From the NCBI GenBank assembly GCA_039815145.1, contig JBCBZW010000016.1, positions 1-64,000 of the forward strand: a stretch of DNA of 64,000 nucleotides. The letters run 5' to 3'. The notes beneath the pieces were generated by a model that saw nothing but the letters and a program-made list of their open reading frames with translations, made no database searches and was not told the DNA's origin. Both the position numbers and the translations under genes were made by a program. This DNA comes from Pseudomonadota bacterium (GTDB taxonomy: Bacteria > Pseudomonadota > Gammaproteobacteria > Steroidobacterales > JBCBZW01). Every line of letters starts with the position of its first letter. Position 1 is the first letter of the stretch. Below, piece by piece: positions 1 through 64,000 of the stretch.

Positions 1-1516
1 CCTCGCCGATAGGCAGCGCCTTGCCGCGCGAGCGCGCCCGCAGGGCATCGGCCTCGGTCGGACTCACCAGCGGCACGCTATCGATGCTCGCGCCCGGGGT
101 AGCTACCACGCCGCTCAGGAACTCGCCGTAAGCGTCGAGCAACATGGTGGCGGTGGATGCATCGTAGAGGTCGGTGGCGTACTCGGCGGACACCGTGAGC
201 TGCCCGTCGTCGATGTTTACGAAGCAGGTGAGGTCGAGCTTGGCGAAGCCGGACTCTACGACCAAGCGCTCCTGCGTGAGCTCGCCGAAGCGGGTGTCCG
301 CGCCCTCGTCGCTCTCCAACACGAACATGGTCTGGAACAGCGGGTTGGCGCCGAGGTCGCGTCCGGGCTGCAGCTCGGCCACCAGCACTTCGAAGGGCAA
401 GGCCTGGTGATCGACGGCCGCCAGGGCCGTTGCGCGTACCCGCGCCAGGAGCTGTTCGAAGGACTCGGCGCCATCGAACTGCTCGCGAATGACGACGCTG
501 TTCAGGAACAGGCCCACCATGGCGTCGGTCTGCGCCGGCGCACGGGAGGCCACCGGTGTGCCGACCCGCACGTCCGATTGCCCGCTCAGGCGGTAGAGCA
601 CGGCGAGGAAGGCGGCCAGCAACACCATGTACGGCGTCGCCTGGTGGCGGCGGGCGAGGGTCGCCACGGCACTCGCCAGGGCCGGATCCAGGCGGCGCTG
701 CTGCCAACCGCCGCGCAGGCTGGCCCGCGTGGGGCGCCGAAAGTCCCCAGGCAGGGCGGCGCAGGAATCGTCCAGGTCGCTCAGCTTGTCCCGCCAGAAC
801 GCGAGCTGCGCGTCGCGATGGCGCTCGATTTGCTCGCGCTGCCAAAGGGCGTAGTCGCCGTAGTCCACGTCGACGACCGCCGGCAGGCCTTCGTCGCCGC
901 CGCCGTGAGCGTAGGCCGTGGCCAACTCCCGGCGCAGTACGCCTAGGGACCACTCGTCCGCGATGATGTGATGTAGCACCAGCACCAACACGTGCTCGTG
1001 CGCGCCCAGGGCGATGAGCCCGGCCCGCACCAGCGGCCCCTGGGCCAGGGAGAACGGTTGCTGCACGAGTCTGCGGATCGCCTCGTGCTGGGCACCATCG
1101 ACATCCGAGGCCTGGGACACATCGCGCGTATCGAGCACCAACGGCGAAGGAGGTGCCACGCGCTGCACGAGTTCGCTGCCGCGCACCTCGAAGGTGGTAC
1201 GCAGGCTCGCATGGCGGTGGACCAGGATGTCCAAGGCCCTTTGCAGGGCGTCGCGGTCCAACGCGCCGCGCAGACGCAGGCCCAGCACCATGTGGTAGGC
1301 GGCACCGGCGCCGTGCAGTTGATCGAGGAAGTACAGGCGCGCCTGCGCGTAGGACGCGGGCGCCTCGGCGCGATCCTCGCGCGGCACCAGGGCAGGCACG
1401 TCGGCGCTCGCCGGCGCGGCGGACGCAGCGCTGCCCTGCAGGCGGCGCTTCAGGAGCTCGCGGCGTGCCGCGTCGAGGCGCTCGCGGCGATCATCGTTAC
1501 CGGTGGCGTCGGCCAT
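1..1516 (-). CDS. Nonribosomal peptide synthetase, condensation domain (partial, runs off left edge)
   Basis: This reading frame is open to the window edge, so only the first ~505 residues are seen. After a charged ~50-residue N-terminal stretch comes a condensation domain. Its catalytic motif is HHIIADEWS (about residues 182-190), matching HHxxxDGWS with Glu replacing Gly. It should join the upstream aminoacyl intermediate to the next residue of a peptide. The ATG lies 14 nt after the stop of the preceding NRPS, so the two are very likely co-transcribed and used in series. Adenylation and carrier domains, and any release domain, must lie outside the window, so the second building block cannot be read here. 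The family is clear; the product is unknown. Confidence 0.9.
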   Translation of the reverse strand, partial: MADATGNDDRRERLDAARRELLKRRLQGSAASAAPASADVPALVPREDRAEAPASYAQARLYFLDQLHGAGAAYHMVLGLRLRGALDRDALQRALDILVHRHASLRTTFEVRGSELVQRVAPPSPLVLDTRDVSQASDVDGAQHEAIRRLVQQPFSLAQGPLVRAGLIALGAHEHVLVLVLHHIIADEWSLGVLRRELATAYAHGGGDEGLPAVVDVDYGDYALWQREQIERHRDAQLAFWRDKLSDLDDSCAALPGDFRRPTRASLRGGWQQRRLDPALASAVATLARRHQATPYMVLLAAFLAVLYRLSGQSDVRVGTPVASRAPAQTDAMVGLFLNSVVIREQFDGAESFEQLLARVRATALAAVDHQALPFEVLVAELQPGRDLGANPLFQTMFVLESDEGADTRFGELTQERLVVESGFAKLDLTCFVNIDDGQLTVSAEYATDLYDASTATMLLDAYGEFLSGVVATPGASIDSVPLVSPTEADALRARSRGKALPIGE

Positions 1517-1530
1517 CTCCCGCGACCCGC

Positions 1531-4500
1531 CTAGGACTCGTCGAGGAGGCGTTCGACCTCCTCGTCTGAGAGCGACTCGATTTGCGCGATCAGCGCCGTC
1601 TCCACCGCCTGCGCCACCGCACCCAGCGTCGGAGCAGCGAAGAAACTCTGTAGGGGCAGCTCCACATCGAAGGCATCGCGGATCCGCGCGAGGGCCTGGA
1701 TCGCCGTCAGAGAAGCACCACCGAGATCGAAGAAATCATCGTGCACGCCCACCTGCTCCACGCCGAGCAGCGCGCTCCACACGGCGGCCAGCTGCTGCTC
1801 CACTTCCGTGGCCGGTGCCACGAAGGGCCCTACACTCCCCGCACCTGCCAGCTCCCAGGGCTTGGGTAGGGCCTTGCGGTCCACCTTGCCGGTGGCCGCC
1901 AGGGGCATGGCGTCCAGGGGCACGAGGTAGGCCGGCATCATCTCGTCGGGTAGCGTCGTGGCGAGGTGCTGGCGCAGGGCCTCGTTCGACAGCGCGCCAT
2001 CCGCAGCCGTGACGTAGAGCGCCAGACGCGCCTCGTCGCGCGCGGGCGGCTCGCGATAGCCCACCTCGCTCAGGATCTCGCGCACGCGACGGGTGTCGAT
2101 CTCATCGTCGAGCTCGTGCAACGCTGCCTCGCGGGTCTTGTGGCGAAGGCGCACGTCCCAGCTGTAGGGCAGCGCGTAGTTGTGGTACCCGCGCTCCTTG
2201 CGGTGCACGTAGATACCCGCTTCGTTGATCAGGCAGTTGGTGGAACGCCCCGTGTCGACCGGTCGCTGCCAGGGCGTGTTCGTCTCCAGGTACGCGTACA
2301 CCTCATCGAGGGGCACGTCCCAATAGCGGTAGAAGTCGACGAACTGGATCTGCTCGAAGACCCTGTCATCGTCGAAGGCGGAGACGTCCAGGTGCTGGGC
2401 GACGGCGTCGTCGATGCGATGGTAGACCTTGCGCGCATCAATGATGGCCCGCTCCACCTTGGTCACATCGAACTGGCGATGGCGGAACATCTCATCGAGG
2501 CGTGTCTCGAAGATCTGCCCGCGCGACAGGCCGGTGACGATGTAGCCGATGTTGCGTTGGCGCGCTTCGTTGATGGCGAGGGTGTAGATGGTCTTGAAGC
2601 AGCCGTGGCAGACGTTGCTGTGGCGACGCAGGCTGTCGGCGAAGATCGCGTTCATGTGCGGCGTGCGCGCCATCACCTGATCCACGCCGAGGGCCTTGGC
2701 CACCTGACGGGTGTTCTCGAGCGCCCCTTCCGAGATGAAGCCGTTGTCGAGGGTCAGCGCCAGGATCTTGAGGCCCATGGCGGCGACCTGATAGATCATA
2801 TAGGTGCTGTCCTTGCCCCCGGAGAGGAGCACGATGCAATCGTAATCCCCTTGACGTTGGGCGCGCATCAGGCCTGCGATCTCCTCCAGCGCCTCGCGCG
2901 GCTGGAAGTAGGCCTGGGCCTCCACCGCGTGACGTTCGAAGGTCACGCACATGCTGCACACGTCCGCGTCGTTGAAGACGATCCCGGGGTAGTTCGAGGG
3001 CATGCCGCAGCGCTGACAGAAGCGCACGGGATCTTGCGCCGCGCGGTCGACCACCACCGCCACCGCCTGCCCCACCTGCGGGTGCGCCACGGCAGCCGCT
3101 TCCACCTCGGCGAGCTCGATACGCGCCCCGCGCACCTTTACCTGAGCGTCGCCGCGACCCAGATACTCGAGACGCCCATCCACGGTCCAGCGGCCGAGAT
3201 CGCCCGTGCGATACACGCGCGCGCCGTCGAGAGCAGTCGCCTCGATGAAGCGTTGCGCCGTGAGTTCGGCCCGATTCACGTAACCGTCGGCGACGCCGAC
3301 ACCGCCGATGCAGATCTCACCGAGCAGTCCCGTCGGCACGGGATCGCCGTACTCATCGAGCAGGAAGATCTGGGCGTTGGCGATCGGTCGCCCGATCGGC
3401 ACCGACGCGGCGATGTCCTGCTTCGCGTCGAAGCGGTGGATCATGCACCCGACGGTGGCTTCCGTCGGGCCGTACTCGTTGTAGAGCGCGAGCGTGTCGG
3501 GGAACTGATCGGACACGGCGCGGGCGAGGTCCGTCTTCAGGTCCTCACCGCCAAGGATCAGCGTACGGATTCCCTGCGCCTTGCCGCCGAGCTCTCGAAT
3601 CAGCTCCAAGTGGGCCGGTGTGAGCTTGACCACGTCCACCGCATCGTCCTCGAAGACGCGCAGGACGGGCAGATCGTTGTCTCCCTCATCCAGATACACC
3701 ACCACGGCACCGCCGCACAGGAGCGGCGTGTAGAGGCTGGTGACCGTGAGGTCGACGGCGAGGGACGTGTGCAGGGCGAAGTCCTTCGCACCGCCTTCAC
3801 AGTACTGGCCGCGCGCCCACAGCAGGTAGTTGCTGAGAGCCGCGCGGGAGATCTGCACCCCCTTCGGCGTGCCGGTGGAGCCGGAGGTGTAGATCAGGTA
3901 GGCGAGATCTTGGGGCGCGCCGGCGGGCGTCACCGCCTCAGCGTGCTCGGGGGCAGCCGCTGCGTCGATGACCGGGTACTGCGACGGGAGACGTTCGCTC
4001 ATCGACGGCGCCGCCAGCACCCCGGTGAGGCGCAGGGGTGAGTGCGACAGATCGTCTAGAATCGCGGCGAGGCGTGCCGGTGGATGGCGGATGTCTAGGG
4101 GTAGGTACGCACCCCCCACTCGCAGGCTTGCCAGCATCGCCACCAGCGCCTGGGGCGAGCGCGGCAGGGCCAGCGCCAGTACAGCCCCCGGACCGTGACC
4201 TTGCGCCAGCAGGTAGCTAGCGAGATCGTTCACTCGCTGATCGAGCTCGGCGTAGCTCCAGGTGAGCTCATCGCAACGAAGGGCCGGCGCGGTTGGCGTG
4301 CGGGCCACCTGCGCCCGGAACGCCTCGTCTACGTCGCCGGCCTGCACTAGCTCGGGATGCCGCGTGTCGTTGAAGGCAATCAGCTGCTGCTGGCGCTCGT
4401 TCGCCGTGGACAGGTTACAGCGCCGGATCGGCTGCTCCGACTCGCGGATCAGCGCGTCGATGATGGCGAAGAAGTGCTGCGCGAGCAGATCTTGGGCCGC

Positions 4501-5754
4501 CGGGGAGAACACGCCTTCGTTCGCATCCAGGTCGACGCAGAGCTCGCCCTGGCCATCGAAATCGTGGACTTGAATGCGCAGCTTGTGGGCAGCATCGCCA
4601 GCGCCCGCGTGCACCCAATCGGTGTCCATGTCGAGCCCGGGTGGCGCCTGCATGCGCGCGGTGACGAAATTCAGCAGGACGTCGTAGGCCGTGTTGCTCG
4701 CCGCCGTGCTGGTGCCGGGGAGCCCGTGGCGCAGCGTATCCACCACGGCTTGGCCCACCTTCGCCGCGAGGGACGAGAAGGTCTCGTCGGTCTCGACGTC
4801 CACCTTCAGCGGAAAGACCTCCATGTAGAGGCCCGGCGTGAGCTTGTCGCGCGCCGAGAGGCGGTTGTGCATCGGCACGCCGAGCCCCAGGCGCTTCGCC
4901 CCGCTGATCCGCTGCAGCAGAGCCAGGACCGCGGTGGCGGTCAGACGAAAGAGACTCAGCTCTTCGTTCAGCAGCTGCATGCCCGGCGCCATGGCGAGAT
5001 CGCGCAGGGCGGCCGAGCGATCGGCGCCTAGGGGGAGGCGCAGGCGGCGCGTGCGCGAGTTGCGGCCGATGCCGCCCGTGGTGCCGTAGAAGGGCTGCCG
5101 ATCGGCGGGCTTGGCGAGCAACGCCTCCCAGTAGGCCCGTGCGCTGGCGTAAGACTTGCGATCGCGCGCACTGCGCTCGCGGGCGACATAGTCCGCGTAG
5201 GCAGGCACCTCCGTCTCGCTCGACGCAGCACCCTCGTAGTGGGCGAACAAGCGCTCGCACAACAAGGCGGACGCCCAGGCGTCGCTCACCACGTGGTGCA
5301 GCTTCAAGAACCACACGTGGTGCGTCGGACCGATGCGCAGGAGCGCGCTCTCGTAGAGGCAATGCGACAGGGTGACGGGCACGCGGGCACGCTCGTGCAC
5401 CCAGCGTTCGCAGGCCGCCTCGGCGTCGTCGCGGGAGGCGAAGTTCACCTGGTCGAGGGGCGGGAATTCGCTCGCCGCCAGCACCTGCTGCTGCGGCACG
5501 CTGTCCGCTTCGCGCAGCACCGTGCGCAAGGCGTCGCACTCGGCTACCAGGGCCTCGAACGCCCCCGCGAAACGCTCAGCGTCGAGGACGCCCTGCAGGC
5601 GGAAGGCGAACACCATGTTGTAGAGCGGCGAGGTGGGCTCCACCTGCTGCCCCATCCAGATCAGGAACTGGCTGCGCGTGAGGTTGCTGGCCGCCTCGAT
5701 GTCGTCGATCCATCGACCGGTGAGGGCATCACCGGTCGACGTGTCGGCGGTCAT
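1531..5754 (-). CDS. NRPS module C-A-PCP with a PP-loop ATPase inserted in the adenylation domain; code suggests Asn
   Basis: 1407 aa. The start at 5754 overlaps the upstream carrier-protein stop by 4 bp (ATGA). Order: condensation domain (HHVVSDAW, residues 153-160); adenylation N-terminal part from ~470 (TSGSTGTPKG 623-632, NEYGPTE ~759-765, RTGDLGR ~849-855, A8 RGARIELAEVE ~875-885); insertion ~905-1230; adenylation C-terminal part (A9 ~1262-1280, A10 GKVDRKAL with Lys1290); carrier domain with LGGASL (Ser1348). By alignment from memory to GrsA, the specificity residues read D-L-T-K-I-G-E-V-G-K, the pattern known for asparagine. The insert has CxxC pairs (913/916, 933/936, 1049/1052) and the PP-loop SGGKDST (978-984), resembling WbpG-like N-acetyl-sugar amidotransferases of the adenine nucleotide alpha-hydrolase superfamily. 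Methyltransferases are the usual insert at A8-A9. What this insert does (amidation, sulfur transfer or other adenylation chemistry) is inference only. Confidence 0.93.
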   Translation of the reverse strand: MTADTSTGDALTGRWIDDIEAASNLTRSQFLIWMGQQVEPTSPLYNMVFAFRLQGVLDAERFAGAFEALVAECDALRTVLREADSVPQQQVLAASEFPPLDQVNFASRDDAEAACERWVHERARVPVTLSHCLYESALLRIGPTHHVWFLKLHHVVSDAWASALLCERLFAHYEGAASSETEVPAYADYVARERSARDRKSYASARAYWEALLAKPADRQPFYGTTGGIGRNSRTRRLRLPLGADRSAALRDLAMAPGMQLLNEELSLFRLTATAVLALLQRISGAKRLGLGVPMHNRLSARDKLTPGLYMEVFPLKVDVETDETFSSLAAKVGQAVVDTLRHGLPGTSTAASNTAYDVLLNFVTARMQAPPGLDMDTDWVHAGAGDAAHKLRIQVHDFDGQGELCVDLDANEGVFSPAAQDLLAQHFFAIIDALIRESEQPIRRCNLSTANERQQQLIAFNDTRHPELVQAGDVDEAFRAQVARTPTAPALRCDELTWSYAELDQRVNDLASYLLAQGHGPGAVLALALPRSPQALVAMLASLRVGGAYLPLDIRHPPARLAAILDDLSHSPLRLTGVLAAPSMSERLPSQYPVIDAAAAPEHAEAVTPAGAPQDLAYLIYTSGSTGTPKGVQISRAALSNYLLWARGQYCEGGAKDFALHTSLAVDLTVTSLYTPLLCGGAVVVYLDEGDNDLPVLRVFEDDAVDVVKLTPAHLELIRELGGKAQGIRTLILGGEDLKTDLARAVSDQFPDTLALYNEYGPTEATVGCMIHRFDAKQDIAASVPIGRPIANAQIFLLDEYGDPVPTGLLGEICIGGVGVADGYVNRAELTAQRFIEATALDGARVYRTGDLGRWTVDGRLEYLGRGDAQVKVRGARIELAEVEAAAVAHPQVGQAVAVVVDRAAQDPVRFCQRCGMPSNYPGIVFNDADVCSMCVTFERHAVEAQAYFQPREALEEIAGLMRAQRQGDYDCIVLLSGGKDSTYMIYQVAAMGLKILALTLDNGFISEGALENTRQVAKALGVDQVMARTPHMNAIFADSLRRHSNVCHGCFKTIYTLAINEARQRNIGYIVTGLSRGQIFETRLDEMFRHRQFDVTKVERAIIDARKVYHRIDDAVAQHLDVSAFDDDRVFEQIQFVDFYRYWDVPLDEVYAYLETNTPWQRPVDTGRSTNCLINEAGIYVHRKERGYHNYALPYSWDVRLRHKTREAALHELDDEIDTRRVREILSEVGYREPPARDEARLALYVTAADGALSNEALRQHLATTLPDEMMPAYLVPLDAMPLAATGKVDRKALPKPWELAGAGSVGPFVAPATEVEQQLAAVWSALLGVEQVGVHDDFFDLGGASLTAIQALARIRDAFDVELPLQSFFAAPTLGAVAQAVETALIAQIESLSDEEVERLLDES

Positions 5755-6011
5755 TGCGTCGCGACCCCTTGGCGGGCTTCGAGGTAGGCCACGAGCACAT
5801 CGACGGAGCGGAAGTTCTCGATCGTGATGTCCTGCGGCGGCACGGCGAGGCCGAGTTCGCTGTCGATGAAGGTCACCAGGCGCATGACGCCGAGGGAATC
5901 GAGGTAGCCGTCGACGAGCAGTTCGTCGTCGCCGCCGATGGTCACGTCGTCCTGGTCCGCCAGGAGATCGTCGTTGATGAAGTCGATTACTTGCTGTCGC
6001 ATGGCATTCAC
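5751..6011 (-). CDS. Stand-alone peptidyl carrier protein (PigG/PltL/RedO-like)
   Basis: 86 aa acidic carrier protein. The phosphopantetheine site is in the segment DGYLDSLGVMRL, where the Ser of DSL is the attachment residue. This segment and the later ENFRSVDVLV segment look like the prolyl carrier proteins of prodigiosin and pyoluteorin biosynthesis. It is expected to hold L-proline as a thioester while the neighbouring dehydrogenase oxidises it to pyrrole-2-carboxyl. The annotated start is GTG; an in-frame ATG lies at 6002. The stop overlaps the ATG of the NRPS downstream, and the prolyl-AMP ligase ends 18 nt upstream, so the order ligase-carrier-NRPS matches the flow of substrate. Confidence 0.88.
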   Translation of the reverse strand: MNAMRQQVIDFINDDLLADQDDVTIGGDDELLVDGYLDSLGVMRLVTFIDSELGLAVPPQDITIENFRSVDVLVAYLEARQGVATQ

Positions 6012-6029
6012 TGTGCTCGCGCTTGACCC

Positions 6030-7625
6030 TCAAGCAGGCTGCGCGTTGTTGTTGTCGTGGTGGGCTTCGGCCGCTAGCCGTAGCGCACGTCGGTCCACCT
6101 TACCCGAGGTGGTGCGGGGAAACTCGTCGACGACGGTCAGGGCCACGGGCACCGCGTAGGCGGGCAGGCGTGCCTTGAGCGCGCGCTGCAGGGGCGCCGC
6201 CTCGAGCTCGCCGTCGGGCGCCTGGCGCGCCGAGGCGTGCACGGCGAGCGTGCCCGTGCCGTCGGTCACCGGGAACACGGCAGCCTCCTCCACGCCCTCG
6301 CACGCGGCGAGGGTGGCCTCGATCTCGTCGAGGTCGACGCGGCAACCGCGAGTCTTGATCAGGCGGTCCGCCCGGCCCAGGAAGTCGAAGTTGCCGTCGT
6401 CGCGTTGGATGACGATGTCACCGGTGCGGTAGAAGCGATCCGGCGAACACGCAGGGTAGCGCGCCACGTCGTGGTACGCCTTCGCCATCAGATCCTCACG
6501 ATTCCAGTAGCCGCGCATCATGGTGGGTGCGCGGATCGCCAATTCGCCGGTCTCACCGGGTGTGACGCCCTGGCCGTCAGCATCGATCACCAGCGCCTCG
6601 ACGTTGTCGTAGGGCGTGCCGATGGGCAGGGACGGCGCATCGTCCGCGGCGATCGGCGGCACGTAGTAGCGCGTGCAACCGTTCACCTCGGTCGGGCCGT
6701 ATACGTTGCAGAAGGAGACGTGGGGCAGGAGTTGCTGCAGGCGGCGCAGGTGCTTGATGGTCATCGGCTCGCCGCCGAAGAGCACGCGCGTCAACGCCGG
6801 CAGGGGGCGCTCCTCGAGGGCCTTGCTCGTCACCAGCTGGATCAGGGCGAAGGGTACCGTGTAGAAGAGGCTCATGGCCTCCTCCTCCAGCAGCTGCGCA
6901 AGGCTCGCCGGCATGCGCGCATGCTCTTCGGGCACCATCACCATGGTGCAGGCCGCTAGGGCGCCGGCGAAGTAGTCGAGGGTGGAGAGATCGAAGTGCA
7001 AGGGAGCGTAGTTGCTGATGCGATCGTCGGGCACCAGCTGGTGCTCGGCCGCCGACACCTCCGCCCAGGCCATGGCACTGCGGTGGGAATGCATGATGCC
7101 CTTCGGCGTGCCCGTCGAGCCGGAGGAGTAGAGGATGTAGCAGGGATCCTGCTCGGTCACGGCCACCGGCGGCGCCTGGTCGCGCCCGCCCGCAGCGATC
7201 TGCGCCCAGGTGAGGCCATCGCCAGCCTCGCCCTCCACGCCGATCACGTGCTCGATCGCCTGCGTCGCCTCGGCGAGCTGCGCGAGCTGGCGCCGGCGAC
7301 GTGGCTCGGTAATCAGGACTCTTAGGCCACCGTCTTCGACGATGAACGCGTGGCGCAGGGCCGGCGCGCCGGGATCGAGGGGCACGTAGGCAGCCCCGGC
7401 CTTCATGATGGCGTGGATGGCCACGGCGCACGCGACGCCCTTGCCGAGCAGCACGCCAACCCGATCGCCGCGACGCACGCCGCGCGCGACCAGCTCGTGG
7501 GCGAGGCCGTTGGCCTGACGCACCAGGGCCTCGTAGGTGAGCGCCTCGCCGCGACAGCGCACGGCGTCGCGCGACGGCTCGCGAGCCGCCGCGTCATCCA
7601 CCAGGCGATGGAGCAGGTAGCGCAC
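6030..7625 (-). CDS. L-prolyl-AMP ligase, carrier-protein loading (PigI/PltF/RedM family)
   Basis: 531 aa free-standing adenylation enzyme with GTG start. Core motifs: YSSGSTGTPKG (A3), FCNVYGPTEVN (A5), YRTGD (A7), GRADRLIKTRGCRVDLDEIE (A8) and TSGKVDRRAL (A10). The stretch HFDLSTLDYFAGALA followed by a hydrophobic FYTVPFALIQL segment is characteristic of the proline-activating ligases of pyrrole pathways rather than of generic fatty-acyl ligases. It should convert L-proline and ATP to prolyl-AMP and load the adjacent carrier protein. It lies 16 nt after the dehydrogenase stop. Substrate assignment rests on family resemblance and on the neighbouring dehydrogenase and carrier; no structure-based code was computed. 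Confidence 0.85.
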   Translation of the reverse strand: MRYLLHRLVDDAAAREPSRDAVRCRGEALTYEALVRQANGLAHELVARGVRRGDRVGVLLGKGVACAVAIHAIMKAGAAYVPLDPGAPALRHAFIVEDGGLRVLITEPRRRRQLAQLAEATQAIEHVIGVEGEAGDGLTWAQIAAGGRDQAPPVAVTEQDPCYILYSSGSTGTPKGIMHSHRSAMAWAEVSAAEHQLVPDDRISNYAPLHFDLSTLDYFAGALAACTMVMVPEEHARMPASLAQLLEEEAMSLFYTVPFALIQLVTSKALEERPLPALTRVLFGGEPMTIKHLRRLQQLLPHVSFCNVYGPTEVNGCTRYYVPPIAADDAPSLPIGTPYDNVEALVIDADGQGVTPGETGELAIRAPTMMRGYWNREDLMAKAYHDVARYPACSPDRFYRTGDIVIQRDDGNFDFLGRADRLIKTRGCRVDLDEIEATLAACEGVEEAAVFPVTDGTGTLAVHASARQAPDGELEAAPLQRALKARLPAYAVPVALTVVDEFPRTTSGKVDRRALRLAAEAHHDNNNAQPA

Positions 7626-7641
7626 CTCGACCCCGCCCCGC

Positions 7642-8799
7642 CTACACGCCGAGCAGGCGAGCGATGACCTGGCGCTGAATGTCCGAGGTGCCGGAGTAGA
7701 TCACGCCACCGGCCGCATCGCGCAGATCCCGCTCGACGCCCGCCTCGGAGAGATAGCCCCTGCCGCCGTGGATACGCATCGCATCGAGGCTGGAGGCGAC
7801 GAAGGCTTCAGAGATGTGCAGCTTGGCGAGCGCCGCCTCCGCCGCCGACGCGCCGCCGTTGTCCATCGCCCAGGCGGCGCGGTAGAGCAGCAGGCGGGAG
7901 GTTTCCAGGCGCAGCTTCATCTCCGCCAGGCGGTTGGAGATGCTCTGGTAGTTGGCGATGGGTTGGCCGAACACCTCGCGCTTGCGGGCGAAGGTCACGC
8001 ACTCGTCGAGCTGGCGCGCCATGGAGCCCACGTGGCTGGCGAAGATGAAACTCCGCTCCCACTCCATCGAGTGCTGGAAGATGCTCTGACCCGCGCCGAT
8101 GGGGCCGAGCATGGCGTCCGCGGGCACACGGCAGTTCTCCAAGGTGAGCTCACCCATGGGCGCCGTGCGCAGGCCCATCTTCTGTTGCGGTTCGCCGCGG
8201 ACGAAGCCTGGCGTGGTCGCTTCCACCAGGAAGGCCGACAGCCCCCACTGGCCAAGGGATGGGTCCGTGGTGGCGAACACCAGCGCTAGGTCGCAGGTGG
8301 GGCCCAGGCCGATGTAGGTCTTGTGGCCGTTGAGCACGTAGTCGTCGCCGTCGCGCTCAGCCACGGTGCGCAGGCCAAAGGCGTTGGAGCCGGAGGCTTC
8401 CTCGGTCATGCCGTGGGCGCCGATGAGCTGGCCGCCGGAGAGGCCCGGCAGGTAGCGTCGCTTCTGCTCGTCGGTGCCGAAGGTCTGGATCGGCTCCTGC
8501 ACGGCCCAGATCTGGCCGTTGAGGCCAAGCGTCAGGCCGTTGTCCGGGCAACCGTAGCCGATCGCCTCGAGCACCATGATGGTGTCGACGGTGCTGAGGC
8601 CACGGCCGCCGTACTCGGTCGGCACGTTGAGGCCGAGGACGCCGAAGTCGGCGCACTTGTTCCAGTCGCCGCGCCAATCGCTTTCGTCCTTGGCGCCGCG
8701 GTGGTCGCGAGCCACGAGGTCCGCGCCGAGCTCTTTGCTGGCGAAGTCACGTGCCGCGTCGATGAGCTCCTGGCTCTGCGGGTCTACGGAGAAGTCCAT
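7642..8799 (-). CDS. Acyl-CoA dehydrogenase-fold flavoprotein, probable L-prolyl-S-PCP dehydrogenase (PigA/PltE/RedW-like)
   Basis: 385 aa, the full length for the acyl-CoA dehydrogenase family. Visible signatures are the central FAD/substrate segment GAHGMTEEASGSNAFGL, the glycine-rich RIHGGRGYLSEAGVERDLRD and the C-terminal YSGTSDIQRQVIARLLG. In prodigiosin- and pyoluteorin-type pathways, enzymes of this family perform the four-electron oxidation of carrier-bound proline to pyrrole-2-carboxyl. The call depends on that context: a prolyl ligase and a carrier protein follow immediately. No electron-transfer partner is encoded beside it, and an ordinary acyl-CoA dehydrogenase cannot be excluded from sequence alone. 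A purine-rich GAGAG stretch precedes the ATG. Confidence 0.85.
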   Translation of the reverse strand: MDFSVDPQSQELIDAARDFASKELGADLVARDHRGAKDESDWRGDWNKCADFGVLGLNVPTEYGGRGLSTVDTIMVLEAIGYGCPDNGLTLGLNGQIWAVQEPIQTFGTDEQKRRYLPGLSGGQLIGAHGMTEEASGSNAFGLRTVAERDGDDYVLNGHKTYIGLGPTCDLALVFATTDPSLGQWGLSAFLVEATTPGFVRGEPQQKMGLRTAPMGELTLENCRVPADAMLGPIGAGQSIFQHSMEWERSFIFASHVGSMARQLDECVTFARKREVFGQPIANYQSISNRLAEMKLRLETSRLLLYRAAWAMDNGGASAAEAALAKLHISEAFVASSLDAMRIHGGRGYLSEAGVERDLRDAAGGVIYSGTSDIQRQVIARLLGV

Positions 8800-8838
8800 C
8801 GTCTCTCGCTCTCAACTCTTCCCTGGATACCGAAGCCG

Positions 8839-9912
8839 TCAGCTCACCACGGCGGCTACCGCCCGGTCTACCTCGGCGAATTGATACGGGTTCAGGGGGT
8901 CGTCACTGATCGACTCGAGGTCGAGCTCGAGGCCGAGGTTGAACTGCTCAGCCCACTCCAGGGCCAGCTCTAGGGCCACGTGGTCCTCGAGGGCGAAGCC
9001 GGTGGAGTCGAAGACCGTGAGGCGATCCTGGTGGGCCTGCATGGTAGCGGCCTGCTTGGTGATCTGCAGCAGATCCGGGCCGATCTGGTCCGCCTCCAAG
9101 CGCTGGCACTCGCCTTCCTTCATCGCCTGGGGCGAGTAGTCGGGGCACACGAGGGCGCGCTGGAGCAGGGTGAGGGGTAGCTCGGTCTTACCGGGGAAGT
9201 CCGCGCCCACGGCGTTCACGTGCAGGCCCGGCTGGCAGTGGCCGTCGTCCACCACCGGGCCGGCGCCGGCGGCCACGGACGTGGCGGTGACGAGCATGTC
9301 CGAGCGCGCCAGGATCTGCGCGCCCGTGGCCGGCGCGATCTCCAGCGGTCGCGGCGACAGGCCCGCGACACGCTGGGCGAAGGAGGCCACGGCGGCCGGG
9401 TCCACGTCGTAGATCAGCACCTGCTCCAGGGGGAAGCAGCGGCTCAAAGCGTGCACGTGACACACGGCTTGCGCGCCGACACCGACGATGCCGAGGACGC
9501 GACTGTCCGGCCGCGCCAGAATCTGGCTCGCCACCGCCGAGGCCGCCGCCGTGCGCACGGCGGTGAGGAAGGTGGCATCGCTGAGGCCGATCAGATGGCC
9601 CGTGTCCGTGTCGTAGGCACCGACCGTGGAGAGGATCGTCGGCAGCTGGAAGGCGCTCGGGTTACGGGGGTGGTAGCCCACCATCTTCACCGTCACCCGA
9701 CGCCCCGCCTCCATCACCGGCATCCACTCGATCAGGCCCACCCGCGGTTGCTCGTAGGTGTAGCCATCGCGCACGCGCACCTCGAAGCGCTGCGGGTCGA
9801 ACTCGCGACAGGTCTCGGCCAAGCGTTCGATCATGCGGTCCATGATCTCGTCCAGTCCGACCTTGGCGACCAGCGCCGCGAGGTCCTGGCTTCTTATTAT
9901 TCTCGTCTTCAT
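8839..9912 (-). CDS. Ornithine cyclodeaminase / mu-crystallin family protein
   Basis: 357 aa from the ATG at 9912; another ATG at 9930 would add six residues, but its GAGG directly abuts the start, whereas GGGA lies six bases before 9912. The Rossmann motif GIVGVGAQAVCHVHAL and the family segments VKMVGYHPRNPSAF and LTAVRTAAASAVA are clear. The founding enzyme turns L-ornithine into L-proline and ammonia with bound NAD. A dedicated proline supply makes sense directly upstream of the prolyl dehydrogenase, ligase and carrier. Other family members act as imine reductases or make unusual amino acids in siderophore clusters (SbnB), so proline formation is an inference from context. The TonB receptor upstream ends 20 nt before this start. 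Confidence 0.82.
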   Translation of the reverse strand: MKTRIIRSQDLAALVAKVGLDEIMDRMIERLAETCREFDPQRFEVRVRDGYTYEQPRVGLIEWMPVMEAGRRVTVKMVGYHPRNPSAFQLPTILSTVGAYDTDTGHLIGLSDATFLTAVRTAAASAVASQILARPDSRVLGIVGVGAQAVCHVHALSRCFPLEQVLIYDVDPAAVASFAQRVAGLSPRPLEIAPATGAQILARSDMLVTATSVAAGAGPVVDDGHCQPGLHVNAVGADFPGKTELPLTLLQRALVCPDYSPQAMKEGECQRLEADQIGPDLLQITKQAATMQAHQDRLTVFDSTGFALEDHVALELALEWAEQFNLGLELDLESISDDPLNPYQFAEVDRAVAAVVS

Positions 9913-9932
9913 GACCTGTCCCGGTTCCATCC

Positions 9933-12071
9933 TCAGAACCGCAAGGTGAACGTTGCCCTTAGCTGGCGCGGCTCCACCTGGTGAATGTGCACGTCTTCCA
10001 CGCCCTCACCACTGCTGCCCACGCCGCAGACCGCTTGCGGGTCCGTGGGCAGGCAGGAGGCGAAGAAGTAGGAGATGTCCGGATCGTTGGAGTCGAAGAG
10101 GTTGAAGGCATCGACGGCCACTTCGAAGCGCTGGCGACGGTAGCCGGCACGCAGGTTAACCACCGAGGTGGAATCCGCCATCACACTGCCGTCTTCGGTC
10201 AGGGGGCTGTCGCCGAAGTGGCGGAAGTAGATACCGCCGAAGGGGCCGCTCGGCAGATCGAAGCTGAAGCCACTGGTGATCACCCGACCGACCGAGCCCG
10301 GGATCTCATCGCCGTTGTCGAACTCCGAGTCCGTGAAGGCGATGTCCGCGTCGAAGGTGAGGAACTCGTTGATGCGGTAGAAGTTGCTCCACTCCACACC
10401 GACGCGACGGGAGGACCCGCTCGGCTCGGTGGTGCCGGCATCACCGACGAACAACAGCTCCGAATCGAGCTCCAGCCACCAGACGGCAAGGGTGGATTGC
10501 AGGCCGGGGATGATCGCCGTGCGCACACCGATCTCCGCGCCGCGCGACTGCACCAGCGGCGTGACCGGATCGGCGGGCTCGCCGCTGGCCGGATCGATGC
10601 GCGTGACCGTGCCGCGGGCGTCGTTGCTGTGGAAGGCCTCGCCGGCGTTCAGGTAGATCTCCGTCTCACGGAAGGGGCCGAACACGAGGGTGGCCTTGGG
10701 CTGCACGAGGCCGTCGCTCTCATCGCCCACGTTGGCGGCGATGTTGCTCTCGTCGATGTCGAACCAGTACTGGTTGGCGCGCAGACCCAAGGTCGTGCGC
10801 ATCCAGGGCGTGAGCTCGATGGTGGTGTCGGCGTAGACGCCGATGTTGGTCTGGCTGCCCTCGTCCTCACGCACGGTGGAGATCGGGTTACGGGCCTGGC
10901 TGCGCAGCAGCGCGACGTCGTAGATCTCATCGTGGCGCAGCTGCGTGCCCACGCGGGTGGTCCACGGGCGGCCGAACAGCTCGTTGGTGAACTCGTACTC
11001 GAAGTTACCGCCCACGATCAGGCGACGATCGCGCTGGGTGATCTGATCGCCGTTCTCGGGATCGTCGAGGAAGTAGGTGAAATTCGAGAACAGCTCGAAG
11101 TCCGAGGCGACGGCGTAGGCGTTGCCGCGGAAGCCGCCTCCATTAGGCGGATCACCGGCAAACTCGAAGTTGAGGCTGTAGCGCTCGCTCTCACCGCCGA
11201 GGGTGGGATCGATGTTACCTAAGGGGCTGATCAGGCCCTGCTCGATGGCGCGCGCGGGCACCTGATCCGTGGAGTTCCAGTCGGCCGCGTAGACGGATCC
11301 GGACAGGGACAGGAAGGTGTCGCCGACGTGGCCGGAGATGCGCGCAAAGGCGTTGAGCTTCTGGGCGTCGTTGTCGAGCTCCCAGGGGCCGTCGTACTGC
11401 TCCAGCTCCAGCGCGCCGAGGATGTTGGCATCGCCAGCAAACTGCTTCGAGCCGGCGAGCACCGCGCGGTAGAAGCCGAACTCGCCCACGGTGGCTTCGA
11501 TGACAGGCGCCGCCAGGGAGTCCTTCAGGTTGTAGCGCGCGTAGCCGGCGGACGAGAAGTCGCCGATGTCCGCGTAGTAAGGGCCCTTGCCGAAATCGAC
11601 CGTCTGCACCAGCTCGGGGATGATCGGGTTGAGGTCGAGGTAACCCTGACCGTGGCCATGGGTGGGCAGGTTGAGCGGAATACCGTCGACGAAGCCCGCA
11701 AAGTCCGTGCCGTGGTCGAGGTTGAAGCCGCGCAGGAAGTACTGGTTTGCCTTGCCGGGCCCGGAGTGTTGGGTCACGGCGGCGCCGGGAATCGCTTCGA
11801 GCAGCTCACCCACGCGCAGGGTGGGGCGCGCCGCGAGGTCGTCCTGGCCGATGAATCCCTGGGACGCCGATGAGGCGACGCCGATCAGGCTCGTGGAGCG
11901 GCCGGTGACGACCACCTCTTCGTCCACTTCCTCTTCGTGGGCGTGGGCGCCGACGGCGCTCAACAGGGAAGCGGTGAGTATCACGCTGGCGATGTGCCGC
12001 AGCGCAATAGGAGAGCTCGAGTTCGCAGTAACGTCGTCCGGTCTGGCGCCGGATACTTGGGCAAAACGCAC
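9933..12071 (-). CDS. TonB-dependent outer-membrane receptor, first gene of the NRPS operon
   Basis: 712 aa. A hydrophobic signal-like segment lies unusually far in (about residues 28-45, ending in AHA), followed by the TonB-box-like EEVVVTGR, a plug domain with LRGFNLDHGTDFAGF and LPTHGHGQGYLDLN, and a barrel ending in ...FTLRF, as outer-membrane proteins do. The His-rich loop THGHGQ and the HAHEEE at the mature N-terminus suggest contact with a metal or metal complex, but this is not proof. The next gene starts within 20 nt, so receptor and biosynthetic genes look like one transcript. That pairing is typical of siderophore or other metallophore operons, in which the receptor recovers the loaded product. 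The only start visible is 12071; a shorter protein is possible. Confidence 0.88.
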   Translation of the reverse strand: MRFAQVSGARPDDVTANSSSPIALRHIASVILTASLLSAVGAHAHEEEVDEEVVVTGRSTSLIGVASSASQGFIGQDDLAARPTLRVGELLEAIPGAAVTQHSGPGKANQYFLRGFNLDHGTDFAGFVDGIPLNLPTHGHGQGYLDLNPIIPELVQTVDFGKGPYYADIGDFSSAGYARYNLKDSLAAPVIEATVGEFGFYRAVLAGSKQFAGDANILGALELEQYDGPWELDNDAQKLNAFARISGHVGDTFLSLSGSVYAADWNSTDQVPARAIEQGLISPLGNIDPTLGGESERYSLNFEFAGDPPNGGGFRGNAYAVASDFELFSNFTYFLDDPENGDQITQRDRRLIVGGNFEYEFTNELFGRPWTTRVGTQLRHDEIYDVALLRSQARNPISTVREDEGSQTNIGVYADTTIELTPWMRTTLGLRANQYWFDIDESNIAANVGDESDGLVQPKATLVFGPFRETEIYLNAGEAFHSNDARGTVTRIDPASGEPADPVTPLVQSRGAEIGVRTAIIPGLQSTLAVWWLELDSELLFVGDAGTTEPSGSSRRVGVEWSNFYRINEFLTFDADIAFTDSEFDNGDEIPGSVGRVITSGFSFDLPSGPFGGIYFRHFGDSPLTEDGSVMADSTSVVNLRAGYRRQRFEVAVDAFNLFDSNDPDISYFFASCLPTDPQAVCGVGSSGEGVEDVHIHQVEPRQLRATFTLRF

Positions 12072-12202
12072 GTCCGTGTCCTCTGTGTGATTCGTGCCTG
12101 GTCCTTATTCGTCCGCCAGGCCGCGTCCGATCCTTGTGAGTCCCACTCTACGGCCAAGATGTGGCATTAAGGCGACGAACGGTCGTTTATACGCGAACAA
12201 CG

Positions 12203-12218
12203 ACGGCAGTCCTGCCGT
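12203..12218. promoter_or_regulatory. Perfect 7-2-7 palindrome upstream of the receptor-NRPS operon
   Basis: ACGGCAG, two bases, then CTGCCGT. It lies ~130 bp before the receptor start and ~70 bp after the stop of the class V PLP enzyme, with TATAAA at 12191-12186 (minus strand) beside it. It may be an operator for the biosynthetic operon. It could equally be a short terminator hairpin for the genes upstream, since a mildly T-rich stretch follows on the minus strand. I see no Fur-type box in the 216-bp gap. Confidence 0.4.
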
Positions 12219-12287
12219 AGCGACAGCTATTGCGGCGGTTATGTTCGATCGGTGGGCGTTTCGGCAACCAACGCCGCTAGGCGAGCG

Positions 12288-13475
12288 TTAACAGAGGGGA
12301 TGCAGGGACGCGATGAGACGCTCGATTTCCGAGGGCGTATTGAAATAATGCACGGACGCTCGCACCACCGCCGTGAGACCCCGGCGCTCGAACCACACCA
12401 GGTTGCCGGACCCGCTCGCGACGGACACGTTGACCCCGCACTTGCCCAGGCCCGCCTTGATCGCCTCCGCCTCGCGCCCCGCGACGGTGAAGGTGACGAT
12501 GCCGCAGCGCTCATGACCACCGTCCACCACGTCCACCCCAGGGACGGTGCCCAAGGCGCTGCGCAGAGCCTCGGCGAGTTCCTGCACCCGCGAATAGATC
12601 GCGGGCAGGCCGAGGTCACAGGCGTAGCGCATGGCCACGGCGAGGCCGGCCTGGCCGGCGCAGTAGCGCTCCCAGCATTCGAAGCGGCGCGCGTCGTCGC
12701 GCATCGTGAACCGCTCCGGCGAGGTCAGAACGGCGGCATGCTGGTCGAGAAAGGGCGGGTCCAGGCGATCCAGGAACTCGCGCCGTACATAGAGCAGGCC
12801 CGTGCCCCGCGGACCGCGCAGGTACTTCCGCCCGGTGCCGGAGAGCATGTCGCAGCCGAGCGCTTGCACATCCACCGGCATCTGGCCGAGGGACTGGCAG
12901 GCATCGAGGAGGTAGGGCACGTCGTGGGCACGCGCCAGGGCGCCCACCTCAGCCGCCGGGTTCACTAGGCCGTTGCCCGTGGGCACGTGACTCAGGGCGA
13001 TCAGCTTCACCGGTCGGCTGCGATCGCCCAGGCGACGCTCCAACCAACCCAGATCCACCACCCCAGCCTCGTCATCGGCCATGAACTCGACGGCAAAGCC
13101 TCGACGCGCGGCCTGGTGCTGGAGCGCGATCACGTTGGAGCCGTACTCGCTGAGCGGCGCCAGCACCGTATCGCCCGATCCTAAGGCCAGACCGTAGAAG
13201 GCCATGTTCCACCCGCGGGTCGCGTTTTCCACGTAGGCGACCTCCTCCGTCCGGCAGTTCAGCAGCTCCGCGGCGGCCAGGTAGAAGTCTTCGAGCTCGT
13301 GGCGCCGCGTGGCCTCCACCTCGTAGCCACCGCGCCGCTCTTCGTCGCGCAGCCAATCCGTAAGGCGATCCACCACTCGCGCGGGCATCAGCGACGCACC
13401 GGCGTTGTTGAAGTGGCAGCTGTGCTCCAGCCCGCGCGTATCGCGGCGCACGCGCGCCAGGGGGAATTCGCTCAC
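12288..13475 (-). CDS. Class V aminotransferase-fold PLP enzyme (cysteine desulfurase / isopenicillin-N-epimerase superfamily)
   Basis: 395 aa from a GTG start at 13475 that overlaps the upstream transporter stop by 4 bp (GTGA); a longer frame exists but would run deep into that gene. The PLP-site features are LSHVPTGNG (~161-169), DACQ (Asp191, Gln194) and SGTGRKYLRGPRGTG, in which Lys217 should form the Schiff base. The fold covers cysteine desulfurases, selenocysteine lyases, C-S lyases such as EgtE, and epimerases. I do not see the mobile-loop cysteine typical of desulfurases, so a C-S lyase or another beta-elimination activity is as likely. Being coupled to an exporter and close to a PP-loop NRPS, a role in sulfur or amino-acid chemistry is possible but unproved. 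Confidence 0.8.
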   Translation of the reverse strand: MSEFPLARVRRDTRGLEHSCHFNNAGASLMPARVVDRLTDWLRDEERRGGYEVEATRRHELEDFYLAAAELLNCRTEEVAYVENATRGWNMAFYGLALGSGDTVLAPLSEYGSNVIALQHQAARRGFAVEFMADDEAGVVDLGWLERRLGDRSRPVKLIALSHVPTGNGLVNPAAEVGALARAHDVPYLLDACQSLGQMPVDVQALGCDMLSGTGRKYLRGPRGTGLLYVRREFLDRLDPPFLDQHAAVLTSPERFTMRDDARRFECWERYCAGQAGLAVAMRYACDLGLPAIYSRVQELAEALRSALGTVPGVDVVDGGHERCGIVTFTVAGREAEAIKAGLGKCGVNVSVASGSGNLVWFERRGLTAVVRASVHYFNTPSEIERLIASLHPLC

Positions 13476-14377
13476 GCCGTCTTCTCCTGCGAAGGGGTGG
13501 GTGGCGACGCCGGACGCCGCAGAATCACCACGTTGCCGAGGAGGGCCAGTGACACCCCCGCCAGCAGCCAAGGCGTCACCGCGAGGCCCTCGAACAGCGC
13601 CGACAAGATCAGGGCCACGATCGGGAACATGACCACCACGTACCCGGCCCGATGGGCGCCGATGCGGCCGAGCAGGGTGAGGTAGGTGCCGAAGGCGATG
13701 ACTGAGCCGAACACCGCCAGGTACACCAATGAGATCACGTAGGCGGGGGAGGTATCGAAGGTGAATTCATCCCCGCGCAGGAGGGCGAACAGGAGTTGGC
13801 CCAGGGCGCCATAGGCCATACCCCAGGCGTTGCTCTGCACGACCGGCAGCGACTGGCGAGATCCCCACTGGGCCGCCATGTTGCCGAAGGAGGCGATCGT
13901 CGCCCCGAGCAGCGAGTACATGACCCCGAGCATGACGCTGCCGCTGAAACCCGTGGTCGCCAGCTCCGGCCAGAACAGCACCACGACGCCCGCCAGCCCC
14001 AAGACCGCACCCCACCACACCCTGGCCTCGATGTGGGTGCCGAAGATGAGGCGTGCGTTGATGATGTTCATCCACAGAAGCATGGAGAACAGGATGGCAT
14101 TCAGAGCGGAGCTGATATGGAACTGCGCCTGGTAGGCCGCTGCGTAGTTAAGACCGAACAGGAGCAGACCGAGGAGCAGGAACACGCGATGGGCGCGCCA
14201 CCCGAAGGCCATCGGCAGGCCACGCCACCAGCACCAGGCGAAGAGCACGGCCGCGGCCAGCACGTAGCGGTAGACCAGCGACACCGCCGGACTCACCTCA
14301 CCGAGCTGAAACTCGATGGCGAACCAGGTCGACCCCCAGATCAATACCGATGATAGGTAGAGGAAGAGGTCGCTCAC
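13472..14377 (-). CDS. EamA/DMT-family transporter, ten-helix inner-membrane exporter
   Basis: 301 aa with about ten hydrophobic helices in two repeats of the drug/metabolite transporter fold. The N-terminus ([22 protein letters not shown]) shows the usual EamA start, and the family length of ~300 matches. Members export amino acids, metabolites or drugs, or import a few nutrients; the substrate cannot be read from sequence. The GTG start overlaps the uvrA stop by 4 bp, and its own stop overlaps the start of the PLP enzyme by 4 bp, so the three genes are translated together. Because the trio lies directly upstream of an NRPS operon on the same strand, export of the product or a precursor is worth considering. 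Confidence 0.85.
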
Positions 14378-17300
14378 GCGCCTCGCTCGCTCAGGAACTC
14401 ACGCAGGGCCACCCCTGTGAGCGACGCCCGCTTACGGGCCGCCACCGCCTCCGGCGTGCCCCGGGCCACGATGCGCCCGCCCCCTTCCCCGCCCTCGGGG
14501 CCGAGGTCGATCACCCAGTCCGCCTCGGCGATCACGTCCAGGTTGTGCTCGATCACGATCACCGTGTTGCCCGCATCCACCAGGCGGTGGAGCACGCGGA
14601 TCAGCTTCTCCACATCGGCCATGTGCAGGCCCACGGTAGGCTCGTCGAGCACGTAGAGCGTGCGCGGCAGGGTGCGACGTGAGCGCCCGCCCGGCGCGGC
14701 GCGGGCGAGCTCGAGCTGCTCGATGCTCGGCGCCTTCGCCAGCTCCGTCACCAGCTTGATCCGCTGTGCTTCGCCGCCGCTCAGGGTGGGGCTGCGTTGG
14801 CCGAGGGTGAGGTAACCCAAGCCCACGTCCTGCAGCAGGGTCAGGGTCTTGAACAGCTTCGGATGGGACTCGAAGAAGGGCGCCGCCTCATCGATGCTCA
14901 TCGCCAACACGTCGGCGATACTGCGCTCACGGTAGCGCACGGCGAGGGTCTCGCTGTTGAAGCGCGCGCCTTCGCAGCGCTCACAGCGCACTTCCACGTC
15001 CGGCAGGAAGTTCATCTCCACCTTGCGCACGCCCTGCCCTTCACAGGCCTCGCAGCGCCCGCCGCGCGTGTTGAAGGAGAAGCGGCTCGGCTGATAGCCG
15101 CGGATGCGTGCCTCGGCCGTGTCCGCATAGAGGCGACGGATGTAGTCGAAGATGCCGACGTAGGTGGCCGGGCAGGACCGTGGGGTCTTGCCGATCGGTG
15201 TCTGATCCACCTCCAGCACGCGATCGACGTGCTCCGTCCCGTCCAGAGACTCGCAACCGAAAAGCGTCGGCGCCTTACGCTTGCGACGCCCCGCCGCAGC
15301 GATGAGATTCGTCAGGTTACGGTAGAGCACGCCACGGACGAGGCTGCTCTTGCCGCTGCCGCTCACGCCGCTCACGCACACCAGGCGCTGGAGCGGCAGG
15401 TCCACGCTCACATCGCGCAGGTTGTTCGTGTGCGCGCCGGCGATGCTGAGGAACTGCTCCGCCTTGGGTCGCCGCGCCATGAGCGGATGCACCAGGGGGT
15501 TGGCAAGCAGCTGCCCGGTGACCGAGCGCTTGGCCTTCGCCACCTGCTTCGGCGTGCCCTGGGCCACGAGCTCACCGCCCCGGGAGCCAGCGCCGGGCCC
15601 TAAGTCGATCACATGGTCGGCAGCGCGGATCGTGTCCTCATCGTGCTCCACCACCACCACCGTGTTGCCCTTGCGCTGGAGTTGCTGGAGCGTGTCGAGG
15701 AGCATGGCGTTGTCGCGCGCGTGCAGGCCGATGGTGGGTTCGTCCAGGATGTAGCACACGCCGCGCAGGTTCGAGCCGAGCTGGGACGCCAGGCGCAGGC
15801 GCTGCGCCTCGCCACCGCTCAAGGTGGGCGCGGGGCGATCGAGGGCCAGGTAGCCGAGGCCCACCTGCTGCATGAAGTCGAGGCGCGCACGCAGCTCGGT
15901 GAGCACGTCGCGGGCGATATCCTCGTCGCGGCCGCTCAGCTTCAGGCGATTGAAGAAGGTGCTCGCCGCACCGACCGAGAGCCCCGCGAGGTCGGCGATC
16001 GAATGGTCGCGGAAGCGCACACTGAGCGCTTCGCGGCGCAGGCGTTGACCATCGCAGCTGGGGCACACGTCGGGTTCCCCGTCGTCGGCCGCCGCTTCCG
16101 CCACCCAACTGACCTCTTCACCGCTGGCCTCCTCGTCGAAGTCGCGCAGCACCTGACCGGTGCCGAAGCAGCCCTCGCACCAGCCATGGCGCGAGTTGTA
16201 GGAGAACAGGCGCGGGTCGAGTTCCGGGAAGCTCGTGCCGCAGCCGGGGCATGCGCGCCGGGTGGAGTAGAGTGCCTCGTCGGCTCGGGTCGCAGCCGTG
16301 GCCTTTTTTCTGCCTTTTTTGGGCGCGGCATCAGCCACGGGCGCGATGCGGGCGAGACCGCCGCCGTGCTCCATCGCCTCGCGCAAGGCGTCGCGCAGGG
16401 TCTCACGATTACCGGCCTGCACCTTGAGCTGGCGCACGGGCAGATCGATGTCGTGCTCCTGGAAGCGCTTCAGGCGCGGCCAATCGTCGGTGGGCGTCAG
16501 CACGCCGTCGACGCGCAGCTGCTCGTAACCCTTACCCGACGCCCACTTGGCCAGGTCCGTGTAGTAGCCCTTGCGCGCCACCACCAGCGGGGCAAGCACG
16601 CTCACCTCCTGGCTGCGGTAGCGCGACAGCACCTGGCCGAGCACCGCGTCGAGGGTTTGCGGCTCGATCGCAAGGCCACAATCCGGGCAGTGGGCGGTGC
16701 CGAGCTTCACGAACAGCAGGCGCAGGAAGTGGTAGAGCTCGGTCATGGTGGCGACCGTGCTCTTGAAGCCGCCGCGGCTCGTGCGCTGCTCGATCGCCAC
16801 GGTGGGCGGGATGCCGTGGATAGCGTCCACGTCCGGCCGCGTGGAGGGCTGCACGAATTGGCGTGCGTAGGCGTTCAAGGACTCGAGGTAGCGACGCTGC
16901 CCCTCGCCGAACAGGATATCGAAGGCGACCGTGCTCTTGCCGCTGCCGCTGACGCCGGTGATCACTGTGAATCGATCGCGCGGCACTTCCACGTTCACAC
17001 CCTTGAGATTGTGCTCACGGGCGTTGCGGATACCGATCGCCTGGGCGCGCTTGGCACGCGCCGGTGCTTTCCTGGCGGCGGCAGGTGAGCGCTTGGCTTT
17101 GGCGGCGGCGCGCAGGGCCGCGTCCGCGTTGCGCAGAGACGTGCCTGTGTGTGAGTCACGCGCCTTGCGTACGGCCGCCGGGGTACCGGCGAACACGACC
17201 TCGCCGCCAGCGCTGCCGCCCTCGGGCCCCAGGTCGACCAACCAATCGGCCGCGTTGATCACATCGAGATTGTGTTCGATCACGACCAGCGACCCGCCGT

Positions 17301-20028
17301 CCTCCACGAGGGCAGCGAAGGCGCGCAACAGCACGCTCACGTCTTCGAAGTGCAGGCCCGTGGTGGGCTCATCGAAGAGATACAGGGTGGTGAGGCCATC
17401 ACCCACTCGCTTGCGTGAGCGGCGGCGCTTGGCCGCCTCGGCGAGGTGGCCCGCCAACTTGAGCCGTTGCGCTTCACCGCCGCTCAAGGTGGGTACCGGT
17501 TGGCCCAGGCGCACGTAGCCGAGACCGACGTCGACCAGCGGCGCCAGGGCGCGCTGCACGTCGGGTTGGGCGGCGAACACGGTGAGCGCGTCTTCGGCGG
17601 TGAGCTCGAGCACGTCAGCGATGTTCCAGGAGGCATCGTCGTCGTCGTCCTCCCGTGACCAGCGTACCTCGAGCACATCCTCGCGGTAGCGCTTGCCGTC
17701 GCAGGTGGCGCAGCGCAGGTAGACGTCGCTCAGGAACTGCATCTCCACGTGCTCGAAGCCGTTGCCGCCGCACTCGGGGCAACGACCGTCGCCAGCGTTG
17801 AAGCTGAAGGTACCTGCCGTGTACTCCCGGGCCTGGGCCAGGGGCGTGGCGGCGAAGAGCTTGCGGATGCCGTCGAGGGCGCCGACGTAGCTGGCCGGGT
17901 TGGAGCGGGTGGTCTTGCCGATGGGCGACTGGTCCACCAGCACCACATCACGCAGCTGCTGCGCGCCCTCGATCGCCTCGTGCGCGCCGGGCAGCTCCGT
18001 GGCGCGACCGAAGTGCTTGGACAGCGCGCGGTACAGCACGTCGTGGATGAGGGTCGACTTGCCCGACCCACTCACACCCGTCACGCACACCAAGCGGCCG
18101 AGCGGCAGGCTCACGTCGACGCCGCGCAGGTTGTGCTCGCCCGCGCCCACGATGCGCAGGTCCTCGAGATCCTCGCGACGCAGCCCTGGCGCGTAGGGCG
18201 TGGTGTCCGGTGGCTCGCCGCGCAGGTGCGGGGCCGTGGCGCTGCGGGTCGAGCGCAGGAGCTGGGTCGGCGTGCCCTCGAAGACGACGGTGCCACCGCG
18301 CTCCCCAGGGCCGGGACCGATGTCGATGATGCGATCGGCAGCCCGGATTACGTCGGGATCGTGCTCCACCACGAGCAAGGTGTTGCCGGCATCGCGCAGG
18401 CGGTGCAGCACCTGGACCAGGCGATCGACGTCGCGCGCGTGCAGGCCGATGCTCGGCTCGTCGAGCACGAACAAAGCGTTGACCAGAGACGTACCTAATG
18501 CCGTCGTCAGGTTGATCCGCTGCACTTCGCCGCCGCTCAGGGTGCGCGACTGGCGATCGAGGCTGAGGTAGCCGAGCCCCACGTCGCCTAAGAACTTCAG
18601 GCGCGAGCGGATCTCCTCGTAGAGCAGCTCCATGGCGTCGTCGGCCTCGCCCGCCATGGCCTCGAAGAAGGCGCCGAGGTCGTCGAGGCTGAGCTGCATG
18701 AGGTCGTGCACGCAGAGCCCCGGCAGCTGCTCGCGCTGCTCGCGCGGCAGGAGAGGCAGATCGAGCTCGTCGCTATCGACGGGTTGGAAGCGCTCGGCGG
18801 GCGGCAGCACCGCATCGGCCTGCTCGCGCGTCCCCAGGCGCCAGGCCAGGGCCGTGCGCTTGAGGCGCGCGCCGCCGCAGCTCTGGCAGGTGTCGTAGCT
18901 GCGGTAGCGCGAGAGCATCACGCGCACGTGCATGCGGTAGGCGCGGCCCTCGAGCCAATCGAAGAAGCGGCGCACGCCGTACCAGTGACCGCCGTCCCAG
19001 TCGCCGTCGCCCTCGATCACCCACTCGCGCTCGGCATCCGTAAGATCGCGCCAGGGGGTGCGCATGTTGAGGCCCACGCGCTTGGCGTGCTTCGCGAGGT
19101 CGCGTTGGCACTCGCGGTAGCTCTTGCTGGTCCAGGGCTTGATCGCGCCCTCGGCCAGGGAGAGCGACTCGTTGGGAATCACCAGCGTGTAGTCGATGCC
19201 CATCGTGCGGCCGAAGCCGCGGCAGCTGTCGCAGGCGCCGATCGGCGAGTTGAAGGAGAAGGTGTTGGGGATGGGCGTCTCGTAGTCGAGATCGCAGTGG
19301 GCGCAGTGGAACTGGTCCGAGTAGTGCGCGGTGTCCGCCGCCTCGCCGTCGTCGTCCAGGAGGCGCACGAAGGCGCGGCGGCTGCCCCGACGCAGGGCCG
19401 CTTCCAGGGCCTCCACCAGGCGACCGCGGTTGTCGGCCCGCAGGCGAAGGCGATCCTGGATCACCTCCAGACGGTCGTCGCCGACGGCCGCGTAGCGCGT
19501 GTAGCCCTGGGCCTTGAGCAGGGCCTCCACCTCTTCCTGGGTGAAGTTCTCCGGCACACGCACGTGGAATCCGACGATCGCCCGCGCGTCGGCATAGGTC
19601 TCGATCAACTCGCCCGCCGCCTGCACGGGATCGTCCTTGCGCACGGGCCGGGCGCAGCCCTCGCAGTAGAGCTTCGCCATGCGCGCGAACAGGAGCTTCA
19701 GATGATCGTTGAGCTCGGTCATCGTGCCCACGGTGGAGCGCGAGGTCCGCACGGGGTTGGTCTGATCGATGGCGATCGCCGGCGGGATGCCCTCGATGCG
19801 CTCGGCGCGCGGCTTGTCCATGCGATCGAGGAACTGGCGCGCGTAGGGCGAGAAGGTCTCGACGTAGCGCCGTTGCCCTTCGGAGTACACCGTATCGAAG
19901 GCGAGCGAAGACTTGCCCGAGCCGCTCACGCCGGTGACGACGATGAGCTGGCCCAGGGGCAGATCGATGTCGACACCCTTCAGATTGTTCTGACGGGCGC
20001 CGCGAACGAGGATGGCGTCTTGGGTCAT
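14374..20028 (-). CDS. uvrA: Double-length UvrA: two complete UvrA units in one polypeptide
   Basis: 1884 aa from the ATG at 20028 ([18 protein letters not shown]), about twice the usual ~940. The longer open frame to 20442 is antisense to the neighbouring gene and has no UvrA character. Four Walker A motifs GVSGSGKS are present (the first at residues 33-40) and four LSGGE signatures, each followed by a Walker B such as [10 protein letters not shown] or [11 protein letters not shown]. Both halves keep their zinc-type CxxC pairs (for example CAHC...CDSC, CPEC...CATC, CPGC...CEGC, CEAC...CERC). An Ala/Lys/Arg-rich linker near residue 980 joins the halves. UvrA works as a dimer in nucleotide excision repair, so this looks like a covalently linked dimer. 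UvrA paralogues such as DrrC also give self-resistance to DNA-binding antibiotics. I cannot see whether another uvrA exists in the genome. Confidence 0.93.
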
Positions 20029-20176
20029 GGCGCTCGCGAGGGCCGCACGGAGGACAGGCGACGATAGGGGGGCGGTCCGCAGCCGGTCAAGGCTTGACAC
20101 GGGGCGGTCAGGCGCCGCGTTTTCCGCGATAATCCCGCCTTTCTCAGCGCAGTCAGCAAAGCAGGAGTTCGGACCC
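20029..20176. promoter_or_regulatory. Divergent control region between uvrA and the beta-oxidation gene
   Basis: 148 bp between two divergent starts. It contains a perfect dyad GTCAA-GGC-TTGAC at 20086-20098, which overlaps a TTGACA hexamer (20094-20099), and a GATAAT hexamer at 20128-20133. The two hexamers are 28 bp apart, too far for one sigma-70 promoter, so they may belong to different promoters. No SOS (LexA) box of the Escherichia type is visible. Confidence 0.35.
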
Positions 20177-22327
20177 GTGAACGACGTCGTACGCTTGGAG
20201 TGGCCGAGCCCACAGATCGGCCTGATTCGCGTTGCCAACCCGCCCGTGAACGCTATCTCCCACGCCGTGCGCCTGGGGTTGGTGGCCGCGGTGGAAGAGG
20301 CCGCCAAGCACGGCCACGCCAAGATGTTGGTGCTCGCCTGCGACGGCCGCACCTTCATGGCCGGCGCCGACATCCGCGAGTTCGGCAAGCCCTGGGAGCC
20401 GCCCGGATTGCCCGAGGTGGTGGACGCCCTCGAGGCCTCCACGCTGCCGATCGTGGCGGCGATTCATGGCAATGCCCTCGGTGGCGGCCTGGAGATTGCG
20501 CTCGGCTGCCACTACCGCGTGGCCGCCGCCGGCGCGCGCCTCGGCTTCCCCGAGGTCAACCTCGGCCTGATCCCGGGCGCCCAGGGCACGCAGCGAGCGC
20601 CGCGCCTGATGGGGGTCAGCGAAGCCCTCACCATGATCGTCACGGGCAAGCCGATCCGCGCCGAGCGCGCGGCCGAGTTGGGCCTGATCGACGCCGTGGT
20701 GGCCCTGGAGGACGGCGAGGACGCCCCCATCGCGGCCGCGATGGCGTTCGCCGAGGCGCGCCAGGATCAGGCCGCCCGTCGCCTGAGGGAGGTGCCCGTG
20801 CCGGATATTGCGCAGGCCCCAGCGGTGCTGGGCGCCGTTCGCTCACGGCTCGAGCGTGAGGCACCCGGGCAGACGGCACCCGCCTTCGCCGTGCAAGCGG
20901 TCGAGGCGGTGGTGGGCCACGGGACCGACGGCACGCGAGCCGCCTTCGACGCCGGCGTCGCCGTGGAGCGCGACCTGTTTCAGCAGGCCCTCGCCTCGCC
21001 CCAATCCGCGGCCCTGCGCCACATCTTCTTCGGCGAACGCGAGGTCGCCCGCGTCCCCGGCGTCAGCCGCGACACCCCCGTGCGCGAGATTCGCCAAGCG
21101 GCGGTGATAGGTGGTGGCACCATGGGCACGGGCATCGCCATGTGCCTGCTCGACGCTGGCATCGAGGTCTGCCTGGTGGAGCAGGATTGGCCGCTCTTGA
21201 CCAAGGCAATCAACACCATCCAGGCTCAGTACGAACGCGCTGTGGCAAAGGGCCGGCTCCCCGAGGCCGTGGCCGGCCAACGGATCCGTCAGCTACGCGG
21301 TGAACGCGATCTCGCCGCCCTGGGCGAGGTGGACCTCGTGATCGAGGCCGTCTTCGAAGACATGTCCCTCAAGCAGGACATCTTCCGCCGCCTCGATGGC
21401 GTATGCCGCGACGGCGCGATCCTCGCGACCAACACCTCGACCCTGGACGTGGACGAGATCGCCGCCGTGACCTCACGCCCCGGCGACGTGGTGGGCCTGC
21501 ACTTCTTCAGCCCCGCCAACGTGATGCGCCTGCTGGAGATCGTGCGCGGTGCCAAGACCAGCGAGGAGGTGCTGGCCACGTCGCTGAAGCTCGGCAAGCG
21601 CCTGCGCAAGGTGAGCGTGGTCGCCGGCGTATGCCGCGGCTTCATCGGCAACCGCATGGTCGACCCCTACCTGCGCGAGATGAACCAGCTGCTGCTCGAA
21701 GGCGCGTCCCCGAGCGAGATCGACGCGGCGATGGAGGGTTTCGGCTGGGCCCTCGGCCCCTGCAAAGTGAGTGATCTGGCCGGTATCGACGTCGGCTATC
21801 GAATTCATCAGCATCTGCCGGAGAAGCCGGCGGACCCAGGCTTCTTCGTGCTGGAGGGCGCCCTCGTCTCGCGAGAGCGCTTGGGACAGAAGTCAGGCGC
21901 AGGCTTCTACCGCTACGAACCCGACGCGCCCTACAAGGCCGTGCCGGACCCGCAGGTGGATGCGCTCATCGAGGAGACCGCCGCCGACCTCGGTATCGCG
22001 CGCCGGTCGATCGATGCTGAGGAGATCATCGAACGCTGCATGCTCGCCCTGATCAACGAGGGCGCCCGCGTGCTCGACGACGGCATCGCCCTGCGTTCGG
22101 TGGATATCGACATCGTGTACGTGAACGGCTACGGCTTCCCCGCCTGGCGCGGCGGGCCGATGTTCCACGGCGATACGCTGGGACCGAAGCACGTGGCCGA
22201 GCGCCTGCGCGCCCTGGGCGAACGGCTGGGCAACGAGCACGGCTACTACGACGTGGCCCCCCTGGTCGAACGGCTGGCCGAGTCTGGAGAGCAGTTCCAG
22301 TCGATCAAGGCACCGGGGCTGAAGTAG
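20177..22327 (+). CDS. Bifunctional enoyl-CoA hydratase / 3-hydroxyacyl-CoA dehydrogenase (FadB/FadJ type)
   Basis: 716 aa. The GTG at 20177 is preceded by GCAGGAG nine bases upstream. The N-terminal crotonase domain carries the oxyanion segment and both expected glutamates in [13 protein letters not shown] and [17 protein letters not shown]. The C-terminal half is a 3-hydroxyacyl-CoA dehydrogenase with the NAD motif [13 protein letters not shown], the catalytic His in [11 protein letters not shown], and [10 protein letters not shown]. Length and order match the alpha subunit of the fatty-acid oxidation complex. No thiolase (FadA/FadI) is adjacent, so the last step must be encoded elsewhere. 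It acts in the cytoplasm on 2-enoyl-CoA and 3-hydroxyacyl-CoA. FadB and FadJ cannot be separated here. Confidence 0.92.
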
Positions 22328-22368
22328 GACACGGCCGCTCGCGTAACGCCCGGCGCGCGGCCGGCAAC

Positions 22369-22407
22369 GTGAGGACATCTGGAAACTTCGAAACAGGATG
22401 TCCTCAC
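22369..22407 (+). repeat. 11-bp perfect inverted repeat ending at the start codon of the GST gene
   Basis: GTGAGGACATC at 22369-22379 pairs with GATGTCCTCAC at 22397-22407 across a 17-base loop, and the ATG begins at the next base. The right arm contains most of the ribosome-binding stretch (AGGA at 22395-22398 straddles its edge). The structure could hide the ribosome-binding site in RNA, serve as a repressor operator in DNA, or end transcription of the upstream gene; no U-tract follows, so the last is least likely. Confidence 0.7.
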
Positions 22408-23088
22408 ATGATCGACCTCCACTTCTGGCCGACCCCCAACGGCTTCAAGATTCTGATCTTCCTCGAGGAGAGCGGGCTCGACTATGAGCTCAAGCCCGTA
22501 CACATCGGCCGCGGCGAGCAGTTCGCGCCCGAGTTTCTCGCCATCTCGCCGAACAACAAGATGCCCGCCATCGTGGACAATGCGCCGGCGGATGGCGGTG
22601 CGCCTATCTCCGTGTTCGAGAGCGGCGCGATCCTCAACTACCTGGCGGAGAAGGCCGACGCCTTCGCGGGCGATCACCCTCGGCAGCGCATTCAGGTACA
22701 GGAGTGGCTGTTCTGGCAGGTGGGTGGCTTGGGTCCCATGGCCGGTCAGAACCACCACTTCTCCGCCTACGCGCCGGAGACGATCCCCTACGCCGTCGAG
22801 CGGTACGTCAACGAGACCGCCCGCCTCTACCGGGTGCTCAACACGCGCCTCGAGGGGCGCGAGTTCCTGGCCGGCGACTACAGCGTGGCGGACATGGCCG
22901 CCTACCCCTGGGTGCGCTCCTGGAAGAAGCAGCAACAGCAGATCTCGGACCACCCGGCGCTCGCCGCATGGAAGACGCGCATCGAGACGCGGCCGGCCGT
23001 GCAGCGCGCCTATGAGATCGGCAAGCAGGTGAGCGATCAGCCGCTGATGGACGATGAGGCGAAAAGGCAGCTCTTCGGCCAGCGTTAG
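22408..23088 (+). CDS. yfcG: Nu-class glutathione S-transferase, YfcG-like disulfide oxidoreductase
   Basis: 226 aa. The N-terminal thioredoxin-fold domain begins IDLHFWPTPNGFKILIFLEE and continues with SPNNKMPAIVD and FESGAILNYLAE; the C-terminal helical domain has the long WLFWQVGGLGPM and GQNHHF segments. These are near-diagnostic of Escherichia coli YfcG and its Ure2p-like relatives, which reduce disulfides using glutathione and have little classical transferase activity. The ATG at 22408 follows a perfect hairpin that overlaps its ribosome-binding site. It lies 80 bp after the beta-oxidation gene, so co-transcription is possible. It is a cytoplasmic, probably redox-protective enzyme. Confidence 0.88.
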   Translation: MIDLHFWPTPNGFKILIFLEESGLDYELKPVHIGRGEQFAPEFLAISPNNKMPAIVDNAPADGGAPISVFESGAILNYLAEKADAFAGDHPRQRIQVQEWLFWQVGGLGPMAGQNHHFSAYAPETIPYAVERYVNETARLYRVLNTRLEGREFLAGDYSVADMAAYPWVRSWKKQQQQISDHPALAAWKTRIETRPAVQRAYEIGKQVSDQPLMDDEAKRQLFGQR

Positions 23089-23193
23089 CGCGCGGGAGCG
23101 AACGACGTTACTAGGATCAGACCAGAAGCCCGATCGAGGCGGTCGCTACGCGTTGTAGAATAGTCGTTTCGACGACGACGGCACGATGCCCCT

Positions 23194-23910
23194 ATGCCTG
23201 ATCTGATCCTCGTTCGCCACGGACAGGCGAGCTTCAACACGGCCGACTACGATCGCCTCTCGCCCCTCGGCACGCAGCAGGCGCAGGCCCTGGCCCGCTT
23301 CTGGCTGTCGCAGGAGATGGCCTTCGACGAGGTGCTCACCGGTACCCTCGCCCGCCAGCAGCAGACGGAGCGAGCCTTTGCCCGCGTGTACGAAGAGGCG
23401 GGCATGACTTGGCCCACCCCCTCGCAGTTGCAGGGTCTCGACGAGTTTCCTGCGGAGAAGGTGGTGCGCAAGCTCACGCCCGAGCTCTGCCTGCGCGATC
23501 GCCAGGTGCGCCGACTCTACCGTCGCTACGCGCGCGGTGGCGATGACGCGGACGAGGCGTTGATGGGCTTGGTGATGCGCGTGTGCGAGTACTGGGCACG
23601 GGGCAAGGTCGCCACCCCGGTATCCCCAAGTTGGCCGCAGTTCCGCCAGCAGGTGGAAGACGTGCTGCGCGCCCTGCGCCAGCGCGCGACCGAAGGCCGT
23701 CGGGTGCTTGCCGTGACGTCCGGCGGGGTGATCAGCGTGGCGATGCAGTTGGTCAGCGGCGAATCACTGGAAGAGGCAATCGCGCGCAACTGGGACATCC
23801 CGAACGCCTCGCGCACGGCGTTTTGCAACACTCCGGACACCGGTGGCCTCCATCTCACGGAGCGTGCCGCGGTGGATCACCTGGAGGATGCGCTGCAGAC
23901 CCTGCGCTAG
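23194..23910 (+). CDS. Histidine phosphatase superfamily protein (phosphoglycerate-mutase-like)
   Basis: 238 aa. It starts MPDLILVRHGQASFNTADYD; RHG contains the catalytic histidine, and the second conserved region VLAVTSGGVISVAMQLV holds the late active-site segment, with Ser where many relatives have His. The DNA around TGTAGAATAGT before the start may hold a promoter. Family members act on phosphosugars, cobalamin precursors, phosphoproteins or bis-phosphates, and nothing nearby decides among them. It converges with the VOC gene, with only 12 bp between the stops. Confidence 0.85.
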   Translation: MPDLILVRHGQASFNTADYDRLSPLGTQQAQALARFWLSQEMAFDEVLTGTLARQQQTERAFARVYEEAGMTWPTPSQLQGLDEFPAEKVVRKLTPELCLRDRQVRRLYRRYARGGDDADEALMGLVMRVCEYWARGKVATPVSPSWPQFRQQVEDVLRALRQRATEGRRVLAVTSGGVISVAMQLVSGESLEEAIARNWDIPNASRTAFCNTPDTGGLHLTERAAVDHLEDALQTLR

Positions 23911-23922
23911 GGCGTCCTGTTC

Positions 23923-24297
23923 CTAGGCGAGCTCTCGCTCACGGCGGCGGCGTCCCACGGGCTGTGCCGCGAGCTCCGCACCCACCTGATCGACCAGGAT
24001 TGGGTTGCCATCGGGATCGGTCAGGAAGAAGTGGGAGCCGAAGGTGTCGTCGGGCACCTCTACGCCGTTGCCACGCAGGCCGTCGATCACCCGGTCGAGG
24101 CTGGTGGGGCGGAAAGTGAGTACGTTGCGCGGGAACATGCCCTGGAAGAGGCCGATACGCGCCGAGCCGTTTGACAGCACGACCCAGTTGTCGTCGCGGT
24201 GATCGTCCACCACCTCAAAGCCCAAGCTGCGATAGAACGCCAGCGAGTCTCCGAGGTCTCGAACGGAGAGACTTAAGGAGAAGGGACCCAGCTGCAT
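23923..24297 (-). CDS. VOC (glyoxalase/bleomycin-resistance/dioxygenase) superfamily protein
   Basis: 124 aa, a single VOC module made of two beta-alpha-beta-beta-beta units. The N-terminal unit is LSLSVRDLGDSLAFYRSLGFEVV and the C-terminal one ends in FFLTDPDGNPILVDQ, the usual family signature. The first expected metal-binding histidine is not obvious; Gln/Ser occupy the early strand, so catalysis is uncertain. Members include glyoxalases, antibiotic-binding proteins and isomerases. The gene is monocistronic, divergent from the FHA gene across 278 bp in which I see no strong promoter or repeat. Confidence 0.8.
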   Translation of the reverse strand: MQLGPFSLSLSVRDLGDSLAFYRSLGFEVVDDHRDDNWVVLSNGSARIGLFQGMFPRNVLTFRPTSLDRVIDGLRGNGVEVPDDTFGSHFFLTDPDGNPILVDQVGAELAAQPVGRRRRERELA

Positions 24298-24575
24298 ACG
24301 TGTACTCCTGCCACAAAGAGGCGAGAACGCACCTCGCGTTCCAATCCCCTCTGTCGGTGCGTTTGACAGAAGCTTTAGGCAAACGGCGCTTAGTTGATAA
24401 CCAGGTCACAAGCAGGGCGGCGAGGGCCGTTGCTCCGCGTGACGAGAGTGCGAACGAATTAACGGTTCTGCGGGCCAGCAGTACGCGACCATGCGTTGGC
24501 GGGCGTCCCGCCCCGCGCGTGGCTTCGGGCAATCCCGAACAGCAACTACACACAGCTCACCAAGAGGTGCGACAG

Positions 24576-25055
24576 ATGAGTGCGGTTCCCCTCGGCGTGC
24601 CCGGCTCGTCGGCCGACGTAGGCAGCGACGGCAGCGACGGCCCGATCCACGGCCGCCCCGGTTTGCGAATCACCCTGGGGGGCGAGGAACTGCAGCGCGT
24701 CGCCCTGGACAAGCGCATCGTGACCATCGGCCGACATCCGGACAACGACATCGTGCTCGATGCCGACGGCGTCAGCCGTCACCATCTGCAGATCATCACG
24801 GTGCAGGGCGAGAGCCTGGTGGAGGACCTCGGCAGCCGCAACGGCACCTACGTCAACAACGCCTGGATGCGTGTGCGCCAGCTGCGCAGTGGCGATGAAA
24901 TCGTGGTGGCCAAGTTCCGCCTACGCTTCATGCGTTGCGAACCCGATGCCGGGTTCGACGTGGACCAGCTCCTTCGACGCTGGGGCCTGGCCTCAGCCCG
25001 CAGCCGCGCCATTCCCACCGTGTGCTCCACCTGCGGCGCCACCCGCAGCGCCTGA
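24576..25055 (+). CDS. Stand-alone FHA-domain protein with a C-terminal CxxC tail
   Basis: 159 aa from the ATG at 24576, which has AAGAGG eight bases upstream. A flexible Gly/Ser/Asp-rich N-terminus leads to an FHA domain (residues ~30-125) with the phosphothreonine-binding pattern: TIGRHPDNDIVLDADGVSRHH and LGSRNGTYVNN. These include the conserved GR, SRHH and NGT positions. FHA domains bind phosphothreonine peptides, so a Ser/Thr kinase partner is expected, but none is encoded nearby. The tail ends VCSTCGATRSA; the CxxC could bind a metal or be redox-active. A terminator of the opposite gene begins directly after its stop. Confidence 0.85.
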   Translation: MSAVPLGVPGSSADVGSDGSDGPIHGRPGLRITLGGEELQRVALDKRIVTIGRHPDNDIVLDADGVSRHHLQIITVQGESLVEDLGSRNGTYVNNAWMRVRQLRSGDEIVVAKFRLRFMRCEPDAGFDVDQLLRRWGLASARSRAIPTVCSTCGATRSA

Positions 25056-25096
25056 AACGAAACGGGGCGGGCACCAGTCACCCGGCACCCGCCCCG
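25056..25096 (-). terminator. Probable intrinsic terminator of the TonB operon
   Basis: On the minus strand the stem CGGGGCGGG (25096-25088) pairs with CCCGCCCCG (25071-25063), and the T-rich tract TTTCGTTT follows. It lies 27 bp after the stop of the TPR gene, the last gene of the operon. The T tract is broken by C and G, so efficiency is uncertain. Confidence 0.6.
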
Positions 25097-25122
25097 CTCG
25101 AGGCGATGACTTAAGCGGAGAT

Positions 25123-26421
25123 TTAACGTCCGCGCAGGGCCGCGCGCAGCTGCGCCTCGCGATCAATCTCGGACTGCACGTGATTGACCCACTGGCGAGC
25201 CAGCTGGGCCGAGCGATCATCCTTGGTCGCCTCGCGGAAGGACTTCAGCGATTCCTGATAGTTCTTCTCGTTGAAGTGCGCCATCCCAAGCAGCACGTTA
25301 ACCGCGTCCCGACGCTTCAGCGAACCCTTGCGCAGAGCCTCATTCGCCGCATCGATAGCGTTGTCGTACTGATCCAGGTTGAAGTAGGTCTGAGCGAGGC
25401 GGTAATCCATCTCACCGCCGCTGGTCAGGCTGGCAGCACGCTGCAGGGGCGTGATGGCCTTCTCGTCTTCCGCCGCGAGCATCCAGGCCTGGGCGAGCAG
25501 ACGGTTGTTGCGCTCGTCGCTCTCGACCATCTTCGTGTTGTTGATGCCGTCGTCGAGAATCTTGGCTGCCTTGTAGGGGACGCCAGCCTGCATGAACAGC
25601 TGAGCGAGGGTCACCACTTCGCTGCCGCGGCTCAGGAAACCCTGCTTGAAGGCGATCTCGTAAGCCGCCAGCTGGTTCTTCTCCTGACCGAGCTCGCCGT
25701 ACACGCCGGAGAGCTGAATCCAGTATTCCTTCTTCGGCCAGGTAGTGATCAGGGTCTCGAGCACGGCGAGCATGTTCGGGAAATCACCCAGCTCGTAGTA
25801 GAAGGTGCGCAGCAGGAGGTACCAGTTTTCCTTGACCTCCGTGCCGCGCTCCTGGGCCAGGGCGATGCCGTCCTGACAGGGCACGATGGCCTCGCGATAG
25901 CGCTTTTTTGCCGCCTCGCCGTCCAGATTGGCCGCCTGCTGGTACATGCCCTGGCAGAGCAGGATGTAGGGATCCGGACCGGGGTTGAGGGCCACCTTGA
26001 ACCAGTCCTTCAGGTATTTGACGGCCCCGTCGTAGTCCTCGGTGACGAAACTCAGCTGGGCCAGGGTGTAGATCGTGGATACCTGCAGGGCCTCGGGCGG
26101 ATCCTGCTTGAGCACGTTCTCGTACGCGCGGCGGGCGCCCGAGTAGTTCTCCTGCTGGAAGTAGACGTAGCCGTAGAAGGTCCACATCTGGGCCAGCTCG
26201 TAGGTGTTCAGATCCTTCATCTTCTCGAGCTGCGCGAGCTTGGCCAGGGCACCGGCGGAGTTTTCCTCCTCCTCCAGCAATGCCTGGGCTTCGGAGAGCA
26301 GGGTGTAGACCTTCTCCCGCATCGCAGGGGTCTTCTTGGTCTCTCGCTCGCCATCATCCTGAGCGAAGGCCGCGGTCGTCAGTGCCAGAAGCAATGTGAT
26401 GAGTAGGGTGCGAAGAGTCAT
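25123..26421 (-). CDS. Exported TPR-repeat protein, last gene of the TonB-TtpC operon
   Basis: 432 aa from the ATG at 26421 (MTLRTLLITLLLALTTAAFAQ), a clear signal peptide with cleavage after AFA. The rest is a run of helical TPR units, e.g. AQMWTFYGYVYFQQENYSGA, TIYTLAQLSFVTEDYDGAVKYL, DYRLAQTYFNLDQYDNAIDAA and VLLGMAHFNEKNYQESLKSF. TPR proteins of this kind follow TonB2-type clusters in Vibrio and Shewanella, where they are thought to assist the complex at the periplasmic side. The gap to tonB is ~93 bp with no terminator seen, so it is probably the last gene of the same transcript. Its exact role is not established from sequence. Confidence 0.85.
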   Translation of the reverse strand: MTLRTLLITLLLALTTAAFAQDDGERETKKTPAMREKVYTLLSEAQALLEEEENSAGALAKLAQLEKMKDLNTYELAQMWTFYGYVYFQQENYSGARRAYENVLKQDPPEALQVSTIYTLAQLSFVTEDYDGAVKYLKDWFKVALNPGPDPYILLCQGMYQQAANLDGEAAKKRYREAIVPCQDGIALAQERGTEVKENWYLLLRTFYYELGDFPNMLAVLETLITTWPKKEYWIQLSGVYGELGQEKNQLAAYEIAFKQGFLSRGSEVVTLAQLFMQAGVPYKAAKILDDGINNTKMVESDERNNRLLAQAWMLAAEDEKAITPLQRAASLTSGGEMDYRLAQTYFNLDQYDNAIDAANEALRKGSLKRRDAVNVLLGMAHFNEKNYQESLKSFREATKDDRSAQLARQWVNHVQSEIDREAQLRAALRGR

Positions 26422-26514
26422 TCCGTAAGCCTCGATACGTCCGTGGACGTGAAAAAACTGTCTAGCCCTTGGAACCTCGCGGCTGGCGCGAGGTTCCACC
26501 AGGTCAACCTGGCA

Positions 26515-27126
26515 TCAACCCTCGAGCTTGAAGGTGATCTGGTTGCGAACGCCGGGCACCTCGATGGGCTCGCCGTTCACCACCCGGGGCTTGTACTTGA
26601 ACTTCTGCGCCGCTTCGACGGCGGCGCGATCGAAGAGCGAGCTGGTGGATTCGATCACGATCACGTCCTTCACAGTGCCCTGGCGGGACACGGTGAACTC
26701 CACGATCACGTAGCCCTCGAGGCCACGCTGGAGCGCGCGACGCGGGTAGATGGGTGCCACCTTCACGATCGGCAGGTATTCGCCGTCCGCGGCGCCCAGA
26801 CCCAGGCCGCCGATCCCGCCGACGTCCACGCCGCTGAGCGACGCAGCGCTGTTGGTGATGCTGATCGATGCGTCCGTGGGATCGAGCTGGGGACGCGGCG
26901 CCTCCGGCGGCGGCGCCTCGGGCTCGGGCGGCTTCTCCGGCTTGCGCTGCTTAGCCTCGACCACTTCTTCCTGCTTGACGCGAACGAATTCCAGGAAATT
27001 CAGTGATTTGTCTTCCGTCATGGCGGCCTGACCGGTCGCGATCAGGAACTGCATGATGTAGACGAGCCCAAAGGTGACCGCGAAGGCCAAGGCGGCCGAC
27101 GGGATCAATCTCATAACCTGGACCAT
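26515..27126 (-). CDS. tonB: TonB energy-transducing protein (TonB2 type)
   Basis: 203 aa from the ATG at 27126, which has GGAGG ten bases upstream; a TTG three codons earlier abuts that GGAGG. There is one N-terminal transmembrane helix (LIPSAALAFAVTFGLVYIMQ), then a Lys/Glu/Pro-rich spacer (PEKPPEPEAPPPEAPRP), then the C-terminal TonB domain with the conserved KVAPIYPRRALQRGLEGYVIVEF and FKYKPRVVNGEPIEV. The protein links the proton-driven ExbB/ExbD/TtpC motor in the inner membrane to TonB-dependent receptors, of which three are encoded in this window. The short spacer is typical of TonB2 proteins that need TtpC. Confidence 0.93.
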   Translation of the reverse strand: MVQVMRLIPSAALAFAVTFGLVYIMQFLIATGQAAMTEDKSLNFLEFVRVKQEEVVEAKQRKPEKPPEPEAPPPEAPRPQLDPTDASISITNSAASLSGVDVGGIGGLGLGAADGEYLPIVKVAPIYPRRALQRGLEGYVIVEFTVSRQGTVKDVIVIESTSSLFDRAAVEAAQKFKYKPRVVNGEPIEVPGVRNQITFKLEG

Positions 27127-27261
27127 GGTGCTCAAGCCTCCACTAGGTCGTTACCACGCGGTGGTCCTTCAGTAGGCCACCGGAGGGAAGGCTGGACAAG
27201 TACCGCGACAGCCCTCCCGCACGTATTTTTCTGCCGCTGGACCGCTTTTCGCGAGCCGCTT

Positions 27262-27666
27262 CTACTTTTCCGCAGCGATCGCCACGTTGGTGACGTTAGC
27301 CGCGCGTGCCGCATCGAGCACCTTGAGCAAGGTCTCGTAGTTGCTCTTGCGGTCGGCCTGGACCACCACCGTGCCCTGCGGGTTCTGGGCATGCAGGCGC
27401 TCGATGTTCGGCCGCAAGTCACGAGGGTCCGTGCGCTTGCGATCGATCCACACCTGATTGTTGGTGTCGATGGCGATCAGGATGTTCGCCTTCGGCTTCT
27501 TCTCGGCCGTAAACGCTTCCGGCTTGGTGATCTCCGTACCCGACTCCTTCACGAAGGAGGCGGTCACGATGAAGAAGATGAGCATGATGAACACCACGTC
27601 GAGCATCGGCGTGATGTTGATCTCCTGCTCCTCCTCCTTCTGCATGCTCTGCATCGCTCTACGCAT
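27262..27666 (-). CDS. exbD: ExbD-family proton-channel subunit (second copy)
   Basis: 134 aa. A short cytoplasmic N-terminus is followed by a single transmembrane helix in ITPMLDVVFIMLIFFIVTAS, where the Asp in MLDVV is the essential protonatable residue. The periplasmic domain ends in VVVQADRKSNYETLLKVLDAAR. It sits 3 nt after the first exbD copy, and the membrane segment is identical in both, down to 71 identical bases. The periplasmic parts differ (SGTEITKPEAF versus DGIDLNKPDSN). The pair could form a mixed ExbD dimer inside the ExbB ring, or serve different TonB partners. Confidence 0.92.
   Translation of the reverse strand: MRRAMQSMQKEEEQEINITPMLDVVFIMLIFFIVTASFVKESGTEITKPEAFTAEKKPKANILIAIDTNNQVWIDRKRTDPRDLRPNIERLHAQNPQGTVVVQADRKSNYETLLKVLDAARAANVTNVAIAAEK
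27560..27630 (-). repeat. 71-bp exact direct repeat, copy in the second exbD
   Basis: Identical to 27968-28038, 408 bp away, and covering the membrane helix and the EINITPMLDVV segment of both ExbD proteins. Flanking bases differ at only scattered positions. Synonymous sites within it have not drifted, which argues for recent duplication or ongoing gene conversion. Confidence 0.85.
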
Positions 27667-27669
27667 GAC

Positions 27670-28074
27670 TTAGTTCTCCGCCAGCGCGGGGTTGCCCACG
27701 CCTGCTGCTCGGGAAGCGTCCATCACGGCCACCACCAACTCGTTGCTGGTCGCCTTGTCCGCCTGAATCACCACGATGCCTTCCGGGTTTTGGGCGTGCA
27801 GGCGCTCGATGTTGGCGCGCACCTGACGCTTATCCACGCGGCGGAAGTCGATGAAGATGCGATCACTGCCGTCGATCTTGACGATGATGTTCTTCTTCTC
27901 AACGTTGTCCGGGGGCGTGTTCGAGTCCGGCTTGTTGAGGTCGATGCCGTCTTCCTTCACAAAGGATGCGGTCACGATGAAGAAGATGAGCATGATGAAC
28001 ACCACGTCGAGCATCGGCGTGATGTTGATCTCCTGCTCGTCCTCCTCCTGCAGGTTTTGAAAACGTTGTTGCAT
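27670..28074 (-). CDS. exbD: ExbD-family proton-channel subunit (first copy)
   Basis: 134 aa, same layout as its downstream neighbour: acidic N-terminus (QEEDEQEINITPM), one transmembrane helix with the functional Asp in MLDVV, and a periplasmic domain containing IIVKIDGSDRIFIDFRRVDKRQV and GIVVIQADKATSNELVVAVMDAS. It starts 13 nt after exbB. ExbD dimers sit in the pore of the ExbB pentamer and couple proton flow to TonB motion. Having two ExbD genes in tandem beside one ExbB and one TtpC is a variant of the usual single-ExbD TonB2 operon. Confidence 0.92.
   Translation of the reverse strand: MQQRFQNLQEEDEQEINITPMLDVVFIMLIFFIVTASFVKEDGIDLNKPDSNTPPDNVEKKNIIVKIDGSDRIFIDFRRVDKRQVRANIERLHAQNPEGIVVIQADKATSNELVVAVMDASRAAGVGNPALAEN
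27968..28038 (-). repeat. 71-bp exact direct repeat, copy in the first exbD
   Basis: Partner of the repeat at 27560-27630; see there for what it encodes. Confidence 0.85.
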
Positions 28075-28087
28075 GGAACCGCTTGCC

Positions 28088-28618
28088 TCAGTGGTCGAAG
28101 GTCAGGCTTTCGCGCACACGTTCGACGGAGCTGTCGGCGAGGCCGTCCAACACTGTCGAGGCGAACACGCCCGAGAGGGCGGCCACCATGCCCGCCATGG
28201 TCGGCACCGTGGCCTGGGCCACACCTGCCGCCATCGAGCGTGCGTTACCGGTACCGGACACCGCCATCACATCGAATACGGAGATCATGCCAGTCACCGT
28301 TCCCAGAAGACCCAGGAGAGGACATAGCGCGACCAGCGATTTGATGATCGGCAGCCAGGCGTTTGCTTGGAGGTAGACCCGCGACACCATGGCGTCGCGG
28401 ATCTGGTGTGCATTCCAAGACTTACGTTCCTCGCGGGCTTCCCACTGATCCAGCACCGACTTCACGTAGGTGCTGTGGTTGAAGGAGAAGTAGAGGAACC
28501 GCTCGAAGATCAGCACCCACATCACAAATAGCGTGAAGGCGATGATCACGAGCACATTGCCGCCCAACTCCAGGAAGTTGCGAATGGCCTCGTAAGCGTG
28601 AAATAGAGTGTCGTTCAT
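28088..28618 (-). CDS. exbB: ExbB / MotA-TolQ-ExbB family proton channel
   Basis: 176 aa with three transmembrane helices: one near the N-terminus (GGNVLVIIAFTLFVMWVLIF) and two later (LPIIKSLVALCPLLGLLGTV and MAAGVAQATVPTMAGMVAAL). The segment LGLLGTVTGMISVFDVMAVSGT is the family signature. It forms the proton-conducting ring around ExbD. The length matches the short ExbB2 of TonB2 systems (~175 aa) rather than classical ExbB (~240). It starts 33 nt after the TtpC gene and is followed closely by exbD. Confidence 0.92.
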   Translation of the reverse strand: MNDTLFHAYEAIRNFLELGGNVLVIIAFTLFVMWVLIFERFLYFSFNHSTYVKSVLDQWEAREERKSWNAHQIRDAMVSRVYLQANAWLPIIKSLVALCPLLGLLGTVTGMISVFDVMAVSGTGNARSMAAGVAQATVPTMAGMVAALSGVFASTVLDGLADSSVERVRESLTFDH

Positions 28619-28651
28619 CGTGCTTCCTACTCGCCGAAGCGAGCAGCCCCC

Positions 28652-30016
28652 TTACAGGTGCTGCTCGGAACGCTCGGCGAGGACGCCGGCACTCTGCTCC
28701 TGCAACACGTGCAGGATGTTCTTGGCGTAGCCACTCACGAACGTGTGCAGGAGCACCGTCGGGATAGCGACGACCAGACCGAGTACCGTGGTCACGAGGG
28801 CCTGGGAGATACCACCGGCCATCAGCTTCGGATCACCCGTACCGAACAGGGTGATCGCCTGGAAGGTCACGATCATACCCACCACGGTACCGAGCAGACC
28901 CAGCAACGGGGCCACCACCGAGATCACTTTCAGCAGGAGCAGTCCGAAGTTGATCTTCGGCGTCTCGTGCATGATGGCCTCGGAGAGCTTCAGCTCGAGG
29001 GTCTCCTGATCCGCATCCGGATTTTCCTGGGCCACCTTGAGCACGCGGCCCAGCGGGTTGTTGGTCTTCACTTCCTTGCTCTTCAGCTGGGAGTTCACGC
29101 CCATGCCGGTGAAGAACAGGGCGAAGAAGCGCCACACGGCGAGCAGCACGGCGAAGGCACCGAGGCCGAGGATCACGTAACCCACGTTACCGCCCTGCTT
29201 GACGCGCTCGAGCGTGGTCGGGCTGTCCACCAGGAGGCCGAGGATCTGACCCTTGGTGGGGTCGAGGCCGAAGGTGGCGAAGCCGCTCTGGGCGTTGGCG
29301 ATCGCCGAGGTGCTGTTGGTGAAGCGCGCCTGCTGCGGCTGACGGGTGAGCTCGCTCACCGTGTCGATCGCCGGGTCGTAGGTGAGATACTTGCCGTCGG
29401 TGACGATGTTGAACAGACCCACGCGGGTGACTTCCACGTTCTGCTTCTCACCGTCGATGACCACCGGGGTGTTGAACTTGACGACGCGGCCGGATTCCAC
29501 GGCCTCGCGCATCAGCTCGAAGCGCAGCTGCTCGATTTCTTCGATCTCAGCGAGGGAGGAGGCGCTGCCCATCTTCTCGTTGAGGTTGTTCAGAAACTCG
29601 ATGCGCTCGGGGTACTGGATGTTGGTCAGGGACGCCTCGAAGCTGCCAGAGGTGTCGCTCGCCACCTGCTGCAGCACGCCGAACAGCTCACGCAGGGAGC
29701 CGAGGCGATTGGTCAGCAGGGCTTCCACTTCGGCGATGCGAGTCTCGTTGTCCTGGAAGGACTGCTCCAGTTCGGCACTGCGCTGTTCAGCGGCCGCCTT
29801 GTCGCGGCGCGCCTGAGCGAGGAGGTTCTCCTGCTCGGACTGCTCCTGGCGGAACCGAGCCTCGCGCTGGCGAGCCTCCTGGGTTTCCGTGGCGCGACCG
29901 CGCTGGATGATCTGCAGCAGCTCGTCGAGGGAGGCAGCATCCTGGGCCATCGCCGGCGCACCTGCGACGAGGGTGGTGAGCGCCGCGAGGGCGAGAAGAA
30001 TCTTGGGTGCTTTCAT
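28652..30016 (-). CDS. ttpC: TtpC-like large ExbB-family protein of the TonB2 complex
   Basis: 454 aa. A signal peptide (MKAPKILLALAALTTLVAGAPAMAQ) precedes a periplasmic coiled coil (about residues 30-115, rich in Glu, Gln and Arg) and a globular region. The C-terminal third is a MotA/TolQ/ExbB channel domain with three helices and the motif PLLGLLGTVVGMIVTFQAITLFGTGD. This is the architecture of Vibrio TtpC, which is required for TonB2 function and is thought to span the periplasm. Its ATG overlaps the stop of the DUF3450 gene by 4 bp. DUF3450, TtpC, ExbB, ExbD and TonB in this order form a recognisable conserved cluster. Confidence 0.9.
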   Translation of the reverse strand: MKAPKILLALAALTTLVAGAPAMAQDAASLDELLQIIQRGRATETQEARQREARFRQEQSEQENLLAQARRDKAAAEQRSAELEQSFQDNETRIAEVEALLTNRLGSLRELFGVLQQVASDTSGSFEASLTNIQYPERIEFLNNLNEKMGSASSLAEIEEIEQLRFELMREAVESGRVVKFNTPVVIDGEKQNVEVTRVGLFNIVTDGKYLTYDPAIDTVSELTRQPQQARFTNSTSAIANAQSGFATFGLDPTKGQILGLLVDSPTTLERVKQGGNVGYVILGLGAFAVLLAVWRFFALFFTGMGVNSQLKSKEVKTNNPLGRVLKVAQENPDADQETLELKLSEAIMHETPKINFGLLLLKVISVVAPLLGLLGTVVGMIVTFQAITLFGTGDPKLMAGGISQALVTTVLGLVVAIPTVLLHTFVSGYAKNILHVLQEQSAGVLAERSEQHL

Positions 30017-30810
30017 CGGGCCGCCTCCGGTGCAGCAGTCGGCAGCATCAACAGGTCAGGTGCGAGCTGACCGCCTGCCATACGGATGCCCTTGCGAATC
30101 TCGTTACGTGCCTGGCTGTCCGTGAGCGGTTGCCACTGGCGAGCCTTCTGATCCCACACGCCGGTGAACTGCTGATCCTGCGTCTGATAGTAGAGCGAGG
30201 TGCGGCCAACGCGGAGGATGTCCACGGGGCGCTCCGTGCCGTCGATCTGCAGCAGGTTGGGGTAGGTCTCGATGTTGCGGCCGTAGTCCACCTCGATCTC
30301 GTAGGCCTCGAGGACCACGCGGAATTTCTCCGCCACACTCACGTCGGAGCGCTCGAGGGTCTCGCGCAGGCGGCCGATACGCTCGGCGCGCTCATCGGCC
30401 AGGAAGGGCACGTCGAGCTCCACGAACTGGGCCAGGGACTCCACCATGTCCAACATGAGCGGCGTGATCTGACGTTCGATCTCCGTCACGCGCTCGATGG
30501 AGTTGGTGATTTCGTTGATCTGGGTCACCTGATCATCTACCTGACGCTGCAGCAACGTGTTGTAGACGTTCAGGCCGTCGATTTCCTTGGTGACCGAGCG
30601 GTACTTGTCGAGGGCACTGCGCGTGTCCTCAACGATGGCATCGACGCGCTCTTGCGAGGCCTGGGCCAAACGTACGACTTCCTCGTCCGCACGCAGGACC
30701 GAGTTCAGGCTGGCTTGACCGTGCGCGGCGAGCGAAGCCCCCAGCAGCACAGCAGCCCCCATGCCGGCCGTCAGTCCCGACAGTTGAATGTTTCTCATCG
30801 GCTGTCTCAT
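30013..30810 (-). CDS. DUF3450 family exported coiled-coil protein, first gene of the TonB operon
   Basis: 265 aa from the ATG at 30810; starts at 30831 and 30798 are alternatives, and none has a strong ribosome-binding site. A signal peptide ends in ...LAAHGQA. Next is a long coiled coil (about residues 30-105: ADEEVVRLAQASQERVDAIVEDTR onward), then a compact domain with VDYGRNIETYPNLLQIDGTERPVDILRVGRTSLYYQT. DUF3450 proteins head TonB2/TtpC operons in marine gammaproteobacteria and are presumed periplasmic helpers of the complex; their function is not settled. The stop overlaps the TtpC start by 4 bp. Confidence 0.85.
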   Translation of the reverse strand: MRQPMRNIQLSGLTAGMGAAVLLGASLAAHGQASLNSVLRADEEVVRLAQASQERVDAIVEDTRSALDKYRSVTKEIDGLNVYNTLLQRQVDDQVTQINEITNSIERVTEIERQITPLMLDMVESLAQFVELDVPFLADERAERIGRLRETLERSDVSVAEKFRVVLEAYEIEVDYGRNIETYPNLLQIDGTERPVDILRVGRTSLYYQTQDQQFTGVWDQKARQWQPLTDSQARNEIRKGIRMAGGQLAPDLLMLPTAAPEAAR

Positions 30811-31173
30811 TTCGAGGTTATTGAGTGGCAATTTGTGAGGAGTGTCAGTTTGCCGCGGTCATCGGGCGACCGTTTCGCAGCCTACGCCATCAGAGCTTAG
30901 GCTGCGGACCGGCGTAGTGGCCCGTCGAGCGCGATAATCAATATGTAAGCTGGTCGGGACACGGCAAACGCGCCTTGGTGCATCAGACCAACACACTGAT
31001 GCACCCGCATGGACACACTACCCCGTGTCCACCGCGAGCGGCACGCTAACCTTCGGTGATCGTCGTTCTACCCGGCCAGCAACCCATTACTACCATGAAC
31101 GCACGGCAATTTGGGAGCCCCGGAAGGTAATAGACGGGCAACGCCCAAGCACGCTGCACCGCAGCAAAAAAGC
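30811..31173. other. Gene-free 363-bp gap with stacked dyads; probable control region of the TonB operon
   Basis: Between the dacB stop and the start of the TonB operon, both on the minus strand. Three dyads are present: CGCAGCCTA/TAGGCTGCG (30876-30884, 30898-30906), GGTGCATCAG/CTGATGCACC (30977-30986, 30996-31005) and GGACAC/GTGTCC (31011-31016, 31025-31030). A T6 tract follows dacB closely (minus strand, near 31165). The first two stems have no U-tract, so they look more like operators or RNA structures than terminators. I see no clear Fur box and no small ORF worth calling. Confidence 0.5.
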
Positions 31174-32751
31174 CTATTGATGCGTTGCGGTCTCAACCAC
31201 CCGTGGCGCCCTTGCGACGTCTACGCAACAACCCTCTGCACCGCTTGCATCGGTCACCATCGGCGGCGCGCAGGTCGCAGGACCCGGGCCCGGCTCATTC
31301 GCCAGCACCCAGCCGATCACCGCCTCCTGGAACTCCTCGCCCGGCCCCCGATGGGCGTTCTCGCTGTTCATCATGACCGCGACCACGTACTCGCGACCCG
31401 CCGCCGACATCGCGTAGCCGGCGATCGCGGACACGTGATCCAGGCTGCCTGTCTTCATGTGCAGCCGCCCCTCCAGACCGCCCCGCTCGAAGCGTCGCCG
31501 CAGGGTGCCGTCGATCGCCGAGAGCGGCAAAGACGCGATGTACTCGCTTACGAACAAGCTGTCCCGCGCGTGCAAGAGCAGCTCGCCCATGTGGCGAGCC
31601 GTCATTCGCGCATCGCGCGACAAGCCCGCACCGTTTTCGAGCGCAAGCCCCTCTCGCGCTAACCCCTGCGAGGATAGCCATTCGCGCACCGCCCGAACGC
31701 CCATGGCCCGCGTCGCTGGCTGCTGGTAGCGTTCGCTGGCCATCGTCAACATCAGGTGGCGAGCCATCACGTTGTTACTGTATTTATTAACATAGCGAAT
31801 GACTTCGCTAAGTGACGGGGAAGAAAACCTCAGCAAGGGCTCACGCTCGCCCTCGACTGGGCTCGCCTCCCGCAGGCGCCAACCGCCGTTGAGGCTGCCA
31901 CCGGACTCCTCCCACATGCCCTTGAATATGCCGAAGTTGTAGGCGTCCGTGGCGCGCAGGGCGCGGCGCATGGCGTAGCGCTCGCACGCCGCCGGGAAGG
32001 TCCCGCTGAAGATCGCTCGGAACTCCTCCCCACGATCCCTGGCATCGAAGGAGATGCCGCGCTGATAGCCTCCGCAAGCACCGCCGCCAAGGCGCAAGCG
32101 GTTGTCAATTTGCAGGCCTGCAACAGGCGGATCGCTACGAATATTCACACGGCCGCTGGCCGGATCCGGCTCGAAGCGAAAGACCAGCGACTGGAAATTC
32201 ATCAGCAACGCGGAGGGCTGCACGTTGTAGGTGCGGAAGGGCTGCCCGTCGAAGGCGCCGGGCTCGCTCGCCTCGCGCGCAAAGGGACCGCCCTCGAAGA
32301 CCAGATCGCCGGCGATGTGCTCGACGCCGAGCAGACGCAAACGTCGCTGCAGCAACCACAGCCGCTCGGCCACCAGGTAGGGATCCCCGCCTCCCTGGAG
32401 CACCAAATCGCCGTCCAAGCGGCCGTCCTGCAGCTCACCTTCGACGAACACGTCGGTGTGCCAGGTGTAGCCGGGGCCGAGGGCATCCAAAGCGGCGTAG
32501 GTGGTGAGCAGCTTCATCGTCGAGGCGGGGTTGCGCGCGGTATCGGCCAGGTGCACGAAGGCTGGCTCTGCAACGCCCACCTCGTGCACGTACACGCTCA
32601 CGTGCTCCGCCGGCACCCCGTGATGGGACAGCACACGACGCGCCTGCGGCGGCAACTCGGCCGCCGCGTCGATGGCTAGCCCCGCCATCCCCAAGGCACC
32701 CAACAACGGCCCGATCGTCGCCCGCTTCCAAGAGACTTTCAATTCATGCAA
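31174..32751 (-). CDS. dacB: D-alanyl-D-alanine carboxypeptidase/endopeptidase, PBP4 (DacB)
   Basis: 525 aa, somewhat longer than the ~477 aa of Escherichia coli DacB. The N-terminal hydrophobic segment (IGPLLGALGMAGLAIDAAA) suggests export. Penicillin-binding motifs: SxxK as Ser77-Thr-Met-Lys80 in NPASTMK; SxN in KYSNNVMARH; KTG in HMKTGSLDHVSAIAGY. The large insertion between SxxK and SxN (about residues 95-310) is typical of class C PBP4. It trims and cleaves peptidoglycan cross-links in the periplasm. It is divergent from the OmpA-like lipoprotein gene, which also concerns the cell wall. Confidence 0.92.
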   Translation of the reverse strand: MHELKVSWKRATIGPLLGALGMAGLAIDAAAELPPQARRVLSHHGVPAEHVSVYVHEVGVAEPAFVHLADTARNPASTMKLLTTYAALDALGPGYTWHTDVFVEGELQDGRLDGDLVLQGGGDPYLVAERLWLLQRRLRLLGVEHIAGDLVFEGGPFAREASEPGAFDGQPFRTYNVQPSALLMNFQSLVFRFEPDPASGRVNIRSDPPVAGLQIDNRLRLGGGACGGYQRGISFDARDRGEEFRAIFSGTFPAACERYAMRRALRATDAYNFGIFKGMWEESGGSLNGGWRLREASPVEGEREPLLRFSSPSLSEVIRYVNKYSNNVMARHLMLTMASERYQQPATRAMGVRAVREWLSSQGLAREGLALENGAGLSRDARMTARHMGELLLHARDSLFVSEYIASLPLSAIDGTLRRRFERGGLEGRLHMKTGSLDHVSAIAGYAMSAAGREYVVAVMMNSENAHRGPGEEFQEAVIGWVLANEPGPGPATCAPPMVTDASGAEGCCVDVARAPRVVETATHQ

Positions 32752-32932
32752 CCCACTGAAATAAAAATGATTTAGCCACCCTTACGCGCATCGACGACAC
32801 GCTGCCCGCAGGCGACTGCAAGCGCCGTCGTCGGCGCCTCGGGAGACGCGATAACACTTCACTTGCACGGCCTGGAACGCCTGCCTAAGGTGAGCCTCTG
32901 CTCCCCCAAACGCCGAGAGTAACGGCCCGATC

Positions 32933-34270
32933 ATGCCCACATCACCGCCTGCCGCCAGCCTCCGCGCGGCAACGTGTCGCCCTGCGCCGCACCCGATGCT
33001 GCTGTTGCTGTTGCTGCTAGCGTGCAGCGCCGCCAGCCTGGCCCAGGAGGACCTTCGCCTCGGCACCCTCCTGAGCGTACCGGAACACGCGCAGCTCCTG
33101 TCACCCGTGGCCACCGCTCGCCAGGGCGCGATGGATGCGGACGCGGCACTCTACGCGGACAGCCAGTGGCGACGCGCCGAGCGCACGCTGGATCGCCTGC
33201 TCGGCGATCTCGAACGCGGGCGCAAGGGAAGCGTGGAAGAACGCGCGGCGACAGCCGTCTCGGAGTACCGCGTGGCGCACGCGGCAGCCCTGAAGTCGGT
33301 GCTGTTGGCGGAGGCACGCAACGCCCTGCGCGAGGCGGAGCGCAGCGACCTGGCACGGCGCACACCACTCCTGCTGGGCCGCGTCCAGCGCACCCTGCGC
33401 GAGGCCGAAGTGGCCCTCGATGAGGCCCCTGACCAACCCCAGCGCGCGCAGGCGCTCGCCGATCTCGCCATGACCGATCTGGCCCGCGCGCAGGTGCTGG
33501 CAACCACGCTGCGCTCGCTCTCCACGGCCGGCGAGTCCTCCGCCGAAGCGGTGCTCCTGGCGTGGGCCGAAGCCCTGACGCCCCTAAGAGAAGCGCTCGG
33601 TGACGGGGCGCAGCCGCTGCCCCCTGCCCTCGCTGGGGATCCCGCGGCGTTGACCGAGCAGCTCATCGCCAGCGTGCAGCGACGCGGACGGCGCCTGGCC
33701 GAGCTGGATGCGGAGTTGGACACACGAAACGCCGTCATCCGGGAGCTGCAGACGCGCCTGGCGCAAACCGACAGCGAGCTGGACGACATCGCCCGCGATC
33801 GCAACGACATGGCGCGAGCGCTCGCTCGCCAGGAGCGCGCCCGAGAACGCCTGCAGTCCTTACGCGACCTGTTCACCGCGCAGGAAGCCGAGCTGCTGCG
33901 CGAAGGCGAGGTCTTCGTCCTGCGCCTGACCGGCTTCGCCTTCGCCGTGGGCGGCACGGAGGTCGGCAGCGATGCGGCGCCGCTGCTGGACAAGGTGGCG
34001 CAGGCCATTCGCCTGTTTCCCGCCAGCACCGTGGTGGTGGAGGGCCATACGGACAGCTCGGGGGATGCCGCCACCAACCTCCGCGTCTCTCAGGAACGTG
34101 CCGCCAGCGTGCGCGAGGCACTGCTCGCGCGCACGGGGATGGCCCCCAGTCGCATGACGTCCCGGGGCGAGGGCGAGGCGCGCCCGGTGGCCAGCAATGA
34201 GTCGGCGAGCGGTCGAGCGCGCAACCGGCGCATCGAAGTGCGCATCGACCCGCGGGAGCAGAGCCGATGA
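32933..34270 (+). CDS. OmpA-family lipoprotein with an N-terminal helical (DUF4398-like) region
   Basis: 445 aa. The signal sequence PMLLLLLLLACSAAS contains a plausible lipobox with Cys as the lipidated residue, although a Leu sits at the -2 position. A long helical, Ala/Arg/Glu-rich part (~60-330) holds repeated AERT- and RAREV-like heptads and a predicted coiled coil near ELDAELDTRNAVIRELQTRL. The C-terminal OmpA domain contains GFAFAVGGTEVG, VVVEGHTDSSGDAATNLRVSQERAASVREAL and RARNRRIEVRI, the residues that grip peptidoglycan. It probably tethers the outer membrane to the wall. The following gene overlaps it by 4 bp. Confidence 0.87.
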   Translation: MPTSPPAASLRAATCRPAPHPMLLLLLLLACSAASLAQEDLRLGTLLSVPEHAQLLSPVATARQGAMDADAALYADSQWRRAERTLDRLLGDLERGRKGSVEERAATAVSEYRVAHAAALKSVLLAEARNALREAERSDLARRTPLLLGRVQRTLREAEVALDEAPDQPQRAQALADLAMTDLARAQVLATTLRSLSTAGESSAEAVLLAWAEALTPLREALGDGAQPLPPALAGDPAALTEQLIASVQRRGRRLAELDAELDTRNAVIRELQTRLAQTDSELDDIARDRNDMARALARQERARERLQSLRDLFTAQEAELLREGEVFVLRLTGFAFAVGGTEVGSDAAPLLDKVAQAIRLFPASTVVVEGHTDSSGDAATNLRVSQERAASVREALLARTGMAPSRMTSRGEGEARPVASNESASGRARNRRIEVRIDPREQSR

Positions 34271-35145
34271 CCACACCCCCGTGGACCGCCCTGGTGGACG
34301 CAACCTCCCTGGCGCAGGCCATCGCCAGCGACGCACCGCCGGTGGTGCTGGACGCACGCTTCGACCTGACCAATCCGGCAGCCGGCCATGAGGCCTACCT
34401 CGAGGCACACCTGCCCGGCGCCGACTACGCCGACTTGGATCGCCACCTCGCCAGCAGCATCCGCGCAGACAGCGGGCGCCATCCCCTGCCCGACCCGCAA
34501 GCGCTTGCGAAAACGCTAGGCACCTGGGGTGTGGCGAGCGGCGATCCGGGCACCCAGGTGGTGGTCTACGACAGCGGGAGCGGTGCCTTCGCGGCCCGCT
34601 GCTGGTGGTTGCTGCGTTGGCTCGGGCACGATGCCGTGGCCGTGCTGGATGGTGGACTGGCTCATTGGCAGGCCCAGGCCCTGCCCCTGGAGCACGGCCC
34701 CCCAGCGACGCGCACCGCACAGGCGCGCTTCGAACCGAACGCCGATGACACGATGCACGTAGAGGTGGACGCGCTCCAGCAAGCCCTTACCGAAGGCGAG
34801 GTGCTGCTCACGGACGCCCGCGCTGCGCCGCGCTTCGCCGGCGAGGTGGAACCGATCGACCCGGTTGCCGGCCATGTGCCCGGGGCGATCAACCATCCCT
34901 TCGACCAAAACCTGGCCGCGGATGGGCGCTTTCTCGCCGCCGACGAGCTTCGTCAACGCTATCTGGGCTTGCTCGGCGACCGCGCACCGACGCAATTCGT
35001 GGCCATGTGCGGCTCAGGCGTAACCGCCTGCCACCTGCTCCTCGCCATGGCGGCGGCCGGCCTGCCCCCCGGCCGGCTCTACGCTGGCTCTTGGAGCGAG
35101 TGGATCCGCGATCCGGCACGTCCCGTCGCCACGGGGGCGACCTAG
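34267..35145 (+). CDS. sseA: Sulfurtransferase with two rhodanese domains (SseA-like)
   Basis: 292 aa, the usual length for two-domain rhodaneses. The inactive N-terminal domain contains LDARFDLTNPAAGHEAYLEAHLPGADYADLD and VVVYDSGSGAFAARCWWLLRWLGH. The C-terminal domain has TDARAAPRFAGEVEPIDPVAGHVPGAINHP and the active loop MCGSGVTACHLL with Cys248. The loop CGSGVTA is that of 3-mercaptopyruvate sulfurtransferases rather than CRKGVTA thiosulfate enzymes. It moves sulfane sulfur to cyanide or other acceptors. The ATG overlaps the OmpA-like gene, an odd pairing that probably reflects compact packing. Confidence 0.9.
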   Translation: MTTPPWTALVDATSLAQAIASDAPPVVLDARFDLTNPAAGHEAYLEAHLPGADYADLDRHLASSIRADSGRHPLPDPQALAKTLGTWGVASGDPGTQVVVYDSGSGAFAARCWWLLRWLGHDAVAVLDGGLAHWQAQALPLEHGPPATRTAQARFEPNADDTMHVEVDALQQALTEGEVLLTDARAAPRFAGEVEPIDPVAGHVPGAINHPFDQNLAADGRFLAADELRQRYLGLLGDRAPTQFVAMCGSGVTACHLLLAMAAAGLPPGRLYAGSWSEWIRDPARPVATGAT

Positions 35146-35352
35146 TTCTCGAAGCTACCGCCCACCGGTATCGGCTCCTGCGAATCGAGACCTGCGTGCT
35201 GGCCCCCGCAACACCACGACGTAGACTGGCCCGATGCAGAATCTATTCCCACCGACCCGGTGCGCCGCGGCCGTCGGCTCGCGCCCGTGTGTCGTCAACC
35301 CGCGGACGCGCTTATCGACCGTCATCGGCCGCGCACGGACGGGCACCCGGTG

Positions 35353-35787
35353 ATGCTGGGCGAGGAGAAGCACGTCATCCTCCTAGTGGAGGACGACAAG
35401 TTCGACCGTGAGCTGTTTCGGCGCGGCTTCGCCGACCGCCAGGACTGCCAGATCGACTGCGCCGGCGATGGGGAGGAAGCCCTGTCGTACCTGCGCTCCC
35501 ATCCCCAGCCGAGCCTGATCGTGCTCGATCTCAATATGCCGCGCATGGACGGTAAGGAACTGCTACGCGCCCTGAAGGCCGACCGCACCCTGCGGGGAAT
35601 TCCCGCCATCGTGCTCTCCACCTCGGGCGAGGCGGCGGACGTCAACGCCTGCTACGACCTGCTCGCTAACGCCTATGCCGTGAAGCCGAACTCACCCGAG
35701 GAGTTGGCCCGCTTCACCACGCGCCTCGAGGAGTTCTGGCTGCGCGAGGCGTGCCTGCCGCGCACCAGCGCCAACGAGCATCACTAG
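35353..35787 (+). CDS. Single-domain response regulator (receiver only, Rcp1-like)
   Basis: 144 aa from the ATG at 35353. All receiver residues are present: Glu13-Asp14-Asp15, the phosphoryl-accepting Asp59 in VLDLNMPRMDG, Thr90 in LSTSGE and Lys111 in VKPNS. The extended helix 4 region (SGEAADVNACYDLLANAYAVKPNS) is typical of Rcp1-type regulators that work with bacteriophytochrome or other hybrid kinases. There is no output domain and no kinase gene next to it, so it probably acts through protein contact. The 207 bp before the start are otherwise unassigned. It converges with the PhyH gene. Confidence 0.88.
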   Translation: MLGEEKHVILLVEDDKFDRELFRRGFADRQDCQIDCAGDGEEALSYLRSHPQPSLIVLDLNMPRMDGKELLRALKADRTLRGIPAIVLSTSGEAADVNACYDLLANAYAVKPNSPEELARFTTRLEEFWLREACLPRTSANEHH

Positions 35788-35802
35788 CGGCCCTACGGGC
35801 CG
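35788..35802. terminator. Short GC hairpin between convergent genes, possible two-way terminator
   Basis: CGGCCC, loop TAC, GGGCCG begins directly after the response-regulator stop and covers the PhyH stop codon. The stem is strong but short and no U-tract follows on either strand, so termination is only a suggestion. Confidence 0.35.
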
Positions 35803-36623
35803 TCCGGCTGCGCGAGAAAATCACCACCCTCGAGGCTCAGCGACGTCCCGCCCGCCATGATCGCGTCGTGCGGCACCACGGCGGTCTGCTTGGGATGGAA
35901 GCGTGGATCCTCGAGGATGGAGACGTTGTCCGTGCGGAAGAAGCTGGAAATCAACCCCCAGCGCGAGCGATCCGACAGGTTAGGCGGCGAGCTGTGCAAC
36001 AGGCTCGCGTGGAAGAACAGGGCGTCGCCCGGCGCGAGTTCGCAGCACCGCACGCCCAGGCGATCGCGTAGCGCCTGCACGCGCCCTATGTCCGCCCCGC
36101 GCTGCTCGCCCACCGTGCGGTGGCGCAAGCGTCCGAAGCGATGGGAGGCGGGAATCACCTCTAGCGCGCCGTTGTCGCGCGTCGCCGCGTCCAAGGCCAC
36201 GTAGCAGCTGGCCATGGCGTCGGTAAGAAAGCCGTCGTCGTACCAGTAGCCGTAGTCCTGATGCCATTCCCAGGCGCCGCCCTGCCTGGCCTCCTTCTGC
36301 ATCAGCTTGGCGTGGAAGAAGCTCACCGGACCGCCGAGCAGTGTCGCTAGCGTGGCCAGCATCCGTGACGAGCAGGACAAGCGGCCGAATACATCGTTCC
36401 CGGGGGTGTACCAGAGGGTCACACGGCTGCGTCGGCCGCTGCTATCCAGGCGCTCGTAAGCGTTTGCCGAGACGGCCCGATCGGCGGCCAGCAGTGCACG
36501 CATGCGCTCGGCGATATCGCGGGTCAGGAACTCGCGCACCACGAGGTAACCCTGGCCTTCGAAGGTGGCGATCTCAGCAGCGCTGATCTCGCCGGCGCCG
36601 ACGTTCACTTCGCTGTGCCCCAT
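35793..36623 (-). CDS. Phytanoyl-CoA dioxygenase (PhyH) family Fe(II)/2-oxoglutarate oxygenase
   Basis: 276 aa from the ATG at 36623, overlapping the end of the symporter gene by 19 nt; a GTG at 36608 would give a 4-bp GTGA overlap like others in this window. The iron facial triad is HQD in WEWHQDYGYWYDDG together with the late His in FFHASLLHSSPPNLS; the Arg of SDRSRWGLISSFFR is expected to bind 2-oxoglutarate. Family members hydroxylate CoA esters, ectoine, quorum signals or natural products. Coupling to a sodium:solute symporter suggests the substrate is what that transporter imports, but I cannot name it. Confidence 0.86.
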   Translation of the reverse strand: MGHSEVNVGAGEISAAEIATFEGQGYLVVREFLTRDIAERMRALLAADRAVSANAYERLDSSGRRSRVTLWYTPGNDVFGRLSCSSRMLATLATLLGGPVSFFHAKLMQKEARQGGAWEWHQDYGYWYDDGFLTDAMASCYVALDAATRDNGALEVIPASHRFGRLRHRTVGEQRGADIGRVQALRDRLGVRCCELAPGDALFFHASLLHSSPPNLSDRSRWGLISSFFRTDNVSILEDPRFHPKQTAVVPHDAIMAGGTSLSLEGGDFLAQPDGP

Positions 36624-38218
36624 TCGGCCACCCCGAAGGGCGACAGCCAGAAGATCACCGCGAGCATGGCGATGATACTGAGCGCGTACGCAGGCCAACG
36701 CTGGCGCCAGGGGGTCAGGTCCACGGCGGGCGTCGTCGGGCGCTCGAAGGCCTCATCCATCGGGGCGAAGCGGCCGAAGAGCAACATGATGCTGCTCGAC
36801 AGGACGAAGAGGATGGCGGCGATGTGCAGGAAATGCAGGCCGAAGTTGTTCACCAGCTGCGTGTAGCCGTAGCACACGAGGTAGAACACGAGCGCCACTT
36901 TGGCACCCAGGGCCGGCACTCGCTTGGTCACGAGCCCTACGAAGACGATCGTGAAGATGGGGATGCTGAAGAAGCCTGCGACGCGCTGGAAGTACTCGTA
37001 GAAGCCGTCGCTGGCGAGCGCAATGAAGGGCGCGATGGTCATCGCAATCATGGCCAGCACCACCTGCGTACCCTTGCCGAGGTGAATCAGGCGCTGCTCC
37101 GACACCTCCTTGCCGCGATTCTCCGCATAGGGCTTGTACACGTTGAGCACGGCGATCGTACTCGTGCTGTTGAGGCCCGAGTTGAAGGTGGTGAGCGACG
37201 CACCGAACATGATGGCAGCGATGAAACCGATCAGGTATGGCGGCATCACCTGTGCCACGAGCTGCGGGTAGGCCTCCGCGGAGTTGCTGATCGCGGGCAA
37301 GGCCACCACCGCGATCACCCCGGGGAATACGGTGATGGCCGGCGCGATGAACTTGAGCAGCGCGCCGAACATCATGCCCTTCTGCCCGGACGCGAGGTTA
37401 CGCGACCCGAGGGTGCGCTGGAGGATGTACTGCTCCGCGCCCCAGTAGTTGAGGTTGACCAGGATCATGCCCGTGAACAGGGTGGGCCAGGGCACCGGAT
37501 CGGTCGCCTTGCCGAGGGAGTTCAGGTGGTCGGGTCGCTCGGTGATGATGCGTTCCCAGCCCGCCGCCAGGCTGCCATCGCCGATGAAGGTGAGGCCGAA
37601 GTACGGCACCAGCAGCCCCCCGAACACGAGCCCCACGCCGTTCAGTGCGTCGGACGCGGCAACGGCCTTCAAGCCGCCGAAGATCGCGTAGGCGCTGCCC
37701 ACCAGTCCGATGGCCCACACCAACACCCAGATCGCAGCCCACTCGGAGATGCCGAGCAAGCCATCCACGTTGAACATGCCGTTGAAGACGACGGCGCCGG
37801 TGTAGAGCACGGGCGGCATCAGGTTGATCACGTAGGAGATGATCAGCAGGGTGGCGATCCAGCGGCGAAGGTCGGGCCCGAAACGCAGGCCGAGGAACTC
37901 GGGCGTTGTAGTCACGCCGAAGCGCAGGTAGATCGGCAGCATGAACTCCGCCACCAGCACCATGGCGAAGATCGACGCAAACCCGAACATCATGATGGAC
38001 ATGTTGATCAGGTAGGCGCTCTCGGTCTCGCCGATGATGGCGATGGCCGAGATGTTGGAGAGGAACAGGGAGCCGCCGACGAGGAACCAGCCCAGGTGCC
38101 GACCGCCGAGGAAATAGCCCTCGGTGGTATCGAGCTTCTCATCGCGCGTGAGCCACCAGGAGGCGAAGGCGACCAGCGCCGTAAACGCCAGGAAGGTGAT
38201 GGCAGAGACCAGGTTCAT
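36605..38218 (-). CDS. Sodium:solute symporter (SSS/SLC5), sugar-transporter-like
   Basis: 537 aa with about 14 transmembrane helices. The N-terminal stretch TTEGYFLGGRHLGWFLVGGSLFLSNIS is the SLC5 signature and resembles vSGLT-type sugar carriers. NLNYWGAEQYILQRTLGSRN and the inner-gate region FGASLTTFNSGLNSTSTIAVLN are also typical. A sodium-coupled sugar or glycoside uptake role fits its place beside the galactoside genes. A terminator separates it from the TonB receptor upstream, so it may have its own promoter. It is translationally linked to the PhyH gene. Galactose or an intact galactosylglycerol are the likeliest cargoes, by inference. Confidence 0.88.
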   Translation of the reverse strand: MNLVSAITFLAFTALVAFASWWLTRDEKLDTTEGYFLGGRHLGWFLVGGSLFLSNISAIAIIGETESAYLINMSIMMFGFASIFAMVLVAEFMLPIYLRFGVTTTPEFLGLRFGPDLRRWIATLLIISYVINLMPPVLYTGAVVFNGMFNVDGLLGISEWAAIWVLVWAIGLVGSAYAIFGGLKAVAASDALNGVGLVFGGLLVPYFGLTFIGDGSLAAGWERIITERPDHLNSLGKATDPVPWPTLFTGMILVNLNYWGAEQYILQRTLGSRNLASGQKGMMFGALLKFIAPAITVFPGVIAVVALPAISNSAEAYPQLVAQVMPPYLIGFIAAIMFGASLTTFNSGLNSTSTIAVLNVYKPYAENRGKEVSEQRLIHLGKGTQVVLAMIAMTIAPFIALASDGFYEYFQRVAGFFSIPIFTIVFVGLVTKRVPALGAKVALVFYLVCYGYTQLVNNFGLHFLHIAAILFVLSSSIMLLFGRFAPMDEAFERPTTPAVDLTPWRQRWPAYALSIIAMLAVIFWLSPFGVAEWGTAK

Positions 38219-38231
38219 CGCTCAGCTACCC

Positions 38232-38267
38232 AAAAAAGGGGCGGGACCGGCTGACCCGATCCCGCCC
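38232..38267 (-). terminator. Rho-independent terminator after the galactoside-locus TonB receptor
   Basis: On the minus strand GGGCGGGATCGGG (38267-38255) pairs with the later CCGGTCCCGCCC with one mismatch, followed by T6 (38237-38232). It ends the transcript running from the alpha-galactosidase gene through the receptor gene and isolates the symporter-PhyH pair. Confidence 0.8.
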
Positions 38268-38302
38268 ACAACGACGAAGACAAACGGGATGTGGGAGCCT
38301 AA

Positions 38303-41113
38303 TCAGAATCCGCCGCGTACGCCAAGCACCCAACGGGCACCGTTCTCCTCGAAGGACTCGAGGAAACCGGAGTTGGCGAACTCGGAGATGCGGATCACCT
38401 CTTCATTGAAGATGTTGATGCCTTCGAGGAACACGGTGAGCGTGTCGTTGAACTGGTAGGACATGGACAGATCGACCTGGGTGAAGTCATCGGCGAACTC
38501 GTTCAGACCGCCCTCCACCGTCTGACCGATCAGGTAGTCGCTGCGGTAGTTCACCGACAGGCGCGCCTGGAAGCCGTAGTTCTCGTAGAACACGGCGCCG
38601 TTGGCCGACACGTCCGAGATGTTCTCCAGCTGCGAGCTGACGCCGTCGGTGGTCGCCGTGCTGTCGGCGAAGGTCACGTTACCGGACACACCGAAGCCAG
38701 CGTTCGACAGGTACTGGGCGGCCAGCTCCAGGCCGTACACCTCGGCGGAGTCGCCGTTCTGCGGGGCGAACACCAAGAAGTTGATGTCCTGGATGCCGTT
38801 GTCGGTGATCGAGCCATCGTTCTCGCGGATCACCTGGGGCACGGTGATGGTCTGCTCCACCACGCGGTTGGTGACGAAGTCCGAGATGTCCTTGTAGAAC
38901 GCGGCCACGGCGAAGTAGGTGCCGCCGTCGCCATAGCGCTCGATGGACAGATCGAAGTTGTTGGCCCGGATCGCCTCCAGCTCCGGGTTGGCGGACTGCA
39001 CCTGCTCACCGCCAGGGTTGAAGCTGGTGACGGAGAAGAAGGTGGACAGGTCCGTCAGCGTAGGGCGCGACAGGGAACGCGACGCCGCCAAGCGCAACTT
39101 GTAGTTGTCGGTCACATCGAAGTTGATGTTAAAGGACGGCAAGACGTCGAAGTAGTCGTTGTCGATCGACACATCACCGCCGGCGGCGAACTCGAACTCC
39201 TGGTTCGAGGTGGTCATGCCGTTCGGGTCACGCACCAGGGTGGAGCTCACGATGGAGCCGAGGCTACCGGCGGAACCGGTCGAGGTGAGCGAGGTGTACG
39301 CGAAACGTGTGCCGAAGTTAGCCATGAACGGAATGCGACCGAGCTCCCCGTCGAAGTCGAACTGGAAGTAGGTGCCCCACACGTTCTCCTCCACCACGCT
39401 CGAGGCCGAGGGGTCGAAGGTGGCGATGAGCGCGTCCGCGTTGCCCGAGTCGGCGTAGGCCTGCTCCAGGTCTCCGGTGGTGAAGAACGGGAAGACGCGC
39501 GGGAAGTTGCCGTCCGCCGTGCTCAGGAAGCTGTCGTCGAAGGTCTGCAGCAGGGTCGGCACGAGTTGCGGCGAGTTCTGCGCCACCGGCGTGGCGTAGC
39601 CGCACAGGCGACACTGGTTCGCGAGGTTGTTGAAGGCCGTGTTGGATTTCTCGCGGCCGACGAAGTCGACGCCGAAGCGCAGCACGTCGGCATCGCCGAA
39701 CTCGAGCTTCGAGTCCGCGCGCAGGGAGATGATCTCATCCTCCACCTCGACCGTATCGCGACGGGCGAAGTGCAGGCGGATGTCGTCGGCGGTCAGGTTC
39801 TCGATCGACGTGTTGGTGGTGTCGGTGGGCAGGTTCTGCGCCGTGAAGGTGGCGTTCGGCGTGAGCCGGCCGTTGGCGTCGAAGGTGAACTGGGCGTTGT
39901 TCGGGTAGCCGAGCACGAAGAAGGTGCCGGAGCCGCTGGCCGAGCCGAAGTTGTCGCGGTTGCCTTCCGCGTTCGAGTAGGCCGCATCGAGGTTGATGCT
40001 CCAACGATCGTTGAAGTAGTGCTCGATGTTCGCGCCCACCGCGATGGTCTCGGCCTCACCTTCGGTCTCACGAGACACCAGGTCGAGGGCGAAGGCCTGG
40101 ATCTCGTGCGCCACCACCTGGTTGAACTCGTTCACCACCGCGTTGGTGCCGGTGAAGGAGCCGTCGAAGGCGCTCGGGAAGTAGGAGTAGCCGAACAGCT
40201 GACCGGGGCTCTCGAAGTTGGTGTAGAGGGCGTCGACCACGACTTCCGTCTGGTCCGACGGCGTCCACTGGAAGGCCACGGTACCGCCGATGCGGCGACG
40301 ATCGGTCAAGGCCACGGAGGGCGCGAAACCGTTGAAGCGCGCATCTCGGTTGGTGATGGCGGCGCCCGTGTCGTCGTTGAAGCCGTCGCCATCGGGGTCG
40401 AGGCCGCCGTTGACCAGGCCGTTAGCGTCGACCAACACGTCCGGGATCAGGAACGTGCTCTCGGCGATGTCCGTGCGCGCGTCGCGCTGCTGGTAGGAAA
40501 TCGACGCGATCACGCCGAAGGTATCGTCGGCCCAGGTGTTGGACACGACGCCCGTGGCGCGCAGGCCCGTGGACTCGTCGAGGCCTTCGTACTGGCCACT
40601 GACCGATCCCGTAGCATGGAAGCCCGGGCGCGAGAGAGGCTTGGCGGAGCGGATGTTGACCCGGCCGCCGAGGCTGCCGTCGCCGAGGCGGGCTTCGGAG
40701 CTCTTGTAGACTTCGGCGCCGGAGATCAGCTCCGAGGCGATCACGTCGAAGGAGAACTCACGACCGTTGTTCTCGGTCGCCAGCAAGCGGCCGTTGTAGG
40801 TGACCGCGTTGAACTCTTCGCCCAAGCCACGCACGGTGACGAACTGGCCCTCACCGCCGCGGGTTCGGGTGATTGCCACACCGGTGATGCGCGCTAATGA
40901 TTCCGCTACGTTGGTATCGGGGAAGTCCGCGATGTCTTCGGCGGAGATCGCATCGACGATGCTGCCTGCGTTCTCCTTCACATCGACGGCGCGTTCCAAT
41001 GACCCGCGGATACCCGTGGCCACCACTTCCTCGATCTGTGCTGCAGCGCCACTACCCCACAGCGCTACGGCTGCGCTTACACCGCCGGTCAGCCATGCAT
41101 TGAGCTTGCTCAT
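38303..41113 (-). CDS. TonB-dependent receptor, carbohydrate-utilisation type
   Basis: 936 aa. The signal peptide ends SGAAAQ, the TonB box is IEEVVATGIRGSLERA, and the plug continues DAISAEDIADFPDTNVAESLARITGVAITRTRGGEGQFVTVRGLG. This N-terminal wording is that of the large receptor subfamily (TIGR01782) common in Xanthomonas, Caulobacter and marine gammaproteobacteria that imports glycans or oligosaccharides. The barrel ends ...LGVRGGF. Its position behind glpK in the alpha-galactosidase operon suggests outer-membrane uptake of the galactoside. A strong terminator follows. No SusD-like partner is present, as expected outside Bacteroidetes. Confidence 0.9.
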   Translation of the reverse strand: MSKLNAWLTGGVSAAVALWGSGAAAQIEEVVATGIRGSLERAVDVKENAGSIVDAISAEDIADFPDTNVAESLARITGVAITRTRGGEGQFVTVRGLGEEFNAVTYNGRLLATENNGREFSFDVIASELISGAEVYKSSEARLGDGSLGGRVNIRSAKPLSRPGFHATGSVSGQYEGLDESTGLRATGVVSNTWADDTFGVIASISYQQRDARTDIAESTFLIPDVLVDANGLVNGGLDPDGDGFNDDTGAAITNRDARFNGFAPSVALTDRRRIGGTVAFQWTPSDQTEVVVDALYTNFESPGQLFGYSYFPSAFDGSFTGTNAVVNEFNQVVAHEIQAFALDLVSRETEGEAETIAVGANIEHYFNDRWSINLDAAYSNAEGNRDNFGSASGSGTFFVLGYPNNAQFTFDANGRLTPNATFTAQNLPTDTTNTSIENLTADDIRLHFARRDTVEVEDEIISLRADSKLEFGDADVLRFGVDFVGREKSNTAFNNLANQCRLCGYATPVAQNSPQLVPTLLQTFDDSFLSTADGNFPRVFPFFTTGDLEQAYADSGNADALIATFDPSASSVVEENVWGTYFQFDFDGELGRIPFMANFGTRFAYTSLTSTGSAGSLGSIVSSTLVRDPNGMTTSNQEFEFAAGGDVSIDNDYFDVLPSFNINFDVTDNYKLRLAASRSLSRPTLTDLSTFFSVTSFNPGGEQVQSANPELEAIRANNFDLSIERYGDGGTYFAVAAFYKDISDFVTNRVVEQTITVPQVIRENDGSITDNGIQDINFLVFAPQNGDSAEVYGLELAAQYLSNAGFGVSGNVTFADSTATTDGVSSQLENISDVSANGAVFYENYGFQARLSVNYRSDYLIGQTVEGGLNEFADDFTQVDLSMSYQFNDTLTVFLEGINIFNEEVIRISEFANSGFLESFEENGARWVLGVRGGF

Positions 41114-41210
41114 CTATTCCCTCCTCGGAGCCAGCGTGCACTCGCTCGTCACACGCCTAAGCGCAGACGCCCCAACGCGGTGCACGGGTTCTTGTCCAGG
41201 GAAAAATGTC

Positions 41211-41221
41211 ATCGATTCGAT
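41211..41221. promoter_or_regulatory. Small palindrome upstream of the galactoside TonB receptor
   Basis: ATCGA-T-TCGAT, about 100 bp before the receptor start, in a 176-bp gap after glpK, inside TGTCATCGATTCGATAACC. The half-site TGTCATCG resembles LacI-family operators with a central CG, but the other half does not match well. It may allow separate control of the receptor gene. Confidence 0.3.
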
Positions 41222-41289
41222 AACCCTGGCCATGGGCTCGATGGTTCGGTCATGTGTTATTTGGGCTAGGGACCGGGGCGGAGCCCGCC

Positions 41290-42777
41290 CTAGGCGGAAC
41301 GCGTGCGTGCGACGGCCGCGCGCCAAGCGTCGAGCAGTTGGTCCCGTCGCGGTGCATCGAAGGACGGGTCGAACACGCGATCGAGCTGCCACAAGCGACT
41401 CACCTGCGTGACGTCGTCCAGGGCGCCGTGACCGATCATCGCCAAGCAGGCGGCGCCGAGGGACGTGGTCTCCGTGTTCACCGGCCGCCGCACGGCCACG
41501 TCCGTGACGTCCGCGGTGAACTGCATGCACCATGCGTTGGCGGTGAGGCCACCGTCGACGTTCAGTGCCGAGGGTTCCACACCAGCGCCGCGGAAGGCCT
41601 GCAGCAGATCATCGGTCTGGTAGGCGATGGACTCGAGGGCCGCCCGCGCGAAGTGGGCGCGCCCCGCGCCGCGACTCAAGCCGTGCACGGCGGCGCGGGC
41701 GTGCGGATCCCAATAGGGCGCGCCAAGGCCGTTGAAGGCGGGCACCAGGATCACGCCGTCGTTACTCTCCAACGAGGCGGCCAACGCCTCGGTCTCACCC
41801 GCGTGGGCGATGATGCCGAGCGCATCGCGTAGCCATTGCACCACCGACCCTGCACTGAAGATCGAACCTTCGAGGGCGTAGGTGGTGCGTCCCTGAACGG
41901 CGTAGGCGATGGTGGCGAGCAGTCCGTTGTCCGCACGCAAGCGCGTCTCGCCGGTGTTGGCCAACATGAAGCAGCCGGTGCCGTAGGTGCTCTTGACGGG
42001 GCCCGGCGCGACGCAACCCTGGCCGATCGAGGCGGCCTGCTGATCGCCAGCCACGCCGAGGATGGGGATATCGCCGGCGAGCACCTGCGCGTCGATACGT
42101 CCGAACTGGGCGACGCTCTCGTGCACATCGGGCAGCACGGAGAGGGGCACGTCGAAGGCCTGCGCCAGCTCCTCGTCCCAGCAGCCTCCGTCGATGTCGT
42201 AGAGGCTCGTGCGCGAGGCGTTGGTCACGTCCGTGGCGTGGGACTTGCCGCCGGTCAGGCGCCAGATCAGGTAACAGTCGATCGTGCCTGCCGCCAACTC
42301 CCCGCGCGCAGCACGCTCGCGGGCGCCCGGCACCTGATCGAGGATCCAGGCGATCTTGGTCGCGGAGAAATAGGGATCGAGCTGCAAGCCCGTGCGATCA
42401 GTGATCAAGGGCGCTAGGCCCTGCGCCCGCAACGCATCGCAGCGCTGCGCCGTGCGCCGATCCTGCCACACGATGGCCCGGTGCAAGGGCGCGCCGGTGG
42501 CCCGGTCCCAGAGCACGACGGTCTCGCGCTGGTTGGTGATGCCGACGGCTGCGACATGGCCCGGTCGGCGCTTCGCCTGCGCCTTGGCCACGGCGTCGCG
42601 CAAGGTGGTGACGACGCTCGCCCACAGCTCCTCAGGATCGTGCTCGACCCAACCGGACGCTGGGTAGTGCTGGGGAAACTCCTGCTGCGCGAGGGCGATC
42701 ACCTCGCCGTCGAGGCCGTACACGGTGGTACGCGAACTGGTGGTGCCTTGGTCGATCGCGACGATCAGCTCGCTCAT
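41290..42777 (-). CDS. glpK: Glycerol kinase
   Basis: 495 aa, normal for the FGGY family. The N-terminal ATPase segment VAIDQGTTSSRTTVYG and WVEHDPEELW are GlpK signatures; later GVAGDQQAASIGQG, KSTYGTGCFMLANTG and NVDGGLTANAWCMQFTADV confirm it. It phosphorylates glycerol to sn-glycerol-3-phosphate in the cytoplasm. Next to glpD, galK, galT and alpha-galactosidase, it would use glycerol released from a galactosylglycerol. A 165-bp inverted-repeat element separates it from galK. No glycerol facilitator (GlpF) is present, consistent with glycerol being formed inside the cell. Confidence 0.95.
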   Translation of the reverse strand: MSELIVAIDQGTTSSRTTVYGLDGEVIALAQQEFPQHYPASGWVEHDPEELWASVVTTLRDAVAKAQAKRRPGHVAAVGITNQRETVVLWDRATGAPLHRAIVWQDRRTAQRCDALRAQGLAPLITDRTGLQLDPYFSATKIAWILDQVPGARERAARGELAAGTIDCYLIWRLTGGKSHATDVTNASRTSLYDIDGGCWDEELAQAFDVPLSVLPDVHESVAQFGRIDAQVLAGDIPILGVAGDQQAASIGQGCVAPGPVKSTYGTGCFMLANTGETRLRADNGLLATIAYAVQGRTTYALEGSIFSAGSVVQWLRDALGIIAHAGETEALAASLESNDGVILVPAFNGLGAPYWDPHARAAVHGLSRGAGRAHFARAALESIAYQTDDLLQAFRGAGVEPSALNVDGGLTANAWCMQFTADVTDVAVRRPVNTETTSLGAACLAMIGHGALDDVTQVSRLWQLDRVFDPSFDAPRRDQLLDAWRAAVARTRSA

Positions 42778-42809
42778 CGGGGTGCTCTCCTAGCCGTTGT
42801 GGGTGGCGC

Positions 42810-42974
42810 CTAGTGTCCTGTCATGTTAGTTCGTTGAACAATACGCGGGTGCTTTTTGCCCCTGAGCACGTTGCTCCTCCTCCCGTGGGGCCTGCCACGC
42901 TCGTCGTCGCGCCGCACTCAGGAACAAAACGCCCCGTGCGTATTCTTCAACGAACCAACATGACAGGACACTAG
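42810..42974. mobile_element. MITE-like element with 37-bp inverted ends bounded by CTAG
   Basis: 165 bp between glpK and galK. The left end (42810-42846) and the right end (42938-42974) are inverted copies matching at 35 of 37 bases, starting CTAGTGTCCTGTCATGTT. The interior carries no meaningful ORF. CTAG at both edges fits insertion into CTAG with TA duplication, as described for IS630/Tc1-mariner-like elements, so this may be a non-autonomous relative; no matching transposase is in the window. The right edge supplies the TAG stop of galK. As RNA the whole element would fold into one long hairpin within the operon. Confidence 0.8.
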
Positions 42975-44053
42975 ATGACCGCGTAGGCCTGCGGGTGCCG
43001 CTCGAGTAGTTGGCTGTACCAACGATCTCGTTCCACCCGGGGCAGCAGGGCGACGATGCAACCGCCGAAGCCACCACCGGTCAAGCGCGCGCCGATGGCG
43101 CCCAGGGCTTCGGCATCTTCCACCAGGGCATCGATGATGGGCAGGGACATCTCGAAGTCATCGCGCATGGACAGGTGAGAGTAGCGCATGAGCTCACCCA
43201 AGGCGTCCATGTCGGCGCGACGCAGCGCGTGTCCCGCCGCAATCACGCGACGATGCTCGGTCGCACAGTGGCGGGCTCGCCGTCGGCTGATGGCGTTGAT
43301 CCCCCGGGCAGCTTCCACCTCGCGCGGATCCAGCGCGCATAGACTCGCGGTACCGAACTCCAGGCCCGCGCGGTCACACTCGCGCTTGCGCTCCCCGTAG
43401 CGACCGTCCCCGAGCCGGCGCGTGACCCCCGAGTGCACCACGCACACGGCGACCTCCTGCGGCAGCGGGAGTAGCTCGTAGTCGAGGGTATCCGTATCCA
43501 GGAGCATCGCTTTGCCGACCTCGCCGAGTGCCACGGCCATCTGATCCATGATGCCGCAGGGGATGGCGAGGTAGTCGTTCTCCACCTTACGCGCCAACTG
43601 GGCGAGAGCGAGATCGCTCATTGCCGTGGGCTTCCCGGCCAGCTGGCGGGCGGCGCGCAGCGTGGCCACGATCAACGCCGCAGACGAGGACAGGCCACTG
43701 CCCTGGGGCAAGCTGGAGGTCACCCGCACGTGCAAGCCACCGCTCACCAAGCCTGCCTCGCGGGCCGCCTGCAGGGCGCCGATCAGATGATCAGACCAAT
43801 GCCCGGTGGGCGCCTCGCCAAAGGCGCGCACGGTGATGCCCGCGTGCTGTTCGCTAGCGATGTAGAGGGCATCGTCCGAGCGCGGCGCCAACGCCACCTG
43901 CAAGCTCAGGGGCAAGGCGGCCGGTAGCACCATGCCGCCGTTGTAGTCCGTGTGTTCACCGATCAGGTTGACCCGACCCGGCGCCTGCCCGATGACCACT
44001 GACGGCGTCTCAAAGAGCTCGACGAAGCCCTGCTCCACATCGCGAGCACTCAT
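42971..44053 (-). CDS. galK: Galactokinase
   Basis: 360 aa from the ATG at 44053, whose ATGA overlaps the galT stop; the open frame continues upstream only as antisense-like sequence. GHMP kinase motifs are all present: the galactose-binding GQAPGRVNLIGEHTDYNGG, the ATP loop LPQGSGLSSSAAL, and the C-terminal LTGGGFGGCIVALL. The product, galactose-1-phosphate, passes to GalT encoded just upstream. The last codons end inside the edge of the MITE-like element: the stop TAG belongs to the CTAG at the element boundary, so the original C-terminus may have been altered slightly (it now ends PQAYAVI). Confidence 0.95.
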   Translation of the reverse strand: MSARDVEQGFVELFETPSVVIGQAPGRVNLIGEHTDYNGGMVLPAALPLSLQVALAPRSDDALYIASEQHAGITVRAFGEAPTGHWSDHLIGALQAAREAGLVSGGLHVRVTSSLPQGSGLSSSAALIVATLRAARQLAGKPTAMSDLALAQLARKVENDYLAIPCGIMDQMAVALGEVGKAMLLDTDTLDYELLPLPQEVAVCVVHSGVTRRLGDGRYGERKRECDRAGLEFGTASLCALDPREVEAARGINAISRRRARHCATEHRRVIAAGHALRRADMDALGELMRYSHLSMRDDFEMSLPIIDALVEDAEALGAIGARLTGGGFGGCIVALLPRVERDRWYSQLLERHPQAYAVI

Positions 44054-45141
44054 GCCAGGGCCCTCAAGGCCGCCGCCGCCTGCTCCGGCATCACGTCCAC
44101 GGTGAACACCCCCGTGTGTTGCTCCACCGAGGCGAGGTACTTCAGCCTGCCGGGCGCGCGCAAAATGGGATAGAACTGGGCGGTGAAATGGTAGGTCGCC
44201 TCCTGCCCCTTGGGCGCGGCGTGCAGGGCCATCATGTACGGCGTGGGCTCGCCGAACAGGGCGTCGTAGCGAGCCGTCATGTCGCCGAGCAGTGCCGCAA
44301 AGGCATCCAGCTCCTGCTCGTTCAACTCCCAGGGGCCTGCGACCCGCCGTTGCGGCAACACCCATGTTTCATAGGGGAAGCGCGCGTAGGGCGGGCACCA
44401 GGCACTCACGCCATCCAGCGAGTACACTTCATAGGTGGCCGCGGTCTGGGCCCGCGCGGACGCGAGGTCGTAGCCTTCCGCGAAGGCACTTGCGGCGAGC
44501 TGGCTCATGCGCGGCGTCTGCGCGAAGCCGTACACCTGACCGTGGGGATGGGGCAGGGTCACGCCCACCGCATCGCCACGGTTTTCGAAGGGCAACACGA
44601 ACTCGCAGCCCGTGGCGAACAGGGCCTCGTAGCGATCGATCCACGCCGCCAGCAGCAGGCGTCGTCGCGCCTGCCCTATCGCGTGCAGATTGCCCGTGGG
44701 CTCGGTGCCGTACACCACCACTTCGCACAGGCCATGCGCGGGCACAGCGCGCACCGCGGGGCGCTCCGGCGGCATCGGCGCCTCGGGGTGAAAGCTCGTG
44801 AAACGATTCTCGAACACGGCCAGCTCGAAGGTCTCGAAGGGGATCTCCGTGACCGGTCCACCAGGGGCGGTAGGCGCGAGAGGGTTGTCCGCCGTGGAGG
44901 GCTTGAAGGTGCGGTGCTGGCGGTGCGCGGCGTACACGTTCCATTCCCCACGCAGGGGATGGAGGCGCAACTCCGCGCCGCGCGCGAGCTCTTCTGGCGG
45001 CTGCGGCGCTGGCACGCCCACGTGAGGCGCGTAGCCGTATAGATGCACGTTGCGCCCATCCACGCGGCGGTGAGTGCGTCGATGCACCGGCGCGCCACCG
45101 ATCGTCTGCGCGAGGGTGCTGCGCGTGTCTGCGTTACTCAA
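44050..45141 (-). CDS. galT: Galactose-1-phosphate uridylyltransferase
   Basis: 363 aa. The active-site triad motif HPHGQ is in TLPHPHGQVYGFAQTP; other family segments are RGEWNVYAAHRQHRTFKPS, FENRFTSFHPEAP and CEVVVYGTEPTGNL. It exchanges UMP between UDP-glucose and galactose-1-phosphate (Leloir pathway). A GalE epimerase is needed to regenerate UDP-glucose and is not in this window. It is coupled to galK by a 4-bp overlap and starts 18 nt after the glpD stop, so galactose and glycerol steps are translated from the same transcript. Confidence 0.94.
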   Translation of the reverse strand: MSNADTRSTLAQTIGGAPVHRRTHRRVDGRNVHLYGYAPHVGVPAPQPPEELARGAELRLHPLRGEWNVYAAHRQHRTFKPSTADNPLAPTAPGGPVTEIPFETFELAVFENRFTSFHPEAPMPPERPAVRAVPAHGLCEVVVYGTEPTGNLHAIGQARRRLLLAAWIDRYEALFATGCEFVLPFENRGDAVGVTLPHPHGQVYGFAQTPRMSQLAASAFAEGYDLASARAQTAATYEVYSLDGVSAWCPPYARFPYETWVLPQRRVAGPWELNEQELDAFAALLGDMTARYDALFGEPTPYMMALHAAPKGQEATYHFTAQFYPILRAPGRLKYLASVEQHTGVFTVDVMPEQAAAALRALA

Positions 45142-45159
45142 GCTTCCCTTCCTGCGGCG

Positions 45160-46656
45160 TTACGCTGCCTGCCGCTGGCGTAGCCAATGCTCCAGATGCT
45201 GCACCGCCTGTGAGTCGAGGCGAAGGCCCAACTTCGTCCGACGCCAGAGCACGTCCTCGGCGCTGCGCGCGAACTCGGTTTCGATGAGGTAGGAGACCTC
45301 GCGCTCGTACAACCCCTCGCCGAAGTGCACACCGAGATCGTCCAGGCGTGCCGCGCCACCGAGCATTTTCCCTAGGCAAGATCCGTACAGGCGAACCCAA
45401 CGCCGCAGGAGCGCCGGCGGAATCCAGGGGCGCGCCGCACGCTGCTCCTCGTAGAAGACGCCCATATCGATGGCGAGGCCCTCGCCACCGGGCAGGGGCG
45501 CCTGCTCGGTCCAGGGTTCGCGCGCGTCGGGGAACCAGGGCGCGAGCTTGGCGATGGCCTGCTCCGCCAGACGCCTATAGGTGGTGATCTTGCCACCGAA
45601 AATCGACAGTAGCGGCGCCTCGGCGCCCTTGCCCTGCAGATCGAACACGTACTCACGGGTGACCTCGGAATCGCTCTCGGCGTTGTCGTCGTACAAGGGC
45701 CTAACGCCCGAGTAGCTCCACACCACGTCGTCCGCTGACAGGGGTTTGGCGAAGTACTCACTGGCGGCGCGACAGATGTAGTCGACCTCCTCGGGTGCGA
45801 TCGCGATGTGGTTGCGCTCGCCCTCGTAGGTGAGGTCCGTCGTGCCCACCAGGGTGAACGTCTCCTCGTAGGGAATGGCGAACACCACCCGGCCGTCGCC
45901 GTTTTGGAAAATGTAGCAGTGATCGCCGTCGAAGAGCTTGGGCACCACCACGTGACTGCCCTTCACCAGACGCACCGCATGGCGTTGCGCTGTCGGCGCC
46001 GACAGGGCGAGCACGTCTGCCACCCACGGGCCGGCGGCGTTGACCACAGCACGCGCCCGCACCTGGAAGGTGGCGCCGTTTTCCTGCTTGAGCGTGGCCA
46101 GCCAGCCATCGCCCTCGCGCGCGAGGCCAACGCAGGCCGTGCGCGTGCGCACGTCGGCGCCGAGTTCGGCGGCGGCCTGGGCATTGAGCACGACCAGGCG
46201 GGCATCGTCGACCCAGCAGTCCGAGTACTCGAAACCGAAGGTGAACTCGGGCTTGAGCACGCCCCCATAGGGCGCGGCCGTCAGATCGACCCGACCCGTG
46301 CCCGGCAGCTCGCGACGGCCACCGAGGTGATCGTAGAGAAACAGGCCCAAGCGCAGCAGCCAGGCAGGGCGCATGCTCTTCTCATGCGGCAGCACGAAGC
46401 GCAGGGGCCAGATGATGTGGGGCGCGCTCGCAAGCAACACTTCGCGCTCGCGCAGGGCTTCGCGCACCAGGCGGAACTCGTACTGCTCCAGGTAGCGAAG
46501 GCCGCCGTGGATGAGCTTGGTGCTGGCCGAGGAGGTGTGATTGGCGAGGTCGTCCTTCTCACATAACAGGACGCCTAGGCCACGCCCGGCCGCGTCGCGG
46601 GCGATGCCCGCGCCGTTGATGCCGCCGCCGATCACCAGCAGGTCTGTAGTGTGCAT
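45160..46656 (-). CDS. glpD: Aerobic glycerol-3-phosphate dehydrogenase
   Basis: 498 aa from the ATG at 46656 (MHTTDLLVIGGGINGAGIARDAAGRG). The dinucleotide-binding GGGINGAG motif, LCEKDDLANHTSSASTKLIHGGLRYLEQYEF and VWSYSGVRPLYDD are characteristic of GlpD. It oxidises glycerol-3-phosphate to dihydroxyacetone phosphate at the inner membrane, passing electrons to quinone. The C-terminal DAO-C domain includes GEGLYEREVSYLIETEFARSAEDVLWRRTKLGLRL. It lies between the alpha-galactosidase gene and galT, which puts glycerol breakdown inside the galactoside operon rather than in a glp regulon. Confidence 0.95.
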   Translation of the reverse strand: MHTTDLLVIGGGINGAGIARDAAGRGLGVLLCEKDDLANHTSSASTKLIHGGLRYLEQYEFRLVREALREREVLLASAPHIIWPLRFVLPHEKSMRPAWLLRLGLFLYDHLGGRRELPGTGRVDLTAAPYGGVLKPEFTFGFEYSDCWVDDARLVVLNAQAAAELGADVRTRTACVGLAREGDGWLATLKQENGATFQVRARAVVNAAGPWVADVLALSAPTAQRHAVRLVKGSHVVVPKLFDGDHCYIFQNGDGRVVFAIPYEETFTLVGTTDLTYEGERNHIAIAPEEVDYICRAASEYFAKPLSADDVVWSYSGVRPLYDDNAESDSEVTREYVFDLQGKGAEAPLLSIFGGKITTYRRLAEQAIAKLAPWFPDAREPWTEQAPLPGGEGLAIDMGVFYEEQRAARPWIPPALLRRWVRLYGSCLGKMLGGAARLDDLGVHFGEGLYEREVSYLIETEFARSAEDVLWRRTKLGLRLDSQAVQHLEHWLRQRQAA

Positions 46657-46688
46657 CCCCTCGTCAACCCTCTCGAGTCGCTGTAGAA

Positions 46689-46708
46689 GCAAGCAGGCTA
46701 GCGCTTGC
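46689..46708. promoter_or_regulatory. Inverted repeat upstream of glpD
   Basis: GCAAGC, eight bases, GCTTGC, in the 125-bp gap between the alpha-galactosidase stop and glpD, centred ~42 bp upstream of the glpD start. It could be an operator or a weak attenuating hairpin inside the operon. No U-tract follows on the minus strand. Confidence 0.35.
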
Positions 46709-46781
46709 AGCGGACAATCCAATTAGCCCTTTGGCACAGACTTGTGCTTTCTGGGCCAAGGCACCAGGGCGTAGGTCGCGC

Positions 46782-48965
46782 TCAGCCGCCCTCGGCTTCG
46801 AAGTGATACACAAGACAGGTATCCGGGTGCATCAGTGGCAATTGCACGCCGTGCACCAGCAGCGACTCGCCGGAGAACACGGCGCCCTCCTCGAGCAGCC
46901 TGGCCGCATCCACGATGGAGGGGGACGTCACCGACACGTTAGCCGTCGGCCAGACCACGCGCATGCGGTAGCGACGGGCGGGATCGAGGCCGGCGAAGCG
47001 GAAGCGCCCGGGCAGCGTGGTGCTGTGCCCGTCGGTCTTGGCGCAAGAGAACAGGGCCGCCGATTTGTCGCGGGCGACCACGCCGATCACGTTGAGGTAG
47101 TCGGATGAATCCAGGCGGGCGAAATCCCCCTCGTGGATCAACTGACGGTGCTGCTTGTAGAGGGCCACGGCCTTGCGCAGGGTCTCGAGGTCTTCCTCGC
47201 TCTCCTGGTCCGGATCGAGCTCGATGCCCATGTGGCCGAAGAGCGCCGTGCCTGCGCGGTACTCCATGCTGTAGACGCGGCGGGTGATGTGACAGGTACG
47301 GGGCCCCACGTGGGTGCCGATCACGCTGGTCGGGAAGAAGTAGCTGGCGCCGCGCTGGATCTGCTGGCGATCGCCAGCGTCGTTGCTGTCCGACGGCCAG
47401 AGGCGATCGGCGCAACGCAGTACCCCGTAGTCGGCTCGCCCACCGCCCGAGGAGCAACTCTCGATCTCCAGCGACGGATGCGCGGCGCGCAACTTGGCGA
47501 TGAGCGAATACACCGCGTGGGTCTGGCGGTGGATCGCCCCGCGCCCGGCGCTGCCCGGGTGATGGATGTCCCGGTTCATGTCCCACTTCACGTAGGACAC
47601 GCCGTACTCCTGCACCACGCGGGAGATGCAGCCGAAGAGGTAGTCGAAGACCGCCGGTTTGGTGAGGTCCAGGGTGTACTGGTCGCGGAACGGCACTTGC
47701 TCCACCCCGTTGGCCTCCAGGATCCAGTCCGGATGGGCACGGTAAAGATCGCTGTCCGGATTGACCATCTCGGGCTCGAACCAGATGCCGAACTCCATGC
47801 CGAGCTCGCGCACGCGCTTGACCAGCGGTCCTAGGCCATCCGGATACACCTCGCGCGAGACCCACCAGTCACCGAGGCCCGAGCGCTCGTCGCGACGGCC
47901 GCCGAACCAGCCGTCGTCCAGCACGAAGCGTTCCGCGCCGAGACTCGCGGCCCGCGCCGCCAGGCTCAGCAGGCGCGCCGGCGAGTGATCGAAGTAGATC
48001 GCCTCCCAGGTATTGAAGTGCACCGGCCGGGGCTTGCGACGCGCGCGACCGTCCATCACCTGGTGCACCAGGTGACGGTGGAAGCGTTGGGACAGGGCGT
48101 TCAGGCCATCGTGGCTCCAGGCGGCGTAGACCGGCGGCGTCTCGTACTCCTCGCCCTGACGCAACTCCATCTCACCGGGGTAGAACAGCTCCCCCATCTG
48201 CGCGAAGGCCCGACCGTCGCCGTGGCGATCGACGCGCACCCGGTTGTTGCCGCTCCAGCCCAGGTGGAACCCCGCCGCGGGACCCGCCTTCTCGCTGGTG
48301 AACTCAGCCATGGCAATCAGGCCCGGGAAGTTGTCGTGGCTGGTGCGCCCGCTGCGATTCTCGCGTACGTAGCTGCCGCGGAAGGCCGCCACCTCCTGGC
48401 TCTGAAACTCCTGCGCCCAGCGCCCGGTGAAGGCGAGCAGGCGGATGAGTCGCCGATCGAGGGGCATGCAGATGGAGGCGCACCAATCGATCGTGAGCGG
48501 CTTCTCGCCGCGGTTGATGATGCGCGTGCTTGCGCTCAGTACGTGGCTCTCGGGATCGAGACTCAAGGAGTAGACGGCGCCGAGCTGCGTGTTGGCGTCT
48601 TCGCAGTAGATCTGCGCTTCATGGGGCGTGGGCTGAATCACGCGCACGATGCGCAGGATCGCTGCCCAGTCCTCGCTGGCCCGATGGGCCACGAAACCGG
48701 CCGGTCCGGAGAGGCCGGTGCCGAGCTCGTTGGACAGGGAGGACTGCACATCGACGGCAGGTCCGCCCACGGTCCATTGGCGCACGGACAGGAGCGCCAG
48801 CTCCTCGGGCGTGCTGTGCTGAAGGGCCTGGCCCCAGTAGACGATGTAGGGCCGCCCGCCGGGGCTGGTGTCCAGGATCAGCTCCACGGCGTCACTGCGC
48901 AAGCGCGTGAAGCGATCGCCCGCAGCATCTTCCACGGGCGCGGGCGCTGCCCGATGCAAGGTCAT
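46782..48965 (-). CDS. GH36 alpha-galactosidase, cytoplasmic
   Basis: 727 aa from the ATG at 48965, which has TGAGG five bases upstream; an ATG at 49007 would add 14 residues but has no good ribosome-binding site. The N-terminal beta-supersandwich is followed by a TIM barrel containing FNTWEAIYFDH, VLDDGWFGGRRDE, FGIWFEPEMVNPDSDLY, YVKWDMNRDIH (nucleophile about Asp462) and LWPSDSNDAG (acid/base about Asp526). These are GH36 hallmarks. There is no signal peptide, so the substrate must be imported whole. It releases alpha-linked galactose; with glycerol genes in the same operon, floridoside-type galactosylglycerol is the best candidate, while melibiose or raffinose would not explain glpK and glpD. 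Confidence 0.92.
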   Translation of the reverse strand: MTLHRAAPAPVEDAAGDRFTRLRSDAVELILDTSPGGRPYIVYWGQALQHSTPEELALLSVRQWTVGGPAVDVQSSLSNELGTGLSGPAGFVAHRASEDWAAILRIVRVIQPTPHEAQIYCEDANTQLGAVYSLSLDPESHVLSASTRIINRGEKPLTIDWCASICMPLDRRLIRLLAFTGRWAQEFQSQEVAAFRGSYVRENRSGRTSHDNFPGLIAMAEFTSEKAGPAAGFHLGWSGNNRVRVDRHGDGRAFAQMGELFYPGEMELRQGEEYETPPVYAAWSHDGLNALSQRFHRHLVHQVMDGRARRKPRPVHFNTWEAIYFDHSPARLLSLAARAASLGAERFVLDDGWFGGRRDERSGLGDWWVSREVYPDGLGPLVKRVRELGMEFGIWFEPEMVNPDSDLYRAHPDWILEANGVEQVPFRDQYTLDLTKPAVFDYLFGCISRVVQEYGVSYVKWDMNRDIHHPGSAGRGAIHRQTHAVYSLIAKLRAAHPSLEIESCSSGGGRADYGVLRCADRLWPSDSNDAGDRQQIQRGASYFFPTSVIGTHVGPRTCHITRRVYSMEYRAGTALFGHMGIELDPDQESEEDLETLRKAVALYKQHRQLIHEGDFARLDSSDYLNVIGVVARDKSAALFSCAKTDGHSTTLPGRFRFAGLDPARRYRMRVVWPTANVSVTSPSIVDAARLLEEGAVFSGESLLVHGVQLPLMHPDTCLVYHFEAEGG

Positions 48966-49138
48966 ATCGGCCTCACCAGGGCTCGGTGTCGAGCATTCTT
49001 CCGCCATGCGTTTCTATTCTTGACCAGCGCCAGGTTACCGCCGCGAGCTTGGCCGGCCCAGACGCAGTAATCCAATGTCTTATCCACCAGCATCATCGCT
49101 GGGATCGGCGAGGGGAAGGTTGGATTTGGACGGAAGAT

Positions 49139-49996
49139 GTGTTTTTTGGTGTGCTTCGTGAGGATGGGAGGGCCTCACCCTTGGAAGAGAGCACTTTTTT
49201 CAAACGCAGCATCGCCGTGTCGCCCCTCGGCGGCATCCGCATCGCCTGCTTCGTCAAGCAGGGGGCCGGCGTGCTCACGCCCAAACGCACCCTGCCCCAC
49301 TTCACCTTGGTGTACGTGGTGCGCGGTCGCGGCGCCTACCGCGACGCCCTCGGCAACCGCGCCGAGGTGGAGGCGGGCAACGCGATCGTGGTGCTGCCGG
49401 GCCTCGAACACTGGTACGGCCCGCCGCGCGGGGAGACCTGGGATGAGCTCTACCTCGTCTTCGAGGGCCCCGCCTTCGATCTATGGCTCGAGCAGGGCTG
49501 CTTCGATCGCTCCCGACCGGTGATCCACCTCGCGCCGACCGACTACTGGCTGGGACGCATCAAGCAAGCGATCGGCGAGGCCCATGGCGACGATGCCGAT
49601 GAGATGATGCGCGAGGCCATTCGCCTGCAGGAGTTACTGGCGGAGATCCAGCGCGCCACCCGTGAGGATGCCGAGGGTCGGCTCATGTGGCTGGCCGAAG
49701 CGAAGCGCAACATCGAGGAGTACTCGGACCCCAAGGTGGCCGCGGCCGCGATGAACGTGCACTACGAGGTGTTCCGCAAAAAGTTCAAGAAGCTCTCAGG
49801 CCTCTCCCCCGGGCGCTATCGCACGGCCATGCTGATGGAGTCCGCGTGTCGCATGCTGTCCGATCGCAGCAAGACCTTGAGCCATATCGCGGCGGAACTC
49901 GGCTTCTGCGACGAGTACCACTTCAGCAAGCAATTCAGCAAAACGATCGGCTGGTCCCCACGGGAGTACCGGGCCCGCATCTCCCTGCGCAACTGA
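49139..49996 (+). CDS. AraC-family transcription regulator, divergent from the galactoside operon
   Basis: About 285 aa from a GTG at 49139 with GGA seven bases upstream. The frame is open to 48986, but a start there would leave no promoter room before the alpha-galactosidase gene, so the true start is uncertain. The N-terminal half is a cupin-type sensor (FTLVYVVRGRGAYRDALGN, VVLPGLEHWYGPPRGE). The C-terminus holds two helix-turn-helix units: DPKVAAAAMNVHYEVFRKKFKKLSGLSPGRYRTAMLME and LSHIAAELGFCDEYHFSKQFSKTIGWSPREYRA. AraC proteins of this sort usually bind a sugar and activate the divergent operon, so it is the likely inducer-sensor for the galactoside. Confidence 0.88.
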   Translation: MFFGVLREDGRASPLEESTFFKRSIAVSPLGGIRIACFVKQGAGVLTPKRTLPHFTLVYVVRGRGAYRDALGNRAEVEAGNAIVVLPGLEHWYGPPRGETWDELYLVFEGPAFDLWLEQGCFDRSRPVIHLAPTDYWLGRIKQAIGEAHGDDADEMMREAIRLQELLAEIQRATREDAEGRLMWLAEAKRNIEEYSDPKVAAAAMNVHYEVFRKKFKKLSGLSPGRYRTAMLMESACRMLSDRSKTLSHIAAELGFCDEYHFSKQFSKTIGWSPREYRARISLRN

Positions 49997-50019
49997 GCCC
50001 CGACCACCGACGGTGCCGA

Positions 50020-50538
50020 TCAGACATGGCGCTCCCGCCAGGCGTACAGGGCGCCCGGCAGAGCCAACGCGGCGAAGAACATCACGAAGGCCAGCTCGTG
50101 GAGTTGATCGGCGGTGATCGGCGCGAAGACGCCCTGCTTTGCAAGCAGCGCATTACCGATATAGACCATTAGGTACGCACTCATCAGTACCATGGTGCCG
50201 ATAAAGGCCTCACGATAGGTCACGCCGCGCACCGCGCGCATGCGTTCGTCCACCACCTCCTCCGGCAGGTCGACCGCGGAGCGGACCGCCAAGCGCAGCA
50301 GCCAGAGGGTCGCCATATAGGCGATCAGCGAGACCAGGGTCAGCACCGCAAACCCGCCGAACACGCCGATACCGTAGAGCACGAGCGTCGTGTAGCAGAC
50401 CACCACCAGGGCGCGGCGGCGAGGCAGGCTGCGCAACCAGTCGAAACGCGTGTCGGCGAACTCGCGCTCGGCCATCTGTTCCACCCGCTGCAGCATCTCT
50501 CGGCGCAGTTCCTGCGCCGTGGGTTGTTGTTTAGTCAT
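50020..50538 (-). CDS. Four-helix inner-membrane protein paired with an XRE regulator
   Basis: 172 aa with four hydrophobic segments: about residues 45-63 (LVVVCYTTLVLYGIGVFGG), 65-84, 112-130 (FIGTMVLMSAYLMVYIGN) and 148-165. The N-terminus is charged and helical. I do not recognise a family with known function. The gene overlaps the upstream XRE regulator by 8 bp, an arrangement seen for many regulator/membrane-protein pairs of unknown role in Proteobacteria and Firmicutes. The membrane protein may respond to, or modulate, the regulator's signal. Nothing suggests a toxin. Confidence 0.75.
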   Translation of the reverse strand: MTKQQPTAQELRREMLQRVEQMAEREFADTRFDWLRSLPRRRALVVVCYTTLVLYGIGVFGGFAVLTLVSLIAYMATLWLLRLAVRSAVDLPEEVVDERMRAVRGVTYREAFIGTMVLMSAYLMVYIGNALLAKQGVFAPITADQLHELAFVMFFAALALPGALYAWRERHV

Positions 50539-50812
50539 GAGTTGCCTTCCTGTTCGACGAATAGAGCTGCTCGCTCATCGGGGCGAGGGGCTCTAAGGAG
50601 AAGATCGCCTCCACCGGCAGGGAGAACAGCGCCGCAATGCGCAGGGCCAGCACCAGGCTGGGCTTGTACTCGCCACGCTCGAGGTAACCGATCGTCTGGT
50701 AGTGGACGCCCACCGCATCCGCCACCTGCTGCCGGCTGAGTCCACGCTCGGCGCGCAACGCAGGGAGGCGGTTGTACACCGGCGGTTCATCACTCTTTCG
50801 TGTTCTTGCCAT
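50531..50812 (-). CDS. XRE-family (Cro/CI-type) helix-turn-helix regulator
   Basis: 93 aa. A single HTH domain covers residues ~15-70: LPALRAERGLSRQQVADAVGVHYQTIGYLERGEYKPSLVLALRIAALF. The segment YLERGEYKPSLVLALRIA is typical of the small YozG/HTH_3 regulators. The C-terminal tail (SLEPLAPMSEQLYSSN) has no visible sensor domain. A consensus -35 and a -10-like hexamer with a near-palindromic operator between them end right at the ATG, suggesting a leaderless transcript under self-repression. It overlaps the membrane-protein gene downstream by 8 bp, so the two are co-expressed. Confidence 0.88.
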   Translation of the reverse strand: MARTRKSDEPPVYNRLPALRAERGLSRQQVADAVGVHYQTIGYLERGEYKPSLVLALRIAALFSLPVEAIFSLEPLAPMSEQLYSSNRKATHD

Positions 50813-50818
50813 GCATTA

Positions 50819-50848
50819 TTTGTACTATTAGTGCTATTTTCTTGTCAA
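50819..50848 (-). promoter_or_regulatory. Promoter with embedded operator for the XRE regulator; predicts a leaderless mRNA
   Basis: On the minus strand TTGACA (50848-50843, exact consensus) and TACAAA (50824-50819) are 18 bp apart. The spacer and -10 hold the imperfect palindrome GCACTA-A-TAGTAC (50834-50822, one mismatch between halves). The expected start of transcription, about 7 bp past the -10, coincides with the A of the ATG at 50812, so the mRNA would have little or no leader. The region is AT-rich in an otherwise GC-rich window. Confidence 0.65.
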
Positions 50849-51035
50849 TTAATTTTGAACTTAATCTGAATTACCTGCGGACGGAAGTTGAAGAGCGTGG
50901 CGGCGAGCGTCAGGCGATTGCCGCACTGAGACCTAGCACTGGGGACGGAGACTGGAACGGGTGAACCCGACCTCGGTAAGGCCCCCCCCACGGTGTTTAG
51001 CCTAGAGCTGACCGGGGTGGATTTGTCATCGAACG

Positions 51036-52781
51036 ATGCTGCTATCGAAGACTTCCTTACGCACGTGGCTGATCACCGCCATGTGTATGGTGGCGGTGAT
51101 CCCAGCGATCACCCTCTCCTACCTCCTCGCCGACCGCGGGGCGGAACAACGAGCCGAACGATCATCGGAGCGAATGGTGAGGCTCGGGTCGTTCCTCGGC
51201 CGCTCCGTGGATACCTTCATCGCGGAGCATCGACTGGCGATCACGCAGCTGGCGCACAGCGTGGCCCGCGCCGTCGAAACCGGTGACGACGACCGCCTGC
51301 GGGACCTGCTCGTTTTCCACCGCACCTACGCGGACTTCAACACCACGCTCACGACGGACCCGCAGGCCAACATCCTGGCCTCTACGATCCGCGACGCTGG
51401 CACGCCCGTGGAATGGAAGATCACGGCAGCAGACAACGTCAGCGACCGGAACTACTTCCAAGTGGCCAGGGCGACGGGGCAGTCCTTCGTGTCCGAGGTG
51501 TTTCTGGGCCGTGGCACCGACGTGCAAGCATTGATCGTGGCGGTGAGTGCGCCGATCCTGCTCAGCGATGGGCGATTCGGCGGCATCGTCGAGGGATCAC
51601 TCATCCTCGATGAGTTCGAAGGCCTCTTCGCCGCCGAAGAGCTTCCCCCGGGCCTGGAAGCGATGCTGGTCGATCAGCGCAACCGGATGATTCACCAATC
51701 GTCGGGACTGCGCTTCGGCCCGCTCACGGAGATCTCCGACGGCAGCTGGGCCGTGAACGATGTGCACGGCCTGGAGAGGCCCGGCGGCTACATCACCGCC
51801 GCCGCACCGGCCGGCAACGGCTGGCGCGTGCTCATGCGCCTGCCGCGCGATCGCATCGCCAGCCAGCGCTGGGGTGAGTTCCGCTACGCCCTGCTATGGG
51901 CGGGGCTAGCGTTGTTGCTGACCATCGCCGTCGCGATCGGTCTTGCGGCGTTCATCTCCCACCCCCTGGCCTGGCTAGACGACGAGGTATCGGGTCTGGA
52001 TCCGCAGCGCGGAGACGACGTGCCCGATCCCCCACGCGTCGCCCCACCCGAAATCCGGCGCATCGCCCTGCACCTGAAGGAAGTCACCACCCGCCTGCGC
52101 GGCTCCTACACGGCCCTGCGAGAAGCCGTGGAACGGGGCGAGACGCTGCAGCTGCAACTCGCGGACACGGTTCGCGAGCGCGAGACACAGATCGCTGAGC
52201 GCACGGCGGACCTCGTCGCGGCCAACACGCGCCTGGAGGCCCTGAGCCGCCAGGACGGTCTGACCGGCGTGCTCAATCGACGGGCGATGGATGAGGGACT
52301 CGCACAAGCCACGGCCGTCGCCAGCCGGGAGCGGACGCCTCTCTCCGTGCTGCTGATCGATGTGGACTACTTCAAGCGCTACAACGATCACTACGGTCAC
52401 CTGGACGGAGATGATGCCCTGCGCCGCATCGCCGCCATCCTCAAGGAAAGCTGCGCCCGGCCTCTGGACATCGTCGCCCGCTACGGGGGTGAGGAGTTCG
52501 CGGTGATCCTGCCGCAGACGCCCTACGACGGGGCGGCCCAGGTGGCCGAACGAATCCGCGCCGCCCTCGCGCGCCAACGCATGCCTCACGAGGAGTCACC
52601 GCTGGGGACCGTCACCGTGAGCATCGGCTACGCCACGGCAGATCAGTGCACCCCCAACTCCGGCGAACGACTGCTCGAATCGGCGGACAACGCCCTGTAC
52701 CTCGCCAAGCGCCAAGGCCGTGACCGCGCCACGGGTGCACCGAGCGTGAAGCACCTACGCTCCGTCGGGGGTGCGAGCTAA
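51036..52781 (+). CDS. Diguanylate cyclase with periplasmic Cache-type sensor
   Basis: 581 aa. One transmembrane helix near residues 10-30, a periplasmic sensor of ~250 residues (Cache-like: RNYFQVARATGQSFVSEVFLGRG, VAVSAPILLSDGRFGGIVEGSL), a second helix (~288-310), a HAMP-like and coiled-coil linker (~330-410), then the GGDEF domain. The catalytic motif reads GGEEF (about residues 484-488) in an intact active site (LIDVDYFKRYNDHYGHLDGDDALR). The inhibitory site RxxD is present as RPLD exactly five residues before it, so product inhibition is expected. It converges on a dual GGDEF-EAL gene. The ligand is unknown; Cache domains often bind small organic acids or amino acids. Confidence 0.92.
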   Translation: MLLSKTSLRTWLITAMCMVAVIPAITLSYLLADRGAEQRAERSSERMVRLGSFLGRSVDTFIAEHRLAITQLAHSVARAVETGDDDRLRDLLVFHRTYADFNTTLTTDPQANILASTIRDAGTPVEWKITAADNVSDRNYFQVARATGQSFVSEVFLGRGTDVQALIVAVSAPILLSDGRFGGIVEGSLILDEFEGLFAAEELPPGLEAMLVDQRNRMIHQSSGLRFGPLTEISDGSWAVNDVHGLERPGGYITAAAPAGNGWRVLMRLPRDRIASQRWGEFRYALLWAGLALLLTIAVAIGLAAFISHPLAWLDDEVSGLDPQRGDDVPDPPRVAPPEIRRIALHLKEVTTRLRGSYTALREAVERGETLQLQLADTVRERETQIAERTADLVAANTRLEALSRQDGLTGVLNRRAMDEGLAQATAVASRERTPLSVLLIDVDYFKRYNDHYGHLDGDDALRRIAAILKESCARPLDIVARYGGEEFAVILPQTPYDGAAQVAERIRAALARQRMPHEESPLGTVTVSIGYATADQCTPNSGERLLESADNALYLAKRQGRDRATGAPSVKHLRSVGGAS

Positions 52782-52808
52782 GGGAATCGCTCGCTCAGAG
52801 GGACTACG

Positions 52809-54839
52809 TCAGCCTGCCGCGGTCGCGGTGATGCCGGCGTCAGGTTCCGCCCCACCGTCGGCGTCGCGCTCGAACTTGGCCTGCGGGTCGAAGGCCTCAG
52901 CACTCACCGGCGCCTGGAACAGGTAGCCCTGGGCCGCCTGGCAGCCGAGCCCGCGCAAGGTGTTGAGCGCACCCTCGGTCTCCACCCCTTCGGCGATGAC
53001 GCTCATGCCAAGGGCCCGCGACATGGACAGGATGGAGGCGATGATCGCCAGGGGCCGCGCTTCTTCTTCGATGTTGCGGATCAACGATCGGTCGATCTTC
53101 AGCACCTTGAAGGGCAGGGCGTAGAGGTAGCTGAAGGACGAGTAGCCGGTGCCGAAGTCATCGAGCAGTAGGCGCACGCCGAGCTCCGCCAGGGCGTTCA
53201 AGTTGGTGATGCACGCCTCGTCTTCGCCGATGAAGGTGGTTTCGGTCATCTCGAGGTCGAGCTCGCTCGCCGCCATGCCCGTCTCCTCCAGCACCCGCGC
53301 GACTCGCTGCGAGAAGTCGGGCTCGGCGAGTTGACGCGGGGAGACGTTCACCGCGATGCGCAGCTTGTCGTTGCGGGCGCGGCGCTGCCATTCCAAGCAC
53401 TGCAGGCAGGCCTGGCGCAGCACCCATTCGCCCAGCTCGAGGATCATCCCGGTCTCCTCGGCGATGGGGATGAACTCGACCGGCGAAATCGGCCCGCGCT
53501 CGGGATGGGTCCAACGCAGGAGGGCCTCGGCGCTCTCGATCCGCTGCGTGCGCAGCTTCACCACCGGCTGGAAGTAGACCTGGAGCTGCTCCTGTTCGAT
53601 CGCCTGGCGCAGGTCACGCTGGATGCGCACGCGATCGGTGAGGCGGTCCTGGAGGGTGGAATCGAACACCCGCACGCGGTTCTTGCCCGCCCCCTTCGCG
53701 TCGTACATGGCGATGTCGGCGTTCTTCATGAGCGTGCTGGCGTCCGTACCATGCTCGGGGTACACGGCGACGCCGATGCTCGTGGTGACGCCCACCTGAT
53801 GGCCGTCGATGGTGATGGACTCGGCCACCCGCTCGATCATGTCCTGGCAGACGGCGTCGATGCGCTCGGGGTCATCGAGCCCGGTCAGCACCGCGGCGAA
53901 CTCATCGCCGCCGAAGCGTGCCACCGTGTCCTCACCGCGCACGCGCGCCGCCAGGCGCATCGCCGTGGTCATGAGGACGATATCACCCGCCGCGTGACCC
54001 AGGTCATCGTTGACGTTCTTGAACCCGTCGAGATCGAAGAACATCACCGCAAAGCCCACGCCCTCGCTCGACGTCGCCTGCTTGATGACGGCATCGAGCC
54101 GTTCCGTATAGAGCGTACGGTTGGGAAGGGCCGTCACCGAATCGATGTGGGCCAGCTGCTTGCTCAGCTGTTCGCTGCGCGCAAGGGCCTGGGCCGTCTC
54201 CTCCATGTCGCGCATGGAGCGGGTGATCGAGGTGCTGAGCAGCGCCAGGCACGCACCGACGATGCCGGCGCCTAGCAGCAACACCAGGCTGGTGGTGCGG
54301 GTCAGCAGCGAGAGCGTACGCGTCATCATGGCGTCGAAGGCCATGGCGGTGGGCACCAGTTCACCGGTGGTGTCGACCAGGGCGGCGCGCGCCTGGGCCT
54401 CGGTGAGGCGTTCAGCGCTCAGCGCATCCAGGGTCGCCAGGGCCTGCTCGACGCGCAGGGCGTTGTCCTGGCAGTGGGCGGTGAGCGCCTTGCTACCGGC
54501 CAGGCGCAGGATGAAGCGGCTGGAGGCGTCGACGCTGCGCACGCACTCCACGGGCGCTCGGCGCAGTTCGATCAGTCGCTCGCGCAGCTCCGAGGCAGGC
54601 AGGGCGGCCTCGCTCGGAGCGCGCAGGATCGCTTCCAGTTCGAGGGCTGCGTCTAGCTGGCGGGCGTTCACCTGCAGCAGGCTGACGCCGTGGTGGGTCT
54701 TCAGCAACCCCACCAGCACGCTGGCGACCAACAACGCGGCGAGCGGGATCCATAGGAGATAGAGGGGCGACAATCGACCGAAGCCGACCCCGAAAGCCCG
54801 AAACCGTTCCGGCAGGCGGAACCAGCGAGGCAACTGCAT
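52809..54839 (-). CDS. GGDEF-EAL dual c-di-GMP enzyme, membrane-anchored
   Basis: 676 aa from the ATG at 54839; the open frame reaches 54950. Two transmembrane helices (about 24-45 and 200-220) flank a ~150-residue periplasmic region of no recognised family. The GGDEF domain is intact (DLDGFKNVNDDLGHAAGD, ARFGGDEF) with an RxxD inhibitory site (RGED). The EAL domain is also intact: AEALLRW, ELDLEMTET, LLDDFGTGYSS, LKIDRSLI, IAEGVETEGAL. Sequence therefore allows both synthesis and hydrolysis; which wins must depend on the sensor or on GTP. The two c-di-GMP genes are convergent with only 27 bp between stops. Confidence 0.92.
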   Translation of the reverse strand: MQLPRWFRLPERFRAFGVGFGRLSPLYLLWIPLAALLVASVLVGLLKTHHGVSLLQVNARQLDAALELEAILRAPSEAALPASELRERLIELRRAPVECVRSVDASSRFILRLAGSKALTAHCQDNALRVEQALATLDALSAERLTEAQARAALVDTTGELVPTAMAFDAMMTRTLSLLTRTTSLVLLLGAGIVGACLALLSTSITRSMRDMEETAQALARSEQLSKQLAHIDSVTALPNRTLYTERLDAVIKQATSSEGVGFAVMFFDLDGFKNVNDDLGHAAGDIVLMTTAMRLAARVRGEDTVARFGGDEFAAVLTGLDDPERIDAVCQDMIERVAESITIDGHQVGVTTSIGVAVYPEHGTDASTLMKNADIAMYDAKGAGKNRVRVFDSTLQDRLTDRVRIQRDLRQAIEQEQLQVYFQPVVKLRTQRIESAEALLRWTHPERGPISPVEFIPIAEETGMILELGEWVLRQACLQCLEWQRRARNDKLRIAVNVSPRQLAEPDFSQRVARVLEETGMAASELDLEMTETTFIGEDEACITNLNALAELGVRLLLDDFGTGYSSFSYLYALPFKVLKIDRSLIRNIEEEARPLAIIASILSMSRALGMSVIAEGVETEGALNTLRGLGCQAAQGYLFQAPVSAEAFDPQAKFERDADGGAEPDAGITATAAG

Positions 54840-55057
54840 AGGGTGTTCCCAGACGCGTGCTATAGAGACCCCATCGGCGACGATAGAGCCCCCTTGAGAG
54901 CAAAGCCCCCGCACTAAGAAGCGCCTCACAATCTCGCGAATCGAGCACACATGGTCACGTTGCGCATAACGTGCCCATCCGGTGCACCACCCGTTCCTGG
55001 ATCCCTACGGCGCCCGCTGGCAAGCTGCACGCGAACCTCGCCCCCAGGAATCCACCT

Positions 55058-55714
55058 GTGACCCGTGCCCGCGACGACCAACACGCCACGCCACCTGAGA
55101 ACCCGTTCCTACGCCCCCATCCGGCGCGACGGATCTTCGCCGACCATCCAGCGCTGGTCGTCACCGTCGCCTACCTCGCCGCGTCGGTGATCGGTCTGAT
55201 GTTCAGCCTCGAGTTCTACCGCGAGTTCAACGTCAACGTCGTCAACTACTACCAGCTCACAGATTTCTTGATGGCCGTGCTGCGCGAACCTATCACCCTG
55301 GCCATGGCCTTGGGCGGGGCGCTGGTGACCTGGCTGGCAAGGGCCGCCCAGCATTGGGAATGGCGCTGGTTCGCCAAGCACGAGCCGCGCAGCTGGCCCC
55401 TGCGCGCTTACAAGCGCATCGCCGAGCGCTCGTGGGCCAATCCGTGGACGGACGGTGTGTTATTGCTGCTCTACGCCTGGGTGTTCGTGACCTGGTACGG
55501 CGGCTGGAAAGCCGATGCGATTCGGGCCGGAGAGGGCAAGGTGATCCAGATCGAGATGGGCGGTGAGCCGCGCGAGCGCGTCATGCTCGGCGCCAGCAAC
55601 GCCTTCCTGTTTCTCTACGACGCGGAGCACAGCCGCGTCGACGTGGTGCCGCACGAGAGCATCGAACGCGTCCTGGTATCGACCGAGCGCCAGGACAGAC
55701 AAGAAACGCCTTGA
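55058..55714 (+). CDS. Membrane protein of unknown function, three helices and a small C-terminal domain
   Basis: 218 aa from a GTG at 55058 with AGGA eight bases upstream. Hydrophobic helices at about 33-52 (VVTVAYLAASVIGLMFSLEF), 76-95 and 135-150 (GVLLLLYAWVFVTWYGGW). The last ~60 residues form a soluble region (GKVIQIEMGGEPRERVMLGASNAFLFLYDAEHSRVDVVPHESIERVLV) that reads like a small beta-rich domain. I do not recognise the family. It is convergent with the RND gene, with 6 bp between stops, and divergent from the GGDEF-EAL gene, so it stands alone. Confidence 0.7.
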   Translation: MTRARDDQHATPPENPFLRPHPARRIFADHPALVVTVAYLAASVIGLMFSLEFYREFNVNVVNYYQLTDFLMAVLREPITLAMALGGALVTWLARAAQHWEWRWFAKHEPRSWPLRAYKRIAERSWANPWTDGVLLLLYAWVFVTWYGGWKADAIRAGEGKVIQIEMGGEPRERVMLGASNAFLFLYDAEHSRVDVVPHESIERVLVSTERQDRQETP

Positions 55715-55720
55715 TCGGGC

Positions 55721-58700
55721 TCAGGTGCCCTTGAAGCTCACGCCAAAGAACAGCGAGTAGAGCAAGGGCACCACGCCCAAGGTGAGCACGGTCGCGAAGA
55801 GCAGGCCGAAGATGATGCTGATCGCCATCGGCTCCCACATAGGGCCGCCGCTCAGCCACAGGGGCAGCAACCCGCCCACGGTGGTGACCGTGGTCAACAG
55901 GATGGGCCGCAGGCGCGTCTGCGCCGAGCGCAGCACCGCGTCCGCCGGCGATAAGCCCTGCTCATCGATTTCGATGCGAATGCGATCGAGCAGCACGATG
56001 GCGTTGTTGATCACGATCCCCGCCAGGGAGATGATACCTAGCAAGGTCATAAAGCCCACGTAGGAGCGGGCGATAAGCAATCCCGCCACCACGCCGATGA
56101 GCCCTAAGGGAATCGTGATCAGGACGATCAGGGGCCGGCGCAAGCTGTTGAACTGCGCTACCAGCAAAAGCAGGATGATCAGCCCTGCGATCGGCAGCTT
56201 AGCGGCGATAGACGCGTTGGCCGTGCCCGAGGTTTCCGCCTCACCGCCGAACTCCCAGGCGTAGCCGAAGGGCCAGGTCTTCGCCTGCTCCTCCAGCCAG
56301 GGCCTGATGGCTGCATTCACTTCGGTGGCCGTGTACCCGGGCGCCAGCAGCGCCTCCACCGCCACCGTGCGCAAACGATCGCGATGGCGCACGATCGCGG
56401 GCTCCCACACCAGGCGCACCGTCGCCACATCGTCCAAGGGCACGTTGAGGCCGCTGGACTGGGCATACACGTTCACCGACGGCACCGCGCTGCCGCGCTT
56501 GGGCAGGCTGCCCACGGCGCCGCGCGAGCGGAGGATCACGGGGATCAGCTCATCGGCCTCGCGGTACTCGGTGGTCTCGAGGCCATCGAGGGCCGTTTGC
56601 AGGGAGAGCGCCACGTCCTGGTTGGTCACGCCGGCGAGGCGGGCCCGCGTCTCGTCCACCACCACCTGCAGCTTCTTCGATCGCATGCCCCAGTCGTCCG
56701 TTACCTGGCGGGCGCCGGGCACCTGCTCCAGCTGGACCTTCAGGGCATCGGCGATTCGGAACAGCTCCTCCGTGTCCCGCCCCGAGAGGCGCACGGAGAT
56801 CGGCGGCCAGGCCGGAGCACCGAGGGGCAGCGGGCGTATGGTCGGGTTCGCATCCGGGAATTCGTTCTCCAGGTACGCCTGCATCTGCGGCACGATGCGC
56901 GCCGAGATCTCCTCCACGCTGCTCGCCTCGCCGAGCACCATCGCGTAGTTCGGCGATGCAGGCTCCGGGTTGTAGGGCAGCAGGAACTTCGGCGCACCGG
57001 CGCCGACGAAGGTGCCCCATTGGGTCACACCGGGTTCCTCGTCGCGAGCGCTCAAGCGGTCGCGAACGAAGTCATCGAGGGCGTGCATGAGGGCGTCCAT
57101 GCGCTCGATGGGCGCGCTGTTCGGCAGCTCCACCTCCGCCGTGAACTGGGGTCGATCGTTATCCGGGAAGAAAATGTTGGGTACGTAGGCAAAGCCCTGC
57201 ATCGCCCCCCACCACACGGCCGCCACCAACCCGAGGGCGATCAAACGGTGGCGCAGGGCGAGCAGGAGCAAGGTGCGGTAGATGCCGTAGAAGCGTCCGC
57301 CGTACGGATCGCTGCCCTCTTCGCGGGCCTCGATGCGCAGGAAGCGGGAACACAGCAGCGGCACCATCGTGAGCGCGAGCACCCAAGAGCAGAGCAAGGT
57401 GATGGTCACCACGATGAACAGAGGCGCGGTGTACTCACCCGTGGACGACTCGGCGAGGTAGATGGGCAGAAAGGCGGCCGATGTGGTCAGCGAGGAGATC
57501 AGCAAGGGCAGGCGCAACTCGGCCGCCGCATTCAGGCTGGCGTCCCAGGCCGACTCCCCGGCCCCCATGCGCACCATCACCGACTCGGTCATGACGATGG
57601 CATTGTCGACCAACATGCCGAGGGCGATGATCAAGGCCGCCAGGGACATCTGATCGAGTCCCACGCCGATCGTCGACATGATCAGCAGGGCCGAGATCAT
57701 GGCCGCCGGAATGAGGCTGGCGACGATCAACCCCGTGCGCAGGCCGAGGAACACGAGCATCACCACCGCCACGATCAGCACGGCCTGCACGAGGCTGCCG
57801 GTGAACTCATCCACCTTGCGCTGGACCACCTTGGCCTGATCCAACAGCAACTCGAACTCCACCCCGATGGGATAGACGCTGCGCGCACGCTCGACCACGG
57901 CGCGAACGTCCTCTCCCATGTCGATGACGTTGCCGCCCTCGCGCAACGAGACGTGCAGGGAGAGGCCCGCCTCGCCGTTGTAGCGGAACAGCTCCTCGGG
58001 CGGATCGACGTAGCCCCGCTCGATGGAGACGATGTCCTGCAGACGGATCACGTCGTTGGAGCCGGGCACGTTGACGATCGTGCGCCCGAGCTCGTCGAGG
58101 GTTTGGAAGTTGCCGGACGGCTCGAGCAGCAGCTTCTCGTACTCGGTGATCAGATCGCCGCCGGGCAGGATGATGTTACGGCTGGTCAGAATGCTCTGCA
58201 GCTGCAGGGGCGAGAGGCCGAGCTCGGCCAGGCGCGCGTTGTCGTACTCGACGAAGATGCGCTCCTCCTGCGTGCCGAAGATATCCACCTTGGCCACGTT
58301 GTCGATGAGCAGGAGTTCATCGCGCACCTCTTCGGCGATGTCCTCGAGTTCGCGGTAGCTGAAGCCCTCGCCCACCATCGAGATGACCGTGCCGAAGACA
58401 TCGCCGAACTCATCATTGACGAAGGGGCCGATCACATCGTCAGGGAGGTTGCCCCGCGCAGAGTCGACCTTGCGCCGCAGCTTGTCCCAGATGGGACGCA
58501 TCTGGGTGTAGCTCTCCTTCACGTTGACGTAGATGACGGACACACCCGCCTTCGAGTCGCTGTTGATGTAATCGAGCTCGGGCATCTCCTGGATAGCCTC
58601 TTCGAGCTTGTCTGTGACCAGCTGCTCGACGCGCTCAGGGCTGGCGCCGGGGAACATGGTCTGCACCAGCGCCGTTCGGATGATGAAGCCGGGGTCCTCG

Positions 58701-58804
58701 TTGCGCGGCATGGACTGGTAGGCGGCGAGGCCTGCGAACAGCACCACCAAGAGGGCGACGAGCGTCACCCGATCTCGGGACATGGCCAGCTGGGTGATGT
58801 TCAC
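55721..58804 (-). CDS. RND-family efflux pump permease (HAE1-like)
   Basis: 1027 aa with the two-fold RND layout: a helix, a large periplasmic loop, six helices, repeated. Proton-relay segment: LIIALGMLVDNAIVMTESV, with one Asp of the usual Asp-Asp pair and Asn in the second place, as in many non-AcrB subfamilies. Other signatures include LFAGLAAYQSMPRNEDPGFIIR, MFPGASPERVEQLVTDKLEE and LLLLVAQFNSLRRPLIVLITIPLGLIGV. It exports amphipathic compounds in a tripartite complex with the adaptor (2-nt gap) and the outer-membrane channel encoded just upstream. The substrate cannot be read from sequence. Confidence 0.93.
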   Translation of the reverse strand: MNITQLAMSRDRVTLVALLVVLFAGLAAYQSMPRNEDPGFIIRTALVQTMFPGASPERVEQLVTDKLEEAIQEMPELDYINSDSKAGVSVIYVNVKESYTQMRPIWDKLRRKVDSARGNLPDDVIGPFVNDEFGDVFGTVISMVGEGFSYRELEDIAEEVRDELLLIDNVAKVDIFGTQEERIFVEYDNARLAELGLSPLQLQSILTSRNIILPGGDLITEYEKLLLEPSGNFQTLDELGRTIVNVPGSNDVIRLQDIVSIERGYVDPPEELFRYNGEAGLSLHVSLREGGNVIDMGEDVRAVVERARSVYPIGVEFELLLDQAKVVQRKVDEFTGSLVQAVLIVAVVMLVFLGLRTGLIVASLIPAAMISALLIMSTIGVGLDQMSLAALIIALGMLVDNAIVMTESVMVRMGAGESAWDASLNAAAELRLPLLISSLTTSAAFLPIYLAESSTGEYTAPLFIVVTITLLCSWVLALTMVPLLCSRFLRIEAREEGSDPYGGRFYGIYRTLLLLALRHRLIALGLVAAVWWGAMQGFAYVPNIFFPDNDRPQFTAEVELPNSAPIERMDALMHALDDFVRDRLSARDEEPGVTQWGTFVGAGAPKFLLPYNPEPASPNYAMVLGEASSVEEISARIVPQMQAYLENEFPDANPTIRPLPLGAPAWPPISVRLSGRDTEELFRIADALKVQLEQVPGARQVTDDWGMRSKKLQVVVDETRARLAGVTNQDVALSLQTALDGLETTEYREADELIPVILRSRGAVGSLPKRGSAVPSVNVYAQSSGLNVPLDDVATVRLVWEPAIVRHRDRLRTVAVEALLAPGYTATEVNAAIRPWLEEQAKTWPFGYAWEFGGEAETSGTANASIAAKLPIAGLIILLLLVAQFNSLRRPLIVLITIPLGLIGVVAGLLIARSYVGFMTLLGIISLAGIVINNAIVLLDRIRIEIDEQGLSPADAVLRSAQTRLRPILLTTVTTVGGLLPLWLSGGPMWEPMAISIIFGLLFATVLTLGVVPLLYSLFFGVSFKGT

Positions 58805-58806
58805 GC

Positions 58807-59913
58807 TCAGCGCTCCAGCAAGCGCACGACTTGATTGCTCTGAATGCGGCTAACGCCGGCGGTCACCACGAGTTCTCCGGGGGACAGGCCCTGTTGAATG
58901 GCCACCCCACCGGGGGTGAGCGCCCCCACCGTCACCTCGCGACGCAGGGCACGCCAGAGATCCCCCTCGTCCGGCTCCAGCACGAAGACGAACTTGCCCG
59001 CCGCGTCCTCGCCCACGGCCACCAGGGGCACCACCAACTCATCGCCGCTGGACTCGACGCCGATCTCGAAGATCACATCGCCCGCCATGCCCGAACGCAC
59101 CGCATCACACCCCTCGATCAGGGCCACGGTGACGGGGAAGGCAGACGAGCCGTTGCCCGAGGCCACCCCCACTTCGGTCACCGTCGCGGGAAACTGTCGG
59201 TCCTCGAGCGCGCCGATCACCACGGACACCGGATCACCCTCGCGCACGCGAGAGATCACCGTGCCCGGCACGCTCACCTGCACCTCGGGACACTCACCGC
59301 AATTCACCCGTACCACCAGCTGGCCGGCGGCCACGTTCTCGCTGGTCTTTACCGGCGTCTGCGCGACGGTGCATTCCTGGGGCGCACGCAAGCGCGTGTA
59401 GGAGAGCTGCAGGCGCGCCGCTTCGAGCTGCTGGGTAGCTTGGCGCACCTGGGCTGCCGCCGATTCGGACTGGGCCCGCGCGGCGTCGAGCTCACTGCGC
59501 GAGGCGTTGCGGTTCTCGTAGAGCCCCCGCGTGCGATCGTAGGAGGCGCGCGCGTTGCGCTCGTTGGCCTGGGCCGAGGCCAACCCCGCCTCCGCCTCCT
59601 GCCCCCGCACCTGATAGTCCGTGGGGTCGAGACGCGCGATAACCTGCTGCGGCGACACCGAATCCCCCACTTCCACCAGGAGATCGGTGACGGTGCCGCT
59701 CACCTTGAAGCTCAAGTTGCTCTCGAGCGCCGCCTGGGCGACGCCGGAGAAGGTGCGCACCTCCGCCGCATCGCGCGGCAGCACGCGCTCGTAGCGCACC
59801 GGTCGCACCACCGGCTCAGGGTCGGGTTGCGGCGCATCACACCCCGCCAGGAAGGGCAGGGGCAGGGCGGCGGCGACGAGCGCTGCACGCAGCCAGGCGT
59901 TGGCACGGATCAT
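58807..59913 (-). CDS. RND efflux periplasmic adaptor (membrane-fusion lipoprotein)
   Basis: 368 aa. The signal peptide has a clean lipobox FLAGC with Cys25. It then follows the usual adaptor order: barrel-sandwich part (FSGVAQAALESNLSFKVSGTVTDLLVEVGDSV), a coiled-coil hairpin (~95-165; NARASYDRTRGLYENRNASRSELDAARAQ), the second half of the lipoyl domain, a beta-barrel and a membrane-proximal domain ending LSPGELVVTAGVSRIQSNQVVRLLER. It bridges the inner-membrane pump and the TolC-like channel. The start overlaps the channel gene by 4 bp. An internal Cys pair (RVNCGECPEV) is unusual for this family. Confidence 0.92.
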   Translation of the reverse strand: MIRANAWLRAALVAAALPLPFLAGCDAPQPDPEPVVRPVRYERVLPRDAAEVRTFSGVAQAALESNLSFKVSGTVTDLLVEVGDSVSPQQVIARLDPTDYQVRGQEAEAGLASAQANERNARASYDRTRGLYENRNASRSELDAARAQSESAAAQVRQATQQLEAARLQLSYTRLRAPQECTVAQTPVKTSENVAAGQLVVRVNCGECPEVQVSVPGTVISRVREGDPVSVVIGALEDRQFPATVTEVGVASGNGSSAFPVTVALIEGCDAVRSGMAGDVIFEIGVESSGDELVVPLVAVGEDAAGKFVFVLEPDEGDLWRALRREVTVGALTPGGVAIQQGLSPGELVVTAGVSRIQSNQVVRLLER

Positions 59914-62312
59914 CGAGGTCTCTCCGGCGCGAGCGGCTGTACGCCGCGATCAGCGAAGTATTGCGCTAGGCGGGCGAACCAGGCTTCCAGGCCCTCCTGG
60001 CTCAGCACCGATTCGAAGCTGCCCGAGGCCCGGATCAGCTCCACGTAGTCCAACAGGAAGGCGTAGCGGGCTTCGGCCTGGGCCAGGTTGGCGGCCAAAG
60101 CGGCGTCCTGGGCGTTGACCAGGTCGGTGATGGACACGGCGCCCTGGGAATAGGCATCGGCGATCAGCTCCAGGTTTTCGGCCGCTGCCCGGGCCGCATC
60201 CCCCGAGAGCTCGATGGCCGGGTAGGAGCCTCCGGTCTGCTTCAGCGCTGCACGCGCGCGCGCCTCGACGCTCTGCGCCAGATCTGCACGCTGGGTCTGA
60301 ATCTGGTCGAGGGCGTGGGCGGACTGGGAACGGGCCGCCCGACGGGCGCCACCGGCGAACAGCGGCAAGCTCAGCTGCACCCCCACGTTCCAGCTCTCAT
60401 CGTCGAGGCCGGCGCCCGCGAAGTCCGAGCCTCGCCCGCCGCGCCCGAGGTTGCTCGAGCCGCTGCCGCCCACCGTGACCGAAGGAATGTAGAAGCTGCG
60501 TTTCTGCGCCAGCAGATCGCGCTCCTGGGCCGATTCCAGGGCATCGAACTGCGCCAGCTCGGGCGCCTGGCGCAGGGCGTCTTCGACCACGTACTCCTGG
60601 AAGGTCTCCCACACGATTGGGTTGTCGATGAAGCGGGTGAAGCGCGGGTCTTCCAAGGCCTGCAGCGGGCCCTGGGTACCCGCATCGGTGGTGGCCAGGG
60701 CGATCTGTTGCGGGCGATTCAGGACTCGACTCAGCTCCACTTCGGCCGCGCGGCGATCCGCTTCCGCGGCCAGGAGATCACGCTTGTCCGAGGCCAGCTC
60801 GCTTTCCCAGCGCAGCACGTCGCCGCGGCCGCTGATGCCGATACGCTCGCGGGTGCGCGCCAGCTCGAAGTTGGTGCGCGTGACCTCGAGGTTGGAGGCG
60901 CGCACGCGCTCCAGGGCCTTGGCCCGCAGCACGTTGAGGTAGGCGTTGGCGGCGAGCTGCAGCACGTCGAGGACGCGAGCGCGGTAGGCGTGGTCCTGCG
61001 AGTCGCGCAGGAAGCGCGAAACCACGAAGCCGGCGCGGACCTCCTCCGCGTAGATCACCTGCGAGACTTCGATGGTGGCGTCGGTGGTGCGCTCTGCGGC
61101 GAGGCCCGGCGCCGCCCGATCACCATCGATCTGGGTGCGACTGAGCGAGCTCGACACCTGCGGCAGCAACCCCGAGCGCGCCTGATCCACCGTGTCCTCG
61201 GCGATGCGCACATCGAGCTCGTCGGCGCGCAGCCCGAGGTTGCGATCCACCGCGTCGAGCATGGCGCCGATCAGGCTGAAGGCCTCGCCCTGGTCGGGCT
61301 CCACATCGTCGATTCGGATGGCATCGACCAGCACGGACCAGCGGGGCAGGAAGCCGATGGCCCGGGCCGAACGCATGTTGATGGATACCCGTTCGGCCTG
61401 GGGCAAGGCCACCTCCAGCGCTGACGCCGGCTCGCCGAGCAGGATCCGCTGCGCCATCAGGGCGATGCGGCGCGCGTAGCGCGTGAGGTCTTCGCTACCA
61501 CCGCCAGTGGCCAGCATCAGCCCTTCCTCCACCTGGGAGCGCCCGAGGAGGGAGAAGCTCGGCAGGCGTCGCGCGATCAGGCCATCGGCCAGCCCGCGCA
61601 TCTCGGCGCTGCTCAAACGGTTCAGGGGCGTGACGTACACGGCATCGACGCGCGCTGGCAGGCGCGTCAGCGCGTCCGCGGCCGAGTCGGTAACCGGGAT
61701 CACGTCCACGCTCACGGAGAAGGCGGTCTCGGTGGCCTTGGCGCGCTGGCGCAGTTCGGGAATCGACTCGAGGGTGAGGGCATCCACCAGCACCGCCAGG
61801 TGCTCAAAGGGACTGATGCGATAGAAGCTCTCCAGGTCCTGTTCCACCTCTCGCAGGCTCGTCACGTAGGTGAAATTCGCCTTACCACTGACCCCGGTCA
61901 CGAAGGGAAAATCCTGCAGGATGGCGTCAGCGACGCGGGCCGCGATCACCGGCTTGGGCAGGTTGTCGATGCGAGAGGCTTCGTGGGAGGCGACCAGGCC
62001 TAAGGTGATGATCAGGTCCACCTCGTCGTCGGCCAGCAGGCGTGCCAGGCCAGCGCGAACGCCCGCGAGGCGCCAGTCACCGTCGAGTTGCTTTGCCTGC
62101 GGAAAGAGTGGCTCCACATCGGGACGTAGGAGATCGACCATCTCACGCTGGATCGCGGGCAGTTGCGCGTTCGCGAGTTCATCGGGGCCGTCGATGAGCA
62201 CCCCGATCGTCACCGACTCCTGGGCCTGCGCGAGCGGTGCGATAGACATCGCCAAGCCCGTTAGCAGCGACAGGAAGACGGCCCGCAGGCGTAGCGCAGC
62301 AGAGCATTCCAT
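59910..62312 (-). CDS. TolC-family outer-membrane channel fused to an ABC-type substrate-binding domain
   Basis: 800 aa from the ATG at 62312 (a GTG at 62339 is possible), nearly twice the usual ~450. The N-terminus has a signal peptide ending APLAQA. Residues ~25-330 look like the periplasmic ABC_sub_bind (PF04392-type) fold: TIGVLIDGPDELANAQLP, VDLIITLGLVASHEASR, KPVIAARVA, VDAVYVTPLNRLSSAEMRGL, LPSFSLLGRSQVEEGLML. Residues ~350-800 form the TolC domain: long helical repeats such as VLDVLQLAANAYLNVLRAKALERVR, IGISGRGDVLRWESELASDKRDLL and GAVSITDLVNAQDAALAANLAQAEARYAFLLDYVELIRASG. The binding domain may capture cargo or sense a ligand at the channel mouth. Confidence 0.88.
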   Translation of the reverse strand: MECSAALRLRAVFLSLLTGLAMSIAPLAQAQESVTIGVLIDGPDELANAQLPAIQREMVDLLRPDVEPLFPQAKQLDGDWRLAGVRAGLARLLADDEVDLIITLGLVASHEASRIDNLPKPVIAARVADAILQDFPFVTGVSGKANFTYVTSLREVEQDLESFYRISPFEHLAVLVDALTLESIPELRQRAKATETAFSVSVDVIPVTDSAADALTRLPARVDAVYVTPLNRLSSAEMRGLADGLIARRLPSFSLLGRSQVEEGLMLATGGGSEDLTRYARRIALMAQRILLGEPASALEVALPQAERVSINMRSARAIGFLPRWSVLVDAIRIDDVEPDQGEAFSLIGAMLDAVDRNLGLRADELDVRIAEDTVDQARSGLLPQVSSSLSRTQIDGDRAAPGLAAERTTDATIEVSQVIYAEEVRAGFVVSRFLRDSQDHAYRARVLDVLQLAANAYLNVLRAKALERVRASNLEVTRTNFELARTRERIGISGRGDVLRWESELASDKRDLLAAEADRRAAEVELSRVLNRPQQIALATTDAGTQGPLQALEDPRFTRFIDNPIVWETFQEYVVEDALRQAPELAQFDALESAQERDLLAQKRSFYIPSVTVGGSGSSNLGRGGRGSDFAGAGLDDESWNVGVQLSLPLFAGGARRAARSQSAHALDQIQTQRADLAQSVEARARAALKQTGGSYPAIELSGDAARAAAENLELIADAYSQGAVSITDLVNAQDAALAANLAQAEARYAFLLDYVELIRASGSFESVLSQEGLEAWFARLAQYFADRGVQPLAPERPR

Positions 62313-62405
62313 GGCGAGGATCGTTCCCGGTGCGAGCACTCGGGGAGCCTAACCGCCTGCCCCGACGAACTCCAGCCGCGCTCTAAGCATGACAGCGAGA
62401 TGACA

Positions 62406-62435
62406 AGGGCCGCGAACGCATGCGTCCGCGGCCCT
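62406..62435 (-). terminator. Hairpin after the partial TonB receptor, possible terminator
   Basis: AGGGCCGCG (62406-62414) pairs with CGCGGCCCT (62427-62435), loop 12 bases. On the minus strand TTGTC follows, a poor U-tract. It lies 70 bp after the receptor stop and before the efflux operon start. Confidence 0.4.
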
Positions 62436-62505
62436 CACCGCTGGAAGGTGGGCGCGACCAAAAGAGGGAAGAGAGGGATGGCCGCGCCCGGGGGGGATTG
62501 TCGCG

Positions 62506-64000
62506 CTAGAAGCTTGCGTTCAAGCGCGCGTAATAGAAGCCGCCCTGCCAGGGCACGATCGAACTCGAGGCGAAGATGCGTCCGCAGCAGAAGTCGTTGT
62601 CGCTGGCGATACGGTCCACCTCATCGGGGAAGGTATCGAAGATGTTGCGACCGCCGACCGTCATGCGCACGTTGTCCGTGATCTGGTAGCTCGCCTCGAG
62701 ATCCACGAACAGCGTGCTGTCGTACTCCTGGATGGACAGGGGAGTGGTGTTGTCCGAGTTGTCGCTCGGGCCGAAGAAGCGGCCGCGGGCGAGCACGCTG
62801 AAGGGACCGACGCTGTGCACGCCCATCACGTTGAAGCGCAGGTTCGGGTCGGCGTTCTCGAAGTCGAACTGAGCCTCCGGGTTCAAGAACTCACTCGCAT
62901 CCGAGCGAAGCTCGTTCTCGTTGTAGTTCATCGAGAACATGAAGTCCGTGGTGCCCGCGCTGCCCCAGGCGACCGGATAGGTGGCCACCACGTCGACGCC
63001 CTGGGTGCGGCTGTCGAAGGCGTTGGTGAAGTAGTTCACCCCACCGATCGATTCGGCCCCCACGACACCCGCGGCCTGCAGGGCGAGGAAGTTATCGAAG
63101 GCGTCGCCGCTGTCCGGATCAGCCGAGACATCGAGGGTCGAGATGGCGTTGAAGCGATCGTCGATGTCGATGCGGTAGAAGTCGACGGTCAGGTCCAGGG
63201 CACCCACGGCGGCCGTGAAGCCCACGGTGAAGCTGTCGCTGGTCTCCGCATCCAGCGGCGATGCGCCCAGGGCCTGAGCAACGGTGCCGGAGGCTGGGAA
63301 CAGACCGGTGGCGACGGGGAAGCCGTTGGGCAGACGCGTGGAGACGTTGGTCGTGCCCTGCTGCCCCGGCGTGGGTGCGCGGAACCCGGTGCCCCAGGAA
63401 CTGCGAACAGCGAAGTTGGGCGCCAGGTAGTAGCGAGCCGCCACCTTGCCCACGGTCACGCTGCCGAAGTCCGAGTAGTCCTCGAAGCGCACGGCGCCTT
63501 GCAGGAGCAGCTTCTCGGTGACGTCGGCGCTCAGATCCAGGTAGACGGCGAAGGAGTCACGCTCATAGGTGTCCGAGAACTCGGGTGAGTAACCCGGGAA
63601 GCCGTTCGAACCGACCCCGACCACGGTGTAGACGGCATCGCTGGCGTCGGCACAGTTGAGGGAAGAGCCGTTGTCGATGACGGCCTGACCCGCTGCGGTG
63701 GCCGTACGTGACGCGACGTCCGCTTCATCCGTACAGAAACCAAAGGGATCCTGAGCCGCGAAGGGACCCGGTGTGTAGGACGCAGGATCGTCTGACTGGC
63801 CCACGTCGTAGCTTTCGTCCAGGTAGGAGACGCCATAGGCGACCACGAGCGGCGACGCCGTACCGATGTCGAACTCACTGGTCATGTCCAGCTGCACCTG
63901 GAACTCTTCGTTGGTGAGCGTGCCCGGGCGGAAGTCCGTCGGCGTGTCCGGCCCCAGCGACGGGTTGATGGTATTGAAGAGGCGATAGTCGATCTCGTTG
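62506..64000 (-). CDS. TonB-dependent receptor, C-terminal part (partial, runs off right edge)
   Basis: About 498 residues are visible; the frame is open to the window edge, so signal peptide, TonB box and plug are missing. What remains is barrel: repeated amphipathic strands such as KLLLQGAVRFEDYSDFGSVTVGKVAARYYLAPNFAVRSSWGTGFRAPTPGQ, the conserved late-barrel segment of the family, and a final strand ending WQGGFYYARLNASF with terminal Phe. The extracellular loops contain two Cys pairs (FCTDEAD...LNCADAS and DFCCGRIF). The ligand is unknown. A weak hairpin follows, then the divergent-free gap before the efflux operon. Confidence 0.9.
   Translation of the reverse strand, partial: NEIDYRLFNTINPSLGPDTPTDFRPGTLTNEEFQVQLDMTSEFDIGTASPLVVAYGVSYLDESYDVGQSDDPASYTPGPFAAQDPFGFCTDEADVASRTATAAGQAVIDNGSSLNCADASDAVYTVVGVGSNGFPGYSPEFSDTYERDSFAVYLDLSADVTEKLLLQGAVRFEDYSDFGSVTVGKVAARYYLAPNFAVRSSWGTGFRAPTPGQQGTTNVSTRLPNGFPVATGLFPASGTVAQALGASPLDAETSDSFTVGFTAAVGALDLTVDFYRIDIDDRFNAISTLDVSADPDSGDAFDNFLALQAAGVVGAESIGGVNYFTNAFDSRTQGVDVVATYPVAWGSAGTTDFMFSMNYNENELRSDASEFLNPEAQFDFENADPNLRFNVMGVHSVGPFSVLARGRFFGPSDNSDNTTPLSIQEYDSTLFVDLEASYQITDNVRMTVGGRNIFDTFPDEVDRIASDNDFCCGRIFASSSIVPWQGGFYYARLNASF

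Follow-up and report, generated by a model that had tools for sequence, protein, structure and literature searches.

A PP-loop domain of predicted amidotransferase fold inserted in the asparagine adenylation domain of a nonribosomal peptide operon with a predicted pyrrole-2-carbonyl starter

Interrupted adenylation (A) domains carry a second catalytic domain within their own sequence. In those of the KtzH and TioS type, a methyltransferase, a ketoreductase (KR) or an oxidase (Ox) is placed between motifs a8 and a9, and the A domain is bifunctional in cis. A review of these proteins catalogues inserts of the M, Ox, KR and MOx types. Amide activation by PP-loop enzymes is known from standalone proteins, QueC/ToyM and ArtA, the last of which serves an NRPS pathway. 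QueC and ArtA make nitriles, ArtA in the auranthine pathway (PMC13060819).

Two other described systems are close to the locus presented here. The PltF/PltE, RedM/RedW, PigI/PigA and AnaB starter systems have in common a proline ligase, a prolyl-PCP dehydrogenase and a free peptidyl carrier protein (PCP). The N-acetyl sugar amidotransferases WbpG/WbuX (TIGR03573; structure 8wex) are PP-loop proteins with an N-terminal cysteine ribbon and an SGGKDS motif; the standalone homologues and the true sugar amidotransferases are adjoined by HisH/HisF.

Operon organization and the starter unit

The window, a stretch of 64,000 nucleotides, corresponds to contig C16 from base 1, in a genome of 6.0 Mb assembled in 295 contigs. 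A sequence-only reading of its left end had named a TonB receptor, an ornithine cyclodeaminase, a dehydrogenase, a ligase, a carrier protein and two NRPS in one tight minus-strand run. Profile matches and coordinates place all these genes as described (Table 1), beginning with the receptor, ending with the start of NRPS2 and separated by gaps of a few to about 40 bases. The start of NRPS1 is the ATG at 5754, although the long open frame reaches 6033 (an earlier start).

Table 1. Operon features in the window.
Feature	Coordinates	Strand	Evidence
TonB-dependent receptor, first operon gene	9933..12071	-	Plug + barrel Pfam; YncD/PqqU 69 bits
Ornithine cyclodeaminase homologue, proline supply	8839..9930	-	PF02423 208.7 bits
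L-prolyl-PCP dehydrogenase-like acyl-CoA dehydrogenase, pyrrole formation	7642..8799	-	4irn 386.6 bits
L-proline adenylating ligase	6030..7625	-	TIGR01733; 6o6e 271 bits
Free peptidyl carrier protein, proline/pyrrole	5751..6011	-	carrier-protein models, DSL motif
NRPS1: C - A(Asn) interrupted by PP-loop domain - PCP	1531..5754	-	
NRPS1 condensation domain (HHVVSDAW)	4426..5682	-	PF00668 176 bits
NRPS1 adenylation core A1-A8, code DLTKIGEVGK (Asn)	3058..4425	-	TIGR01733 384 bits
NRPS1 inserted PP-loop domain (SGGKDS; CxxC-CxxC ribbon; CxxC + C)	2050..3027	-	TIGR03573; 8wex fold
NRPS1 A subdomain A9-A10	1840..2049	-	weak PF13193 match, residues 1335-1383 of open frame
NRPS1 carrier domain	1534..1839	-	PF00550 55 bits
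NRPS2 N-terminal part (condensation domain), rest beyond contig end	2..1516	-	PF00668 324 bits

The proline ligase, the prolyl-PCP dehydrogenase and the free PCP are thus co-located. The best solved relative of the dehydrogenase is the prolyl-ACP dehydrogenase 4irn (E 1e-114), with 5zw0 also close; against the RedW and PigA models it scores about 388 bits, under the cut-offs of those models. The ligase matches a solved L-proline--prolyl-carrier-protein ligase (6o6e), and the free PCP has a homologue at the same position in nine other clusters. The predicted pyrrole-2-carbonyl starter is therefore well supported, and the start unit proposed by the sequence-only reading is borne out. Compared with the described starter systems, the starter would here feed an Asn-His NRPS rather than a PKS or prodiginine pathway. 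The ornithine cyclodeaminase is an additional component, found also in the clusters of genome G470 and of an Acidimicrobiales genome.

The domain inserted in the asparagine A domain

NRPS1 had been described as C-A-PCP. The three domains are present, but the A domain is interrupted by about 326 residues between A8 and A9, which had been overlooked. The AMP-binding core and A8 precede the insert, whereas A9-A10 and the PCP follow it; an assembly artefact is ruled out, since a congener and members of distant phyla share this layout. The Asn code is readable directly from the A domain, as the sequence-only reading had stated, and supports Asn as the second unit; an Asn-type code occurs in 14 of 14 insert-bearing NRPS. 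The suggestion of a modified Asn, or of a change at its carbonyl, showed insight: a candidate enzyme domain lies inside the Asn A domain, although the domain itself had escaped notice.

The insert contains a CxxC...CxxC ribbon, an SGGKDS motif, a VCxGCxK motif and a late conserved cysteine. SGGKDS is invariant, and so are seven cysteines in every sequence covering them (one partial contig stops before the last). Across 14 NRPS1 proteins, the insert is the best-conserved part, with a mean identity to the window of 58%, against 44% for the A core, 34% for the C domain and 38% for the PCP. Between the window and its congener, dN/dS is 0.059 in the insert and 0.12-0.19 in the A and C domains. A degenerate or merely structural insert is ruled out, this being the most conserved domain, with invariant motifs.

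In Pfam, the insert gives a weak match to QueC. The TIGR03573 model (N-acetyl sugar amidotransferase, WbuX) scores 131.1 with the whole protein and 136.0 with the domain alone, and the curated cut-off of 203.2 is not reached. An AlphaFold2 model built on eight homologues has a pLDDT of 74 and is poor towards the C-terminus. It matches the Legionella N-acetyl sugar amidotransferase 8wex over its whole length (Z 18.7, rmsd 4.3, 298 residues). The next-best folds are TtuA, LarE, NAD synthetase, TilS and ArtA, with Z of about 10-11 over 150-200 residues. As modelled, the insert forms an entire PP-loop ATPase domain with the fold of N-acetyl sugar amidotransferases. The family match, the 8wex fold, the invariant SGGKDS and cysteines, the highest identity and the low dN/dS together make it read as an active and central enzyme.

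The insert shares with WbpG/WbuX the whole-length fold, the cysteine ribbon and SGGKDS, as well as, in one subgroup, the CxxC + C triad. It differs in being embedded in an NRPS, in scoring under the family cut-off and in lacking an adjoining HisH/HisF pair. No such pair was found among the annotated genes of the NRPS clusters, apart from a glycan locus that lies separately on the Rhodobacterales plasmids. The substrate is probably a PCP-bound amino acid and not a nucleotide sugar. Compared with the KtzH/TioS-type inserts, the A8-A9 site is common but the inserted domain is here a PP-loop ATPase of amidotransferase fold. QueC/ToyM and ArtA are standalone and show a lower fold similarity to it (ArtA, Z about 10-11).

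The nearest relationship, to amidotransferases, favours activation of an amide followed by attack of a nitrogen, with an amidine or cyclised amidine as the predicted outcome. As HisH/HisF are missing, the nitrogen may come from free ammonia or from within the molecule, with closure of a ring; alternatively, the insert may turn the Asn amide into a nitrile by dehydration. Nitrile or thioamide chemistry is possible because the PP-loop fold is common to TtuA, LarE, QueC and ArtA.

A self-contained amide dehydratase, adenylating the Asn side-chain amide and eliminating AMP to give β-cyanoalanine in the manner of ArtA, would fit an insert located in an Asn-specific A domain. The reaction needs ATP alone, which agrees with the absence of a nearby glutaminase or sulfur carrier, and both the ArtA structure (9lei, Z 10.8) and the weak QueC match point the same way. 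This reading is nevertheless rather improbable: sequence and whole-length fold are nearest to 8wex, not to QueC or ArtA, the zinc-ribbon and CxxC + C cysteines are those of WbuX-type proteins, and a nitrile contributes little to a metal ligand.

The same cysteines could instead belong to a sulfurtransferase whose CxxC + C triad holds a [4Fe-4S] cluster. Its product would be a thioamide, either thio-Asn or a pyrrole thioamide, and would bind soft metals such as Cu(I). The triad and the N-terminal ribbon resemble those of TtuA, NcsA and mmLarE, which are among the next-best folds (Z about 11), and a thioamide would suit copper. The triad, however, is also present in standalone WbuX proteins beside HisF, and no sulfur carrier was recognised in the clusters; a sulfurtransferase is about as improbable as the dehydratase. 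The neighbouring SufS/EgtE-like aminotransferase (12288-13571) is unlikely as a sulfur source; by inspection, it lacks the cysteine expected where desulfurases usually have one, and it is absent from the other clusters.

The second module, the HupE/UreJ permease and the distribution of the cluster

The sequence-only reading had proposed extending the contig leftwards, and the operon does continue in that direction. In the congener G001, NRPS2 is C-A-PCP-TE, followed by genes for a HupE/UreJ-family permease, a flippase, a glycosyltransferase, a phosphatase-like protein and an alpha/beta-hydrolase. In the window's genome, the equivalent stretch lies on contig C177. About 1.4 kb of A-core sequence is missing in between, and homology suggests that C16 and C177 join.

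The A domain of NRPS2 has the code DS(A/V)(M/A/C)(I/M)AEVWK in nine clusters, its residues read by hand from aligned motifs: those of G001, G005, G019, G688, G470, L020 (Chloroflexi), Geminicoccaceae, Acidimicrobiales and Roseovarius. The code DSALIAEVWK specifies His (PMC12283262), and the other variants are considered His-type by resemblance. The exception is the Gemmatimonadaceae locus L019, where the second-module code differs. In the window's genome, the A core of NRPS2 falls in the unsequenced gap, and its own His unit is predicted from G001. An Asn-type code in NRPS1 and a His-type code in NRPS2 therefore predict a pyrrole-2-carbonyl-Asn*-His scaffold, where Asn* is the modified residue.

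Genes for HupE/UreJ proteins are placed in or beside the clusters of six Proteobacteria genomes or metagenome-assembled genomes (G000, G001, G005, G688, G470 and Geminicoccaceae), an Acidimicrobiales metagenome-assembled genome and two Rhodobacterales plasmids; the Chloroflexi loci showed none. A tree built on 41 HupE rows places the cluster proteins in one clade (94/97), and the six other HupE copies of the window's genome fall outside. The remaining members of the clade, also beside cluster genes, are a second row for the G005 gene and proteins from congeners of G005; within the sampled sequences, the clade is found only in these clusters. The cluster-specific clade rules out HupE as a chance neighbour and HupE is therefore part of the system. 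From the family name, it is presumed to be a metal transporter.

The TonB receptor was what the metallophore proposal mainly relied on. Among the clusters found, it occurs only in the window's genus (G000 and G001), and its closest solved relatives are the PQQ importer PqqU/YncD, not a siderophore receptor. For both reasons, it is the weaker evidence for a metal. No metal regulator of the cluster was found: an Rfam search of 9000-24000 returned no riboswitch, and no Fur or Zur signal was identified upstream when the promoter was inspected by eye. The metallophore gains its context instead from the His-type third unit and the HupE/UreJ permease of the cluster in several phyla, and is plausible on these grounds. 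In the openly searchable literature, no metallophore assigned to HupE/UreJ permeases was found.

A glycosyltransferase and/or a polysaccharide-type flippase lies beside the cluster in G001 and G000, in G470, in Geminicoccaceae and on the Rhodobacterales plasmids. These neighbours point to glycosylation or surface attachment, as expected if the cluster made not a metallophore but a signal, an antibiotic or a cell-surface decoration. Such a product is unlikely, given that both genes are less constant than HupE and that the His-type code and the cluster-specific HupE/UreJ clade, in several phyla, fit metal handling better.

The insert recurs in Asn-coded A domains of Gammaproteobacteria, Alphaproteobacteria, Chloroflexi, Gemmatimonadota, Acidimicrobiales and Thiomargarita. 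In a sample of 296 genomes from the window's order, 6 carry it in a long NRPS frame; in a phylum sample, the window's genome is the only carrier among 398. When short patterns were run against 84,980 species genomes, which gives a lower bound, at least seven further carriers emerged (Ardenticatenaceae, two further Chloroflexi, Thiomargarita, Gemmatimonadaceae, Geminicoccaceae and Acidimicrobiales). Two Rhodobacterales plasmids also carry the insert, in Roseovarius pelagicus, a cultured carrier of the cluster, and in Pseudohalocynthiibacter. A Streptomyces plasmid encodes a 41% identical copy at the beginning of a protein of its own, whose gene follows an A-PCP gene and asnB. The simplest reading of this distribution would be one insertion event followed by wide transfer.

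Predicted product and significance

The favoured reading is a pyrrole-2-carbonyl-[modified Asn]-His product, in which the insert activates an amide with ATP and which serves in the acquisition of a borderline or soft metal; its probability is placed at about 0.5. The free PCP would take up proline, partly derived from ornithine, and oxidation of the bound proline would give pyrrolyl-2-carbonyl-S-PCP, which NRPS1 would couple to Asn. The PP-loop domain would then use ATP to convert an amide oxygen of PCP-bound Asn, or of pyrrolyl-Asn, into an AMP-imidate. Attack by a nitrogen, either from ammonia or intramolecular, would give an amidine or a cyclised amidine. Subsequently, NRPS2 would add His and the TE would release the product. 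Its pyrrole nitrogen, amidine nitrogen, imidazole and carboxylate could form a compact, nitrogen-rich ligand for Ni, Co, Cu or Zn, taken up via the HupE/UreJ permease and, in the window's genus, the TonB receptor. The exact chemistry, the product, its binding of a metal and the identity of that metal are predictions at this level. The computed masses differ for most outcomes; the cyclised amidine and the nitrile are isomers. For the unmodified linear peptide, the computed [M+H]+ is 363.141, and for a thioamide 379.118; the other candidate values are 345.131, 362.157, 344.147 and 342.131. On the carrier-bound chain, the predicted shifts are -18.011 for a cyclised amidine or nitrile, -0.984 for an amidine and +15.977 for a thioamide. 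In the metal-binding half of bleomycin, an Asn-derived ring next to a His unit likewise provides a nitrogen-rich metal ligand, without a pyrrole starter.

No earlier account of the insertion or of the cluster was found in the openly searchable literature. That body of papers takes in few subscription journals and does not extend to the main catalogue of interrupted A domains (2020), so that an earlier description may exist. It is possible, at somewhat less than even odds, that the cluster represents an undescribed type of interrupted A domain, with a PP-loop enzyme of amidotransferase fold installing an amidine or Asn-derived ring in phylum-crossing pyrrole-Asn-His chelators for a non-iron metal. 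The catalogued inserts are methyltransferases, oxidases and ketoreductases, and embedding an amide-activating ATPase in the assembly line would amount to a new logic of in-cis tailoring. Such in-cis activation, if true, would be useful for building amidines, heterocycles or nitriles into peptides. A non-iron metallophore, should the product prove to be one, would be a candidate ligand for HupE/UreJ permeases.

Interruption of the second NRPS thioesterase

In the window genome, where the continuation of the second NRPS lies on another contig (C177), and in its congener G001, the thioesterase domain of this protein is interrupted by a segment comprising a hydrophilic domain between two apparent membrane helices. 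Homologues of the segment are stand-alone genes of 229 aa adjoining the HupE/UreJ-family permease gene (HupE) at two loci. The insert resembles a protein associated with HupE that has been incorporated into the thioesterase by fusion.

Coordinates of the features discussed
Feature	Location	Position	Strand
Class-V aminotransferase, SufS/EgtE-like	window	12288-13571	-
EamA transporter	window	13472-14377	-
UvrA-like protein, 2022 aa	window	14374-20442	-
Thioesterase-interrupting segment	L039 (G001)	5609-6418	
Thioesterase-interrupting segment	L077 (window genome, C177)	832-1641	
Stand-alone homologue of the segment	L061	6125-6811	
Stand-alone homologue of the segment	L060	14637-15323	
Region with PP-loop domain and C/E-like protein	L068 (Streptomyces)	18074-22124	

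Genes preceding the operon

The aminotransferase and EamA transporter genes precede the operon in both congeners and are absent from the other clusters. By inspection, the aminotransferase lacks a Cys at the usual desulfurase position. The UvrA-like protein is about twice the usual length and may be a tandem UvrA fusion; it gives several ABC/P-loop matches, a single match to the UvrA DNA-binding domain and a single match to the UvrA interaction domain.

Related loci and variant architectures

WbuX-type genes occur as tandem or near-tandem pairs in G457 (contig C11, L064), with CWHC kept in both copies and a HisF-like gene nearby, and in G533 (contig C6, L063), with both copies devoid of the CxxC motif. 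On a plasmid of Streptomyces sp. NBC_01216, the PP-loop domain heads a C/E-like protein and is not inside an A domain; an A-PCP gene and asnB precede it, and the same cluster carries a tyrosine 2,3-aminomutase gene.

Pseudohalocynthiibacter and Roseovarius plasmids (L066, L067) share the NRPS cluster and an adjoining sugar-amidotransferase/HisF/HisH glycan locus. Since their protein accessions are identical, these loci are read from sequence as a recent intergeneric transfer.

In two related clusters (L035 and L060) the second module is divided into three parts: C-A, a gene for a methyltransferase, and a further gene that carries the PCP. The first NRPS of genome G005 ends in an epimerase-like domain. 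Together, these architectures suggest methylated and D-configured variants.

What the first reader, a model, noticed from the sequence alone, without database searches (positions are those of the whole stretch)
1531..5754. NRPS adenylation domain interrupted by a PP-loop (amidotransferase-like) ATPase
Seen: between A8 (GARIELAEVE) and A9/A10 (GKVDRKAL) lies a ~320-residue block with an SGGKDST PP-loop and three CxxC pairs, in frame and without any frameshift. Known: inserts at this position in A domains are usually methyltransferases; AANH/PP-loop enzymes activate carbonyls as acyl-adenylates for amide or thioamide formation (e.g. CtaC in closthioamide synthesis). Inference: the module could adenylate the Asn side chain or the carrier-bound backbone carbonyl and swap O for N or S while the residue is on the carrier.
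Basis: partly seen in the sequence, partly recalled or inferred. Interest (0 to 1): 0.85.

Follow-up and report, generated by a model that had tools for sequence, protein, structure and literature searches.

The report
Asparagine-to-nitrile domain inside a peptide synthetase
The peptide-making enzyme really does carry a second ATP-using enzyme inside its asparagine-loading domain, but the same arrangement is already known from the antibiotics albicidin and cystobactamid, where it turns loaded asparagine into a nitrile or an isomer; what is new here is a wide set of relatives and an invariant cysteine triad that suggests an iron-sulfur cluster.

Summary
Window 1531-5754 (minus strand, 1407 aa) is one intact C-A-T NRPS module, and a ~327-residue PP-loop domain (2044-3027) sits between A8 and A10. 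The novelty claim is not correct. The insert is 52% identical over 326 residues to the domain in Xanthomonas albilineans AlbIV, and AlbIV's domain is published as 69% identical to the AMDH domain of cystobactamid CysH. CysH AMDH was shown to dehydrate carrier-bound Asn to beta-cyanoalanine (-18 Da), or to isomerise it to isoasparagine. I found 83 such domains. All keep SGGKDS and seven cysteines, and all 79 A domains that could be read (two of them only in part) carry the Asn code. The best reading is a cis-acting (C-A-AMDH-T) AMDH module that adenylates the Asn side-chain amide and eliminates AMP to give a nitrile, probably after a pyrrole-type starter. New here: the fold is N-acetyl-sugar amidotransferase-like (Z 20.3), with an added all-or-none CxxC...C triad like the [4Fe-4S] site of LarE. 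That triad would explain the unexplained brown colour of CysH. Verdict: a new member of a known kind, with one testable cofactor prediction.

The parts
1531..5754 (-). NRPS module C-A[PP-loop insert]-T, 1407 aa
   Evidence: conserved in congener L006
4384..5685 (-). Condensation domain (residues 24-457)
   Evidence: Pfam PF00668
3040..4320 (-). Adenylation core subdomain to A8 (residues 479-905), code DLTKIGEVG = Asn
2044..3027 (-). Inserted AMDH-type PP-loop domain (residues 910-1237)
2947..3018 (-). Tetracysteine C913, C916, C933, C936, the zinc motif of N-acetyl sugar amidotransferases
   Evidence: invariant in 83/83 AMDH domains and 28/28 NASATs; zinc in LpNASAT (PMC10607449)
2806..2823 (-). 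PP-loop SGGKDS (residues 978-983)
   Evidence: invariant in 83/83
2599..2610 (-). C1049xxC1052, first two cysteines of the CxxC...C triad
   Evidence: invariant in 83/83; aligned with CxxC of [4Fe-4S] LarE 8cnz
2233..2235 (-). C1174, third cysteine of the triad
   Evidence: invariant in 83/83; triad all-or-none in 28 stand-alone relatives
1855..2043 (-). A-domain C-terminal subdomain with A10 GKVDRKAL (residues 1238-1300)
   Evidence: (sub-cut-off Pfam match)
1603..1797 (-). Thiolation (carrier) domain (residues 1320-1384)
   Evidence: Pfam PF00550
2..1516 (-). Next NRPS gene, cut by the contig end; the congener's copy is C-A-T-TE (L007:96-4604)
5751..6011 (-). Stand-alone carrier protein, 86 aa (by position and tblastn relatives; no Pfam or NCBIfam assignment)
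6030..7625 (-). Stand-alone A protein, code DLLYLGVGC (proline-like, by analogy)
7642..8799 (-). Acyl-CoA dehydrogenase; best NCBIfam models are L-prolyl-PCP dehydrogenase RedW (388 bits) and PigA (387 bits), both below cut-off
8839..9930 (-). Ornithine cyclodeaminase family protein

Best explanation
The insert is an AMDH-type domain, homologous to those in AlbIV and CysH, here acting in cis in an assembly-line C-A-AMDH-T module. The A domain activates L-Asn and loads it on the carrier (inferred from the code). The PP-loop of the insert then uses a second ATP to adenylate the side-chain carboxamide oxygen of Asn-S-carrier. Loss of AMP and a proton gives beta-cyanoalanyl-S-carrier (inferred from CysH chemistry and PP-loop enzymology). 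An isomerised isoasparaginyl product is the second possibility. The four N-terminal cysteines bind structural zinc (inferred from LpNASAT). The CxxC...C triad most likely binds a [4Fe-4S] cluster near the PP-loop (inferred). The residue is probably joined to a pyrrole-2-carbonyl or dehydroprolyl starter made by the neighbouring A, carrier and dehydrogenase genes, then passed to a C-A-T-TE module.
For: Homology: the insert is 52% identical, 69% similar over 326 aa to the domain of the 941-aa ORF in X. albilineans. That ORF follows an NRPS end, a methyltransferase and a thioesterase gene. Its A-[AANH, SGGKD]-T layout and Asn substrate are those published for Alb04/AlbIV. CysH AMDH: Asn loading then -18 Da, abolished by deleting the domain; AlbIV and CysH domains are 69% identical. 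Substrate: Asn code DLTK(I/V)GEV(G/A) in 77 of 79 A domains; the other two segments are incomplete but agree where they can be read. Catalytic residues: SGGKDS and 7 Cys invariant in 83/83. Fold: AF2 pLDDT 92.5; best matches NASAT 8wex Z 20.3 over 299 aa, then [4Fe-4S] NcsA, TtuA and LarE, and nitrile synthetase ArtA at Z 11.0. The whole A+insert model matches the interrupted A domain 5wmm best. No CysJ-like hydroxylase among the cluster genes scanned, which in cystobactamid favours the nitrile.
Against: AlbIV branches apart from the other 82 domains on a weakly rooted tree with long branches, so the reaction may differ in this clade. The product of this cluster is unknown. CysH itself was not in hand and was compared only through the published figure. 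Isoasparagine formation cannot be told from nitrile formation by sequence. No coordinates were available to measure whether the three cysteines meet beside the PP-loop.
Confidence: 0.77

Rival explanations
1. Same family, but the product is isoasparagine: the domain swaps which carbonyl is the thioester and which the amide, for example through an activated amide or a cyclic imide, and the nitrile is only a side product.
For: CysH AMDH is needed for isoasparagine linkers, most efficiently after CysJ hydroxylation.
Against: No hydroxylase among the scanned cluster genes; without CysJ the nitrile rises and isomerisation drops.
Confidence: 0.18
2. One reading: the domain swaps O for S or N on Asn (thioamide or amidine), the triad's cluster handing over sulfide as in LarE or TtuA.
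For: Closest folds are amidine-forming NASAT and [4Fe-4S] sulfur transferases; the CxxC...C triad is shared with LarE.
Against: The characterised homologue makes a nitrile or isoasparagine. The cluster's SufS-like protein (12288-13571) scores far below the desulfurase cut-offs and has no cysteine where I place the catalytic one; relatives were found only in the congener.
Confidence: 0.05
3. The insert is a dead relic that only holds the A domain together.
For: None found.
Against: PP-loop and seven cysteines invariant in 83/83; dN/dS 0.065, well below the C domain and both A subdomains.
Confidence: 0.02

Closest known systems
AlbIV/Alb04 of albicidin biosynthesis (Xanthomonas albilineans)
   Same: Asn A domain with the homologous SGGKD domain inserted before the A C-terminal subdomain, then T; 52% identity in the insert
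   Different: Stand-alone A-AMDH-T acting in trans; here C-A-AMDH-T within an assembly line; different surrounding genes
CysH AMDH domain of cystobactamid biosynthesis (PMC7966384)
   Same: AMDH domain in an Asn A domain; shown to make beta-cyanoalanine and isoasparagine on the carrier
   Different: Works with hydroxylase CysJ, methyltransferase CysQ and shuttle CysB; none of these was seen among the scanned cluster genes
N-acetyl sugar amidotransferases (NASAT/WbpG, TIGR03573; PDB 8wex)
   Same: Same full-length fold, zinc tetracysteine and PP-loop
   Different: Free-standing sugar enzymes; 27 of 28 lack the CxxC...C triad
[4Fe-4S] PP-loop thiolases LarE, TtuA, NcsA
   Same: PP-loop core and CxxC...C triad pattern
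   Different: Lack the NASAT-type full-length match (Z 11-12 against 20); insert sulfur
Interrupted A domains with methyltransferase (TioS AMA4, 5wmm)
   Same: Insertion at A8/A9; best structural match of the A+insert model
   Different: The insert is a methyltransferase, unrelated in sequence and chemistry

Membership tests
AMDH domain (AlbIV/CysH) | Homology to the AlbIV/CysH inserted domain | tested here: met
   52% identity over 326 aa to the X. albilineans domain; CysH reached only through the published 69% AlbIV-CysH identity
AMDH domain (AlbIV/CysH) | Insertion in an Asn-specific A domain between A8 and the C-terminal subdomain | tested here: met
   code DLTKIGEVG; A8 GARIELAEVE before, A10 GKVDRKAL after
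AMDH domain (AlbIV/CysH) | Conserved SGGKD ATP-binding motif | tested here: met
   residues 978-983; 83/83
AMDH domain (AlbIV/CysH) | Converts carrier-bound Asn to beta-cyanoalanine or isoasparagine | not testable with these tools
   needs intact-protein mass spectrometry
N-acetyl sugar amidotransferase (TIGR03573) | Score above the curated cut-off of 203.2 bits | tested here: not met
   131 bits; related family, not a member
N-acetyl sugar amidotransferase (TIGR03573) | Zinc tetracysteine CxxC...CxxC and PP-loop | tested here: met
[4Fe-4S] PP-loop thiolases | CxxC...C triad | tested here: met
   C1049, C1052, C1174 invariant in 83/83; first two aligned with LarE by profile, third by motif only
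[4Fe-4S] PP-loop thiolases | Bound [4Fe-4S] cluster | not testable with these tools
   needs spectroscopy; CysH reported dark brown
[4Fe-4S] PP-loop thiolases | Sulfur transfer to substrate | not testable with these tools
   homologous CysH domain gives -18 Da instead

The most novel reading that the evidence does not exclude
AMDH domains are iron-sulfur PP-loop enzymes: a NASAT-type fold that has a [4Fe-4S] cluster on an invariant C1049xxC1052...C1174 triad, used on the adenylated Asn side chain. This would explain the brown colour of CysH and add a cofactor type to domains embedded in NRPSs.
Probability: 0.5. Interest if true: 0.6.

Novelty: new member of a known kind. Interest (0 to 1): 0.4.

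Why it matters
AMDH chemistry makes nitriles and isoasparagine on the carrier, both part of potent gyrase-inhibiting antibiotics, and its mechanism is an open question in the literature. This module gives a cis-acting example outside the albicidin/cystobactamid pathways. The 83-domain alignment and model give concrete residues to mutate, and a cofactor that can be checked in one purification.

Tried and rejected
Methyltransferase insert: rejected, no such Pfam match and NASAT-type fold. Membership in TIGR03573 itself: below cut-off. Recent capture of a stand-alone NASAT: rejected, since the stand-alone relatives share only about 20% identity with the insert while embedded domains share 50-63%. 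Sulfur delivery by the SufS-like neighbour: weak, its NCBIfam score is far below the desulfurase cut-offs and no cysteine lies where the catalytic one is expected. Profile comparison with two LarE proteins to align the third cysteine gave only a weak local match, up to the CxxC. A 400-genome search of the phylum found no other strong match; relatives of the same order did. Open-access literature searches found no report of iron-sulfur in AMDH; subscription papers are not covered.

Full report
What is there. The open reading frame 1531-5754 on the minus strand encodes 1407 residues with Condensation, AMP-binding, a QueC-like PP-loop region, AMP-binding_C and carrier domains in one frame; the AMP-binding_C match is just under its Pfam cut-off (21.7 against 24.5 bits). 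The block between A8 (GARIELAEVE) and A10 (GKVDRKAL) is residues 910-1237. It carries SGGKDS at 978-983, four cysteines (913, 916, 933, 936), a further C1049xxC1052, and C1174.

The window starts at the end of contig C16, so the downstream NRPS gene (2-1516) is cut. A congener genome holds the whole cluster (L006/L007): UvrA-like, EamA, class V aminotransferase-like, TonB receptor, ornithine cyclodeaminase, acyl-CoA dehydrogenase, stand-alone A, a small stand-alone carrier, the C-A[insert]-T module, and C-A-T-TE. The insert is 92% identical between the two, and its dN/dS of 0.065 is lower than that of the C domain and both A subdomains (0.11-0.19); only the 65-residue carrier domain is lower, at 0.049.

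What it is related to. A scan of 84,980 genomes with a four-sequence alignment gave 115 relatives, 80 kept. Where flanks and motifs could be read, the domain sits inside an A domain, in Acidobacteriota, Actinomycetota, Chloroflexota, Bacteroidota, Gemmatimonadota, Nitrospirota, Rhodothermota, Verrucomicrobiota and Pseudomonadota. Among these is X. albilineans L075. Its ORF of 941 aa (6333-9158) is A-[QueC-like]-T and follows the end of a large NRPS, a methyltransferase and a 167-aa thioesterase-family gene. This fits AlbIV by layout and organism; the name is my assignment. The window insert is 52% identical and 69% similar to it over 326 residues.

What is already known. A review states that Alb04 activates Asn and has a 342-residue extension with an SGGKD motif of the AANH-like superfamily (PMC8949500). 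Gross et al. 2021 (PMC7966384) named the CysH domain AMDH and reported 69% identity to AlbIV. They showed carrier-bound Asn losing 18 Da only when the domain is present, and isoasparagine linkers disappearing when it is deleted. They also noted numerous homologues, all in Asn-type A domains. The finding is therefore not a new architecture.

Substrate. The specificity codes of A domains carrying the insert are DLTK(I/V)GEV(G/A) in 77 of 79; the other two segments are incomplete but agree where they can be read. The reference fragment of GrsA-PheA used for this alignment was written from memory, and the codes were checked only by its core motifs. DLTK-GEVG is the asparagine code by established knowledge.

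Fold and cysteines. AlphaFold2 gave mean pLDDT 92.5 for the insert. The best solved structure is the Legionella N-acetyl sugar amidotransferase 8wex, Z 20.3 over 299 residues. A clear step below come the [4Fe-4S] thiolases NcsA 12.3, TtuA 12.2 and LarE 11.5, other PP-loop enzymes at a similar level, and nitrile synthetase ArtA 11.0. Profile comparison with three stand-alone NASATs gives probability 99.7 over columns 1-316. The tetracysteine matches the zinc site of LpNASAT (PMC10607449) and is present in 28 of 28 NASATs and 83 of 83 AMDH domains. The triad C1049, C1052, C1174 is present in 83 of 83 AMDH domains; of 28 NASATs, one has all three cysteines and 27 have none. Such an all-or-none pattern fits three ligands of one site. 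In Thermotoga LarE the same CxxC...C pattern binds a [4Fe-4S] cluster (PMC9283937), and the methanococcal LarE aligns its CxxC with ours. Gross et al. saw dark brown CysH and looked for CxxCxxxC, not this pattern. The cluster is an inference; no coordinates could be measured.

Model of A plus insert. The 843-residue model has mean pLDDT 88.0 but pTM 0.64, so the placement of the insert against the A domain is uncertain. Its best match is 5wmm, an A domain interrupted by a methyltransferase.

Context. A dehydrogenase similar to prolyl-carrier dehydrogenases (RedW and PigA models, both below cut-off) lies within the fetched flanks of 56 loci, window and congener included; a stand-alone A protein near it was found in 34, most with codes of the form D..Y.(G/A)V.C. 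The proline reading of that code is analogy to pyrrole-forming systems. So the likely starter is pyrrole-2-carbonyl or dehydroprolyl, followed by the modified Asn.

Mechanism. Shown by others on homologues: Asn loading, loss of water that needs the domain, isoasparagine that needs the domain. Inferred here: side-chain adenylation by the PP-loop, AMP elimination to nitrile, zinc in the tetracysteine, [4Fe-4S] in the triad, and nitrile rather than isoasparagine because no CysJ-like hydroxylase was seen among the scanned cluster genes.

Limits. The tree is a quick one with long outgroup branches; support for the 83 embedded domains as one side of a branch is only 67, and AlbIV falls outside the other 82. 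Function is therefore carried over by homology, invariant residues and shared substrate code, not by close orthology.

Noticed in passing
L008:625-6211, L057, L043, L060, L048, L019, L026 (and, cut by the contig end, L044): In the module after the AMDH module, the A domain is split between genes at A8/A9: an ORF ending after the A core, then a separate methyltransferase ORF (about 265 aa in most), then an ORF starting with the A C-terminal subdomain and T. The methyltransferase sits where interrupted A domains carry it in cis. It recurs in Pseudomonadota, Chloroflexota and Rhodothermota.
   Followed up: partly
window 14374-20442; L006:1078-6840: UvrA-like protein of about 2000 aa (two UvrA units in tandem), beside the cluster in both species of the genus; could be housekeeping or self-resistance. 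No relative was found in the flanks of the other loci.
   Followed up: no
window 12288-13571: SufS/EgtE-like PLP protein with no cysteine at the expected catalytic position, relatives found only in the congener.
   Followed up: partly
L013, L014, L015, L018, L020, L021: Mesorhizobium, Bradyrhizobium and Microvirga carry stand-alone A-AMDH-T proteins laid out like AlbIV/CysH but in a separate clade.
   Followed up: no
L128: A stand-alone NASAT-family protein that has the complete CxxC...C triad, unlike 27 others; a possible free-standing relative with an iron-sulfur site.
   Followed up: no
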